Positions 1-45,700 of a stretch of 45,700 nt of DNA are shown piece after piece. Made by a program: the position numbers and the translations under genes. Source of the DNA: an uncultured Clostridia bacterium (GTDB taxonomy: Bacteria; Bacillota; Clostridia; Oscillospirales; Ruminococcaceae); assembly GCA_947168885.1 (NCBI GenBank), contig CAMVNQ010000023.1, positions 1 to 45,700 of the forward strand, written 5' to 3'. How positions within the stretch are numbered: position 1 is the first letter of the stretch; each line of letters starts with the position of its first letter. A model generated the notes under the pieces. The model ran no database searches. It was not told where the DNA came from and saw nothing but the letters and a program-made list of their open reading frames with translations.

Positions 1-1565
1 ACCTTTACGTCCTTTGCAGTGTTGTTCCAGAAGAAGCAGTAAATGCTCTTTTCATCGTCGTACCAACGATATGCTTCGGGAAGATAGTATCTCTCTGAAT
101 ACATACGGTAATCGTCAACGGGAACATTAGACACAATTTTTCCGTCATTGCCCTTTGACCAGTAAACATATCTTCCGCTGTCGGTGTGCTGGAGCCTTAT
201 CGATTCCTCATGCCGTCCTGCCATGAAGAAATCGAAACGCTCCGCGCGTGGGGTGAGGTCGTTCGACATACAACGCACCTCATACTTCGCTCCGTCGGAT
301 GTCTCGTCCTCGGCAGACTGCTTTATTGCGTAATCCGCGCTGCCGTCGCCATTGTAGTCGTCGAATACGAGACTAAATTTCTCGCGGAAGTTTTCGCGTT
401 GTGCCCCCTTGCCGTCCTTGAAATCTATCGGCGAGCTGTAGGTCGAGTTATAGCTTTCGTCGAAGAAGCCATTATTGTATTCGGCGGTTTTTATCCCGTC
501 CTTACCTGTCTCGGCGTAGTTTCTCGGATATATTGCGACATATCCGATTCGTCCGTCTGCCATGTAGACAGGCGAGCTTGCCGCGATGCCATATCTTCCG
601 AGTATATTATAGGTACACGCTTTGTTGAGCTTCTCTACCTGCTTTGTGTCCCTGTAAAAATCGAACAGCGTATCATAAGCGGAATTCTTTTCGCGTATGC
701 CGTTCAGTCCCGCCGTAAGTTCGCTGCTGCCGCTGCCGTAGGCAAGGATACGGCATACTCCGTTTTCCCAGCGGCATCTTACAACAACAAGTGCACCACT
801 GTAATAATTGTAGAATTTACCGTAGCCGGAATTTTTGGGCTGCGAGAAGACGCTTTCCTTGCTGAGTCCGTTCACTTCAAACCCGACTGTCACACAAAAC
901 TCGCGACCTCCGCTTATAAGCCCCTCTGCACGGAGCATATTCCTTTCGGTCGGAAGAGTTTCATCGTTAAAAACATACGAACCGATCTTATATTCACCCG
1001 TCTCATTTTTCAGTGTATCGAGCCACTTGCCCACAAGCGAGCGCGCAGCATTCATATATTCCTGCTCATTCTTCGGCTCATTGCATCTGATCGAATATGT
1101 AAGCAGGCGGTCTGCCACTTCATCGCTGCTGCTTCCGGAGACGTTCGTTCCGACGATCTTACGGCATATCTTGTCAAGAGCCTTATTGAACGGGTAATAG
1201 TTGCCGTTGATGATGAAATGATCGTAGTATTTTCCCCTGACGAGGGACACGGTGAAATAGCCGCTGTCGCTGGTGCCTGTTATGGTATACTCCTTTTTCG
1301 AGTCCGTCACGTCCGCGGGCAGTATCATCTTCCCGAGAGCCGCGGCGTTCACCTTTTTGACAAAGTCGCGTATATCGCTTTCGGAAGCGTTATACCCGCT
1401 GAGCTTTATATTATTTCCGATGATCGTTGTATTTGCACTGTACGATGTTCTCACAGCCGAGGACAGCGATACCGGTATATCCGCCGCCGATACGGGCACC
1501 GCAAATACCGGCAGCATTGCAAGAACTATCGCGCCTGCCGCGAACATAGAAATATGCTTCTTCAT
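1..1565 (-). CDS. exported protein of unknown function, C-terminus beyond window
   Basis: The reading frame runs without a stop from an ATG at 1565 down to base 1, so the 3' end lies outside the window (at least 521 codons). It begins MKKHISMFAAGAIVLAMLPV followed by small residues ending near VSAAD, a typical signal peptide, so the product is exported. The rest is a soluble-looking sequence with Gly/Tyr/Asp-rich stretches; I recognise no family. The start lies 21 bases after the leucine-rich-repeat gene stop at 1587, and a Shine-Dalgarno AAGG precedes it, so it is probably the last visible gene of the operon that begins at 6770. A 466-codon ORF on the opposite strand is its shadow. Confidence 0.8.
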   Translation of the reverse strand, partial: MKKHISMFAAGAIVLAMLPVFAVPVSAADIPVSLSSAVRTSYSANTTIIGNNIKLSGYNASESDIRDFVKKVNAAALGKMILPADVTDSKKEYTITGTSDSGYFTVSLVRGKYYDHFIINGNYYPFNKALDKICRKIVGTNVSGSSSDEVADRLLTYSIRCNEPKNEQEYMNAARSLVGKWLDTLKNETGEYKIGSYVFNDETLPTERNMLRAEGLISGGREFCVTVGFEVNGLSKESVFSQPKNSGYGKFYNYYSGALVVVRCRWENGVCRILAYGSGSSELTAGLNGIREKNSAYDTLFDFYRDTKQVEKLNKACTYNILGRYGIAASSPVYMADGRIGYVAIYPRNYAETGKDGIKTAEYNNGFFDESYNSTYSSPIDFKDGKGAQRENFREKFSLVFDDYNGDGSADYAIKQSAEDETSDGAKYEVRCMSNDLTPRAERFDFFMAGRHEESIRLQHTDSGRYVYWSKGNDGKIVSNVPVDDYRMYSERYYLPEAYRWYDDEKSIYCFFWNNTAKDVK

Positions 1566-1586
1566 TTTCTTCCTACCTTTCGATAA

Positions 1587-3539
1587 TCAGTTGTTGTAAA
1601 ACTGATCCTGTTTAATGTCGATCTCACACTTCGGGAGGGCTTTCTGAAGCTTGTCCGTAAGCGTAAGGTTCACGCCGTTTGAATGCAGAGAGATAAGTTT
1701 CAGCGTTTTTATCTTTCCGAGCATTTCTCCGTTTATGATCTCCGTACCGTTGAAATATATGGTATGGAGATTTTTGCATTTAACAAAATCCTTCGCGTCG
1801 AATTTTCCGCGGCAGCCGAGAAGTATTACCCTCTCAAGATTCGGGCATTTCGCGAGCGCGGCGTAATCCCCTCCCCTTCCAAACGTCTCGGTAAAGTTTT
1901 TCAGCGTCTTTGAAGGCTTGAAATCCTTGAAACTGTGATAACTGCTCATCATTTCCGCCGTTTCGAGTTTCGGGAGCTCCGAGAAAACGGCATAAGTGTT
2001 CCGGGTCTCGTAAAGACATATGCTCTTTACGTTAAGTCCCTTTATGTCACTGTCGTACAGCTTTGTATAGCCGATAAAGAGTGTATCGAGGCTTTTCAGC
2101 TTTTTGAGGAATGACCAGTCCTTTGTTTCCGCGCCGCTTATAGACAGGTCTTTCAGCTTCGTGAGCTTTGTAAGCGGCGAAAAGTCATAAGTCCCGCCAA
2201 CACCTATTTTCAGCTTTCTGAGGTTTTTGATGCCGGATATTGCTTTCGGGTCAACATTTGCTACATTTTCAATATCAAGCTCCCTCAGCCCTGTCATATT
2301 CTTTATTCCGGTCATGTCGAACTTCTTGCCGCACTGTATAAGCAGCTTTGTCACACACTTGCTTTTGAACAGTGACGGAGCTGCTTTTTCGCTGCGAAGC
2401 TCGGCATAAACGCTTTTAAGGTTCGGCAGCTTTTCAAGGAAGCTGAAATCCGAGTATTTCCCATACAGCCAGAGTTTTTTCAGACTTTTGAGTTTCCTGA
2501 ATGGCGGGTCATTAACGACAGGTTCCGGAGTAGTCCCGTAATAGTTCTCGTCAGCATCAAGCGGGTAGTATGACAGTGCCTCAAGCTTTGACATCTTCCC
2601 GATATAACTCTCATTCTTCAAGCGCGTCTGATACATATAAAGCTCTTTCAGATTCGGAAGTGCCTTTTGTATCTCCTTCATATCGAATACGCAGTCGTCA
2701 AAATCAAACTCTTCGTCACTGCACACCCAGACACAGTCGTCGGGGATATAGTCTGCAAGGAACTTCACCGAGCCTTTATCACGGCTGGAAATAACGAGCT
2801 TCTTCGTATTTTTCGGCACAAGCGTGTTGTAGATGTAAAAACCGGACTCAGTGCGGAAGGTCAGCGTTTCGGTTATGTTAATGTCGGTGTTTGAAGCCTT
2901 TATCTCAAGTGTGGCTTCTGACTTCCCGTTATATCTGCAATTTACTATCACTCCGCCGACGATCTTATTGCCGAAGACGTAGGACACGGCTTTTTTTATG
3001 CCGTCGGTTTCATTCTGCAGCTCAAACATTCTGCGAAGAGCCTTTTCCACAGCTTCTTCGTCGGTAACGAGCGTTTTTTCTCCATAAGGTTTGGTATAGT
3101 TGAATGAAAACAGAAAATACGGGTCAACTTTCAGTTCGCTTTCACTTTTTACTCCTGCCTGCGCGAGCACTGCACGCTTGAAATTATCGTAGCTCCCGAA
3201 ATTGGCTTCGCCGCCCATTTCCTCATAGAATTCCTTGTTAAGCATCGACGCCGAAAGTGAAAGTATCGAATCCTTCTCGGCTTTTCCCTTATCTATGACC
3301 GCATAGCTGTGATCCTTGCGGTATGCGACATATACCATACCGTCCTTGACCGCTTTTTCGACTGCAGATTTTATGACCTTGTCCGACGGCATCGACAGAT
3401 GCTCTGCGGGATCATCCTTCTGCGACGCTGTCGCTTTTGCAGAGCTGTCCGCACACACGGTCACAGCTCCTGTTCCGCTTGCTGTGAGCATTACTGCCGC
3501 ACATAGCAAAGATGTAAGTTTCAATAGTGTTTTTTTCAT
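1587..3539 (-). CDS. exported leucine-rich-repeat-like protein
   Basis: 650 residues starting with a signal peptide (MKKTLLKLTSLLCAAVMLTA, cleavage after about residue 31). From about residue 290 to 635 there are regularly spaced LRR-like units such as LPNLKELYMYQTRL, MSKLEALSYYPL, LKSLKKLWLYG, LTKLKDLSISGA and LKSLDTLFIGYTKL. This is the solenoid fold often used in cell-surface binding. No sortase motif or membrane anchor is visible at the C-terminus, so the protein is probably secreted or held by another surface component. It lies 52 bases downstream of the anti-sigma-like gene and 21 upstream of the next exported protein, in one apparent operon. The ligand cannot be told from sequence. Confidence 0.85.
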   Translation of the reverse strand: MKKTLLKLTSLLCAAVMLTASGTGAVTVCADSSAKATASQKDDPAEHLSMPSDKVIKSAVEKAVKDGMVYVAYRKDHSYAVIDKGKAEKDSILSLSASMLNKEFYEEMGGEANFGSYDNFKRAVLAQAGVKSESELKVDPYFLFSFNYTKPYGEKTLVTDEEAVEKALRRMFELQNETDGIKKAVSYVFGNKIVGGVIVNCRYNGKSEATLEIKASNTDINITETLTFRTESGFYIYNTLVPKNTKKLVISSRDKGSVKFLADYIPDDCVWVCSDEEFDFDDCVFDMKEIQKALPNLKELYMYQTRLKNESYIGKMSKLEALSYYPLDADENYYGTTPEPVVNDPPFRKLKSLKKLWLYGKYSDFSFLEKLPNLKSVYAELRSEKAAPSLFKSKCVTKLLIQCGKKFDMTGIKNMTGLRELDIENVANVDPKAISGIKNLRKLKIGVGGTYDFSPLTKLTKLKDLSISGAETKDWSFLKKLKSLDTLFIGYTKLYDSDIKGLNVKSICLYETRNTYAVFSELPKLETAEMMSSYHSFKDFKPSKTLKNFTETFGRGGDYAALAKCPNLERVILLGCRGKFDAKDFVKCKNLHTIYFNGTEIINGEMLGKIKTLKLISLHSNGVNLTLTDKLQKALPKCEIDIKQDQFYNN

Positions 3540-3591
3540 TTTACTGCCCTCTCTTTTCGGTTTTATAGCTTGTGATCACTGATTACAAATA

Positions 3592-4272
3592 TTATTCCTG
3601 CTTTATCGACTTCGCTATTTCAATTCCCATTTCATAGTCTATTCCTGCGAAATCAAACGAAAACAGATAATCCCCGTTATCCCATGTAAGACAATGCACC
3701 GTGTCATGAGCTATATAATAAAAAGCTTCATATCCGTTTATATCAATATACGTTACGCTGCTGCCCTCTGTGTTCATTCGCATACCTATGCCGTGTTTTG
3801 TTTCATACGAAAAACTTATATATCGGTCATTATCTTCCCATATTTCCCAATATTCACGATCATCATCGCACATGATCTCTTTTGAAAACCCGGACAGGTC
3901 GTATGCTATTCTGAAATGTTCAAGAAGCATTTCCGGTGCGTCCGGGTCCTCAACGTACATCATCGTATGGGTATCGTATTGCTTGGCTGTAAGACCGCCG
4001 AAATGATGTGTTATATACACGCCCGCACCTGTCAGGAGCAGCACAGACAACCCTATCAATACGGCAATGCGTATCTGTTGTCGCAGGCGCAACCTCCGGA
4101 ATGTAGTCTGTATGTCTGTACCTTTCTCCCGCCGCTGTTCATAGGCTTTAATCAGGGCTTTTTTCTTGCGTTTGTAACGCAGTGAAAACTTATGCGCGGG
4201 CATGTCGTCGCTTACCGACTTTTCTATCATTTCGGCTTTTGCCGCAAAAACATCATATAAAGCGCTGTTCAT
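3592..4272 (-). CDS. membrane anti-sigma-like protein with DUF4367-like ectodomain
   Basis: 226 residues: a charged cytoplasmic N-terminus of about 65 residues, one transmembrane helix (about 67-87, IRIAVLIGLSVLLLTGAGVY), then an extracytoplasmic domain. The domain's end (INGYEAFYYI..., LTWDNGDYLFSF..., IEIAKSIKQE) matches the DUF4367 pattern known from ECF-linked proteins of Clostridia. Its ATG overlaps the stop of the sigma factor gene by 4 bases, so translation is probably coupled and the two proteins are probably partners. No zinc anti-sigma motif (HxxxCxxC) is present. Role as anti-sigma factor is inferred from the pairing. Confidence 0.8.
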   Translation of the reverse strand: MNSALYDVFAAKAEMIEKSVSDDMPAHKFSLRYKRKKKALIKAYEQRREKGTDIQTTFRRLRLRQQIRIAVLIGLSVLLLTGAGVYITHHFGGLTAKQYDTHTMMYVEDPDAPEMLLEHFRIAYDLSGFSKEIMCDDDREYWEIWEDNDRYISFSYETKHGIGMRMNTEGSSVTYIDINGYEAFYYIAHDTVHCLTWDNGDYLFSFDFAGIDYEMGIEIAKSIKQE

Positions 4273-4814
4273 TCCAATTCCCCCTTGAGAATTTCATAGA
4301 GATTTTTTTCTGCTCTTGCAATGCGCCTTCTTACCGCACTTGGCTCAATACCGAGCATCTGAGCGATGTCCGCCGTTGAGACCTCGTGAAAGAATTTCAT
4401 CACAAGGACTTCCTGCTGCTTTTCGGGCAGCTTCTCAACAGCTTTCATCAGAAGCTCACGATCGGTGCTGTCGGATATTGCCTGTTCAAGATCGAGATCA
4501 TCGGCAATATCCATATCGGAGATGTCCTCCGCACCGACCGTTTCACGCTGATGGCGACGGTATGTATCTATTGCAATATTCCTCGTGACAATGATAACAT
4601 AGCTCTTTTGCTTTTTCTTTTCTATCGCCGCCAGCCGGTCAATATTTGTTATAAGCCTCACGAAAGCCTCGTGAACAGCGTCCTCCGCGTCCTGCTTGTT
4701 GTGCAGCACCGCAAACGCAGCGTGATACATCGTCTGTTCGTAGTCGTGATATATCTGCTCGACAAGGGAACGCTGTTCCTCAGTCTCGACCATTGACAAG
4801 TACAGTGAAAGCAT
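4269..4814 (-). CDS. ECF-type RNA polymerase sigma factor (cluster 1)
   Basis: 181 residues with the two ECF regions: region 2 (YHAAFAVLHNKQDAEDAVHE...AFVRLI, then SYVIIVTRNIAIDTYRR) and region 4 (LPEKQQEVLVMKFFHEVSTADIAQMLGIEPSAVRRR as the helix-turn-helix). It would direct RNA polymerase to ECF promoters. The ATG at 4814 has AGGTG five bases upstream. Only 38 bases separate it from the preceding gene, so it has no room for its own promoter and probably belongs to the operon starting at 6770, whose promoter carries the ECF-like motif. Its sequence differs from the three paralogous sigma factors at 13, 16 and 23 kb. Confidence 0.93.
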   Translation of the reverse strand: MLSLYLSMVETEEQRSLVEQIYHDYEQTMYHAAFAVLHNKQDAEDAVHEAFVRLITNIDRLAAIEKKKQKSYVIIVTRNIAIDTYRRHQRETVGAEDISDMDIADDLDLEQAISDSTDRELLMKAVEKLPEKQQEVLVMKFFHEVSTADIAQMLGIEPSAVRRRIARAEKNLYEILKGELE

Positions 4815-4852
4815 ATTCGCACCTCAAAATATCTCAATCTCTCTTAAACAGG

Positions 4853-5434
4853 TCAATCCTGTGTAACAATATTTCCGTCTTTGTCAAGATAGAAAATATG
4901 CGTGGAACTGCCGCCATCAAATGGCCAATAAGTATTGAACGGATATCCGGTAACAGGTATTGTCGTGGATTCGCGTGATACTATGGTTATTGCCGTTATC
5001 TCGGGATTTTCCACATGAATAGCAAATCCGTTATGCCATAAACAATGACAGGCATCGGCAGAAAGCGACCGGTTGAAGTCGTCCGAAACCTTATAATTAT
5101 CATTACCTTTATTCGTGAAAACTATAGGCATACACGTCGGGTTAGAGGGGTCAAAGCTGAAAAACGCTATGGTTTCACCGCCGTCCGACACCGAACCTCT
5201 AAATTCAAGACCTTCTCCGTGCATAGATCTCGCGTAATCGAGCATACCTTCTTCGCCGTGGATAAGAGAAGCGTTCTCGATTATATTTATGGTAACAGCT
5301 GCACCAACCGCAATTAAGAGTAAAATTGCCATTATTATCAGAGCCGGTTTTATGATCTCCATAAATGCTGTTATTCTGTCGGTTCGACCTTCGCGTATAT
5401 CCTTATGAGTCTTAAATCTTGAATCATACCACAT
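4853..5434 (-). CDS. single-pass membrane protein, unknown function
   Basis: 193 residues: about 28 hydrophilic N-terminal residues, a transmembrane helix (PALIIMAILLLIAVGAAVTI, about 30-50) and an extracytoplasmic domain ending FYLDKDGNIVTQD. The ATG at 5434 follows GGGAG by 8 bases and lies 16 bases after the upstream lipoprotein's stop; it precedes the sigma factor by 38 bases. The context suggests a component of the same envelope-signalling operon. I recognise no domain. Confidence 0.8.
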   Translation of the reverse strand: MWYDSRFKTHKDIREGRTDRITAFMEIIKPALIIMAILLLIAVGAAVTINIIENASLIHGEEGMLDYARSMHGEGLEFRGSVSDGGETIAFFSFDPSNPTCMPIVFTNKGNDNYKVSDDFNRSLSADACHCLWHNGFAIHVENPEITAITIVSRESTTIPVTGYPFNTYWPFDGGSSTHIFYLDKDGNIVTQD

Positions 5435-5450
5435 TTACGTTTCTCCCGCT

Positions 5451-6770
5451 TCAGGCTTTCGGCTTCACAGCTTCATTTGTTATAAGGCTTCTGTCTGCGG
5501 CATTATCGTTGTAGTAGCAGCCGTGACACTCGAAATAGTCATAAGGTATCGCCGTTCCGTCGCCTCTTGTCGTTCCGCGCACATCGGTAACAAGGTATTT
5601 GCCGCCGATGTTTTGAACAGTGATGTCATAGAACTCATAAGAGTTGATGTCGTTAAGGTGGTCGGCGTTTTTCACGCCGTAATCATCATCGTCGCCCCAG
5701 CCAAGCACCGCAAAATGTCCGATTATCTTGTCGTCGGTAACATCGCATCCTATGTACCATGTTTCGTTGACGCCGAGCCAGCTTCCGCGCGCGCCACCGA
5801 GCCTGTACAGCTTTCCGTTAGCTTCGCCGTACTGTTGCTGCATAAGATAATCTGTATATTTGTCATAGATTGCTTCGTTCAGGCGGCTCTTTATATCGGC
5901 TATGGTTTTTATCTCATCGGATATAACAGGAGCGGCACCAAGATGTGTCGGAAAGCCTTGAACACGCTCGGGTTCTCCGAGTTCATACGCATCGCCGCCG
6001 GTAAATCTGATAAATCCGTTGAACAGCTTCTGTATTTCGTCGGCTTTTTCGAGCAGTATCTTTTCGCAGTCGAGCGTCTTGTCTATCGGGTCGCATTCTA
6101 TGCCCTCTGCGGAATAATCAGTCCAATTCGTGTCTATCAGCAGTTCTATTTGCTCGCCGTTCTCGTCAATCTCGCCGCCGGACATAAGAAAATCAAGCAG
6201 GTTTTGTCTGTCATTTTCCGACATAAGCGGCATAACACTGAATACTACATAATTATCTAAATCAATAAGCATAATCGTAATGTCGTTATCAGTATCGTGC
6301 CATACAGTAGTCTGACCTTGTATGACTTCGTCACACGTTTTACGGACTTTTTCCAACAGATCATCAGTAAGCTCGACCATATTATCCGATACCATTTTGT
6401 AGTTTATCCGGTCAAGACCGTTATCTCCGAAGCATAATGTCATTCGCGTATTATGCTCCATAAACGGGACTTTTTTATACCGAAGCAGAGTGTGTTCCCG
6501 TCCGTTTATAACGGCAGTATCTTCGCCCGCAAGCTCATAGGGCTCGGCGGATTTGACCTGCTCAGCGCTCATACCCCATTCGAGCTTTACTTCTTCTTTG
6601 GCGGCTTCGGAAGTCGTTACGGGTGATGTAGCTTCCGTTGTTGTGACTTCCGCTTCTGTCGCTGATGTTGTTGTGATTTCTGCCGGAGCAGCAGCTCCGG
6701 TGTTTTGACCGCAAGCGCCGAGCATAAGGCAGGCGGCAAGCAGTATCGAAAGTGATGTTTTGCTGTTCAT
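5451..6770 (-). CDS. lipoprotein, first gene of sigma operon 1
   Basis: The start is placed at the ATG at 6770, with AAAGGAG seven bases upstream, rather than at the longer frame start at 6800. From there the protein is 439 residues: MNSKTSLSILLAACLMLGAC is a lipoprotein signal with lipobox LGAC, followed by a Thr/Ala-rich linker (about residues 20-60). A domain opening WGMSAEQVKSAEPYELAG follows, then a second domain with Gly/Asp-rich patches (VLGWGDDDDYGVKNADHL). Neither domain is identified with confidence. It should be lipid-anchored outside the membrane. Its promoter region holds an ECF-like motif (6826-6854), so it is likely controlled by a sigma factor of this region. Confidence 0.85.
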   Translation of the reverse strand: MNSKTSLSILLAACLMLGACGQNTGAAAPAEITTTSATEAEVTTTEATSPVTTSEAAKEEVKLEWGMSAEQVKSAEPYELAGEDTAVINGREHTLLRYKKVPFMEHNTRMTLCFGDNGLDRINYKMVSDNMVELTDDLLEKVRKTCDEVIQGQTTVWHDTDNDITIMLIDLDNYVVFSVMPLMSENDRQNLLDFLMSGGEIDENGEQIELLIDTNWTDYSAEGIECDPIDKTLDCEKILLEKADEIQKLFNGFIRFTGGDAYELGEPERVQGFPTHLGAAPVISDEIKTIADIKSRLNEAIYDKYTDYLMQQQYGEANGKLYRLGGARGSWLGVNETWYIGCDVTDDKIIGHFAVLGWGDDDDYGVKNADHLNDINSYEFYDITVQNIGGKYLVTDVRGTTRGDGTAIPYDYFECHGCYYNDNAADRSLITNEAVKPKA

Positions 6771-6823
6771 AGCTGGTCTCCTTTGAAATGATTTTGACAT
6801 ATTTTGTCAGCCTTCTACTCTTA

Positions 6824-6854
6824 ATAACGAACGAGAAGTCAAAAAGAGGACATC
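6824..6854 (-). promoter_or_regulatory. ECF-like promoter of the 6770-to-1 operon
   Basis: On the minus strand TGTCCTCTTT (6852-6843) is followed by 13 bases and CGTTATTA (CGTT at 6829-6826), then AGAGTAGAAG. The spacing from TTT to CGT(C/T) is the same as at the sigma gene promoters at 13.3, 16.5 and 23.1 kb. Lack of mapped transcripts keeps this an inference. Confidence 0.5.
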
Positions 6855-6968
6855 AAAATTATAAAAATTATCATTATTTCTAATATTCGTTACTATTGTA
6901 CAAATCCGGCGTAAAATCTTGTGCAAATCGGCAATATACAACCAGCATCAGGTATTAAGATTATCCTG

Positions 6969-6989
6969 CTGTATCCTATTCGGATACAG
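6969..6989. repeat. perfect inverted repeat (8-base arms)
   Basis: CTGTATCC, five-base loop, GGATACAG. On the plus strand it is followed by a T-rich stretch; on the minus strand, the direction of the flanking genes, it is not. It may be a weak terminator for the 7093 gene or an operator. Confidence 0.5.
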
Positions 6990-7092
6990 TTTAACATTTT
7001 GCTTTATTTTTTTCAAAGATGTTATCATCAAAATACATCTCATATAAAAAGCGGTTACAAGATAATTACGAAGAGGTTATAATTATTTATCC

Positions 7093-8703
7093 TCACGGCT
7101 CGATATCAAGCATTTGCAGCCACTTCTCCATATCATACAGGCAGTATGTACCGCACAAGCCTGTGACCGTATAGACAATATCCTTATCGACATAGAAATA
7201 CGTCTCTATCGGAAGTGTTACATTTATATCGTCGAAGAACTGGAACACATTTAGCCGTTTTATACCTTTCAGCTCGGGAGTTTTCTCAGCATAAGAACCT
7301 ATGACGTTGTCAAGATACGGCTTCTTTATCTTGAAGTACATTCGTATCTCTTTGAGCTTGTCGTCCTGCTCCTTACCGAGATTGCCTATCTCTATCTCCG
7401 GTATTATTCCGAGTATAGCATCATTCTGCATGGCATTGGAATATCCGCTCTTGCGCACATTTATCAAGTCTGCGATATACCCGTGCGCGACGATATCAAG
7501 TGACATTTCATAAGGATTATCGTCTATGTTGATATCTCTGAGTATTTCAGAGTCGGTAGAAATCACATATCGTGTGAGCGTATCGGGAGCTTTCTCAAAT
7601 ATCTTTGCCTTACCGAGATAAAGGCTGCCCTCGATATTTGACGAGCTGCTTTCTTTGTCACAATAGAAGCCTGCGCGGTATTCAAGCTTATAACCGCCGT
7701 TGTATGAAATATCTATTGCCATAAGGATAGTCTTGTTTTTATTTTTGGCATAATCGACTGTCTTTTTATATTCATTGTTTTTTTCAAGACTGTCAAATGC
7801 CGCTTTGATACCCTCTTTTATCACCGTCTCATCGGTATATGCTCCCTGTGATTTGTATGGGTGAATGTAGCTCATCTCAATGTATTTGCCGTACTCGGTC
7901 TTGATATTCAGATTCCCGTCGCTGTCATACATATCTTTGAATTCCGGGTACATTTCATTAAGGACATCTAACATCTGCTTGCGGAATTCCTCATATGTCA
8001 TGTTTTCATATTCGGTGCCTTTTAAGTTCGGCTTCATGCTATCAAAGTAATCCTTTGACAGCATTTCCTCGATCATCGCTGCATCGGTCGACATCATGGC
8101 GGATTTATCGGAAAGTGTATATTTCCCGTTTTTATCGACAGTTATGGTCTTGATTTCGTTCGGAAGCTTCTTGACAAGCTCGGAAACAATATCCGAAGGC
8201 AGACTGTCCACTTTCACATCATACTTTTCAGCCTTGTTGTTTCCGCCGATGTACAGCGTGAACATATTTTCGTCTATCTCAGGCGGCGGTTCGAGCGTTT
8301 TGACAGTTGAAGTCGTAGTCGCAGGTGTTGTCTCCGGAGCTTCTTGGGTAGTAGTCTGTTTCTTCTCAGAGTCGGAACCTGTTGCATCAATAAACTCCGA
8401 TTTTGTCTCGCTGAAAAATGTATCAAATTCGGGAGCAGCGGCAGCAGTTGTAGTAGTCTCGACAGTTGTTTCAGTTGTACCGCTATCCTCGGAGTTTTTC
8501 GGGTCGGCGGCGGTGGTTGTGGAATCAGCTGTAGTCTCGCTCTCCGTTGTCACCGATGTTTCCGCTGTCGAGACAGTGGTTATTGTCGGCACCGATGTTT
8601 CCGGCGTTTCATCCGCTGCGGGAGTCGTTTTGTTTTCGGTACAGCCGGATATCAACATAGCCGCACAAAGTGTCAATGCAAATATCTTATTTCTTTTCAT
8701 CAT
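7093..8703 (-). CDS. large Thr-rich lipoprotein, unknown function
   Basis: Start placed at one of the twin ATGs (8703 or 8700), which follow GGAGG by 5 or 8 bases. The protein is about 536 residues with lipoprotein signal MKRNKIFALTLCAAMLISGC (lipobox ISGC). A long low-complexity Thr/Glu/Ser/Ala linker follows (about residues 15-140, rich in TTT and ETT), typical of lipoproteins that must reach through the cell wall. The folded part has no motif I recognise; it includes DKNGKYTLSDKSAM and repeated Tyr/Lys-rich segments. Its start overlaps the end of the upstream membrane protein gene (stop at 8687), so the two are probably translationally coupled. Confidence 0.85.
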   Translation of the reverse strand: MMKRNKIFALTLCAAMLISGCTENKTTPAADETPETSVPTITTVSTAETSVTTESETTADSTTTAADPKNSEDSGTTETTVETTTTAAAAPEFDTFFSETKSEFIDATGSDSEKKQTTTQEAPETTPATTTSTVKTLEPPPEIDENMFTLYIGGNNKAEKYDVKVDSLPSDIVSELVKKLPNEIKTITVDKNGKYTLSDKSAMMSTDAAMIEEMLSKDYFDSMKPNLKGTEYENMTYEEFRKQMLDVLNEMYPEFKDMYDSDGNLNIKTEYGKYIEMSYIHPYKSQGAYTDETVIKEGIKAAFDSLEKNNEYKKTVDYAKNKNKTILMAIDISYNGGYKLEYRAGFYCDKESSSSNIEGSLYLGKAKIFEKAPDTLTRYVISTDSEILRDINIDDNPYEMSLDIVAHGYIADLINVRKSGYSNAMQNDAILGIIPEIEIGNLGKEQDDKLKEIRMYFKIKKPYLDNVIGSYAEKTPELKGIKRLNVFQFFDDINVTLPIETYFYVDKDIVYTVTGLCGTYCLYDMEKWLQMLDIEP

Positions 8704-9223
8704 TATTTCCTCCGGTTTCATCATTTTTAATCTCAGTTATTTCTATCATCCACTTGCTGATATACGGCTTGTCCGAGAACAACTGAGGCTTAAAGTCAAA
8801 ATAGTGATAAACCCTGTACGCTTGGCTGCCAATAATAAAGCAGTCCATACCTTCCGCCATTTTATATCCGTATGTAGTTGATACAAACATATCTATGGCG
8901 GCTTCACTTACCTGATCGTAATTTTCGGCAGCTATTCTTCGATATATGTCAAATATCTGCTCATCTGTCTTTGCACTTTCAAATTCTTCCTCTGAAACTA
9001 TTCGCCTGTACTTTGCCGCGAGCATATCATAGTCCAAAATCTCTATCACACACATTTCATTATGTCTCGGCGCATTCATGTATGTGCTGTCAAACACGAT
9101 TCTCCTAAAATCATTTGTATACTCTTGGGTGCTTCCTGTTTCATATACATAACAATACAGTCCCAGTATTGCTGCCGCAATAACCGACACAACAATAATT
9201 ATCCATTTTATAGCTTTTTTCAT
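8687..9223 (-). CDS. small membrane-anchored protein
   Basis: 178 residues: an N-terminal signal anchor (KWIIIVVSVIAAAILGLYCYVY, about 6-27) and an extracytoplasmic domain with FRRIVFDSTYMNAPRHNEMC near its start. No family is recognised. It overlaps the following lipoprotein gene by about 17 bases. The promoter region carries an ECF-like motif at 9260-9286 (minus strand), which ties the pair to the sigma network. Confidence 0.8.
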   Translation of the reverse strand: MKKAIKWIIIVVSVIAAAILGLYCYVYETGSTQEYTNDFRRIVFDSTYMNAPRHNEMCVIEILDYDMLAAKYRRIVSEEEFESAKTDEQIFDIYRRIAAENYDQVSEAAIDMFVSTTYGYKMAEGMDCFIIGSQAYRVYHYFDFKPQLFSDKPYISKWMIEITEIKNDETGGNNDEKK

Positions 9224-9249
9224 TGCTTCGCCCTCACGGTAATAGTCTC

Positions 9250-9286
9250 TACTATATAAAACGAATCAACCCGTAAAATGTAACGC
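9250..9286 (-). promoter_or_regulatory. ECF-like promoter of the 9223-7093 pair
   Basis: Minus strand: GCGTTACATTT (from 9286), then 12 bases, CGTT (9263-9260) and TTATATAGTAGAGAC. It matches the sigma-gene promoters in both half-sites, with a spacer one base shorter. Further upstream is a sigma-A-type element TTGAAA (9400-9395)-17-TATTAT (9377-9372). Confidence 0.55.
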
Positions 9287-9318
9287 TTTTTTTGGAAGAA
9301 TTTTCATTTTCGTATAGT

Positions 9319-9338
9319 TGCACAATTTCATTTGTGCA
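9319..9338. repeat. inverted repeat TGCACAA / TTGTGCA
   Basis: Seven-base perfect arms separated by six bases, lying between the sigma-A-type and ECF-like promoter elements of the 9223 gene. It could be an operator or a leader hairpin. Confidence 0.45.
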
Positions 9339-9403
9339 GTTCGTACAAATTGCAAAAATTTATCCACAGTTATAATACCACAAAATAACGACTTTTTCAA
9401 CAC

Positions 9404-9438
9404 AAAAAGCAACCCCGGCACTCGTCCGAATGCCGGGG
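9404..9438 (-). terminator. intrinsic terminator after the 1055-residue sensor gene
   Basis: Minus strand: CCCCGGCA, ten-base loop, TGCCGGGG, then TTGCTTTTTG. GC-rich stem plus T-tract directly after the gene ending at 9506. Confidence 0.85.
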
Positions 9439-9505
9439 CTCCTGTTATTCAATATTATTCCGCACTATCGGTGCCACGCTTGGGTAACACTTTTTTAAAT
9501 ATTAT

Positions 9506-12500
9506 TCAATTCTCCTCATCTTCGATTATAACCTCTTCATCGCTCGAAGTCTCTTCCTCTATATACTCATCCTCTTCGATGACCGACGCGTCGTCCCGCT
9601 CCGGGAAGGAGTATGCCGAGCGTGTGACATTGCAGACAGGAGCTCCGCCCACCATTTCCGTTTCAAACGATAGAATGAAGTAATGATCCGTAGGTTCAGG
9701 GTAAGCAAAATTCCGCTCAACGAACGCGTCAAATTCCGTCTGTTTGTAGTATCTCACAGCGAGCTTCAGGTCGCGTCTGCCGTCGCCGCTGATGTAGTAA
9801 ATATTAGTTGGCGGCAGCGACTTTGTACCCGCGATCTCCCACACGACACCGTCCTTGTCGGTGAAGCTGCCGGAGCCGTCAAAGCCTCCGATTTTCACAA
9901 AGCCGGTTTCGAGGCAGAATTGGCTGAATATCGCACTTTGTGCGCTGTTGCCCATGAGCTTGTAAAGTCCCCATACGCCTATCTCGTCGCCGGGGTGCAG
10001 CTCGCGGTCGTTCTCAAATCTGTTTGCAATAACGTATTTGTCGGAAGCGGTATTTATTATAAAAACGTCCTTTTCATCGGAACCGCCGCCGTATGATGCC
10101 AAATTCCACCAACCCTTGTACAGCACGTCGGGCGCGTCTTTCTTGATGATGTAGCATTCGCCGACACCGCAGTTGATATACGGCATGACATACAGTTCGT
10201 CGGTCTCGGCGATACCGCGCGGGAATATCCAGTTCTCGAACGTGAACATATCGTCGCGGTATGTGAGCAGTACGCCGTTGTCGTCGGAGCTGCCGCCGTC
10301 CTTTTCCCACTTGCCGTAGAACGACTTCTCGAACAGCTCGGTGTCAAAGCCGCTTGTTATCTCCGCGAGACGGAACGAGTAGGTCTCTCTGTAGGCGTAA
10401 TTTGTGAGCTTTCGCTTGAATACGTCCCATGAGTTCGCGTACATTGCAGCAGCTTCGCCCGTGAAGGTCTCCTCATACAGCGGAAGGATATTTTGCACTG
10501 CTTCGGGAGTTATCCCGGCGGTAGAGTAGTCGTCGATAGTGTGGTAATAGAGCCACTTCGGGCAGAACGCGTACTTGCCGACAACGATAGAATATTCGCT
10601 TGCGAAATGCTGTGCCGCCGCACTGTCGTCGGCATTTTTTATTACCGCGATGTCCTCCTCCGTGTAGATGTATAATGTGTTGTCAAGCAGATTTGTGGCG
10701 CTTTCAAAATGTTCATTTATTTTCTTTATTGCCTCCGTGATCTCATCATCTGTCAGCTCCATATCCCTTGCCATACCGTAAAAGTTCGGACTGTCATAAA
10801 GGGTGTAAGGCGTTTCGATGCCTTCGATACGTTTACGATATTCGTTGTGTTTTTCATAGTCAAAATTTACGATCTGATCGGCGCCGAAAAGCTTCGGCTG
10901 CCATAGCGAATAAAAAGTAAAGCATCCCAACGGAAATTCCGTCGGACTGAACGGTTCCGGCATATTGTCGGTCTTTACCGAAAGGCGGTCAGTGATCTCC
11001 GCGATCTCGGCGTATCCAGTCAGCTTCGCCTTGAAAAGCTCCCAAGACTTTTCATCGAGATCCTCACCGTTGTCCGTGCCGGTGAATGTCTTTTCGTAGA
11101 GCGGTATCTTTGCCGCTATCATATCCGGTGTAATGCCGATCGCCGCGTAATCTTCGGCAGTGTGGTAGTAGAGCCACTCCGGCGAGATAACGTAGTTGCT
11201 GCCGGGCAGCCATATCGAGTAGTCCGACATGAACAGTGCAATTATCTCCGCATCATTACCGCTTTTCAGTGCGTTTATCTCTTCATCGGAGAATATCTCG
11301 TTGCGACAGTTCATTACAGCGCCTTCATTTCCGCTTTCTTCCGCTTTTTCGAGACTTTCCTGCCACCTTGCATTGCGCTTTTCAAAGTATTCGTCAATTT
11401 CCCCGGAGGTTATCCCGAACTGCTTGATAACGCCCGCGACATTATTATTGTCGTCGAGCCTGTACGGTGTGCGTATGCTCGTGCACATTCTGTTCCACTC
11501 ATCGTAATTCTCGCGTCCGCGGCAGTCCATAGCCGCGCCGACGGCTTTCGTTTTCCACTGGAATTCAAACTGAGCGTTGTCTGTGTCGTGCCATTCGGGG
11601 AAGGGTCTCGGCATGGACGTGTCGGTTATTTGCCCGAAACGGTCGGCGCTGTATTTGCTGTACACAATGCCACCGTTGACATAGAAATAAGCGATATTGT
11701 CAAAATACACGATGCGGTCATTCACGCGGATATCCGGGTCGGCGTAAACGTCACCGATCAACGCCTGCACGAACACCCCGCCGTTACCGTCGTCAACGCT
11801 TCGTCTTACAAACGGCTTCAATTCCTCACCGCTGTTAAGGATAACGCGGAAGTCGTTTTCGAGATCGTCAATGTCGTCTATACTGTCGGCTTTGTACTTA
11901 AACCCGAACATATACGGGCATACCCATATAGTTTCAAGCGTGACCTTTTTGTTATTGTATGTGTACATATCCCGATTCACTTCTATATCGCCGGTCGGGA
12001 GCTTCCCCGAAAAATACACGGGTATCTTGAAGCTTTCAGTGCCGTCCCATTTCGTGAAAATAATGTTCGTGTCGTATTTCGCGCTTTTCAGGTCGAACAC
12101 CTCTACGGAATAAGACACGGTATCGCCGTCCTCCGATACTTTGTCGAAACGGCTCGCGGTCTGTGCGCGCTCCTCGTTACCCTCAATCTTAATATTGAAT
12201 GTGAACGGCTTTACACCCTTGTACGTCACATCAATGTAAAGCTTGCACCAAAGGCGATCGAACTCATACCCAGTGACGTGAACATCAAAGTCGTCGAAGC
12301 TGCGGCGCTCGTCGGCGTGTACATACAGTGCGCCGTGTTCGTTATCAACACTTGTAACAACCGGCTCACTTACGGTAGTTATAACTCCCGGTCTGTCCGG
12401 CTCTCTCACCGCTATCTTATCCCAGTTTATTATCAGCAGCACCGCCGCGCCGATAATAAGGATTGCCGCCGCTGCAACACCGAGCGAATGTGTCACCCAA

Positions 12501-12673
12501 TATATCACGCGGTCTTTTTTGCTTATCTCGCCAATGTCCTCGACAGGGGTTACAGCTACCACAGCGCGGGTATCGGCTGCGCGTTCCTGACTGCCGTGGC
12601 TCGGCATAGCCTCGGTTATGAACCTGTCGTCAAGTCCGCCGATAATTTCCATAACAAGCTCTTCGCGTCTCAT
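9506..12673 (-). CDS. giant membrane anti-sigma-like sensor, WLYYHT-repeat ectodomain
   Basis: 1055 residues: about 56 cytoplasmic residues (MRREELVMEIIGGLDDRFIT...), a transmembrane helix (about 57-84, VIYWVTHSLGVAAAAILIIG), then about 970 extracytoplasmic residues. Residues about 400-556 and 620-764 are a tandem repeat: each begins TPYxLxD and contains P(E/K)WLYYHTxxDYxxxGITPxx, then LYExTFTG, then SWxxFKxKLTxYA. After these comes a Gly/Trp-rich domain (YKGWWNLASYGGGSDEKDVF...) and an acidic tail. Its ATG overlaps the sigma factor stop by 4 bases (ATGA), so it is probably the sigma factor's regulator. The helix is nearly identical to those of the 13391 and 19405 products while the ectodomains differ. 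No known ligand-binding domain is recognised. Confidence 0.85.
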   Translation of the reverse strand: MRREELVMEIIGGLDDRFITEAMPSHGSQERAADTRAVVAVTPVEDIGEISKKDRVIYWVTHSLGVAAAAILIIGAAVLLIINWDKIAVREPDRPGVITTVSEPVVTSVDNEHGALYVHADERRSFDDFDVHVTGYEFDRLWCKLYIDVTYKGVKPFTFNIKIEGNEERAQTASRFDKVSEDGDTVSYSVEVFDLKSAKYDTNIIFTKWDGTESFKIPVYFSGKLPTGDIEVNRDMYTYNNKKVTLETIWVCPYMFGFKYKADSIDDIDDLENDFRVILNSGEELKPFVRRSVDDGNGGVFVQALIGDVYADPDIRVNDRIVYFDNIAYFYVNGGIVYSKYSADRFGQITDTSMPRPFPEWHDTDNAQFEFQWKTKAVGAAMDCRGRENYDEWNRMCTSIRTPYRLDDNNNVAGVIKQFGITSGEIDEYFEKRNARWQESLEKAEESGNEGAVMNCRNEIFSDEEINALKSGNDAEIIALFMSDYSIWLPGSNYVISPEWLYYHTAEDYAAIGITPDMIAAKIPLYEKTFTGTDNGEDLDEKSWELFKAKLTGYAEIAEITDRLSVKTDNMPEPFSPTEFPLGCFTFYSLWQPKLFGADQIVNFDYEKHNEYRKRIEGIETPYTLYDSPNFYGMARDMELTDDEITEAIKKINEHFESATNLLDNTLYIYTEEDIAVIKNADDSAAAQHFASEYSIVVGKYAFCPKWLYYHTIDDYSTAGITPEAVQNILPLYEETFTGEAAAMYANSWDVFKRKLTNYAYRETYSFRLAEITSGFDTELFEKSFYGKWEKDGGSSDDNGVLLTYRDDMFTFENWIFPRGIAETDELYVMPYINCGVGECYIIKKDAPDVLYKGWWNLASYGGGSDEKDVFIINTASDKYVIANRFENDRELHPGDEIGVWGLYKLMGNSAQSAIFSQFCLETGFVKIGGFDGSGSFTDKDGVVWEIAGTKSLPPTNIYYISGDGRRDLKLAVRYYKQTEFDAFVERNFAYPEPTDHYFILSFETEMVGGAPVCNVTRSAYSFPERDDASVIEEDEYIEEETSSDEEVIIEDEEN

Positions 12674-13230
12674 ATCCCGATACCCTCCTTTTCAAGAAAT
12701 TTCCGCAGCTTCTCGCGCACCCGCCGAAGTGTCACCGTGACATTCCCCTCGGTCGTGTGCAGGTCTTTCGCTATGTCGCCGTATTTGCTGCAATAAAAAT
12801 ACCGCCGCACGAACATCACGCGCTTGTCCTTCGGGAGCGTCAGCAGGAACCTCTCTATTGCTTTAAGCACCGCGTTTCTGTCTGCTGTACTTTCGACCGT
12901 TTCCGCAAGCGGCAGGAATTCCGCTATCTCGTCAAAGCTGACTGCGCTGTAGCCGCTGCCATTTCTGGCAGTTTTCCGGCTCTTGAACATATCTATCGCA
13001 AGATTTCGCAAAATTCGCAGCACAAAAGAGCCGAGCTTCGCCGGTCGCTGCGGCGGGATAACATTCCACACCTTCATGTATGTATCGTTCGTGCATTCCT
13101 CGCTGTCCTCGCGACTTCCGAGAATACCGTATGCCGTGTTCCGGCAGCATTCGCCGTATTTCCTGTCAGTCTCGGTTATTGCGTCCTCCGAGCGTGCAAA
13201 ATACAGTTCGATTATCTTTTCGTCGTCCAT
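12670..13230 (-). CDS. ECF-type RNA polymerase sigma factor (cluster 2)
   Basis: 186 residues beginning MDDEKIIELYFARSEDAITE. Region 2 is YGECCRNTAYGILGSREDSE...ECTNDTYMKVWNVIPPQRP with the -10 recognition helix ILRNLAIDMFK. Region 4 is LPKDKRVMFVRRYFYCSKYG...DIAKDLHTTEGNVTVTLRRVRE. Start chosen because GGGAGG lies 6 bases upstream of the ATG at 13230. Region 2 is closely similar to those of the sigma factors at 16440 and 23021, so the three are paralogues. It has its own tandem promoter (sigma-A type, then ECF-like), consistent with autoregulation. Confidence 0.93.
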   Translation of the reverse strand: MDDEKIIELYFARSEDAITETDRKYGECCRNTAYGILGSREDSEECTNDTYMKVWNVIPPQRPAKLGSFVLRILRNLAIDMFKSRKTARNGSGYSAVSFDEIAEFLPLAETVESTADRNAVLKAIERFLLTLPKDKRVMFVRRYFYCSKYGDIAKDLHTTEGNVTVTLRRVREKLRKFLEKEGIGI

Positions 13231-13249
13231 TTCCGTCCTCCCGTCTGAA

Positions 13250-13293
13250 CTTCTCTACATATAAAGACGAGAAAATATACCAAAACCTAACAC
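13250..13293 (-). promoter_or_regulatory. ECF-like promoter of sigma gene 13230
   Basis: Minus strand: GTGTTAGGTTT (from 13293), 13 bases, CGTC (13269-13266), then TTTATATGTAGAGAAG. It has the shared architecture described for the other sigma genes here and lies directly upstream of the ribosome binding site. Confidence 0.65.
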
Positions 13294-13317
13294 ATTTTAT
13301 CAAAATTTTCTGAAATT

Positions 13318-13346
13318 ATTATAGCGCAATTTTGCGGGGATTGCAA
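13318..13346 (-). promoter_or_regulatory. sigma-A-type promoter of sigma gene 13230
   Basis: Minus strand TTGCAA (13346-13341), 17-base spacer, TATAAT (13323-13318). It lies upstream of the ECF-like promoter, giving basal plus autoregulated transcription. Confidence 0.65.
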
Positions 13347-13351
13347 CAGTC

Positions 13352-13382
13352 AAAATAAAGGACAGAGGGATAACCTCTGCCC
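13352..13382 (-). terminator. intrinsic terminator after the 831-residue sensor gene
   Basis: Minus strand: GGGCAGAGG, five-base loop, CCTCTGTCC (one G-T pair), then TTTATTTTG. It directly follows the gene ending at 13391 and overlaps the -35 side of the next promoter. Confidence 0.8.
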
Positions 13383-13390
13383 CTTGTTAT

Positions 13391-15886
13391 TCAACGCCAG
13401 TGATAGAACGTGTCCGAGAAGGCTATCCGCCACCCATCGTTCGTCCTGACAATCCGATATTTGTTGTATGAGACCGTGTATTTGTCGTTTTGCATCTCGT
13501 CATAGACGGGATCCTCGCCAAGCTTGACGTGGTAGCACTTCGACAGGAACACGATCTCGTCGTCGGTCTGCGTTTGCAGTAGATAGTCGATGTGCACAAG
13601 CGTCAGGTCGCCGCCCGCCGCAGTAGGTTGATAATACAGCTCTTCACCGTATTTGTAGAAAGTTCCGGCATGCTGATTTAACAGAGTGTTCGCCCATTCC
13701 TCAGTAAACACGTCAAGCCAAGCTTTGCGGAAGCTCTCATAGGTGAAGCCTGTCGAGTACAGCTTTGTGAACGCACTATCCCTGTCCGGCTCCGGAACTC
13801 TTATCACAGTCTTTGCCGCACTACTGTCAACGCCGCCAAAGCCGTCTATATCTGCAAAGTCGTCAGTGACCGTTATGCTATTCAGAAAATATCCTTTGAA
13901 GAACAGCTCTTTCAACCCGTCAACGCCTAAGCTGTCGAGAAATTCCCCGACCTTGTACCGTTCATACCGGTTATCATGCGTATCAGACCACCATTTTGCC
14001 CAGTCCAGATATCGTTGTGTCAGTGTATTATCCGCGTTGAACTTCGATAGGCTCTCCGAGGGCGCAGGCTCTCCCTCCGTGACCTCGACGGCACTTTCGT
14101 CCGGCAGTATCATCGGATTTTCATAGGGGATATGCTCTATCGGCTTGTTGTACATTATCGTTATCTCATCTACCGCGTCGGCTATCGCTTCACCCGCGAC
14201 AACACTCATGCCCTCGGCCACATAGCAGTCATAATACAGTCCGGAATACACCCATGTGCCGGTACCGTTGGTCTCTTTTACTATCATATAGTTGCCGCAA
14301 CCGTTTGCGCAGCCTATCTCGCTCACTGTGCCGTCCGTGATTGCATATACATCGGAATGGTTCATATCAGGCTTCACGGTGAAGGTGTTGTTACCCTTGT
14401 ACCGAAGAGTGTACAGCCCGCCGCCAACGTCTATCGGGTACGCGAAGCCGTTGCCGCTCTCCACGAATTTCCGAAGCTGCTCAGCGGCTTCCTTGGCTTC
14501 ACCGTTAAGGCGGTCGGTGTAGGTGAAGTGCTCAAGGTCGAGCACTATGCTCTTGTCGCCCGTGTAAATGTCATGGTATGTCAAACCGCCCTTGCCGTCG
14601 CTCACGATGCTTTCAAGCGGCTGCTCGGTATCGATGAACAGGTCGCGTATGCGTTCAAGCTGTCTGCCGTCATACGCATAGACCGTCACGGCAAAGCGCT
14701 TGTACAGCGGTACGCCCACAAGTATGACTGCCATTTTGCTGCCGAAATTTTCGGCATCGAGCGTGTAAGCTATGACGTTGAAGCTGCCCATTGTGTCGAA
14801 TTGCAGAACCCAGTTGTTTTTTTCGTAGCCCTTTGTAACGAGCATCTCTTCACCGAAATTAAGCTCTCCGTCGCCGTTTTTGGGGTGTATCGTGACGGTC
14901 GCATTTTCGGCGGAGCGTACAACGCGGCTGTAGTCCTCGCCGACGGTTATTTCGTTCAGACGCACACTCGCGTAAAGGTCGGTGCCTTCGATATCGCAGT
15001 CAACGCGTATATTTTCGGCGGGTACGCCGCGGTACAGCCGGTCATACGGCGTGTTGTCGTCGTATGTCACAACAGTATCATTTAACCCGAAATTGCCTTT
15101 GCCCCGTATCTCAATGCCAACGGCGCTGTCGTCTGTTCCCCTAAACGTCACATCGTCGGGACTCTTGACCGTGCGAATATTGTACGGGTCAAAGTCGAAC
15201 TTGCCGTCCGCAGTGAAAACATATGGGGTCATCATATATTCACCGCTGTCAAGCGGCATAAACACAAGTCCCCAATACCCGTTTCTGCGGTTCTTCGCCA
15301 GCTTCAGCTCTATACCGCGTTCCCACTCGAAGGTATCGTCGCGGGTGAGTAATTGCGCGCTCGCGATAGCCTGACCGGTCGCGGTGTCGGCTATCTCTAC
15401 CCGGGCATCACGCGTGTTGCACACTGGACTTCTGCCTTCTGTAAGCTGCGCTTCTTCGCACACAAGTCGCAGACACTTGCCGTCAACGGTCTTGCTCGGC
15501 ATCGTCAGCGCGAGGAGTTCCTCGGGTATAATATCGGGGACGTACAGCGTCGCTGTATCGTCGTTTTCCGAAGCAGCGAACGTGGTTGTTGCGGCATCGA
15601 TCACAGCGGGCTCCCTCACCGCTATCTTATCCCAATTCATTATCAGCAGCACCGCAGCGCCGATGATAAAGAACGCTGCCGCTGCAACACCGAGCGAATG
15701 TGTCACCCAATATATAATACGTTCCTTCTTCGTTATCTGCACCTCGGACCCATATTGAACAAGATTGGCGGAATTAACGGGAACCGCTGCACTGTCTGCG
15801 TCCAGATAAGTGGGGGCGGCTTTTTCTATCATGTCTTCTCCGATGTCTCCAAGAGCTTTTATAAGTCTGTCGGCTCTGTCGTTCAT
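13391..15886 (-). CDS. giant membrane anti-sigma-like sensor, degenerate LytM-like ectodomain
   Basis: 831 residues: a cytoplasmic N-terminus (MNDRADRLIKALGDIGEDMI...), a transmembrane helix (about 58-85, IIYWVTHSLGVAAAAFFIIG), then the ectodomain. Residues about 480-575 resemble an M23/LytM peptidase barrel (FAYPID..., HSDVYAITDGTVSEIG..., GNYMIVKE..., VAEGMSVVAGEAIAD). The zinc-binding HxxxD and HxH signatures are absent, so it is probably a binding module and not an enzyme. The C-terminus (about 700-831, ending IVRTNDGWRIAFSDTFYHWR) looks like an SnoaL/IseA-type alpha+beta domain, which I cannot assign firmly. The start overlaps the sigma gene stop by 4 bases. Confidence 0.83.
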   Translation of the reverse strand: MNDRADRLIKALGDIGEDMIEKAAPTYLDADSAAVPVNSANLVQYGSEVQITKKERIIYWVTHSLGVAAAAFFIIGAAVLLIMNWDKIAVREPAVIDAATTTFAASENDDTATLYVPDIIPEELLALTMPSKTVDGKCLRLVCEEAQLTEGRSPVCNTRDARVEIADTATGQAIASAQLLTRDDTFEWERGIELKLAKNRRNGYWGLVFMPLDSGEYMMTPYVFTADGKFDFDPYNIRTVKSPDDVTFRGTDDSAVGIEIRGKGNFGLNDTVVTYDDNTPYDRLYRGVPAENIRVDCDIEGTDLYASVRLNEITVGEDYSRVVRSAENATVTIHPKNGDGELNFGEEMLVTKGYEKNNWVLQFDTMGSFNVIAYTLDAENFGSKMAVILVGVPLYKRFAVTVYAYDGRQLERIRDLFIDTEQPLESIVSDGKGGLTYHDIYTGDKSIVLDLEHFTYTDRLNGEAKEAAEQLRKFVESGNGFAYPIDVGGGLYTLRYKGNNTFTVKPDMNHSDVYAITDGTVSEIGCANGCGNYMIVKETNGTGTWVYSGLYYDCYVAEGMSVVAGEAIADAVDEITIMYNKPIEHIPYENPMILPDESAVEVTEGEPAPSESLSKFNADNTLTQRYLDWAKWWSDTHDNRYERYKVGEFLDSLGVDGLKELFFKGYFLNSITVTDDFADIDGFGGVDSSAAKTVIRVPEPDRDSAFTKLYSTGFTYESFRKAWLDVFTEEWANTLLNQHAGTFYKYGEELYYQPTAAGGDLTLVHIDYLLQTQTDDEIVFLSKCYHVKLGEDPVYDEMQNDKYTVSYNKYRIVRTNDGWRIAFSDTFYHWR

Positions 15887-16440
15887 ATCTGCACACCCTC
15901 CTTTTCCAAATATTCCCGCAGCTTCTCGCGTGTGCGGTGCAGTGACATTTTGACCTTGCTCTCACCGAGATGCATTTCGGCAGCTATCTCCGATACAGTG
16001 CGAAGATACCAGTATCGTTTCAGGAATATGAGCTGCTTTTCACAGTCGAGCGAACGCAAAAACTTATCAAGCAGAGCCGAAAGCTCCTTGTCATCGACGC
16101 ACTTCTCGACAGTATCGGGCGACGGTAGGCTCTCCGAAAGCTCATCATAAGCCGCTCCGTATCTTCCGCCGCGTTTCTTGGCTGAAAGACGCTCCAGCAT
16201 ATTCAAAGCAAGATTTCGGGCTATACGGGCTATGAACGCACGGAATTTTTCGGGACGCTGCGGAGGTATGAGTTCCCACAGCCGCATATATGTATCATTG
16301 ACGCATTCTTCGCTGTCCTCTCGGCTTCCAAGTATGCCGAATGTCACAGAACGGCAGAATGAACCGTGTTTCTTGTCGGTCTCGGTTATCGCATCTTCCG
16401 AGCGTGCGAAATACAGTTCTATTATTTCGGAGTCCTTCAT
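15883..16440 (-). CDS. ECF-type RNA polymerase sigma factor (cluster 3)
   Basis: 185 residues beginning MKDSEIIELYFARSEDAITE. Region 2 is HGSFCRSVTFGILGSREDSE...ECVNDTYMRLWELIPPQRPE with IARIARNLALNMLER. Region 4 is DCEKQLIFLKRYWYLRTVSE...IAAEMHLGESKVKMSLHRTRE. GGGAGG precedes the ATG at 16440 by 6-7 bases. It is a paralogue of the sigma factors at 13230 and 23021, but the region 4 recognition helix differs, so promoter choice may have diverged. It is divergent from the exported cell-wall-binding gene at 16712. Confidence 0.93.
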   Translation of the reverse strand: MKDSEIIELYFARSEDAITETDKKHGSFCRSVTFGILGSREDSEECVNDTYMRLWELIPPQRPEKFRAFIARIARNLALNMLERLSAKKRGGRYGAAYDELSESLPSPDTVEKCVDDKELSALLDKFLRSLDCEKQLIFLKRYWYLRTVSEIAAEMHLGESKVKMSLHRTREKLREYLEKEGVQI

Positions 16441-16460
16441 CTTATCCCTCCCGTTTTAGT

Positions 16461-16502
16461 TCTCTGATATATATGACAGGAAATGAGCGCCAAACGTCAC
16501 AC
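16461..16502 (-). promoter_or_regulatory. ECF-like promoter of sigma gene 16440
   Basis: Minus strand: GTGTGACGTTT (from 16502), 13 bases, TGTC (16478-16475), then ATATATATCAGAGAAC. The -10 half-site has TGTC where the others have CGTC or CGTT. Confidence 0.6.
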
Positions 16503-16515
16503 TTTTTTTAAAAAT

Positions 16516-16544
16516 ATTATATCTCATTTCCGAAACAAATGCAA
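16516..16544 (-). promoter_or_regulatory. sigma-A-type promoter of sigma gene 16440
   Basis: Minus strand TTGCAT (16544-16539), 17 bases, TATAAT (16521-16516), just upstream of the ECF-like element. Confidence 0.6.
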
Positions 16545-16628
16545 CGGTTAATTTCTTTGTGCATTATGCCTGATATCGAGCTTGCTGTTTGTGCAACCAT
16601 ACAAATTTATAGAAACATCTCATAATTA

Positions 16629-16668
16629 TGTCACATTTTGTCCTTTTTGATCGTTTATATATATGAAG
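16629..16668 (+). promoter_or_regulatory. ECF-like promoter of the cell-wall-binding gene pair
   Basis: Plus strand: TGTCACATTT (from 16629), 13 bases, CGTT (16652-16655), then TATATATATGAAG. It has the same layout as the sigma-gene promoters, which makes the 16712-17772 genes candidate targets of these sigma factors. Confidence 0.6.
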
Positions 16669-16711
16669 GGCGTAAATAAGCAAAAACACCAGACAAGAAA
16701 GGATAACAGCA

Positions 16712-17752
16712 ATGAAAAAGAAGTTAAAACTGATCGCAGCCGCTCTTGCGGCAATTACCGCGCTGTCCTGCACAAGCGCAACAGCTTACGCGGACAAGCT
16801 GAAAACTGTTGGCGGAGTTACATATAAGTATTCTGACAGCGGAGAGCAGAAAGGTAAGTACACCGGCTGGGCGAAAACGAGCAAGGGACGGTATTACTAC
16901 AAAGACGGGGTGAAGCTCAAAAGCAAGTGGCTGTCCGTAAAAGGCAGGAAAACATACTATCTGCTCAGCAGCGGGAAAATGGCGACCGGAGACATATTCT
17001 TCAAGAACGGGAAAACATATCATTTCGGCAGTGACGGAAAGCTTGATTTCGGCATTTTTGCGGGAATAAACAAAACTGATGAGGACGAGATCACTCAGTC
17101 GTCCCTGCGAATGCAGTACGACGGCTTTGCGGTCGCGATACAGGATACTCCCGTTTGGGGGATAAGTTTAGATGACGATTACGGTATAACCAATTTCCGG
17201 GCGGAGTTTGTACGCTTCAACACCGACGACTACATCATAGAGCACAAGGACGGCAGCGGCAATTGGGTCGAGTGCGAAAGAACAGAACATGAGAAACAGG
17301 TATTGTCCGAAAGCGCCGATACTGCCGAAAGCTTTTTCCGGCTTAGCTATGAACGTATAGTGCCGGGATACGGATTTACGGAAATAAACTGGGCGGACAG
17401 GTACGGAAAGCTGCCGGCGGGCGAATACCGCTATGTGAACAACTACACCTGCACACCGCCGGACGGTTCCGCACAGTTCACCGGAAAATTCAGATTCACG
17501 TTCACCGTCAGAGAAGACCGTGTTTTCACCGCAGCGGAACTACAGGCTGTCTATGACCGTCTGAATGAGCACAGGAAGGAATACGGCATTTATGAATTGT
17601 ATATCTCAGAAGACCGTAACCGCGTTGAAGCCGTTGTCTATGATGCGCTCAGCGCCGATGAACTGAATGCCGCGTTAAGGGAGTATATAAAAACTCTCGA
17701 TGATGACAGGATCTTATTGATCGGATATGATGATCTTGGTGTCGATGACTGA
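16712..17752 (+). CDS. exported cell-wall-binding-repeat protein with Ig-like domain
   Basis: 346 residues; AAAGGA lies upstream of the ATG. The signal peptide is MKKKLKLIAAALAAITALSC...ATAYA. Residues about 40-115 are choline/cell-wall-binding-type repeats (YTGWAKTSKGRYYYKDGVKL, then KTYYLLSSGKMATGDIFFKN, then KTYHFGSDGKLDFG). Residues about 130-275 look like an Ig-like domain (VWGISLDDDYG..., NWADRYGKLPAGEYRYVNNY) of the type repeated in the 19405 sensor. The C-terminus holds a YDRLNEHRKEYGIYELYISE helix-strand segment. The product probably binds the cell surface. It is followed 19 bases later by a paralogue, and its promoter has the ECF-like motif. Confidence 0.87.
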   Translation: MKKKLKLIAAALAAITALSCTSATAYADKLKTVGGVTYKYSDSGEQKGKYTGWAKTSKGRYYYKDGVKLKSKWLSVKGRKTYYLLSSGKMATGDIFFKNGKTYHFGSDGKLDFGIFAGINKTDEDEITQSSLRMQYDGFAVAIQDTPVWGISLDDDYGITNFRAEFVRFNTDDYIIEHKDGSGNWVECERTEHEKQVLSESADTAESFFRLSYERIVPGYGFTEINWADRYGKLPAGEYRYVNNYTCTPPDGSAQFTGKFRFTFTVREDRVFTAAELQAVYDRLNEHRKEYGIYELYISEDRNRVEAVVYDALSADELNAALREYIKTLDDDRILLIGYDDLGVDD

Positions 17753-17771
17753 TATCAGGAGGAAGATGAGA

Positions 17772-19352
17772 ATGAGTATAAAACTCAAAGCTTTGGCTGC
17801 CGCGCTTGCGGCAGTTACCGCGCTTTCCTGCGCGTCGGTCACAGCTTTTGCGGACAAGCTAAAAACCGTTGACGGTATCAGATACCGCTATTCCGACAGC
17901 GGTCAACAGGTAGGCAAATACACCGGTTGGGCGAAAACGAGCAAGGGACGGTATTACTACAAGGACGGAGTCAAGGTCAGAAACACCTGGATAAAGAACA
18001 AGAAAGGCGAGTACCGCTATCTTGGCAGCGACGGGCGCATGGTCACAGGCTGGTATGACGTGAAGCAAGGCAAGGAAGGACGTTTCAGCTGGTTCGACGA
18101 TAACGGAGTATGGGACGAACAGACCTACTACAGCCGTTACAACGAATATGAAGGCTTCGGGAATACTGTCACGATCAAGGTGGCGCGAAATGAGATCATC
18201 AGCGAATCAATGTCGCGGTATCTCGACAACGGTCTCGGAAGTGAAAAGAAAGCAAGATCGTATGTTCTCAATAATAACGAGTATGAGCTTGAAATTCCGC
18301 TGTCAGTCGCCGATCAGCTCACTGTCGGCGACAAGCTTATAGTCTCACCTAATGTTAAACGCGGAGAAAAGGTTGACGGCGAATATCAGTACAAACTCTG
18401 CATTCCGACGCTCTATTCTCCCAACAAGGGCGACGAAATGTACAGATACAACAAGGACAGCGGCACAATTCTCGAAGAAGTCACCGAAGCGCGCATGGAG
18501 CTGTTCAACAAGCTGCTCGTGCTTAAAAGCGGGAAACTGAAACTTGACATGATGTTTGGCGCTTACGGGCTTGACTGGGATTATCTGGAGAGTGAAGACT
18601 TCTATAAGGAACCGTACGTTTATACACATATTCGCCGGGATAGTGACGGCAACAGGTATGATGAATATACATACGGCTTGTTCGGCGGTAGCAATGAATT
18701 TAATGAGAAAACCGGAAAATATGCTTTCCGGAACAACATTTCTGAAAAAACGCTGAAAAAGCTGATGATGAACAAGATTGCCGCGCATAAGGAAGAACTG
18801 GAACAGCACAAGAATGATGATGTTGACTGGTCAATGTGGGTAATCAATATGGAACACCTCTGGCTCGATGTTACAGTCACCGATATACCGGAGCTTCCGC
18901 TTTCGATAGACAAGCGCAAGTTTATCGACCCACCGGAACTGACCGTAACAGCGGGTGATAAAGCTGAAAAAGCGGATAAGGGTACATATTCATGGGAAAA
19001 CGAATATACTGATATCAACATGAGCAGCGCAACTGACTGCGACGCATTGGGGGCGCTCGAAAGCTTCGCTTTCAGCCACCCGCTGACAATGAAAGATACC
19101 GAACCTGTTTCGCTCTCGTTTTCAACGATTGCAAAACCTAAGCAGATCACGGTGAGGTGTTGGAAGGACGAATATAAGGGCGACTACGCCGCATATGACA
19201 AGTTTGAGACTGTTACCGTTGAAGATTTACACTTCACACCGAAGAAAGGCGGCTATATCTATGAAATACACGCTTCTTGGGACAAATTTACCGATAATGA
19301 CGTTACAATGAGCGGAAACTGTTATTATACCGTTTACATCATAGGAAAATAA
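17772..19352 (+). CDS. exported cell-wall-binding-repeat protein, paralogue of 16712 product
   Basis: Start chosen at the ATG at 17772, 9 bases after AGGAGG, rather than the longer frame start at 17727; this gives 526 residues. Signal peptide MSIKLKALAAALAAVTALSC...VTAFA is followed by cell-wall-binding repeats (YTGWAKTSKGRYYYKDGVKV, EYRYLGSDGRMVTGWYDVKQ). The signal peptide and repeat region are nearly identical in DNA to the upstream gene, so this is a recent tandem duplication. The remaining 400 residues are unrelated to the neighbour and unrecognised (SYVLNNNEYELEIPLSVADQ..., SIDKRKFIDPPELTVTAGDK). Probably co-transcribed with 16712. Confidence 0.85.
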   Translation: MSIKLKALAAALAAVTALSCASVTAFADKLKTVDGIRYRYSDSGQQVGKYTGWAKTSKGRYYYKDGVKVRNTWIKNKKGEYRYLGSDGRMVTGWYDVKQGKEGRFSWFDDNGVWDEQTYYSRYNEYEGFGNTVTIKVARNEIISESMSRYLDNGLGSEKKARSYVLNNNEYELEIPLSVADQLTVGDKLIVSPNVKRGEKVDGEYQYKLCIPTLYSPNKGDEMYRYNKDSGTILEEVTEARMELFNKLLVLKSGKLKLDMMFGAYGLDWDYLESEDFYKEPYVYTHIRRDSDGNRYDEYTYGLFGGSNEFNEKTGKYAFRNNISEKTLKKLMMNKIAAHKEELEQHKNDDVDWSMWVINMEHLWLDVTVTDIPELPLSIDKRKFIDPPELTVTAGDKAEKADKGTYSWENEYTDINMSSATDCDALGALESFAFSHPLTMKDTEPVSLSFSTIAKPKQITVRCWKDEYKGDYAAYDKFETVTVEDLHFTPKKGGYIYEIHASWDKFTDNDVTMSGNCYYTVYIIGK

Positions 19353-19366
19353 TCAAAAATCCAACC

Positions 19367-19401
19367 AAAAAGCATCACCGGTTAATCCCGATGATGCTTT
19401 T
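19367..19401. terminator. bidirectional intrinsic terminator
   Basis: AAAAGCATCA, internal CGG/CCG pairing, TGATGCTTTT, between the convergent genes ending at 19352 (plus) and 19405 (minus). A-rich on one side and T-rich on the other, so it can serve both. Confidence 0.8.
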
Positions 19402-19404
19402 CTG

Positions 19405-22400
19405 TTATTCTCCGATTTTTTCTGGAGTATCGGCGGTTATGTCGAACTCACAGTAGATCATTATATCTTTTGTCTTTCCGTCGACCACTGCGCTGAACTT
19501 CTTCCCCAACCGATAGTGTCCGGCAGAAAGTATCCCAAACAATTCCTTCCACTCAATAGTCCCCATAATGCCGGACGAACCGCCGCCGGTAAATGCAGTC
19601 AGAGTGGGTGACGAGGACTTCTGCGAAACCGCGCCTTCCGCTGCGGAAAGAGTCTTCCATTCACCTTCGGCTGTCTGTTTTTGCAGCGAAAACTCTTTAT
19701 CGCTTAACGTTCTTACGTTATAGTCTCCTCCGAGACTTTCAAACGCAAATCGTCCGCCTGTCTGCGAAACCTCGATCGGTCGTATCTGTAAACCGAACTC
19801 ATTTGTCATATATTCCTCGACTGTGAATTCCGCGTTTATCGTTTCGAAAACGCTGCCGCCGGTGAACGTAAGGCCTATGCGATATTCCCCGACAGGAAGA
19901 CTGCCCGCTCTTTCCCGCCAGTCAACGGTAAATGTCACTACATCACCCGCGTTTATTTTTCGGGCAGTCTCCGGTGTGGGGATCCCCGGAACAGCGGTAG
20001 TATAATACTCTGTCCATTTGCCGTTTTTCTTCTGCTCAATTACATAGCGGCTCTCATTGAAACTCATGTGTTCGCTGACCGTATCGCCTATACTTGCGGC
20101 ATCGAGCGTTATCCAGCGCGCGGTATTCCGTTTAGTGTTAAGTGTTATACCGAGCTTTGAATCTATCTCGGGAACATCGAATTCCATATAAAAGTCACAT
20201 TGGTCGTAATCACCCGTTTTCCGGAAATCCATGAACTCCTTGACTAACCGATAATGTCCGGCGGGAAGATATCCGTAAATATAAGTCCAGTTTATCTGCT
20301 CTTCATTATGCGCGCCGGGCTCAAGGATATATCCGATATCCGTCCAATTAATTTCATCTGTTATATATCCAAGTTTTTCCCATGTACCGAATTCATCGCT
20401 CTTTACTTCGATGCTGAAGTCTTCGCCATAAGTAAGCTCTCCCGTGGAATTACCGCCTTTCTGATCTAAAAGGAGCGTCATTCCCGCAGGCGTTACGTCC
20501 TTCGCGGACATCGTTATTCCCCAGTCGTGAGTTTTTTCACCTATCACAAATTCACAGTAATATGTGCTGCAATTAACAACAGTCAATTCTCCGGCAGTAT
20601 ACCCGTAATTCACGAACTGCATTGATATGCGGTATGTTCCGTCGGAAAGCGAGCCGTATATATCCGAGAAGTCCTGCTTTATCTCGGTCACGCCGTTCTC
20701 ATTGATCGGCTCGACATCGGGCGCCCATGTCACGGGATTGCCATCGACCTTTTTCCATTCGCCCGACCCGGTTTTCATTTCAATAATGAACCAAGCCTTA
20801 TATCCGAGCTTATCTTTGACCTCAAAATAATTGTGACCATCCTGCCATACTACCAATGTTACGCCCTCGGGTGTCACATCCTTTACCGACAGCGCAATAC
20901 CGAACAAATTCTGCGTTGTTTCGGTTATATCGAACTCTGCGTATGCGTCCAGCCGACCGAGGCGTTCTCCCGTTACCTCACTGTAAACCGCCATACCCTT
21001 TTTGACGCGGTAATGCCCGTTCGGGATCTCGGTCTCATACATATCCTTGCCGTAGAAGAGAATCTTTTCTTCCTCTTCCTCGTGTCCGAATTCGCCGCCA
21101 AGTTCAAGAATAAGGTCGAACCAATGAGTCCCGTCGTTCCAGCTTTCAAGAGTTTCGGGGTCATAGGTCTCCCACTCTCCCGCCGAATTGCGGACTTGTA
21201 TCTCATATCTGTTGCTCATATCGTAGGCAAGCTTGTCGGCGTACTGTACGCTCTTGTCTCTTGTGTAGTGCAGTTTCAGACTTCCGCGCGTGAGGTCGCT
21301 TACAGTCACTTTCAGTCCGCAGGCATCGGCTCCACGCTCGACGAGGGCTTTAAGCTCGTCATCGGTGGGTTGCACCTCTTCATCGGTGGGTTTTACATCA
21401 TCATCGAACGGTGCATCAGGTGCTTCTATCGGGATAACATCACCGTCATCGTTATATTCGTATTCCGATTCCTCCCGCTGCTTGTTCTCGGTTATATAGC
21501 GGTCGAGCTTTTCCTTGAATTCGGCTGTTTGCTCATCACTCAAAACTCCGTTGTTGATATAATAATCATACATCGTATTTATCGTTGCGGCTTTGACACC
21601 GGCAGCCTTCCAGTCTTCAAGAGAGTGAACAAACAGCCAGTTCGGACAGATCAGTTTGCCGCCAAATCCCCATGTCGTGTTGTTTATTAGCTCGCCCACA
21701 GTTCCGTTATCATCGAGATTGCCGGAGCATATTATGTCGAGCATTCTGTCGGCAGCTTCACTGTCCTGCCACATTTTTCCAATATACTCTCGGTACTCTT
21801 CGCCAAGTGCTATTTTTGCATCCTCGGGATAAATACCAAAATGAGCTATAAATGTGCATATATTTGCGTAATCCGCGATACTCTCTGGCGGGGCTGTTGT
21901 AATATCAACAGACATTAGTTTCCATTTCTCAAGCTCATTCGGGTCTGCAAGCGCAATCAGGCTATCGGGGATAGTGTTTATAGCAAAGTATGGATAATAG
22001 AACGCCTGTCGATGCTGTTCTTTCTCCCATTCGTCTGCGGAAGTTGCTGTAAAGTTATCAATATTGGGAGTTGACGGATCCTCGTCCGTTGTCGTGGCAT
22101 TTGTCGTAACAGTTATTTCCGGCTCCGTTGTTGTGCTGCTATTTGTAACAACAGGCTCGCTGACGGTCGTTACAATACCCGGTCTGTCCGGCTCTCTCAC
22201 CGCAATTTTATCCCAGTTCATTATCAGCAGCACAGCCGCGCCGATGATAAGAAACGCCGCCGCTGCAATACCAATCGAACGCGTCACCCAATATATCACG
22301 CTCTCTTTTCTGCTGACCTCATTTGTGACCTCTACAGGCTTTATCGGAATAGTTTTGCGGGTATCGTCGGGAACATCATGACCGCAGGAACGCGGCATTG

Positions 22401-22464
22401 CAAGAGCGACATACTTTTCGTCAAGACCGCCGAGAATGTCGATAAACAATTCTTCTCTTCTCAT
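19405..22464 (-). CDS. giant membrane anti-sigma-like sensor with five Ig-like domains
   Basis: 1019 residues: cytoplasmic N-terminus (MRREELFIDILGGLDEKYVA), transmembrane helix (about 57-84, VIYWVTRSIGIAAAAFLIIG), a Thr-rich stalk (about 100-140), then one copy of the WLYYHT-type module (about 190-325, with PNWLFVHSLEDWKAAGVKAA). A Glu/Asp-rich linker leads to five Ig-like domains at about 380-514, 520-642, 647-764, 770-882 and 888-1010. Each has a (F/W/L)G(I/L) opening, a VTPxGxTL-type strand and a late YGxLPxGHYRL-type strand; this resembles the bacterial Ig-like family that I believe is PF20251. The start overlaps the sigma stop by 4 bases. Probably a surface-binding sensor. Confidence 0.85.
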   Translation of the reverse strand: MRREELFIDILGGLDEKYVALAMPRSCGHDVPDDTRKTIPIKPVEVTNEVSRKESVIYWVTRSIGIAAAAFLIIGAAVLLIMNWDKIAVREPDRPGIVTTVSEPVVTNSSTTTEPEITVTTNATTTDEDPSTPNIDNFTATSADEWEKEQHRQAFYYPYFAINTIPDSLIALADPNELEKWKLMSVDITTAPPESIADYANICTFIAHFGIYPEDAKIALGEEYREYIGKMWQDSEAADRMLDIICSGNLDDNGTVGELINNTTWGFGGKLICPNWLFVHSLEDWKAAGVKAATINTMYDYYINNGVLSDEQTAEFKEKLDRYITENKQREESEYEYNDDGDVIPIEAPDAPFDDDVKPTDEEVQPTDDELKALVERGADACGLKVTVSDLTRGSLKLHYTRDKSVQYADKLAYDMSNRYEIQVRNSAGEWETYDPETLESWNDGTHWFDLILELGGEFGHEEEEEKILFYGKDMYETEIPNGHYRVKKGMAVYSEVTGERLGRLDAYAEFDITETTQNLFGIALSVKDVTPEGVTLVVWQDGHNYFEVKDKLGYKAWFIIEMKTGSGEWKKVDGNPVTWAPDVEPINENGVTEIKQDFSDIYGSLSDGTYRISMQFVNYGYTAGELTVVNCSTYYCEFVIGEKTHDWGITMSAKDVTPAGMTLLLDQKGGNSTGELTYGEDFSIEVKSDEFGTWEKLGYITDEINWTDIGYILEPGAHNEEQINWTYIYGYLPAGHYRLVKEFMDFRKTGDYDQCDFYMEFDVPEIDSKLGITLNTKRNTARWITLDAASIGDTVSEHMSFNESRYVIEQKKNGKWTEYYTTAVPGIPTPETARKINAGDVVTFTVDWRERAGSLPVGEYRIGLTFTGGSVFETINAEFTVEEYMTNEFGLQIRPIEVSQTGGRFAFESLGGDYNVRTLSDKEFSLQKQTAEGEWKTLSAAEGAVSQKSSSPTLTAFTGGGSSGIMGTIEWKELFGILSAGHYRLGKKFSAVVDGKTKDIMIYCEFDITADTPEKIGE

Positions 22465-23021
22465 ATCCCGATACCCTCCTTTTCGAGAAATTCCCGCAGT
22501 TTCTCGCGGGTGCGCGTCAAACTTTTTCTTACCCTGTCCTCGGTAGTGTTAAGGTCGGCGGCGATCTCGCCGTATGTGCTGAAATAAAAGAATCGCCGAA
22601 CGAACATGATCTGCTTTTCCCGCGGCAGAGTTGACAGAAACTTTTCGACCGCGTTAAGCACAGCCTGCCTGTCGACTGCACTTTCGACGCTTTCCTTTGC
22701 CGGAAGGCAGCAGGCTATCTCATCAAAATCAACTGACTTGAACCCGCCACCGTTCTTGATTCGCTTTGCGGCTTTGTACATATCGAGCGCGATGTTGCGC
22801 GCAATGGTCACAACAAAAGCACCGAGCTTTTTCGGCTTCTGCGGCGGGATCGCGTCCCACACCTTCATATATGTATCGTTTGTACATTCTTCGCTGTCCT
22901 CGTGACTTCCGAGTATGTTGTACGCCACGTTCCTGCACGCGCCGCCGTATTTCTTGTCGGTCTCCGTGATAGCGTCCTCTGAGCGGTCAAAGTACAGCTT
23001 TATTATTCTGTCGTCGTTCAT
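22461..23021 (-). CDS. ECF-type RNA polymerase sigma factor (cluster 4)
   Basis: 186 residues beginning MNDDRIIKLYFDRSEDAITE. Region 2 is YGGACRNVAYNILGSHEDSE...ECTNDTYMKVWDAIPPQKPK with VTIARNIALDMYK. Region 4 is LPREKQIMFVRRFFYFSTYG...EIAADLNTTEDRVRKSLTRTRE. GGGAGG lies just upstream of the ATG. It is most similar to the 13230 sigma factor. It has the same tandem sigma-A/ECF-like promoter layout. Confidence 0.93.
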   Translation of the reverse strand: MNDDRIIKLYFDRSEDAITETDKKYGGACRNVAYNILGSHEDSEECTNDTYMKVWDAIPPQKPKKLGAFVVTIARNIALDMYKAAKRIKNGGGFKSVDFDEIACCLPAKESVESAVDRQAVLNAVEKFLSTLPREKQIMFVRRFFYFSTYGEIAADLNTTEDRVRKSLTRTREKLREFLEKEGIGI

Positions 23022-23041
23022 TTCGTCCTCCCGCTTTTTGG

Positions 23042-23083
23042 TCTCTATTTATTAAGACGATTTTTATCACGCAAAGCGGACAC
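23042..23083 (-). promoter_or_regulatory. ECF-like promoter of sigma gene 23021
   Basis: Minus strand: GTGTCCGCTTT (from 23083), 13 bases, CGTC (23059-23056), then TTAATAAATAGAGACC. Confidence 0.65.
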
Positions 23084-23108
23084 TTTTTTGAAAAATTTTT
23101 CTGAAAAT

Positions 23109-23137
23109 ATTATAACGCATTTCTGCTGAAATTTCAA
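23109..23137 (-). promoter_or_regulatory. sigma-A-type promoter of sigma gene 23021
   Basis: Minus strand TTGAAA (23137-23132), 17 bases, TATAAT (23114-23109). Confidence 0.65.
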
Positions 23138-23149
23138 CCGGGTATAAAG

Positions 23150-23186
23150 CAAACCCCGTACCGCTTTTTCAGCAGTACGGGGTTTG
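23150..23186 (-). terminator. intrinsic terminator after the 639-residue sensor gene
   Basis: CAAACCCCGTAC / GTACGGGGTTTG, a perfect 12-base stem with a 13-base loop, directly after the gene ending at 23203. The tail is GCTTTATACC, so the T-tract is short. Confidence 0.8.
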
Positions 23187-23202
23187 TTGATATCCGGTCG
23201 TT

Positions 23203-25122
23203 TCAGCCTACGCGCATCGAGAACAGTTGATGATCCGTCAGTCCGGATGTACCGGTATGTCCAATGATATCTCCGGCTTTCACTGTATCGCCCTGTGCAG
23301 TATTCAGCTCCGCTGCAAGATGTCCATACAGCCAGTAATGACCGTTATCGTCAAGTATCAGGACGGTATTGCCCCACCCTTGATAAAAGCCCGCAAATTC
23401 GACCTTACCGCCCGCAAGCGCCGTTACGTCGAAGTCGGCATAATCTATGCAGAATTCTGTGCCGGTGAATTTGAATATGCTCTTGTCATACGGGAACGGG
23501 TAGTCATAATCTATGCCGCCGCGTTCTTTCACAAGCTCCCACGCTTCGTCGCCGGTTATCGGAGCTTCAAGTAATTCTCCGTAAAACTCGTTATTGCCTA
23601 TCACTGCGGGAAATTCGGGGAGAGCAGCTTCGGTCGAGTTTACGGGATCTTCGTTGCCCTCTATCACCTCATAGGGAGGTTCATATCCGGGAGGATAAAT
23701 TCCCTCGATAAGCGATATGTCGTCCTGCTGTATTTCCGTCAATTCATTAAATATCTTTGAATTAAAGGCGCCGAAATCTTTTGTCGGTTCGGTCTTGCTG
23801 AAATCCACGGTACATTCAAGGAAAGTTTCGGACATCTGCGTATCGGGACGGCGTATCATTATCTTGTAGGTATGCCTTCCGGCTCCCGATATATCCCAGA
23901 CGAGCTTATCCGTTTCTGAAATATCTTTTATCTCGGTAAGTTCCTCCTGAAGCACATCGTCGATGTAGTACAGAAATTCATATTCACCCGGCACCTCAAC
24001 TTTGGATATATCAACAGATATCTGGGTTGAGCGTTCAAAGCTGTAATAATACACATCCGCAATGTCAATATCAATTCCGTTTGTCGGGAATGAAAGTATT
24101 CCACCGTTATCATTGGGTACGAACGTTCCTTTTCCTATTTTCGTTTCATTCCCGTCAAAATCTACAGTAACAAGCTGTAAATTTTCAAACTCCGACCGGT
24201 CGGTTTCTCCGATAAGCTCAAACGTTATCTCTGTTGTAGTGGCTACGATCTTGCCAGCGTGGTATGCGAACGGATATCCCGGATCCTTGGTTCCTTCAAA
24301 ATCTGTGTTAGCGTACTGCACGGCAGTCTTTCCGTTAATGAGATAAGCGTGTATTTTTTTATAAAAACCTGGCATTTTGGGTGCGTCTTCTGGCATATCG
24401 CCTACCTGCCTTGCCCAACCGTCATCCCAATCGTAAAATTTAAGCGTTACGGAATCGGTCGGCTTGTCAAATGTCACGGTATAACGTCTCTTTTGTGACG
24501 TGTCTTCGGTACTGAACACACTATCCGTTTCGTCAGAATATGATGGAGTACCGGCAAGCAGCAGAATCAACCTGTTAAACACATTGTCGTGATTGTAATC
24601 GGAATGCGGTTCTCCGTCAAATTCCACATTATACTGCACTGTGAGTTTCCTGCCGTCGAACTGCCACCAGTCAACTATCGCTCTTACTCCGTCAAATTCA
24701 AACACATTTTCCGGAGTTTCTATATCATATCGTATGTCTTCCGTTGCAATAAGTGCGTTAGTAGTTTCTGCGGCGCTTTGTGTAGGCTCGGTCATATCCT
24801 CATGATACCCCGCGCCGTTGCTGCTCCCGATACCGCCCTCTTTAAGCCCCCCGTGCTCGTTCAGAAATTTTAGCCCGAACACCGCTCCCGTAAGCACTGC
24901 CGCCGCGCCTGCAACACCGGCAACAGCGTGAAGCACCTTAGCACTCTTTTTCGGCTCGGTGTAATCGGTAGTTACCTCAACAAGACCATTATGTTCACTG
25001 TTTTCTTTTTTCATATTCTTCGCCCTTTCTTTAATGATACTCATAAATGTATCATCATCTGTCATGGGGGCTTTTTTATATGCAGCCGACAAAGCACTTC
25101 TGAAAAAATCGTTATAATTCAT
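23203..25122 (-). CDS. membrane anti-sigma-like sensor with M23-like C-terminal domain
   Basis: 639 residues: about 60 cytoplasmic residues (MNYNDFFRSALSAAYKKAPM...), a transmembrane helix (about 62-85, VLHAVAGVAGAAAVLTGAVF), a middle region of beta-sandwich-like segments, and a C-terminal M23/LytM-like domain (about 545-639). In that domain GKVEFAGFYQGWGNTVLILD, YWLYGHL and GDTVKAGDIIGHTGTSGLTD are clear. The first zinc ligand pair (HxxxD) is missing and the HLHFE end reads HQLFS, losing the second His. Hydrolase activity is therefore unlikely; peptidoglycan binding is plausible. The gene overlaps the sigma factor gene by 11 bases. Confidence 0.85.
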   Translation of the reverse strand: MNYNDFFRSALSAAYKKAPMTDDDTFMSIIKERAKNMKKENSEHNGLVEVTTDYTEPKKSAKVLHAVAGVAGAAAVLTGAVFGLKFLNEHGGLKEGGIGSSNGAGYHEDMTEPTQSAAETTNALIATEDIRYDIETPENVFEFDGVRAIVDWWQFDGRKLTVQYNVEFDGEPHSDYNHDNVFNRLILLLAGTPSYSDETDSVFSTEDTSQKRRYTVTFDKPTDSVTLKFYDWDDGWARQVGDMPEDAPKMPGFYKKIHAYLINGKTAVQYANTDFEGTKDPGYPFAYHAGKIVATTTEITFELIGETDRSEFENLQLVTVDFDGNETKIGKGTFVPNDNGGILSFPTNGIDIDIADVYYYSFERSTQISVDISKVEVPGEYEFLYYIDDVLQEELTEIKDISETDKLVWDISGAGRHTYKIMIRRPDTQMSETFLECTVDFSKTEPTKDFGAFNSKIFNELTEIQQDDISLIEGIYPPGYEPPYEVIEGNEDPVNSTEAALPEFPAVIGNNEFYGELLEAPITGDEAWELVKERGGIDYDYPFPYDKSIFKFTGTEFCIDYADFDVTALAGGKVEFAGFYQGWGNTVLILDDNGHYWLYGHLAAELNTAQGDTVKAGDIIGHTGTSGLTDHQLFSMRVG

Positions 25123-25615
25123 TGAATAAACCGTTCCTTTCTTCCGACAGCAGTTTCTTTAGCTGCTGCCTTCCCCTGTGCAGTCTGGACGATACCGTAT
25201 CCGAGCTGACATCGAGTATGTGTCCGATCTCTTCAATGGTATATCCTTCATAGTAATACATATAAAGTGCGATGCGATTGTTCTTGCTCAGCTTTTTCAT
25301 TATTCCGAGCATTTCATCATCATGACCGGTGTTGTCCGAACAGGTCATATCCTTTGCGCTTTCAAGAGGTGCCGAGAATCTGTACCAGTGCGAACGCAGG
25401 TGATTCTTACACTCGTTTATGGCACATCGCAGCAACCACGCCTTTACATGCTCGTCATCATTGAACGACTTGGTATATGTATACAGCTTAAAGAAGGTAT
25501 TCTGAGTAATATCTTCTGCATCACTTGGATTTCTGACATAGCACAGCACAGCGTTATAAACATTTTTTCTGAAATGCCGGATATAGTATTCAAGCTCGTT
25601 GTCCGTCACTCGCAT
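25112..25615 (-). CDS. ECF-type RNA polymerase sigma factor (cluster 5)
   Basis: Start placed at the ATG at 25615 after AAGGGGGTGAG; the frame stays open to 25660 without a better site. 167 residues: region 2 VYNAVLCYVRNPSDAEDITQ...NTFFKLYTYTKSF with WLLRCAINECKNHLRS, region 4 LSKNNRIALYMYYYEGYTIE...EIGHILDVSSDTVSSRLHRGR. It belongs to a different ECF subgroup from the three paralogues at 13-23 kb. Its partner is the 25122 membrane protein. The upstream element (TTGCAA-17-TATAAT at 25743-25715) lies over the end of the XRE gene. Confidence 0.92.
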   Translation of the reverse strand: MRVTDNELEYYIRHFRKNVYNAVLCYVRNPSDAEDITQNTFFKLYTYTKSFNDDEHVKAWLLRCAINECKNHLRSHWYRFSAPLESAKDMTCSDNTGHDDEMLGIMKKLSKNNRIALYMYYYEGYTIEEIGHILDVSSDTVSSRLHRGRQQLKKLLSEERNGLFNEL

Positions 25616-25699
25616 CTCACCCCCTTCTGCCTGTCTGAAAGGACCTTTCATATATAACACACATCAGATGTCTGTTTTCGTTTGCATATTTTCAAATTC

Positions 25700-25711
25700 G
25701 GCAATATTGCC
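25700..25711. repeat. 12-base perfect palindrome in sigma 5 promoter region
   Basis: GGCAATATTGCC sits four bases downstream of the -10 element of a TTGCAA-17-TATAAT promoter (minus strand), a position suited to an operator. Confidence 0.5.
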
Positions 25712-25714
25712 AAT

Positions 25715-25743
25715 ATTATACATCTTTTTTACAGCGATTGCAA
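25715..25743 (-). promoter_or_regulatory. sigma-A-type promoter of sigma gene 25615
   Basis: Minus strand TTGCAA (25743-25738), 17 bases, TATAAT (25720-25715). It overlaps the stop codon of the upstream XRE gene. About 50 bases downstream is a possible ECF-type element (GCAAAC, 16 bases, TGTG, then TTATATATGAAAGG), less like the others. Confidence 0.6.
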
Positions 25744-26126
25744 CAAATATACACCGTCATATAATTGCAAATAATATGCGGTTCATACTTCCCAGACGCG
25801 ATAAGCAGATCGCGATACTCGTCAAGCTTTTTCAAGCCCTGTTCGTTCAGTTCGAGATCGGGCGGACAGGCCATACCTGTAAACTCCGTTATAATATCGG
25901 GGATATTCAGCGCCAGTGCAATAGCGATGATCTGATACGCAGTCGGTGTGGTAGTGCCGCTTTCCCATTTTCCTACAGCGGCAGGTTGAACACTAACACC
26001 GTATCTTCCAAGCATTCTTGAAAATTCAACCTGTGTAATATGCCGCTTTTTGCGTATTTCAAGCAGTTTGTTCCCGATCATGTTTTTCCCTTTAGCGGTT
26101 TCAACATTATATTTTATATCAGCCAT
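25716..26126 (-). CDS. XRE-family helix-turn-helix regulator
   Basis: 136 residues; AAAGGA lies 7 bases upstream of the ATG at 26126. Residues about 16-75 form the DNA-binding domain (MIGNKLLEIRKKRHITQVEF, AAVGKWESGTTTPTAYQIIA). The C-terminus includes PDLELNEQGLKKLDEYRDLL and a final CCNRCKK. The promoter upstream is near consensus with an inverted repeat over the -10 spacer, suggesting autorepression. The target is not evident. Confidence 0.88.
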   Translation of the reverse strand: MADIKYNVETAKGKNMIGNKLLEIRKKRHITQVEFSRMLGRYGVSVQPAAVGKWESGTTTPTAYQIIAIALALNIPDIITEFTGMACPPDLELNEQGLKKLDEYRDLLIASGKYEPHIICNYMTVYICCNRCKKDV

Positions 26127-26165
26127 ATATGTATCCTTTCTGCGACAGATTTATGTTCTGCTTAT

Positions 26166-26194
26166 ATTATATCTCAATAAGATAGATTTGTCAA
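26166..26194 (-). promoter_or_regulatory. consensus promoter and operator of the 26126 regulator
   Basis: Minus strand TTGACA (26194-26189), 17 bases, TATAAT (26171-26166). An inverted repeat TATCT-5-AGATA (26170-26184) sits in the spacer and -10 region, a likely site for the XRE protein. Confidence 0.75.
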
Positions 26195-26273
26195 TAGAAA
26201 ATATCTCGTTTGGAATATTTTTCTTTTCAAAGTGTCAAAATCGGAACATTTCTGATTCGATACGTTCATATCG

Positions 26274-26302
26274 TTGCAAAATCCCGGAGGATGTGATATA
26301 AT
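26274..26302 (+). promoter_or_regulatory. promoter of the 26337 small gene
   Basis: TTGCAA (26274-26279), 17 bases, TATAAT (26297-26302), upstream of AGGAG and the ATG at 26337. Confidence 0.7.
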
Positions 26303-26336
26303 ATATAGGTGAAATATGTTTACAGGAGTAAATTCT

Positions 26337-26615
26337 ATGCAGGAAGTAAAAGTAACCATCAACGGCGGGATCATCGCAGACGATGAATTACAGGAGTATA
26401 TCGCCAGAGGACGAAGGAATCAGCCCCATAACGAACTTATAGCGATAACCGTAAATCTTGACGGAGAATATGCGGATATAGACTACAAGTACGCTAATCA
26501 GCTTATGCCGCAGAGGTTTTCTATCGCCGGCGACATGATAATACCAGACTTTGAGAACCTCAATAAAGCGAAGCAAGCTGAATATCTTGACAAGGTTACT
26601 AACGATATAAAATAA
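26337..26615 (+). CDS. small protein, unknown function
   Basis: 92 residues from the ATG at 26337, which follows AGGAG by 8 bases; the upstream ATG at 26316 has a weaker site. Sequence begins MQEVKVTINGGIIADDELQE and ends LNKAKQAEYLDKVTNDIK. The first half reads as a beta hairpin plus helix and IAITVNLDGEYADIDYKYAN as two strands. The layout loosely resembles small NrdD-associated proteins of Clostridia, but zinc cysteines are absent and I do not assign it. It has its own good promoter. Confidence 0.75.
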   Translation: MQEVKVTINGGIIADDELQEYIARGRRNQPHNELIAITVNLDGEYADIDYKYANQLMPQRFSIAGDMIIPDFENLNKAKQAEYLDKVTNDIK

Positions 26616-26633
26616 GAAAATTTATAAATCCTC

Positions 26634-26683
26634 TTGACAACCTACTCAATTGGGTGTATAACAAACCTACTCAGTTGAGTAGG
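26634..26683 (+). promoter_or_regulatory. promoter with paired operators for the split XRE gene
   Basis: TTGACA (26634-26639), 17 bases, TATAAC (26657-26662). The spacer is filled by CCTACTCAATTGGGTG (26641-26656), and a near copy with perfect dyad symmetry, CCTACTCAGTTGAGTAGG (26666-26683), follows the -10. Two operators flanking the -10 is the usual layout of autorepression. Confidence 0.75.
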
Positions 26684-26713
26684 TTTATTTTATATATAAG
26701 GAGGCTCTTATTT

Positions 26714-26947
26714 ATGAACCAGTCCAAGAAACGCACCGAACAGGACAATTCATTAGAATTAGATCTTTCTGGCTTTCAAATATGCCATGTCACAGAGCAG
26801 AAAGGCTCTATTCTACGCGAAAAAAGACTTGTATTAGGCTTGACACAATCACAGGTCGCGGAAAGAGCAAACATATTAGAGGCTCAGTATCAAAAGTTTG
26901 AATCTAATACAAGAAATATTATGCACGCATGCTCAAGCGGAGCGTAA
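26714..26947 (+). pseudogene. N-terminal half of an XRE regulator, broken after codon 72
   Basis: The ATG at 26714 follows AAGGAGG by 9 bases. The protein begins MNQSKKRTEQDNSLELDLSG and contains the helix-turn-helix SILREKRLVLGLTQSQVAERANILEA (shown in part: LREKRLVLGLTQSQVAERAN), then QYQKFESNTRNIMHA. After 26929 homology stops and the frame ends CSSGA. The part missing, which in this family continues with SFxxACRxIEALxMDIxKFYHGDY, is found at 36984-37130 in this same window on the same strand. The gene therefore seems split, with about 10 kb between its halves. Promoter and ribosome binding site remain intact. Confidence 0.75.
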
Positions 26948-26961
26948 TGAGCGTATCGGTA

Positions 26962-27285
26962 TCAAACCGAACAAGCTGCAATTGGAGTTTGCTCAACGTT
27001 ACATATATAGCGGAAAGTTTCGCAGTTGCTCGTGGGAAGAATATGCCCGACATTTTCTATCATATGTATTTCTTTTATTTTGTACTCCGCTTTATAGTAA
27101 TCCAGAAATGAGACAGGAACCATATCGTCTGCTGTTCCTTGCCAAATATAGATCGGTATATTTTCGGAGATATCAACCTTTTCCCGTTTCTGGCATAAAG
27201 CGTAGGCATCGTAACATACTCCGGCTCCGTCATTCGCCACAGCATTAAGAGTGGAGCTTTTTATCAGTTCAGGGTTTTCTTCCAT
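26962..27285 (-). pseudogene. C-terminal fragment of an alpha/beta hydrolase
   Basis: About 107 codons open on the minus strand. ENIPIYIWQGTADDMVPVSF followed by IKEIHMIENVGHILPT is the typical end of an alpha/beta hydrolase: the catalytic Asp lies in GTADDMVP and the His in VGH. The nucleophile part is absent, there is no ribosome binding site, and it lies among other fragments. Confidence 0.6.
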
Positions 27286-27591
27286 TTGATTTTACGTCTG
27301 CGCTTGGAATACCCACATATCAGACTTGCACTTGCGCTGCCGTGTCCTCCTGAACAGCAGACTTTAAAATGGAATAACCAACAGAAAGCAGAATATAAGG
27401 ACATTATGGAAAGAGCCAACTATTGGAGCGTGCTTTCCAAAACCTATACAAGCGATTGTATGCTGTCCCGTAACCGTGTTATGGTCGATAACAGCTCTAC
27501 TTTGATATACTATCTCCGACAAAACAGAGGCGGCACATTCTATACTGTAAACTATGCTCGTAAAATGGGCTTATATTTGTTGCGGATATAG
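27286..27591 (+). pseudogene. C-terminal fragment of a DUF1273/SLOG-family protein
   Basis: About 100 codons without a usable start. LALALPCPPEQQTLKWNNQQ...KAEYKDIMERANY, then LSRNRVMVDNSSTLIYYLRQ and GGTFYTVNYARKMGL, match the second half of the intact SLOG protein at 37622 (LNLVLPCSPGEQTLKWTADQK). It is a different paralogue, closer to the YpsA-like type. The nucleotide-binding first half is lost. Confidence 0.65.
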
Positions 27592-27603
27592 CTATGTCAA
27601 TGG

Positions 27604-27720
27604 TTGTTCTTTTATACGGTAGATATCGTTAATGTTCATTTCTTGGATATGGCAAAGGAGACTGTCGCGGATAAGTTCAAAAGGGTGATATCTACGGATG
27701 CAGAACTCCGCGAGGGATAA
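27604..27720 (+). pseudogene. short orphan coding remnant
   Basis: An open stretch on the plus strand reads VDIVNVHFLDMAKETVADKF and continues to a TAA at 27720. It looks like the end of a protein but has no start, and I do not recognise the parent. The competing minus-strand ORF here has no ribosome binding site. Confidence 0.3.
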
Positions 27721-27986
27721 AAGAAAAGCGGACGGATAAACCGCCCGCATACATATCAGCTGTAAAGAATGGTGTTTGCTATATCCCAATCATCTTTTTC
27801 AGGGTGGGAGTCAATACTTTTTCATCTCCTGACAAAAAGAACTCCCCCACAGTTTACCCTGTGGGGGACGCTCAGTTATTTTGATGTCTATTTCGCCGGC
27901 ACGGTCGCAATATCGCTTCCGTAAACCTTCGTCCACTTGCCGTCAAGGTAAGCCTTTACAGCGCATCAAAAATCTAATAAACGGAA
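27721..27986. other. intergenic region with terminator and a coding scrap
   Basis: Contains the terminator at 27833-27867 and, on the minus strand at 27888-27962, a short open stretch VKAYLDGKWTKVYGSDIATV ending PAK and a TAG. That scrap reads like the end of an exported protein left behind next to the S41 gene. Confidence 0.4.
27833..27867 (-). terminator. intrinsic terminator downstream of the S41-like protease
   Basis: Minus strand: CCCCCACAG, six-base loop, CTGTGGGGG, then AGTTCTTTTTG. Confidence 0.8.
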
Positions 27987-29789
27987 TTACGCAAGAGAGT
28001 CAATGTAGTTGGTGAGCCATTCTCTGTCATAGAAGTGTTCGAGCTTGCAAATTGCATAATCCGGCTCCGCACCCTGGTCAACGTCATAGAACGAACCGTT
28101 CTTTGTGTAGCTCAGGCGGAAGTTGCTGGAAATGTTCATTACCGCGCCTGTTGCCGTGGAGATAGTGCCTACCGTGCAAGCGCCGCCGGAGGACTTCTGA
28201 CCGATTATGGACACATTAGGATCCTCCTTGAATACGCAGGGAACGAGGTTTCCGCAGGAGAAGCTTACCGGAGAGGCAAGGCAGAAGAGATTGAGTCCCT
28301 TGCCTGCGAGTGTATCTTTGGAATTGTATTTGCCGTCGAAATTCGTGTCTGCCTTATAGTAGTTCGTTACGAGAGCGCCGCTCTTTGAGTTTTCGACGCT
28401 GATGCCTGCCTTTCCGAGGAAAGCCGCGATAGTGAATACTGCCGCGTCAGCATCTCCGCCGGTATTGCAGGAAAGGTCAAGAACAACATTCTTTATGGGG
28501 CTGTCCTTGCGGTTTATCTTGTTGACAGCATACGAGATCGCGCCGAAAGTACCCGCAATGGTACTCGGATCATCGTAATTGAGTTGATCTATATATGCCA
28601 TATCCATTCTGAATTTGTCGAACGTGATATATGCTGTATCTCCGACCTCTTCGTAAGCGGGAACACCGTCAGGATAAAACTTTGCTCTTTCAGCCCTATG
28701 TGCTCCGAAGCTGTCGGCGAGCGTTTCTATAGCGTATCCACCGCCGTATTTTTCATCAAGAGTATTTATATAATCAACTCCGGAAGCGTAGGAACTCATA
28801 TTATAAGTGGTATGTCTGTCATCAATGACGTCGGTAACTATCGAGTGAAGCTCCCTGTCTATTGTCTTTGATTTTGTCGAAAACAGCTTGTAACCGGACT
28901 CTCTCTGCAGTAAAAGTGTTTTGAAGCTGTCAATACTGTGCTTTTCTCTCAATCCGTAAAGATTATCCATTGCAAAGCAGAACTCACACGCGCTGAATGA
29001 TGCAAGCTCCTCGCTGATCTTATTGGTCGCGTACTTGCCGTTCTTTCCGTAATACACCTGTCCGAGCTGGGTGTATTTGCCGTCAACGTAAAATTCTGCT
29101 TGTTCTCCGCGACAGAATATGAGAGATCTTCCGTTATAGAGAGCCACACCTAACTTGCCGGGTGACAGGAATATATCGGAGAAAGTCTGAACGGGTATGT
29201 AATACTTGTCTCCCTTACGAACAAAATCTATGCTGTAATCTGCCGCGTTCATAGTAACGGGGTTGCCGTAGCGCTCAGTAGATTTGACTGTTTTCAGTCC
29301 GGTGATCCCATCGGTAGTATCCCAGACCGTGAGGATAATATCTATCAGAGTCTTGCTTTCCGCTGTGATGAAGCCGTCAAAATCCCAGTAAGAAATGGTG
29401 TCATCGGCAAAGTTGATCGTTGCCGTATAGCCGCTCTCTCTTGCGAGGGTAACGGTATCGCCGTCTTTTTCCACCTTAAGATTGTAGGTCCCGTGATTGT
29501 TCATTTGCATCAGACCTATCAGGTACTGTACCATGTCATCGATCTCAATATAAGGAACATCGTTGACTCCGTTCATGAAGTAGAGCTTTGTCTTTTGTTT
29601 CTGATCGCTGTATGCATAGAAATAAGTGTTTACGCTCTTGCTTGCGACCTTGTAGGTCTTTTCGGCTGTCGCAGTTGCGGTAACAGATGTGCCGTCAGCA
29701 GACGCGATCACCTGTGTACCCGCCATTGACGTGAGCATTACCGCGCTTGCAAGCACGGCGCTGATCGTTCTTTTGAGTCTTTTGTTCAT
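27987..29789 (-). CDS. exported S41-like (tail-specific type) serine protease
   Basis: 600 residues with signal peptide MNKRLKRTISAVLASAVMLT. The ATG at 29789 follows AAGGAG by 9 bases. Residues about 45-245 include a copper-amine-oxidase-like or pro-domain region (IPVQTFSDIFLSPGKLGVAL). Residues about 380-580 form the S41 core: NVVLDLSCNTGGDADAAVF, then SPVSFSCGNLVP with nucleophile Ser511, and IIGQKSSGGAC with general base Lys532. An insert YKADTNFDGKYNSKD resembles a calcium-binding loop. It lies 96 bases downstream of the C1A protease on the same strand and is probably co-expressed. Substrate unknown. Confidence 0.85.
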   Translation of the reverse strand: MNKRLKRTISAVLASAVMLTSMAGTQVIASADGTSVTATATAEKTYKVASKSVNTYFYAYSDQKQKTKLYFMNGVNDVPYIEIDDMVQYLIGLMQMNNHGTYNLKVEKDGDTVTLARESGYTATINFADDTISYWDFDGFITAESKTLIDIILTVWDTTDGITGLKTVKSTERYGNPVTMNAADYSIDFVRKGDKYYIPVQTFSDIFLSPGKLGVALYNGRSLIFCRGEQAEFYVDGKYTQLGQVYYGKNGKYATNKISEELASFSACEFCFAMDNLYGLREKHSIDSFKTLLLQRESGYKLFSTKSKTIDRELHSIVTDVIDDRHTTYNMSSYASGVDYINTLDEKYGGGYAIETLADSFGAHRAERAKFYPDGVPAYEEVGDTAYITFDKFRMDMAYIDQLNYDDPSTIAGTFGAISYAVNKINRKDSPIKNVVLDLSCNTGGDADAAVFTIAAFLGKAGISVENSKSGALVTNYYKADTNFDGKYNSKDTLAGKGLNLFCLASPVSFSCGNLVPCVFKEDPNVSIIGQKSSGGACTVGTISTATGAVMNISSNFRLSYTKNGSFYDVDQGAEPDYAICKLEHFYDREWLTNYIDSLA

Positions 29790-29874
29790 GTTATAATACT
29801 CCTTTGAATAAATTTGTATATATCAATATATCCGGAATGCATCGGATACACCGATAATCTTATTACAACCGGCG

Positions 29875-32442
29875 TTATCTGCGTTTTCTGCTTGCAAACG
29901 CTATTGCCGCAGCCGCACCGGCAAGCGCTGCCGCAGAGAACAGCTCATTGCCCGTTGCCGGGTTATTTTCTTCTGCCGCGTCAACCGACGAAGAACCGCC
30001 CTCGGTTTTTACCGTAAAAGTAAGGTTTTCATCAAACAGCGCGCCGAAATCCGCCTCTTCACCATTGAACAGCACCGCGACGGTACTTGTCAGACTGCCT
30101 GCGGCAACATCCTTTTCTGTAACAGTATATACATAGTTGATGATCTCTTGCTTGCCGGGTTTCAAATTGCTGATATCAGCAAGGGAGTAATTCTTTACAC
30201 TATCGCCTATGGAAACTGAGATCTCAATGCTGCCGATACCATAAAGATCAAAGCCGCTGTTATTTTCTACTACTACGCATCCTTTGAGTTCGTCGCCTGC
30301 TTTATAAGTCACATCTTCCGGTTCACGATTCAGATTTAATATCGAAAAGGTCTCGGTCTGCGGATAGCTTCTGATCGGAAGATTATCGTACTCAAAATTG
30401 TCATCGTTCAGATCAGCATTCATAGCTCTGAGGCGAGTAATGATATCCGACCAGTCTGTCCATGCGTTTATATCGGTAAGGCTCGTTCCTACATAGCTCT
30501 CGCCGGGATTAACCACACCTTTTGCATAAAAATTAACTTCTTTATCTTCTTTCGCATAGAATCCCTCATTCGCCAGCTCTTTATAGAAGACCGTGCTCTT
30601 ATCGTCTGCTTTTGCTTTGATAACTATTGAATACTTTTCCCCCTTCGGGATATAGCATGTCTTGCCGATATCCGCAACGTGATAGCCGGCGTAATTGAAA
30701 TGATCCTCTGCGGTCGCGACACAGATCCCGTCAACAGGGCTTTTGGCATCGTCCGAAAGCAGATAAACGCTGAACTGGACGTCTGCATCGGCTTCCGTAG
30801 TTTCAAGTCCTATGTAGCGAGCGGTGCAGTTGTTTTGGGCAGTGAATACATTTGCCATATATACATCGCTGTCGAAAGATACGGAATAATTCTCGTATGT
30901 CGCAAGAAAGTCATACATATCTATATTGCGCGAAAAGTGATCTTCGGAGGTGTCAAAGTCGAAGCTTTCGGCAAGCGTAAGACTCTGGTCGTAATAAGAA
31001 AGCCAGAAATAACCTGTACCGGCATTTCCCCAGGTTGATACGATCTCACCGTTTTCATCGGTCACTGATGTTCCCCAGCTGTTCTTTACGAGGAAAGCTC
31101 CGTTGCCGCCTATAGTGCCTTTGGGGTCATTGAAGTATTCCTTCGGGAAGTTATCATCGTAGCCGACAACGCACACGGCGTGATTTGCTGATATCACTTT
31201 GTTTACAGATTTTTTGTCGGATGGGTCATACTCTTTATCGTATGTGTAATGTGCCCAGTATTCCGCAAGCTGATCGCTGGTCTTGTTTCCGTCCTTATCC
31301 ACGAAGTTGATGAATGAGTCTTCGGAAAGCCCCTGACCCGGTCTTGACTGATCGGCGCGGAATGCTATAGAGACAGCCCTGCCGTTACAGAGTTCTGACT
31401 TTATGGCATCAACACCTGTCTGATTGAAGACATAGCCGCCTTCATCATCAATAAGTGCCGGAGTGGGCAGCATATTACCGTCTTTCAGAGTATAAAGAGA
31501 GAGAAAACGGTTGCTCTCATCGAGCGTCCAGTCGCCATTGGAAGAAGTTTCCGCTACGGTAAACTTCTTCACTGCGCCGCCTGTATAATCGGGGATGACC
31601 TTTGTCCCTGTTATATAGCTGTTGTAAACTGTGGCCGCGGTTTTGTAGTCAGTCTCTTCATAGCCCTTTGCCGTCCATTCGTCCTTGATGTCATCAACAG
31701 AGAGCGCATCTCCGAAATAATTAGTGAGCTTTAACAGATCTTCTGTTATCGTTCCGTCCTCACATATCTCGTAAGAGATGACCCTTTTCATGAGATACTC
31801 CGTATCTGTGGTCTTTTCGTAAGGCACTATAGCTTCAAGTGTAGGTCCCATTCCTGCAGAATACACCATTGTGGCGTAATTCATAGCACCTCCGATGTTA
31901 TATACTTTGTCAGAAACTCCGTCCGGGGAAGTCTCATAATCATACATCATGTAGTACCCCTCACCGCTCTGCGAGGAATACGTTTCGCTGTCTTCGGGAA
32001 GTGCCGTGTAAGAGAACCATGCAAGATGCTTCTCGGAAAGGTCGAACATATTGTCCACATCACTGCCGGTTTCGGCGTTGTAATCGTGACCCAGCTCGTA
32101 CGCGAGACTTGTTTCCGAGGCAGCTGTCGCGCCGAAGCTCCAGCACGTCCCCCATGGATTCTGAAGCTTTACCGGAGAAACATAGTTCTTGCCGTCGACG
32201 TCTCTCAGGTCGAACTTTGACGGAAGTTCCGACACATCAACGTCAGGCATACGCCAGCTCGGATAGAAGAGTTCGTTATGATCGCGCAGCCTCTGATCTT
32301 TCACCAGATCGTTGGCGTGGATAGCATTAACGATGTCATCAGCAATAACGGTTTCCTTTGCGGCATAAGCCGATACGCAGTTTGCGGCGGCCAGTATCAC
32401 CGCGAGCGCACAGGAAGCGGCAGTTTTGATTTGTTTTTTCAT
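29875..32442 (-). CDS. cell-wall-anchored papain-like (C1A) cysteine protease
   Basis: Start placed at the ATG at 32442, 9 bases after GAGAGG; 855 residues. After a signal peptide (MKKQIKTAASCALAVILAAA) the C1A catalytic set is complete: Gln94 and Cys100 in LQNPWGTCWSFGA, His421 in SANHAVCVVGYDDN, Asn454 in VKNSWGTS. A lectin-like or Ig-like region follows (about 490-640), then CARDB-like strands (VVENNSGFDLYGIGSIEISV). The C-terminus is NPATG plus a hydrophobic stretch and RKRR, a sortase signal of the NPxTG type. It should act on extracellular protein while attached to peptidoglycan. Upstream lies a leader ORF and terminator-like hairpin, suggesting attenuation. Confidence 0.9.
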   Translation of the reverse strand: MKKQIKTAASCALAVILAAANCVSAYAAKETVIADDIVNAIHANDLVKDQRLRDHNELFYPSWRMPDVDVSELPSKFDLRDVDGKNYVSPVKLQNPWGTCWSFGATAASETSLAYELGHDYNAETGSDVDNMFDLSEKHLAWFSYTALPEDSETYSSQSGEGYYMMYDYETSPDGVSDKVYNIGGAMNYATMVYSAGMGPTLEAIVPYEKTTDTEYLMKRVISYEICEDGTITEDLLKLTNYFGDALSVDDIKDEWTAKGYEETDYKTAATVYNSYITGTKVIPDYTGGAVKKFTVAETSSNGDWTLDESNRFLSLYTLKDGNMLPTPALIDDEGGYVFNQTGVDAIKSELCNGRAVSIAFRADQSRPGQGLSEDSFINFVDKDGNKTSDQLAEYWAHYTYDKEYDPSDKKSVNKVISANHAVCVVGYDDNFPKEYFNDPKGTIGGNGAFLVKNSWGTSVTDENGEIVSTWGNAGTGYFWLSYYDQSLTLAESFDFDTSEDHFSRNIDMYDFLATYENYSVSFDSDVYMANVFTAQNNCTARYIGLETTEADADVQFSVYLLSDDAKSPVDGICVATAEDHFNYAGYHVADIGKTCYIPKGEKYSIVIKAKADDKSTVFYKELANEGFYAKEDKEVNFYAKGVVNPGESYVGTSLTDINAWTDWSDIITRLRAMNADLNDDNFEYDNLPIRSYPQTETFSILNLNREPEDVTYKAGDELKGCVVVENNSGFDLYGIGSIEISVSIGDSVKNYSLADISNLKPGKQEIINYVYTVTEKDVAAGSLTSTVAVLFNGEEADFGALFDENLTFTVKTEGGSSSVDAAEENNPATGNELFSAAALAGAAAAIAFASRKRR

Positions 32443-32460
32443 AGGTGTCATCCTCTCTAT

Positions 32461-32510
32461 AAAATACAAAAACACTCATGACCGCTGTTAAACAGTGGTC
32501 ATGAGTGTTT
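32461..32510 (-). terminator. terminator-like attenuator hairpin before the C1A protease gene
   Basis: Left arm 32470-32489 and right arm 32491-32510 are 20-base inverted repeats with one mismatch (G/A). On the minus strand the hairpin is followed by TTTTTGTATTTT and lies between the leader ORF stop and the protease ribosome binding site, with no other gene for it to terminate. Confidence 0.75.
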
Positions 32511-32584
32511 CAGTTTGTGTATGACAAAAGAGCAGAGTTATCGCTGCTTGCTTGCTTGCTTTGAGCGTAGCGCACCATAGCCAT
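32510..32584 (-). CDS. leader peptide ORF, 24 codons
   Basis: ATG at 32584, AAAGGG about 10 bases upstream, reading MAMVRYAQSKQASSDN and ending SYTN before TGA at 32512-32510. The stop abuts the attenuator hairpin. The ORF contains a CAAG tandem repeat in its DNA. It is downstream of a consensus promoter and upstream of the protease gene, the order expected of a translated leader that senses ribosome progress. That it is translated is an inference from position and ribosome binding site. Confidence 0.6.
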   Translation of the reverse strand: MAMVRYAQSKQASSDNSALLSYTN

Positions 32585-32647
32585 TTTTGTCAAACCCTTT
32601 CTGTGAAATTTCACACAATTTTCAGATTGTGCGGTTATACATATTAT

Positions 32648-32676
32648 ATTATAGCATATTTTGAGGGGTTTGTAAA
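32648..32676 (-). promoter_or_regulatory. promoter of the leader-protease transcript
   Basis: Minus strand TTTACA (32676-32671), 17 bases, TATAAT (32653-32648). The transcript would begin near 32641 and carry small hairpins (CACAAT-6-ATTGTG and GTGAAATTTCAC) before the leader ORF. Confidence 0.8.
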
Positions 32677-32679
32677 GAA

Positions 32680-32916
32680 CTATTTAAAAATAAGAAAAGC
32701 CACCTTTGTATATTTGCGAATGACATTGATGAACTTATCGGCGGCATCGGTCTGCTCTTTAAGTTTGTCTATCTCGGCTTTCAGCGTGGGCAGTTCCTTG
32801 CGGAGAGCATTCTGCTCGGCATCGTATGTCTGCTGCATCATCTCGAAGCGGATTTCGGGAATTTTACCGAGTGCGCTGTCCTCGTAGAGCTTATGCTGAT
32901 TTTTCCATTTCTTCAA
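32680..32916 (-). pseudogene. C-terminal fragment of a large serine recombinase
   Basis: 78 codons: KLYEDSALGKIPEIRFEMMQ...QTYDAEQNALRKELPTLKAE, then IDKLKEQTDAADKFINVIRKY. This is the coiled region near the C-terminus of TnpX/TndX-type recombinases. The catalytic N-terminus and the end of the protein are missing. It suggests a conjugative or mobilisable element once lay here. Confidence 0.6.
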
Positions 32917-33026
32917 TTGTTACACCATAACATATATAATGGTTTCATTTTCCGACTCGCTCTTGATCCGGTCAACGCTCGAACATAAGAAAGTCAGCTG
33001 ACATTTCAACAGATCGCGTTTTTGCA

Positions 33027-34517
33027 TCACGCTCCGCTGATACTTTTCAGTATATCCATGATCTCCCGGTTGTACGGGTTGGCGTTCAGCAGCTTTTCCG
33101 GTATGATCGGATCTCCTTTTGAACCATTCTTATAAAAAGAAATTATATCGTTGATGAGAGATTCCGTATCACTTCCGAGTATGAAACGGATATCAGGCGT
33201 AAGCCCGGAAGCGTCTTCGGGCGGCAGGAACAAAGGTTTGTCCGAGTGCAGCAGGTCCGGGTATTTTTCCTCTATGAGCATAAGAAGATCAAAGTCCCTT
33301 TTCGTCACTTCCGGGTCATCGTGGACCATATACACACAGCCGATCTCCGTCTCAAGATCGATCGTTTCTGCAATGCTGTCGGTTTTCCCTGCATTCTCCA
33401 CCCAGCCGGAATAATAAGATCTCATATTGAGAATGATCGGGACGATCCCGGACGAAAAAATGGTTTTGCTGCTGCCGGAATAGAAATCCTTAACGTATCC
33501 TTTTCTTATGGGGCGATATGGTTTTTCCAGAAAATCTCTGTGATAATTGCTGTCAAGCATACAATCAAGTATGACGCCTGTTTCATGATAGCCGAACACC
33601 TTGTCAAGAAATCCGCTCGGAGCGCTTCCTCCCATCACACGGCAGTTGGCTTCAATAAGTACAGGTCCCTGTTCATCTATCATATATTCGCCGTGAACCG
33701 GTCCGTCAGTAATGCCAAGCGCCCGGACAACATCAAAGGCATATCTGACAAGTTCTGTCTCCCTCTGCCCAAGCTCTGTGACAGCTTCAAGCCCTCTGTA
33801 TATTATTGAACCGGAAGGCATCTGTTTTTTGTAATACCTGAACACAGACGTCAATGCCGGTACTCCGTTTCTGCTGACGGTATTGACGATGTACTCTTCT
33901 CCGAAAATACGCTCCTGCAGCATTAACCGGTTCTCTGTTTCGCCGAACATATTTTCGGCTGTCTCCTCCTGCCGGAGAGCAGCTGCCAGCTCCTCCCTGC
34001 CGCAGACAAGATGAACGCCGACGGAAGCAACACCGTGGACGTGCTTGAGGACAACATCTTGTTTTCCCGTTTTTTCAAGGAACAGAAGGCAGTCTTCCAG
34101 AGAAGATACCTCTTCACCGCGAATATATCTCAGACCGGCTTCTTTAAGGGCATCGTGCATAACGCTTTTCTGAGTCATTTTATCTATATTTGAAAACGGG
34201 TTGCCTGTCAATCCCAGATCATCTGCAAGGCGGGTACCTATGACAACGCCTTCCTCGCCGCCCGCAATTACAAGCAGAGGTTCAAGCTCACGTACTTTCT
34301 GCAAAGTTACCGCATAATCGGGATCTTCTTTTATGATCGCTATGGGATATTTTATCCTTGAATACTTGATTTTCCGCTCCTCGTCCATCAGCCTTCTTGC
34401 ATAACCTTCGGGGATATACGATTCAAGTATGACCGGCTCATACCCTCTTTGCCTGATATCTTCAAGAAAGCCGAAAGCAGTTGACATCGGCTCGGCAACA
34501 ACGATCCTGTTTTTCAT
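33027..34517 (-). CDS. ATP-grasp carboxylate-amine ligase
   Basis: 496 residues. The N-terminal Rossmann-like part (MKNRIVVAEPMSTAFGFLED, VIAGGEEGVVIGTRLADDLG) precedes the ATP-grasp fold: NPFSNIDKMTQKSVMHDALK, a nucleotide-binding KQDVVLKHVHGVASVGVHLV, and a metal site PVLIEANCRVMGG with Glu289 and Asn291. The family couples a carboxylate to an amine or thiol with ATP, as in dipeptide ligases. A C-terminal domain follows (about 350-496). The ATG overlaps the stop of the MATE gene by 4 bases, so synthesis and export of one product is a reasonable reading. Substrates cannot be predicted from sequence alone. Confidence 0.87.
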   Translation of the reverse strand: MKNRIVVAEPMSTAFGFLEDIRQRGYEPVILESYIPEGYARRLMDEERKIKYSRIKYPIAIIKEDPDYAVTLQKVRELEPLLVIAGGEEGVVIGTRLADDLGLTGNPFSNIDKMTQKSVMHDALKEAGLRYIRGEEVSSLEDCLLFLEKTGKQDVVLKHVHGVASVGVHLVCGREELAAALRQEETAENMFGETENRLMLQERIFGEEYIVNTVSRNGVPALTSVFRYYKKQMPSGSIIYRGLEAVTELGQRETELVRYAFDVVRALGITDGPVHGEYMIDEQGPVLIEANCRVMGGSAPSGFLDKVFGYHETGVILDCMLDSNYHRDFLEKPYRPIRKGYVKDFYSGSSKTIFSSGIVPIILNMRSYYSGWVENAGKTDSIAETIDLETEIGCVYMVHDDPEVTKRDFDLLMLIEEKYPDLLHSDKPLFLPPEDASGLTPDIRFILGSDTESLINDIISFYKNGSKGDPIIPEKLLNANPYNREIMDILKSISGA

Positions 34518-36268
34518 CTTTTCTGCGCTCCTATCGTAAGACTTGTTGAATTCAAGCCATAAATATACTCATGTCTGATCTTAAACAATCCCGTCAGTAT
34601 CAGCTCATTCGGCGACATTTCTCCTTCGCCCCTGTTAATGGGGAAAAACGGTTCTCCCGAACTTCTGCAGGTGAGGATATGATCATTTCCGTCCGTACTG
34701 ATCAGAAAATCAACGGCAGTGCCGGCTCCGCACCGGTCAATTATATATATCCCCATCTCCTCTGCGGCAAGACATATTTTATCGCAGATACGGGGATCCA
34801 AAGAGCTGTCGGCAAGACTTTTGCCTATACACTGCCCGATATCCGCCGCATTTTCCATATTTTTTACGGAATAGCCGCTAACAGCCTTCAGCGGATATTC
34901 CTCGTCCAGAAGCAGTATGGGCGAATATCTGCCGCCGGACTTCCTTACGATCCGGTAATTGACAGCTGCTATAAAGCACAGGATAATGATCATGCTCACC
35001 GGGAATGAAGCGATCAGCCCGCTGCCGCCTAACAGAAGATACATTACTCCCCCTACGACCGGAATGGACACAGCCTTATCCAGTATGCCGATCACCGTGG
35101 CGTACAGGCTTCTGTCGAGAGTATTGTAAATATCCCGCAGCACAAGAAGAACACAGCGTAGCGGATAATACAGGACATAAATACGGATCAGACCGCCGAT
35201 AAGCTCCAACGCATCCGGATCATGAATGTTGAATACGGCACAAACACTGTCAGAAAACAAAGCGAAAGCAGCAGACAAGACAGAGCAGACAAGTACGATC
35301 ATCACGGTGACGCGTTTGCTCAGGCTGCGGATCCCGTAATAATCTCCTTCCCCCTTGAGCATGGCTGCAAAGGAAGCGTTATTGTCCACGATCCCCGTCA
35401 GTGCAATTGAAATGACGGAGTCCAGCTGAGCAAACAGGGACATTGCCACAACGCCGTTCAGACCAAATGCCAGATTCATAAAATGGTTGCAGAAAACCGT
35501 CGTTACAAGGTAACCTGCCTGAACGCTGCCGGAAGGCAATCCTTTTTTCACGATCTCCTTCACACTCTGAGCGGTTTTATCAGATCTGCATAACGTTAAG
35601 GATATTTTTCCGAAACGCCAGATTAAAAGCATTGCAATAAAAACGATTATATACGAAACAAGCGTAGCTAACGCTGCGCCTTCGCAGCCCATGCCGAATA
35701 CAAGAATAAAGACAATATCAAGGATAATATTAAGTACATTTACCGAAACGACAATCCCCATGGACAGAAACGGCTTCCCGACTGCCGGGAGAAAATAAGT
35801 CAGGTGCATAAGCATGATGCCCGCAGGAACAAAAAAACTAAGCACTCTTATATATACATCAAATTCCGTCCTCAATTCTTCGGGACAGCCAAAAAGATTC
35901 CCCAGGACAGAATGAAATGCCGTCAGCACCGCCAAAAGCAGAAGCCCCATCAATAAAGACAATACAGTTGATACCGTAAAGAACTGATCCGCTTTTTTCC
36001 CTTCCTTCTTTCCCAGGCTCTCCGCAAATAAAAGCGAGCCGCCGATTCCTGTGACTGTGTATATCAGAGAGACCGCAAAAACGATCGGCGTTCCGAGATT
36101 GATAATGGCAAAAGCGTCCGAACTGAGCAGATGCGAAACCACCATGCTGTCTGCAAATTCGCTCAGCGACAGTCCCACTGCGGACAGCATCGCAGGGATC
36201 ATATAATGCATATATTTTTTGTTCAGGACAAAGTCTGTCCTTTTGTATTTTATATCGGTTTTATCCAA
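34514..36268 (-). CDS. MATE-family exporter fused to an RsbW-like ATPase domain
   Basis: 584 residues. The start is probably TTG at 36268 with GAGG 9 bases upstream; an ATG at 36211 is the alternative. Residues about 15-440 make 12 membrane helices with MATE features (MIPAMLSAVGLSLSEFADSM, INLGTPIVFAVSLIYTVTGI, NASFAAMLKGEGDYYG). Residues about 465-584 form a soluble domain like the GHKL ATPase of anti-sigma regulatory kinases (DKICLAAEEMGIYIIDRCG, DFLISTDGNDHILTCRSSGE), with the usual N-box Asn replaced. The gene is co-transcribed with the ATP-grasp ligase. It may export the ligase product; the fused domain may sense or gate. Confidence 0.85.
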   Translation of the reverse strand: MDKTDIKYKRTDFVLNKKYMHYMIPAMLSAVGLSLSEFADSMVVSHLLSSDAFAIINLGTPIVFAVSLIYTVTGIGGSLLFAESLGKKEGKKADQFFTVSTVLSLLMGLLLLAVLTAFHSVLGNLFGCPEELRTEFDVYIRVLSFFVPAGIMLMHLTYFLPAVGKPFLSMGIVVSVNVLNIILDIVFILVFGMGCEGAALATLVSYIIVFIAMLLIWRFGKISLTLCRSDKTAQSVKEIVKKGLPSGSVQAGYLVTTVFCNHFMNLAFGLNGVVAMSLFAQLDSVISIALTGIVDNNASFAAMLKGEGDYYGIRSLSKRVTVMIVLVCSVLSAAFALFSDSVCAVFNIHDPDALELIGGLIRIYVLYYPLRCVLLVLRDIYNTLDRSLYATVIGILDKAVSIPVVGGVMYLLLGGSGLIASFPVSMIIILCFIAAVNYRIVRKSGGRYSPILLLDEEYPLKAVSGYSVKNMENAADIGQCIGKSLADSSLDPRICDKICLAAEEMGIYIIDRCGAGTAVDFLISTDGNDHILTCRSSGEPFFPINRGEGEMSPNELILTGLFKIRHEYIYGLNSTSLTIGAQKR

Positions 36269-36603
36269 TCTTTCGATCCTCGTTTCATATCAGTTTCTTT
36301 TTATTTACGGCGAGAACTTCTTTTTCTTTCCGTAAGGCTTATCGCACAAATACTGTGGGCAGATGATGAAAAAGGCGCAGACAATATGCGTTCAAAGGCA
36401 TCAGCCGCTCTTTTTTCTGTATTTTCTTTCTATTCTACCACACTTCGCGTGTAAATTCAATATATCAACTGAAAAAACTCATCGCTGTCAACCATTTTGG
36501 CAGACAGATAAAATGGATCAGTCCTGAAGTCTGTCGTTTAATTGGTTACGCGCTGATTCCGAGATTTGGTTGTGGTGTTGCTATAATACCTGCCTCTATT
36601 TTG
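36269..36603. other. intergenic: long leader and promoter of the MATE/ATP-grasp operon
   Basis: About 160 bases of untranslated leader (36269-36425), a promoter at 36432-36460, and about 140 bases beyond in which I see no gene. Confidence 0.5.
36432..36460 (-). promoter_or_regulatory. promoter with dyad in spacer, MATE/ATP-grasp operon
   Basis: Minus strand TTGAAT (36460-36455), 17 bases, TAGAAT (36437-36432). The spacer contains ACAC-5-GTGT (36440-36452), a possible repressor site. Confidence 0.6.
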
Positions 36604-36945
36604 TCAATAAACCTTGATCTCCAACGGGAATCCGTAGTCATCGGGCAGACCGTTCCCCCTGTTTTTCTGTATCTGCATGACTTCAAGCATCATTTTTCCG
36701 TACTCGATCATCAGCCAGTCGTGCTCCTCTCCGACCTCCTCACCGGACTCAATGCTGCTCTGCATCAAGTCTGCAAGCCTGTCAGACGGTTCGCCCTCGG
36801 AAGCGTATACCGACCATATCCGATAGGTTGTCTTGCCGAGCGTTACATCGTTGACCTCGGCTGAACCGCTCTCCGGTTCGCTCAGAAACAGTGGCTCCTT
36901 AAGACCTGTGCTTTTTTTTAACAGTAAATGCTGTTGTAGTATTTA
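36604..36945 (-). pseudogene. gene fragment, possibly from a mobile element
   Basis: Open on the minus strand to a TGA at 36604, without a start or ribosome binding site. It reads LKEPLFLSEPESGSAEVNDV, then TLGKTTYRIWSVYASEGEPS...DRLADLMQSSIESGEEVGEE, ending DDYGFPLEIKVY. The GKTTYR segment recalls TnpW-type transposon proteins, but the match is weak. A plus-strand ORF over the same bases has no supporting signal. Confidence 0.4.
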
Positions 36946-36980
36946 ACGGCTGCCGGCTATTGACTTTTTAAGTTTGTTGT

Positions 36981-37130
36981 GTATCTTTTAATATGGCTTG
37001 TCGCATAATAGAGGCATTAGAAATGGATATATCCAAATTCTACCACGGAGATTATCATATCGGTGAAGAAGGAATGAAATACTCCAAGACCGGCAAGCTA
37101 ACATCCGAAGATATTACAGACGACGTCTGA
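36981..37130 (+). pseudogene. C-terminal half of an XRE regulator
   Basis: In frame from about 36984: SFNMACRIIEALEMDISKFY, then HGDYHIGEEGMKYSKTGKLT and SEDITDDV, stop at 37128-37130. This is the second half of the XRE type whose first half ends NIMHA at 26929. It has no helix-turn-helix start, promoter or ribosome binding site of its own. The join point in the family sequence falls exactly between the two pieces. Confidence 0.7.
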
Positions 37131-37139
37131 ACGTCGTCT
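37118..37139 (+). terminator. hairpin at the end of the XRE C-terminal fragment
   Basis: AGACGACGT-4-ACGTCGTCT, perfect 9-base stem overlapping the stop codon. The following bases are TAAAAGG, so the T-tract is poor. Confidence 0.45.
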
Positions 37140-37157
37140 TAAAAGGCTTATGCACAC

Positions 37158-37188
37158 AAAAAAAGCAAGCTCATTTTGAGCTTGCTTT
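37158..37188 (-). terminator. terminator overlapping the end of the 37503 regulator
   Basis: Minus strand: AAAGCAAGCTCA-3-TGAGCTTGCTTT, then a run of T. The left arm is also the last codons of the gene. Confidence 0.85.
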
Positions 37189-37503
37189 CACATCATTTAC
37201 TGATAGCGATTTTAGCAACTTTAATAATAACTCCTCACTCTCCGGCGTAAGAGTTCTGTAATAGTCAATCAATTCTCTTTCAACGGGTGTTGCATAGATC
37301 ACAGCATCATCTTCATTAAAGAACTCAGCCAGCGTGATATTAAGCGGATCTAAATAGCGCGTAATAGTTTCCACATTTGGAGTCTTTGCGCCTCTTTCTA
37401 CTGCACGAATATGTGTAGGCGACAATCCGGTAATCTCACAAAGCTTATATACTGTCAATCCTTTGGCTTTACGAAACTTTGCAAGCCGCTTTCCTAATTC
37501 CAT
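37171..37503 (-). CDS. XRE-family helix-turn-helix regulator
   Basis: Start placed at the second ATG (37503), 9 bases after GGAG; the first ATG at 37512 touches that site. 110 residues: MELGKRLAKFRKAKGLTVYK, then LCEITGLSPTHIRAVERGAK as the helix-turn-helix, and a helical C-terminus (VERELIDYYRTLTPESEELL) typical of small repressors. It is divergent from the SLOG gene at 37622. A 13-base inverted repeat covers that gene's promoter, the likely operator. Confidence 0.9.
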   Translation of the reverse strand: MELGKRLAKFRKAKGLTVYKLCEITGLSPTHIRAVERGAKTPNVETITRYLDPLNITLAEFFNEDDAVIYATPVERELIDYYRTLTPESEELLLKLLKSLSVNDVKASSK

Positions 37504-37557
37504 AGTAAACATCTCCTATCATTTATTATAGCACATCCCGTCGCTTTTAATAATGTA

Positions 37558-37604
37558 CTATCGGTATCATTATGCTTGACTTATGAAACCGATAGAGCTA
37601 TAAT
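37558..37604 (+). promoter_or_regulatory. promoter and operator of the SLOG gene
   Basis: TTGACT (37576-37581), 17 bases, TATAAT (37599-37604). CTATCGGTATCAT (37558-37570) and ATGAAACCGATAG (37583-37595) are inverted repeats with one mismatch; the second arm lies inside the promoter spacer. Binding would block the plus promoter. A weaker minus promoter for the XRE gene has TATAAT at 37530-37525. Confidence 0.75.
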
Positions 37605-37621
37605 GAATAAGAGGTGATGTG

Positions 37622-38116
37622 ATGAAAGCAGCTAGCTTTACTGGACACAGAAGTATATCAGGTGATCTAAACGCACTTAAAGCCGACATGTATAACAAAC
37701 TAGAACGCGCAATACTGAATGGGGGCATAACCCAATTCAACGCAGGAGGAGCAATCGGATTCGATACGATTGCTGCTGAAACTGTTATAGAGTTGAGAAA
37801 AAACTATTCAGATATTACATTGAACCTCGTTCTTCCTTGCAGTCCCGGAGAACAAACCTTAAAGTGGACAGCAGACCAGAAGCATCGCTTCTATGATATT
37901 ATGAATAACGCTAACAACGTTGAATTTACTTCTCCCCATTATTATGACGGATGTATGAAGGCTAGAAACCTTCGTCTTATTGAACTTGCTGATTTCTGTT
38001 TCTGCTATTGGGATAAGTCCAAATCTTGGAGCGGGACAGCTCAAACAGTTAGGTTTGCTTTGAACAAGCCTATTCAAGTGTGGAACTTCTACTCAAACCG
38101 TTTAGAACGGAAATAA
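37622..38116 (+). CDS. SLOG-family (DUF1273-like) nucleotide-binding protein
   Basis: Start placed at the ATG at 37622 after GAGGTG; a GTG sits one codon earlier. 164 residues with the SLOG signs: AASFTGHRSI at the N-terminus, FNAGGAIGFDTIAAETVIEL (glycine-rich phosphate loop), LNLVLPCSPGEQTLKW, and LIELADFCFCYWDKSKSWSG...TAQTVRFALNKP. SLOG proteins bind nucleotides or their derivatives and often sit in phage or defence settings; the exact role here is unknown. Controlled by the divergent XRE repressor by inference from the operator. Residues 60-150 match the pseudogene at 27286. Confidence 0.85.
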   Translation: MKAASFTGHRSISGDLNALKADMYNKLERAILNGGITQFNAGGAIGFDTIAAETVIELRKNYSDITLNLVLPCSPGEQTLKWTADQKHRFYDIMNNANNVEFTSPHYYDGCMKARNLRLIELADFCFCYWDKSKSWSGTAQTVRFALNKPIQVWNFYSNRLERK

Positions 38117-38123
38117 AAAAGAT

Positions 38124-38158
38124 AGAGCCGACTATATTCATTGTCGGCTCTTGTTTAT
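38124..38158 (+). terminator. terminator after the SLOG gene
   Basis: AGAGCCGAC-10-GTCGGCTCT followed by TGTTT. Confidence 0.75.
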
Positions 38159-38178
38159 ACATTATTAAACACATACTA

Positions 38179-38206
38179 AAGAGCCTTTGCCAAAGCAAAG
38201 GCTCTT
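38179..38206 (-). terminator. terminator after the Lys/Ala-rich protein gene
   Basis: Minus strand: AAGAGCCTTTGC-4-GCAAAGGCTCTT, perfect 12-base stem, then TAGTATG; the T-tract is short but the stem is placed right after the stop at 38213. Confidence 0.7.
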
Positions 38207-38212
38207 AAATAA

Positions 38213-38827
38213 TTATAAATCAATCTTTTTGCCGCCCTTACCGTTTACGACATAGTAGATAGCGCGATCTTCGGGCTTGATGTAGATTTCAAGATTCTTC
38301 CCTGCATTCTTTTTCTTTAAGCCTTCAACAGCCTTTACTACCTTATCAAAGTCAAATTCATTACCGGCCGCCTGCAAAACAGAAGTGGTTACGATCTTTG
38401 CAGGTTTAGCAGGAGCAGCTTTCTTTGTCGCAGGAGCTTTCTTTTCAACCTTTACAGATGCAGCAGCTTTCTTGACAGCCGGTTTTCTGCCAGCCTTTTT
38501 AGGTTCAGCTTTAACTTCTGCTTTTGCAGGTTCCTTCTTTACAGGAGCCGCTTTCTTCGCACCAGATTTTTTAACGTTCTTCTTCGGTTCCGCTTTTGTT
38601 TCTGCCTTTACGGGTTCTTTCACTTCAACAGGCGCGGAAGCCGCAACTGCCTTTGTTTCTTCTTTCTTGGCGGGAGCTGCTTTCTTTGCAGCCGGCTTTC
38701 TTCCTGCCTTCTTCGGCTCTGCCTTTACTTCGGTCTTTGCAGGAGCTTTCTCCTCAACAGGTGCAGGAGCGGCTTTTACAGCTTCCTTGATCTCAGGTTT
38801 TTTAGCGTCATTTGCTTTCTTTGCCAT
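38213..38827 (-). CDS. histone-H1-like Lys/Ala/Pro-rich protein with DUF6465-like domain
   Basis: Start placed at the ATG at 38827, 7 bases after GGAGGA; 204 residues. Residues 1-135 are low-complexity K/A/P/E repeats with units such as EPKKAGRKPAAKKAAPAKKE, repeated three times with changes; this resembles the tails of H1-like and nucleoid proteins. The last 65 residues are folded (NEFDFDKVVKAVEGLKKKNA, EIYIKPEDRAIYYVVNGKGG) and match what I know as DUF6465. DNA or RNA binding through the basic tail is likely from composition. It has its own promoter and terminator. Confidence 0.82.
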   Translation of the reverse strand: MAKKANDAKKPEIKEAVKAAPAPVEEKAPAKTEVKAEPKKAGRKPAAKKAAPAKKEETKAVAASAPVEVKEPVKAETKAEPKKNVKKSGAKKAAPVKKEPAKAEVKAEPKKAGRKPAVKKAAASVKVEKKAPATKKAAPAKPAKIVTTSVLQAAGNEFDFDKVVKAVEGLKKKNAGKNLEIYIKPEDRAIYYVVNGKGGKKIDL

Positions 38828-38898
38828 AGCAATATCCTCCAAATCCAATATGTTGTGGTATAACAGCAAAGGCGATGCCTTATTTTGTTATTATATAT

Positions 38899-38927
38899 AC
38901 TATATCATATAAAATCGGATTTGTAAA
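38899..38927 (-). promoter_or_regulatory. promoter of the Lys/Ala-rich protein gene
   Basis: Minus strand TTTACA (38927-38922), 17 bases, TATAGT (38904-38899), with a leader of about 65 bases. Confidence 0.75.
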
Positions 38928-38942
38928 GAGTTTTATCAAATA

Positions 38943-39626
38943 TTATTTCTGTCTCTTTTTCATTCTCATCCAGTTGACATAACAGTAAATGTCATTCACC
39001 AGAAATGCCGAAAAACATACCAATACCGCGATATATCGCCTGTCCTCGATACTTGCGAGCCCCCACAGAATAATAAGAACAATATCGTTTGCGGCGTATG
39101 CAAGCGCAAACAGCGGTATTCTTCTGAAAGTGAGATATACCGCTATAAAACTTGTTGTGACTGAGATCGTGCTCGGTATTAGGTTTGCAGTATGAAATGC
39201 GCTCAGAATAAACCAGAATAAGACTGTTACCGCAGCCGAAACAAGCAACATAATGATCGTCCCGGCTTTACCTATCGTTCCGACTCTCACTTCTGCTCTG
39301 TTGCCGTTATATGGGTTCCGAAGCCATGCAATAAGCGCAAATACAGCCATTGGCATCGTCATACCCATATATGTTATCATTTCACCGTAATACGCAAAAT
39401 TGAATGAGATGATACCGTAGAGCAGACTGAAAACTATCATAAGGACCTGCCCTGCCGGATTCCCTTTCGCACTGAATATCAGAGATGTTACACCTATGAC
39501 AGAAGCCGAAAGCGATAATATATCAGACCTGTCAAAAATACAGAACGAAACAACAACGCTGATGACCGAAACGCTCCATAAAACAAGCTCAAATCCCGAA
39601 AAATAACCGATACCTTTAAACTTCAT
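38943..39626 (-). CDS. pnuC: PnuC-family nicotinamide riboside/vitamin transporter
   Basis: Start placed at the second of twin ATGs (39626), five bases after AGGAG; 227 residues. About seven membrane helices, with the PnuC signature segments WLRNPYNGNRAEVRV, YLTFRRIPLFALAYAANDIV...LIILWGLA and FLVNDIYCYVNWMRMKKRQK. The family imports nicotinamide riboside or, in related members, thiamine or riboflavin; the substrate here is not certain. It has a consensus promoter and a roughly 100-base structured leader ending in a terminator-like hairpin, so expression is probably controlled in the leader. Confidence 0.9.
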   Translation of the reverse strand: MKFKGIGYFSGFELVLWSVSVISVVVSFCIFDRSDILSLSASVIGVTSLIFSAKGNPAGQVLMIVFSLLYGIISFNFAYYGEMITYMGMTMPMAVFALIAWLRNPYNGNRAEVRVGTIGKAGTIIMLLVSAAVTVLFWFILSAFHTANLIPSTISVTTSFIAVYLTFRRIPLFALAYAANDIVLIILWGLASIEDRRYIAVLVCFSAFLVNDIYCYVNWMRMKKRQK

Positions 39627-39629
39627 CAT

Positions 39630-39731
39630 TTCTCCTAAAAAGCAAAGCATCCGCAGGCACATCTTCTGAGACCTAACGATGTGCGAACGAATGCTTAACG
39701 CAATCACTACCCGGTGGCAGTTCAACTATTT
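39630..39731 (-). promoter_or_regulatory. structured leader of pnuC, candidate riboswitch or attenuator
   Basis: On the minus strand the leader has a small hairpin ACTGCC-4-GGTAGT, then GATTGCGTT, then a two-tier hairpin: AAGCATTCG pairs with CGGATGCTT and inside it GCACATC pairs with GATGTGC around a 14-base loop. TTTGCTTTTT and the AGGAG site follow at once. This is the layout of transcription attenuation. I could not match it to a known riboswitch class. Confidence 0.55.
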
Positions 39732-39737
39732 TTTATT

Positions 39738-39766
39738 ATTATAGCATTATTTTCTACAAATGTCAA
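39738..39766 (-). promoter_or_regulatory. consensus promoter of pnuC
   Basis: Minus strand TTGACA (39766-39761), 17 bases, TATAAT (39743-39738), a perfect match. It overlaps the end of the YciI-like gene. Confidence 0.88.
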
Positions 39767-40068
39767 TGAGGTGATCTGTCAAACCTCTCGCCGTTCACAA
39801 GCACGACGTTCATCACCTCAACTTCGACTTTCTCCCAGACCTTCTCCAGAACATAGGGTTCTTTTCCGAGATATTCGTCCAACGCCGAACGGTCGGGAAA
39901 ATCAAGTATGAGCACAGATCCTTTCATTTTCCCCTCATCATCGAGCAATCCTCCTGCACAGATAATGTGCTTTCCGAGCTTGTTCATTCCTTCGAGATGA
40001 CGCGGACGAACTTCCATTCTCTTTTCGAGCATACCTTTTCCGTCATAGGCTTTTACTACAAATTGCAT
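39763..40068 (-). CDS. YciI-like (YCII-related) protein
   Basis: Start placed at the ATG at 40068 after GGAGG; 101 residues. MQFVVKAYDGKGMLEKRMEV, then MNKLGKHIICAGGLLDDEGK and GSVLILDFPDRSALDEYLGK follow the YCII alpha/beta ferredoxin-like pattern. The family's activity is poorly known. Last gene of the operon that begins at 43344. Confidence 0.85.
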   Translation of the reverse strand: MQFVVKAYDGKGMLEKRMEVRPRHLEGMNKLGKHIICAGGLLDDEGKMKGSVLILDFPDRSALDEYLGKEPYVLEKVWEKVEVEVMNVVLVNGERFDRSPH

Positions 40069-40111
40069 GATGTACCTCCATATTTTCATAAATTATTATA
40101 AACGACTTGCC

Positions 40112-40579
40112 TCAGATATCCCTGCGGGATATTTCGTAACGATGTCCCTCTTCGACGGTCTTCCCGTTTGCCTTGAATCCGCATTTCTCAAGAACCCTGA
40201 CCGAAGCAGCATTTTCCGAATCTGTTTCAGCTTCAACAGCCGTTACAGCTGGATCATCAAATGCCCATTGCAGTACTGCGCTTACCGCTTCGGTAGCATA
40301 TCCCTTATTCCGGTATTTCTCCAAAATGCCATACCCGATCTCGGCGATTCCGCTCTGAGAAAGCCCCTTGAAGCACAGCTCTCCGATATGAGTTCCGTCT
40401 TTCAGTTCTATCATCCAGATTGCGTACCATTCCCATTGACCGGGATGCTCAAGACTTCCAGTAAGCATTTCAGTATAAGCTGTTTTCAGGACATCAGCAG
40501 TCTGCGCCTCAATAAACTGCTCCATTACTTCCTGAGAAGAAGGATATATTACTAATCTATGAGTTTCTATATTCATCAT
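40112..40579 (-). CDS. GNAT-family acetyltransferase (RimJ/RimL type)
   Basis: Start at one of the twin ATGs (40579/40576), 5 or 8 bases after AAGGA; about 155 residues. MNIETHRLVIYPSSQEVMEQ, then IGELCFKGLSQSGIAEIGYG and EKYRNKGYATEAVSAVLQWA (the acetyl-CoA pyrophosphate loop, here RNKGYA), then VEAETDSENAASVRVLEKCG...FKANGK. It should transfer an acetyl group to an amine; the substrate is unknown. Confidence 0.9.
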   Translation of the reverse strand: MMNIETHRLVIYPSSQEVMEQFIEAQTADVLKTAYTEMLTGSLEHPGQWEWYAIWMIELKDGTHIGELCFKGLSQSGIAEIGYGILEKYRNKGYATEAVSAVLQWAFDDPAVTAVEAETDSENAASVRVLEKCGFKANGKTVEEGHRYEISRRDI

Positions 40580-40601
40580 CAAAATCCTTGCTTTCCGCTT
40601 G

Positions 40602-40859
40602 TTATTGTCCTTTGCTGTCAGCCTCGGCAATATTTCTCCGAATGATCTTCATTATCTGATCCAGACGCTTTTCACCTATACCGTTGACAGCACCTATCTC
40701 CGAGCGGAGCCTCTCAATATCAAGGTCAATCACTGCATTTGCAAGAGCATCCTTTGCACCCATTTCATAAACATTGTTCAAAGTCTGCTCCATAGAAGCC
40801 TTGTCCATAGATTTGATTTTTCGGTACAGTTCACGAGTAAGTAAGTTTTCTTTTGGCAT
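40602..40859 (-). CDS. small helix-hairpin-helix protein
   Basis: 85 residues: MPKENLLTRELYRKIKSMDK, then a helical section and a C-terminal helix-hairpin-helix candidate, IGAVNGIGEKRLDQIMKIIRR. The GIGEKRLDQI pattern binds DNA backbone in many repair proteins. It lies 12 bases after the nuclease gene, which fits a nucleic-acid role, but the family is unnamed to me. Confidence 0.75.
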   Translation of the reverse strand: MPKENLLTRELYRKIKSMDKASMEQTLNNVYEMGAKDALANAVIDLDIERLRSEIGAVNGIGEKRLDQIMKIIRRNIAEADSKGQ

Positions 40860-40871
40860 ATAGCATCTCCT

Positions 40872-41957
40872 TTAGTCACTTATATTCCAAAGCTTTTTTA
40901 ATCTATCTACGGTATAATCCCAGCTTTTCGATTTAGGCTTGCACGCACTATGCTGAATAGCAAAAAAACCAGATTCATGCACCGCACTTTCTTCTTTTTC
41001 GGTATGAATCCATTTGATTTTTACCACATATTCTGCGTGTTCGGGATCTTCGGACATATATAAATAGTCATTACCGTTTTCAAAATCAGAAAAAGCGATA
41101 GAATTACCGTCAACTGTAAATACTATATCTTTTGCCTGCTTTACCGTATCAATAACTACCCCATATCCAACATACCCCTTTTTAGGAATATAAGCAAAAA
41201 TTTTATCGCCAATTTCGAGCTTTTTCAATGTGCTGGTATACCAATTTCCGCCGCCCGCTGAAATAAAACCATATTTCAAAGCGTCCTTCCATGTCCGAGT
41301 ATGTTCACCACTACCATACGCCACATATGTATATCCGTTCCATAGCTTTGAATCATTTGTATTGATAATTTCATCTTCAATATCCTCACCAAACCACGTT
41401 CTCGCCACAACCTGTTTACCATTAAGCTCATAAACATTGAAGAATAATATATTCATCTGTACCTTGTATTCGTTTCTAAGGTATTTTATTATTCTTTCGG
41501 TACTTGTATCCATTTTTGATGCCACGATAACCATTTTTACATGCTGATTTATAGTATCATCGTCAAGCGTGAACCTATTGTTAAATTTCTTTTGATATGC
41601 TTCCTCTATCGTTTTAGGAGCGGTAGGATACCGTTCTGTATATTTGCTATATGCTTTCAATATATCCTCGAATGTATATTCAGATACACTTGCTGCATAA
41701 TCTAATGTCTGTGCCGTTACTTCACGAGGCGTCATATCTCTTTTAAGCTCAACAACAACCAAATCTCCGTCAGGTTCCATGCACAAAAGATCTATGTATT
41801 TGCCCTCTTTGGTAAGGACTTGTTCTCCGATTATTAGCCAGTTTGGGTCAAGAATATCAATATTCTTCACAAACATCTTTTCTAATTCCTTTTCATCAAT
41901 CACAATACTATTGACCTCATTTCCGTCATCCACATACCACAGTTTTTGCTGTAACAT
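40872..41957 (-). CDS. NucS/DUF91-like nuclease with C-terminal PUA/EVE-like domain
   Basis: 361 residues. Residues about 25-180 carry a PD-(D/E)xK nuclease core: Asp56 in GKYIDLLCMEPDGD, Glu70-x-Lys72 in LVVVELKRD, Gln83 in TAQTLDYAA, as in NucS/DUF91 proteins. Residues about 205-330 look like a PUA-fold or EVE-like domain (ALKYGFISAGGGNWYTSTLK, then KLEIGDKIFAYIPKKGYVGYGVV in part). Such domains read modified bases, so a type IV restriction-like or repair function is plausible. The gene is 2 bases from the macro-domain gene and 12 from the HhH gene. The function is inferred. Confidence 0.8.
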   Translation of the reverse strand: MLQQKLWYVDDGNEVNSIVIDEKELEKMFVKNIDILDPNWLIIGEQVLTKEGKYIDLLCMEPDGDLVVVELKRDMTPREVTAQTLDYAASVSEYTFEDILKAYSKYTERYPTAPKTIEEAYQKKFNNRFTLDDDTINQHVKMVIVASKMDTSTERIIKYLRNEYKVQMNILFFNVYELNGKQVVARTWFGEDIEDEIINTNDSKLWNGYTYVAYGSGEHTRTWKDALKYGFISAGGGNWYTSTLKKLEIGDKIFAYIPKKGYVGYGVVIDTVKQAKDIVFTVDGNSIAFSDFENGNDYLYMSEDPEHAEYVVKIKWIHTEKEESAVHESGFFAIQHSACKPKSKSWDYTVDRLKKLWNISD

Positions 41958-41959
41958 AT

Positions 41960-42487
41960 TTATTCCTCCTGTGCCTTTGTTACTATTTTCTGATATGTAT
42001 CATAAGTTCCCTTATCAAAACAGCTCATGACCACGCTCATGCCATAATCCGAGTTCTCACCGAACCAGTCATTTATCGCTTTCAGCGCGATCTCCGCAGC
42101 TTCGGTTTTCGGATAACCGTACACTCCAGTCGAGATTGCGGGAAACGCGATGCTGTGAACATCATTCTTCTTTGCAAGTTCAAGCGAATTGCGGTAGCAG
42201 GAATACAGCAGCTGCGCGTCGTCAGGACTGCCGCTGTAGATTGGTCCGACTGTGTGGATAATATACCGCGCTTTCAGCCTGTAACCTTTCGTTATCTTTG
42301 CTTCACCTGTCCTGCACCCACCGAGAGTGCGGCACTCTGCAAGAAGCTCCGGTCCTGCGGCGCGGTGTATCGCCCCGTCAACTCCACCGCCGCCGAGCAG
42401 CGAACTGTTTGCAGCATTTACTATCGCGTCAATGTCAAGGCGCGTGATGTCGCCTATATCAAATGATATGTTGTTCTGTAAAGCCAT
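41960..42487 (-). CDS. macro-domain ADP-ribose hydrolase (YmdB-like)
   Basis: 175 residues: [20 protein letters not shown], then [20 protein letters not shown] (the ADP-ribose loop), [14 protein letters not shown] and [20 protein letters not shown] (second loop). All ligand-binding features of the O-acetyl-ADP-ribose deacetylase type are present. It would remove ADP-ribose or acetyl from ADP-ribose compounds. It is joined to the nuclease gene by 2 bases. Confidence 0.93.
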
Positions 42488-42495
42488 GATTTACC

Positions 42496-43344
42496 TCACT
42501 CCACATCAAGCGGCATCTCTCTGTCAGGTGCCGGGAACTCGTTTTCTATCATTTGCAGTTCATCGGCTGTAAGCACGATCTCTCCCGCCGAGGCATTTTC
42601 AAGCGTGTGCTCTTTTGACGAGCTTTTCGGTATCGCGATAGTGTTTCCGTCGCGTATCGCCCACGCAAGCATTATCTGTTGAACCGTTGCGTTATGTGTA
42701 GCTGCGATCTTCTGCAATACCGCATTTGACCATATTCCCTGCCGGAGCGTTCCGTTCATCGCAAGCGGACAGTACGCCATAAACGCAATATTGCTTTTCC
42801 GCAGATATGGCAGGAGGCTGTACTCCACGCCGCGTGAGCCGACATGATACAAGTCCTGCACGACAGCGCAATTGTCGCTGTGTTTCAGCCGTGACAGTTC
42901 GTGCATATCTGATGTATCGAAATTAGACACTCCCCACTCCCGAATAAGTCCGCAATCTTTCAGCTCCTGCAAGCAATTTACAGTTTCGGACAGAGGTATA
43001 TAACCGCGCCAATGATACAGATACAGGTCAAGGTAATCCGTTCCGAGCCGTTTCAGGCTTTCCTCGCACGAACGTCGCATATCACGCTTTCCCGCATTCT
43101 GCGGCAGCACCTTAGACACGATGAAAAGCGTTTCGCGGTCATACGGTTTTATCGCGTCTCCGACCACAAGCTCGCTTTTGCCATAACCGTACATCTCGGC
43201 TGTGTCGATCAGCGTCATGCCGCTCTTAATACCGGCGCGAAGCGCTTCAACTTCCCGGTCGTGCAGTTTCGGATCATCACCGATATGCCATGTTCCCTGC
43301 CCTATCGCGGGAACGGGTCTGCCGTTTATATTGACTTGTTTCAT
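42496..43344 (-). CDS. aldo/keto reductase
   Basis: Start placed at the ATG at 43344, with AAGGAG 6 bases upstream; 282 residues. The catalytic tetrad is in place: Asp in LIDTAEMYG with its Tyr, Lys in FIVSKVLPQNAGKR, His in LYLYHWRG. The cofactor end is IAIPKSSSKEHTLENA, where Lys-Ser binds the NADPH phosphate. First gene of a six-gene operon with gaps of 2-22 bases. Substrate unknown. Confidence 0.93.
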   Translation of the reverse strand: MKQVNINGRPVPAIGQGTWHIGDDPKLHDREVEALRAGIKSGMTLIDTAEMYGYGKSELVVGDAIKPYDRETLFIVSKVLPQNAGKRDMRRSCEESLKRLGTDYLDLYLYHWRGYIPLSETVNCLQELKDCGLIREWGVSNFDTSDMHELSRLKHSDNCAVVQDLYHVGSRGVEYSLLPYLRKSNIAFMAYCPLAMNGTLRQGIWSNAVLQKIAATHNATVQQIMLAWAIRDGNTIAIPKSSSKEHTLENASAGEIVLTADELQMIENEFPAPDREMPLDVE

Positions 43345-43418
43345 AGGGGACTCCTTTTTTACAGTAATCCACATAATTATTTCTTATCATCAGCAATACT
43401 TATAAATACATCGTATTA

Positions 43419-44714
43419 TTACAGAGTATCAGAATTATATGTTTCATCATCAAAATCGTATGTTTCAGAAAAAGCGTCCTTAGCCTCAACTTTAAAACCA
43501 CTCGGATTTATCAATATCGCTTTTTCTTCAATAGGAAGCTGAGCATATTTGTTCCAGTCGTAGTCCTCAAAAATATCGTTCGTTATATCTTTTCTCCTAA
43601 CAGCATGTAATAACGCTATATTTTCTAATACCATAAATCTAATACTGGATAACATATTATTATTTGTATATTCCATAATATAACTGCCTGTGTCTGACCC
43701 TGAATCCATTCTTGTTATACAATTTCCATGTTCTATACTATCACATATTTCAAGGTTTTTATTTCTTTTGTTAGAGTTAAATCGGGATTTTATACGATCC
43801 CATAACCTCATTCGCTCAAAAAAAGCGTGTTTCTTTTCATCTCCGAATTGTATAGTTTCTTCTGCATCTTTAGCTTTGAATGAAGTATTGTGTATATCAC
43901 AGCTTAAAACTCGTTTTGCTATAACAGCGTTCCAATAGCATTTATAGAACAAACATTCACCGGTGCTATTCTTTTCAACTTTGAACAAACCATTTTCAAC
44001 GTAAAGTGATACAGCAATAATGTCTTTCCTTGCCTTTTCTTTTTTCAGTTCACTATTAAATAATGCAGATGAAATAAAAAATACCGAAATTCTGAAAATA
44101 ATAGATAAAACAGTCATTACTGCATCAAAGATAAGAGTAAATATCATGACACAGCCATATAAAGCTGCAAGCATTGCCATTAAATAAAGAATAATGAACT
44201 TAACTATCATAGACGCTCCTTCACCCGGATGTCCATGTTCAATATCATACTGGTCAACTAAAACATAATTCTTATCAATGAGCTTATTATCTATTGCAGC
44301 ACACATTCTGCTTACCATGTTGTTATTCCTATAAAGAGCAAAAGGTTGTCCCACACCCAAAATAAGACATAATAACCCTGCAAGCATGCTAATATACCAA
44401 TAATATTCAAAGTAAAATGACCAATACCATGTTGTAATCTTCTGATCAAGAAAATCACATACAAAATCTGGTATAGGAAGTTCTACAAATATTGTTTTTC
44501 TTATAGACTCGGCAATGACTTTCTTATCCACATTTTCTCCGTTTTTACAGTATTTCAGCGCACTTCCAATTGTTATGTTTTGCTCAGTTCCATTCAACTC
44601 GTTCTTTTCCCAATCAGTACTAACTTTAAAACCATATTTAGCGGAAAAGTAAACAATTGCAATAGAAATAATCAGAACTAAAACTTTAAATATACCAGTA
44701 ATAAAAAACTTCAT
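43419..44714 (-). CDS. multi-pass membrane protein, unknown function
   Basis: 431 residues; GAGG 6 bases upstream of the ATG. Membrane helices at about 5-25, 105-130, 170-195 and 198-222, then a long soluble C-terminal part (about 225-431) with RMRLWDRIKSRFNSNKRNKN and NNNMLSSIRFMVLENIALLH. The sequence is visibly more AT-rich than genes to its left and I recognise no family. It lies 12 bases after the broken restriction gene. Confidence 0.75.
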   Translation of the reverse strand: MKFFITGIFKVLVLIISIAIVYFSAKYGFKVSTDWEKNELNGTEQNITIGSALKYCKNGENVDKKVIAESIRKTIFVELPIPDFVCDFLDQKITTWYWSFYFEYYWYISMLAGLLCLILGVGQPFALYRNNNMVSRMCAAIDNKLIDKNYVLVDQYDIEHGHPGEGASMIVKFIILYLMAMLAALYGCVMIFTLIFDAVMTVLSIIFRISVFFISSALFNSELKKEKARKDIIAVSLYVENGLFKVEKNSTGECLFYKCYWNAVIAKRVLSCDIHNTSFKAKDAEETIQFGDEKKHAFFERMRLWDRIKSRFNSNKRNKNLEICDSIEHGNCITRMDSGSDTGSYIMEYTNNNMLSSIRFMVLENIALLHAVRRKDITNDIFEDYDWNKYAQLPIEEKAILINPSGFKVEAKDAFSETYDFDDETYNSDTL

Positions 44715-44726
44715 ACTAATCCTCTT

Positions 44727-45167
44727 TTAAATTATTCCGCAACGAACAGGCTGTCTGTCCTCAAAGACATCTTTACCGTTAAGAACATCTCCAACCTTAT
44801 CTTTCATATATCCGGAAGCGCCGCAAGCATATTCGGGAGTATAATACCACATCTTCATATATCTGTATAAATCTTTCTTGTCCATACTACCGCCGGACTG
44901 CATGATAGGCTTACGCAGGTGTTTGCCAATACTTTTCTGCTCAATCATAACGCGTGTAGTCGGTATGTATCCGTCAATGAACGAAATGTGGTCAGGATGA
45001 ACCTGATCTTCAAAGCTATTGAACTCAGATATGTTCTCTACACCAAAGATGTTGACAAGCAGTTCTATCCATAACTTCTGCGATTCGCCCTTTTCTTAGC
45101 CTTTGCCAGCCCAATATTCCGAGAACTTCTTTGTAGCTTCCTTCTGCTGTCTATCCGTAAGACTCAT
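44727..45167 (-). pseudogene. MmeI-type restriction-modification N-terminal fragment with nonsense codon
   Basis: The ATG at 45167 follows GGAGG by 8 bases and the frame begins MSLTDRQQKEATKKFSEYWA, then has TAA at 45098-45096 where the family has Tyr (GYEKGESQ). The same frame continues EKGESQKLWIELLVNIFGVE, VHPDHISFIDGYIPTTRVMI and EQKSIGKHLRKPIMQSGGSM, the MmeI N-terminal nuclease domain. After that the sequence becomes an unrelated 50 codons ending VRCGII. Methyltransferase and specificity parts (normally about 800 more residues) are missing, so the gene is both truncated and interrupted. Confidence 0.75.
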
Positions 45168-45180
45168 AGCTCATACCTCC

Positions 45181-45610
45181 GCAACGCAATACTTTAAAAA
45201 TATTATAGCACATATCAGTAAAAAACTCAATAACAAAAGTAGGACACTTGTTATCTCCCTAAAAATATGAATACCAGTTCATTCGCACAAGATCGACTTA
45301 TAGTAATACTTTCGCTCTATTGTATTACTTTTTGTGACAGCGTTCGAACTACACAGGAAAATCTCAAAAAATCGGCGAAAAATGATAGTCGGGCTATCAC
45401 TAACAAATATCAAAGCATATTTTTTGAAAATCCGACCCTGATCTACGTCAGAAACGAGCAATTTTGTATTACAATTTTAGCATGGGTGGCAGGTTCACTC
45501 TGCCACCGATCGAATTAAATAGGAATGTGCAGCATGCACAAATCTGGGCGGCATTTGTTGTGATAGTCCACAAAGGAAGCAACGCCCAAAATCGTTATAT
45601 AAGCAAAACT
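45181..45610. other. non-coding AT-rich region with palindromes
   Basis: About 430 bases without a gene I can support. It contains an 8-base hairpin GGTGGCAG-7-CTGCCACC (45485-45507) and TGTGCA-3-TGCACA (45536-45550). Several short ORFs lack ribosome binding sites. Confidence 0.5.
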
Positions 45611-45644
45611 AAAAATCCCTCAACCTGCATGGTTAAGGGATTTT
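45611..45644 (-). terminator. intrinsic terminator after tRNA-Asn
   Basis: Minus strand: AATCCCTTAACC-5-GGTTGAGGGATT (one G-T pair) followed by T residues, just 3' of the tRNA. Confidence 0.8.
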
Positions 45645-45646
45645 CG

Positions 45647-45700
45647 TGGCTCCTGTTACTGGACTTGAACCAGTGACATCTTGATTAACAGTCAAGCGCT
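45647..45700 (-). tRNA. tRNA-Asn (GTT), 3' part, cut by window edge
   Basis: On the minus strand the sequence shows the anticodon loop CTGTTAA with anticodon GTT, a T-arm ACTGG-TTCAAGT-CCAGT, an acceptor 3' strand AACAGGA, discriminator G and encoded CCA (45649-45647). The D-arm side is beyond the edge. Confidence 0.9.

Follow-up and report, generated by a model that had tools for sequence, protein, structure and literature searches.

A tiny inner segment probably holds an ECF sigma factor in check beneath repeatedly swapped outer sensors in gut bacteria

In the excerpts of the literature on which this comparison rests, class I anti-sigma factors (ASDI; e.g., RsiW and RseA) are usually membrane-bound, and their genes adjoin that of an ECF sigma factor (PMC7406223, PMC8103513). 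The ASDI consists of four helices, and domains of fewer than 50 residues were set aside in its study; helices 1-3 of class I domains bind sigma4, as does helix 1 of CnrY, which has two sigma-binding helices, the second lying on sigma2 (PMC7406223). RsgI from Clostridium (Acetivibrio) thermocellum binds the C-terminal domain of SigI through its N-terminal cytosolic domain, and a single genome encodes nine RsgI proteins, with varied sensor ectodomains and XAA motifs in most membrane helices (PMC12203970). RsiV is a direct receptor of lysozyme and is then cleaved by signal peptidase and RasP (PMC9044953).

Three cassettes in the window (the whole stretch of DNA analysed, 45,700 nucleotides from an uncultured Clostridia bacterium of the Ruminococcaceae) encode an ECF sigma factor followed by a single-pass membrane protein, the proposed anti-sigma factor, with a 4-base ATGA overlap between the two ORFs in every case (Table 1). 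This layout had been described in a first-pass annotation of the sequence and was borne out. The sigma factors of the other two cassettes share 51% and 67% identity with sigma 1. All three contain sigma2 and sigma4 only, score above the cut-offs of TIGR02937 (ECF superfamily) and Sigma70_r2/r4, and also match ECF structures; judged by the model matches, they are not of the SigI type. A fourth, close cassette is located on a different contig of the same genome, while a fifth, more distant one carries an alpha-2-macroglobulin-like ectodomain. A separate ECF and M23 cassette at 25660-23203 is not among the matches of either N-terminal model at E<=1e-3.

Table 1. Positions of the cassette features in the window
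Feature	Coordinates	Strand	Details
ECF sigma factor, cassette 1	12670..13230	-	186 aa; sigma2 + sigma4; ORF and Pfam Sigma70_r2, Sigma70_r4_2
Membrane protein 1, proposed anti-sigma factor, cassette 1	9506..12673	-	1055 aa; start codon overlaps sigma stop (ATGA)
ECF sigma factor, cassette 2	15883..16440	-	185 aa; ORF and Pfam
Membrane protein 2, proposed anti-sigma factor, cassette 2	13391..15886	-	831 aa
ECF sigma factor, cassette 3	22461..23021	-	186 aa; ORF and Pfam
Membrane protein 3, proposed anti-sigma factor, cassette 3	19405..22464	-	1019 aa
Two-helix element (proposed sigma-binding), protein 1 residues 1-26	12596..12673	-	motif and couplings; helices modelled in relative only
Two-helix element (proposed sigma-binding), protein 2 residues 1-27	15806..15886	-	motif and couplings
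Two-helix element (proposed sigma-binding), protein 3 residues 1-26	22387..22464	-	motif and couplings
Membrane helix with conserved Ala-Ala, protein 1 about residues 57-82	12428..12505	-	alignment
Membrane helix, protein 2 about residues 58-83	15638..15715	-	alignment
Membrane helix, protein 3 about residues 57-82	22219..22296	-	alignment
WLYYHT module copy 1, protein 1 residues 349-555	11009..11629	-	module search
WLYYHT module copy 2, protein 1 residues 569-760	10394..10969	-	module search
WLYYHT module, protein 3 residues 147-324	21493..22026	-	first 12 model positions missing
Degenerate M23/LytM stretch, protein 2 residues 510-571	14174..14359	-	E=2.3e-6, 28.1 bits vs cut-off 28.7
Best-scoring Big_14 Ig-like domain, protein 3 residues 648-749	20218..20523	-	Pfam; E=1.8e-39, whole protein
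ECF-type promoter-like site upstream of sigma 1	13262..13293	-	
ECF-type promoter-like site upstream of sigma 2	16471..16502	-	
ECF-type promoter-like site upstream of sigma 3	23052..23083	-	

The cassettes resemble SigI/RsgI in their short cytosolic domain, single membrane helix, varied ectodomains and XAA-like motif within the helix. This identical layout would speak for an ordinary RsgI/SigI set with a diverged N-terminus, a very improbable reading given that no RsgI_N (PF12791) match turned up in the genome (E<=0.01) or when family members were scanned with Pfam, with control searches positive in Bacillus subtilis and Lactococcus lactis, and that the partner sigma factors match ECF models and structures; the sigma-facing element of about 25 residues is a further difference. 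None of the anti-sigma family models matched the three window proteins, nor did any appear in the Pfam scans of wider family sets, and a single weak hit to an NCBIfam 'anti-sigma factor' model (E 3.5e-4) was present among 39 relatives. The earlier statement that neither a zinc anti-sigma nor an RsgI-type N-terminus is apparent thus agrees with these searches. By analogy, the cassettes may work like RsgI but without the RsgI domain.

The sigma-facing part of the membrane proteins is a stretch of about 25 residues, predicted to form two short helices, that covaries with sigma region 4. In the window proteins, a cytosolic part of approximately 56-57 residues precedes the membrane helix, and about 22 of these are conserved as the two-helix motif. 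The two putative helices are short and amphipathic and are joined at G-x-[ILV]-D-[DE]. The whole cytosolic part measures 29-57 residues in relatives, with 29-40 being common. In an AlphaFold2 model of a natural sigma/anti-sigma fusion (pTM 0.81; pLDDT averaging 80 over residues 181-190 and 91 over residues 191-210), two helices are predicted ahead of the membrane helix. On the basis of this modelled relative, the cytosolic lengths and the Pfam scans, the proteins differ from class I, with its four helices and at least 50 residues, although they are likewise encoded beside an ECF sigma gene. When residues 1-108 of protein 1 served as the query of a protein search over restricted candidate lengths, a single fragment of 83 residues was matched.

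Direct couplings computed for 205 pairs reached a sigma-helix maximum of 0.153, versus at most 0.076 over 30 re-pairings. Eight couplings exceeded the re-pairing maximum, and seven of them, from both helices, fall within sigma residues 117-150; one strong coupling (K83) and weaker ones (S14, C29) are located in or near sigma2. When the couplings were run jointly, the top sigma-helix value was 0.143 and that of the sigma-to-membrane-segment control 0.057, the gap being narrower in random halves (0.074 vs 0.050 and 0.063 vs 0.047). The correlation of sigma and helix distances is modest (rho 0.34 on 108 pairs, and 0.19 for pairs below 60% sigma identity). The increase of the sigma-helix correlation with proximity may partly be linkage, since the helices adjoin the sigma gene, but linkage alone is difficult to reconcile with the site-specific couplings and the membrane-segment control. 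An analysis by mutual information, in which a single coupling among 108 pairs exceeded the re-pairing maximum, was replaced by the analysis of 205 pairs. An alignment placing separate sigma and N-terminal rows on a read-through sigma/anti-sigma chain was dropped, as every N-terminal row fell wholly or mostly on the sigma factor; its replacement consists of sigma rows and two joined sigma/anti-sigma chains. The inner domain of about 95 residues had been suggested as a possible new anti-sigma type; covariation with the sigma factor was found for it, in a part of only about 25 residues.

Two predicted helices are also reminiscent of class II (CnrY), from which the cassettes may differ in that seven of the eight strongest couplings, involving both helices, lie in sigma 117-150. 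The PDB profile search gave no match to a CnrY chain. The CnrY host belongs to a different phylum. As for SigV/RsiV, an anti-sigma factor acting as receptor of an extracellular molecule is proposed here too; RsiV contains DUF3298/DUF4163 domains, for which no Pfam match is listed for the window proteins. In the titles and abstract openings searched, a scope to which the 2021 ECF reclassification did not belong, neither this N-terminal domain nor any anti-sigma factor with a serpin or alpha-2-macroglobulin part was found described.

The arrangement of a membrane-protein gene adjoining a sigma gene is conserved across genomes. An HMM built from the N-terminus alone gave matches in 89 of the 197 genomes of the order, and an ECF sigma gene was found close upstream of 142 of the 146 non-seed matches examined, the exceptions being the natural sigma/anti-sigma fusion, two contig ends and one orphan. 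At the family level, this applies to 39 of 40 matches (the strongest of 61 non-seed rows, weaker ones being left out; the sole miss is at a contig end). At the order level, it applies to 105 of 108, two of which are seed members, with the fusion, a contig end and the orphan as misses; these 108 derive from 128 new rows, of which 20 were left out (six near a contig end, the rest weak). Two of 47 loci (L049 and L052), whose downstream frames span 75 and 105 aa and whose sigma matches are the weakest, were excluded later. Neither an N-terminus unrelated to sigma binding nor an absence of such sensors beside sigma genes in related genomes, the findings named beforehand as damaging to the proposal, is what these counts and the covariation indicate.

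The inner and membrane segments of the three window proteins are related, while their ectodomains are unlike, as noted at first pass. Of the ectodomain features listed there, the WLYYHT repeats are present and were refined to a module of about 190 aa that occurs twice in protein 1 and once in protein 3. The M23/LytM-like stretch of protein 2, just under the Pfam cut-off, fits the label 'degenerate', because no HxH motif occurs in the whole of the protein. Big_14 Ig-like domains were confirmed in protein 3, although not in the number of five: Pfam gives four stretches at E<=0.5 and three at E<=0.01. Across the family, the ectodomain types include Ig-like, degenerate M23, serpin, alpha-2-macroglobulin and the WLYYHT module.

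The membrane stretch common to the three proteins (YWVT[HR]S[LI]G[VI]AAAA...NWDKIAVRE) shows near-identity at the protein level and, as had been claimed, similarity at the DNA level, with a DNA identity of 0.78-0.86 among the window cassettes. Selection alone could conserve its protein sequence, in which case the ectodomains, instead of having been exchanged, might be ancient and have lost all recognisable similarity by divergence. Such a history is hardly credible: at four-fold sites the membrane segments (0.71-0.81; 14-17 sites per pair) are more alike than the sigma genes (0.47-0.51), one pair of cassettes has sigma factors 95% identical and dissimilar ectodomains, and another has sigma factors only 58% identical and an ectodomain score of 0.90. 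Two chimeras speak against it as well. P0005 combines the N-terminus of cassette 2 (92%) with the ectodomain of cassette 1 (79% over 702 aa), and P0009 the N-terminus of cassette 3 (96%) with the cassette-1 ectodomain type. The membrane segment showed no significant homogenisation within genomes (p=0.14).

Outer domains have thus been exchanged among cassettes and genomes, in line with the earlier view of a family that swaps them. Over 703 pairs of 38 cassettes (43 minus five with a truncated or absent sigma factor or a truncated ectodomain; in five of the 38 the ectodomain is open at its end), the rank correlation with sigma identity amounts to 0.86 for the helices, 0.53 for the linker, 0.31 for the membrane segment and 0.22 for the ectodomain. 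At a sigma identity of at least 0.85, 19 of 37 pairs have no detectable ectodomain similarity, both ectodomains being complete in 11 of them. Such an exchange may also change the ligand.

An Ala-Ala pair occupies one column of the membrane helix in 91% of 205 proteins, and any AA within the helix is found in 201 of 205 (shuffles: mean 146, maximum 158). This motif suggests proteolysis of the RseP/ClpXP type, as in RsgI; an M50 protease gene is present in the genome. Promoter-like sites lie upstream of 27 of 39 cassettes under a loose pattern (shuffles at most 3) and 22 of 39 under a strict one (shuffles at most 2), leaving 12 and 17 with no match, respectively; the relatedness of the cassettes raises these counts through common descent. 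The pattern derived from the three sites of the window matches only one more site across the 3.78 Mb genome (control 1). Two cassettes with unlike ectodomains (G033_C4_8324 and G002_C82_23001) possess an identical promoter site.

Linkage, couplings and the fusion indicate association rather than the sign of its effect, and would also suit a positive co-receptor or anchor that recruits the sigma factor, its helices activating or positioning it. This is improbable, as the conserved Ala-Ala fits inhibition relieved by proteolysis and the couplings point to sigma region 4, the target of the RsgI N-terminal domain, class I helices 1-3 and CnrY helix 1 in the excerpts cited (PMC7406223, PMC12203970). 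Very probably, each cassette pairs an autoregulated ECF sigma factor with a membrane anti-sigma factor, the helices of which bind region 4, the sensors of which are exchanged, and the proteolytic release of which frees the sigma factor. The first approximately 25 residues, computationally coupled to region 4, would bind it and keep the sigma factor inactive, while the ectodomain would detect an extracellular signal. Upon the signal, the ectodomain might be cut or shed, after which a site-2 protease (RseP/RasP type) would cleave the membrane helix near the Ala-Ala pair; the released piece, ending in an XAA degron, would be degraded by ClpXP, setting the sigma factor free. These proteolytic steps are proposed because of the Ala-Ala motif, the M50 gene and the RsgI and RsiV precedents. 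Free sigma factor would transcribe at least its own operon, to judge from promoter conservation. In evolution, the sigma factor and the N-terminal helices stay a matched pair as the membrane segment and ectodomain are exchanged, potentially equipping old sigma/promoter circuits with new sensors.

More tentatively, and with considerable doubt, these cassettes might represent an undescribed family of minimal anti-sigma domains (about 25 residues, two helices), a socket shared by Clostridia of this order from gut and rumen. Its recombining outer sensors, with the membrane segment as the recombination joint, might in some cases be built from hydrolase-meeting molecules (serpin, alpha-2-macroglobulin protease baits, IseA-like inhibitor, dead M23), part of them reporting enzymes that attack the cell surface. 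The proposed mechanism would assign a concrete function to a set of membrane proteins that lack annotation in gut and rumen bacteria, and the residues for testing it are named by position (helix residues 8, 10, 14, 18 and 21; sigma4 residues 126, 130, 137 and 141 in cassette 3 numbering). Very small anti-sigma peptides with matched specificity would be on offer for synthetic switches. The exchange of inputs can be read straight from sequence, while the sigma factor and its matched helices remain paired, so one switch could be rewired toward new outside signals.

Among the membrane proteins of the three sigma cassettes in the window (1055, 831 and 1019 residues), the N-terminal ~90 residues are common to all, the last part being a nearly identical membrane helix, and beyond it the proteins diverge. 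The comparison confirms the first-pass annotation's view of a near-identical membrane segment with unlike ectodomains, and the open reading frames show that each sigma gene indeed shares an ATGA with a membrane-protein gene (see table). Sigma regions 2 and 4 are present in all three sigma proteins (Pfam). The cassette 3 membrane protein carries an Ig-like Big_14 domain (Pfam); that of cassette 2 has a sub-threshold M23 stretch (Pfam), with no HxH anywhere in the protein.

Sigma cassettes and neighbouring genes in the window
Feature	First gene	Second gene	Strand	Remark
Cassette 1 (sigma, membrane protein)	13230-12670	12673-9506	minus	open reading frames; ATGA common to both
Cassette 2 (sigma, membrane protein)	16440-15883	15886-13391	minus	open reading frames; ATGA common to both
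Cassette 3 (sigma, membrane protein)	23021-22461	22464-19405	minus	open reading frames; ATGA common to both
Fourth ECF sigma and membrane protein, another type	25660-25112	25122-23203	minus	sigma 21% identical to cassette 1 sigma
Further ECF sigma and 226-aa open frame	4814-4269	4272-3592	minus	four-base overlap
Two secreted-looking proteins	16712-17752	17727-19352	plus	weak choline-binding-repeat matches (Pfam)

The fourth pair, whose membrane protein has an M23 match at its C-terminus (Pfam), is among the matches of neither N-terminal model. A leucine-rich-repeat protein gene follows the further sigma gene and its 226-residue frame. The two secreted-looking proteins, encoded on the opposite strand in the interval that separates cassette 2 from cassette 3, are possible targets or partners.

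The HMM search proposed in the first-pass annotation places the N-terminal domain almost always beside ECF sigma genes: over family and order together, seed members (the rows that built the model) removed, sigma is adjacent in 142 of 146 matches and fused in one more. Within the family, the model of the N-terminus alone finds an ECF sigma gene at most 400 bases upstream, nearly always touching, in 39 of 40 matches (best 40 of 61 non-seed); the sole miss lies 108 bases from a contig end. Across the order (108 of 128 matches taken, two seed members included), sigma lies within 300 bases upstream in 105, with a four-base overlap in 90 of these. Of the remaining three, L169 lies at a contig end, L176 (443-1459) encodes sigma and anti-sigma factor as a natural fusion within a single open reading frame, and L188 (1-459, minus strand) is an orphan, no sigma gene being detected in the 1000 bases upstream of its N-terminal domain. 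The outer part of the orphan looks serpin-like by eye; the fetched piece has no Pfam match.

Searching for sigma in a single genome of each species yielded 47 loci; in the 45 examined further, the gene 3' of sigma, mostly with a four-base overlap, encodes a membrane protein whose cytosolic N-terminus is short. These loci span Oscillospiraceae-type MAGs, Angelakisella and Exiguobacterium, among others. With the window's own genome included throughout, the close model matches 16/60 genus and 4/197 family genomes at E<=1e-3, and the broad model 31/61 family genomes at E<=1e-3 and 89/197 order and 8/199 phylum genomes at E<=1e-7.

The N-terminal consensus is [LF]-x-x-[AI]-[LI]-G-x-[ILV]-D-[DE]-x-[YLF]-[IV]-x-E-A, followed in most relatives by positive residues and the membrane helix. 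RsgI_N was not found in the genome, which agrees with the earlier remark that no RsgI-type N-terminus is apparent and makes an RsgI identity very unlikely. Many relatives have an N-terminal domain shorter than class I requires, which speaks against that type. The two-helix class II domain (CnrY) has the nearest architecture but no sequence match in the PDB profile search. At their N-terminus the window membrane proteins match no Pfam or NCBIfam model, and 39 relatives gave one weak NCBIfam anti-sigma match.

Inverse covariance over 205 sigma/N-terminus pairs (effective number 141, 30 re-pairings as control) gives a top inter-protein coupling of 0.153, versus 0.076 in the best re-pairing. Seven of the eight couplings above the re-pairing maximum fall within sigma 117-150, the first helices of region 4 (Pfam limits, AF2 model compared), as do 52% of the top 25 (18% by length, <=36% in re-pairings). 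As a control with the same history, each protein's own membrane segment was compared: in a joint run the maximum is 0.143 for sigma and the two helices versus 0.057 for sigma and membrane segment, and without other genus genomes (170 pairs) 0.130 versus 0.057. Random halves show a smaller gap (0.074 versus 0.050; 0.063 versus 0.047), with Q137-L21, V141-L14 and S130-Y18 (cassette 3 numbering) among the top pairs in both. Counting against coevolution, the plain sigma/helix distance correlation over 108 pairs is modest at 0.34 and drops to 0.19 when distant pairs alone are taken. The AF2 model of the natural fusion (alignment of 126 rows, all but two sigma alone) has two helices, residues 189-197 and 201-208, with mean pLDDT 80 (181-190) and 91 (191-210) and pTM 0.81.

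Over 703 pairs drawn from 38 cassettes in 13 genomes, five of them with an ectodomain that runs off its end, correlation with sigma identity falls from 0.86 for the helices to 0.53 for the linker, 0.31 for the membrane segment and 0.22 for the ectodomain. At sigma identity >=0.85, ectodomain similarity is undetectable in 19 of 37 pairs, 11 of them with both ectodomains complete. G033_C4_8324 and G002_C82_23001 have 95% identical sigma factors, the same promoter site and no ectodomain similarity, while G052_C72_4432 and G007_C122_4671 reach an ectodomain score of 0.90 despite 58% identical sigma factors. Two public metagenome proteins are the clearest cases of exchange: residues 1-26 of P0005 are 92% identical to cassette 2, whereas 702 residues of its ectodomain align with cassette 1 at 79% identity; for P0009 the values are 96% to cassette 3 and 74% to cassette 1 over 696. 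A third, P0010, has the arrangement of cassette 1. The outer-domain exchange proposed earlier is thus borne out by these chimeras and by the sigma-alike, ectodomain-unlike pairs.

Most ectodomains contain no named Pfam domain. Serpins occur in 5/47 proteins of one wider set and 2/39 of another; the 47-protein set also contains M23 in three (one being the window's other-type protein, 23206-25122), beta-propeller in two, Big_14 in two and weak IseA-like matches in two (best E 2.1e-4), and 40 close-family members contain Big_14 in six and M23 in three (all Pfam). The WLYYHT element is a mobile module of ~190 residues, with 27 copies in 18/43 proteins. The N-terminal domain stands at the start of 46/52 public proteins with the module; of the other six, two bear BlaR1/M56 (PF05569) as a precomputed domain, two begin like lipoproteins, and the last two are apparently cut or start elsewhere. 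As the module is found on BlaR1/M56-type receptors and lipoprotein-like proteins (P0051, P0053, P0042, P0043), its use extends past sigma systems.

The same genome holds another close cassette, G000:C12 31213 (L061 around 7208; L003 1-940), and a more distant one, G000:C1 411737 (L132, 2001-7007). The 1669-residue membrane protein of the latter has alpha-2-macroglobulin matches (A2M, E 8.4e-9; bait-region domain, E 2e-5; both above Pfam cut-offs), which gives this proposed anti-sigma factor an ectodomain of the protease-bait kind. By eye, the ectodomain of the close cassette combines its WLYYHT module with an Ig-like part and with a C-terminal part resembling that of cassette 2, and a recombinase-like open frame lies immediately 5' of the cassette. 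Its promoter lacks the first element, which the relatives G002:C109 and G042:C252 retain, and looks as though an element had inserted there.

The sigma genes are preceded by a G[CT]GT...YGTC element, its spacing almost constant, in 27/39 cassettes (loose pattern) or 22/39 (strict). When a pattern built on the three window sites is run over the 3.78 Mb genome, it matches once more elsewhere, and its reversed control also matches once. Ala-Ala occupies a single aligned column of the membrane helix in 91% of 205 proteins, and some Ala-Ala occurs in the helix of 201/205 (shuffled segments: mean 146, maximum 158). In RsgI, according to PMC12203970, RseP cleavage exposes XAA motifs of the helix, and fragments ending there are degraded by ClpXP; an M50 protease gene is present in the genome. 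The Ala-Ala pair, the RsgI precedent, the M50 gene and the upstream element together point to a probable working mode in which the two N-terminal helices would sequester sigma, regulated intramembrane proteolysis would set it free, and the released sigma would drive its own operon.
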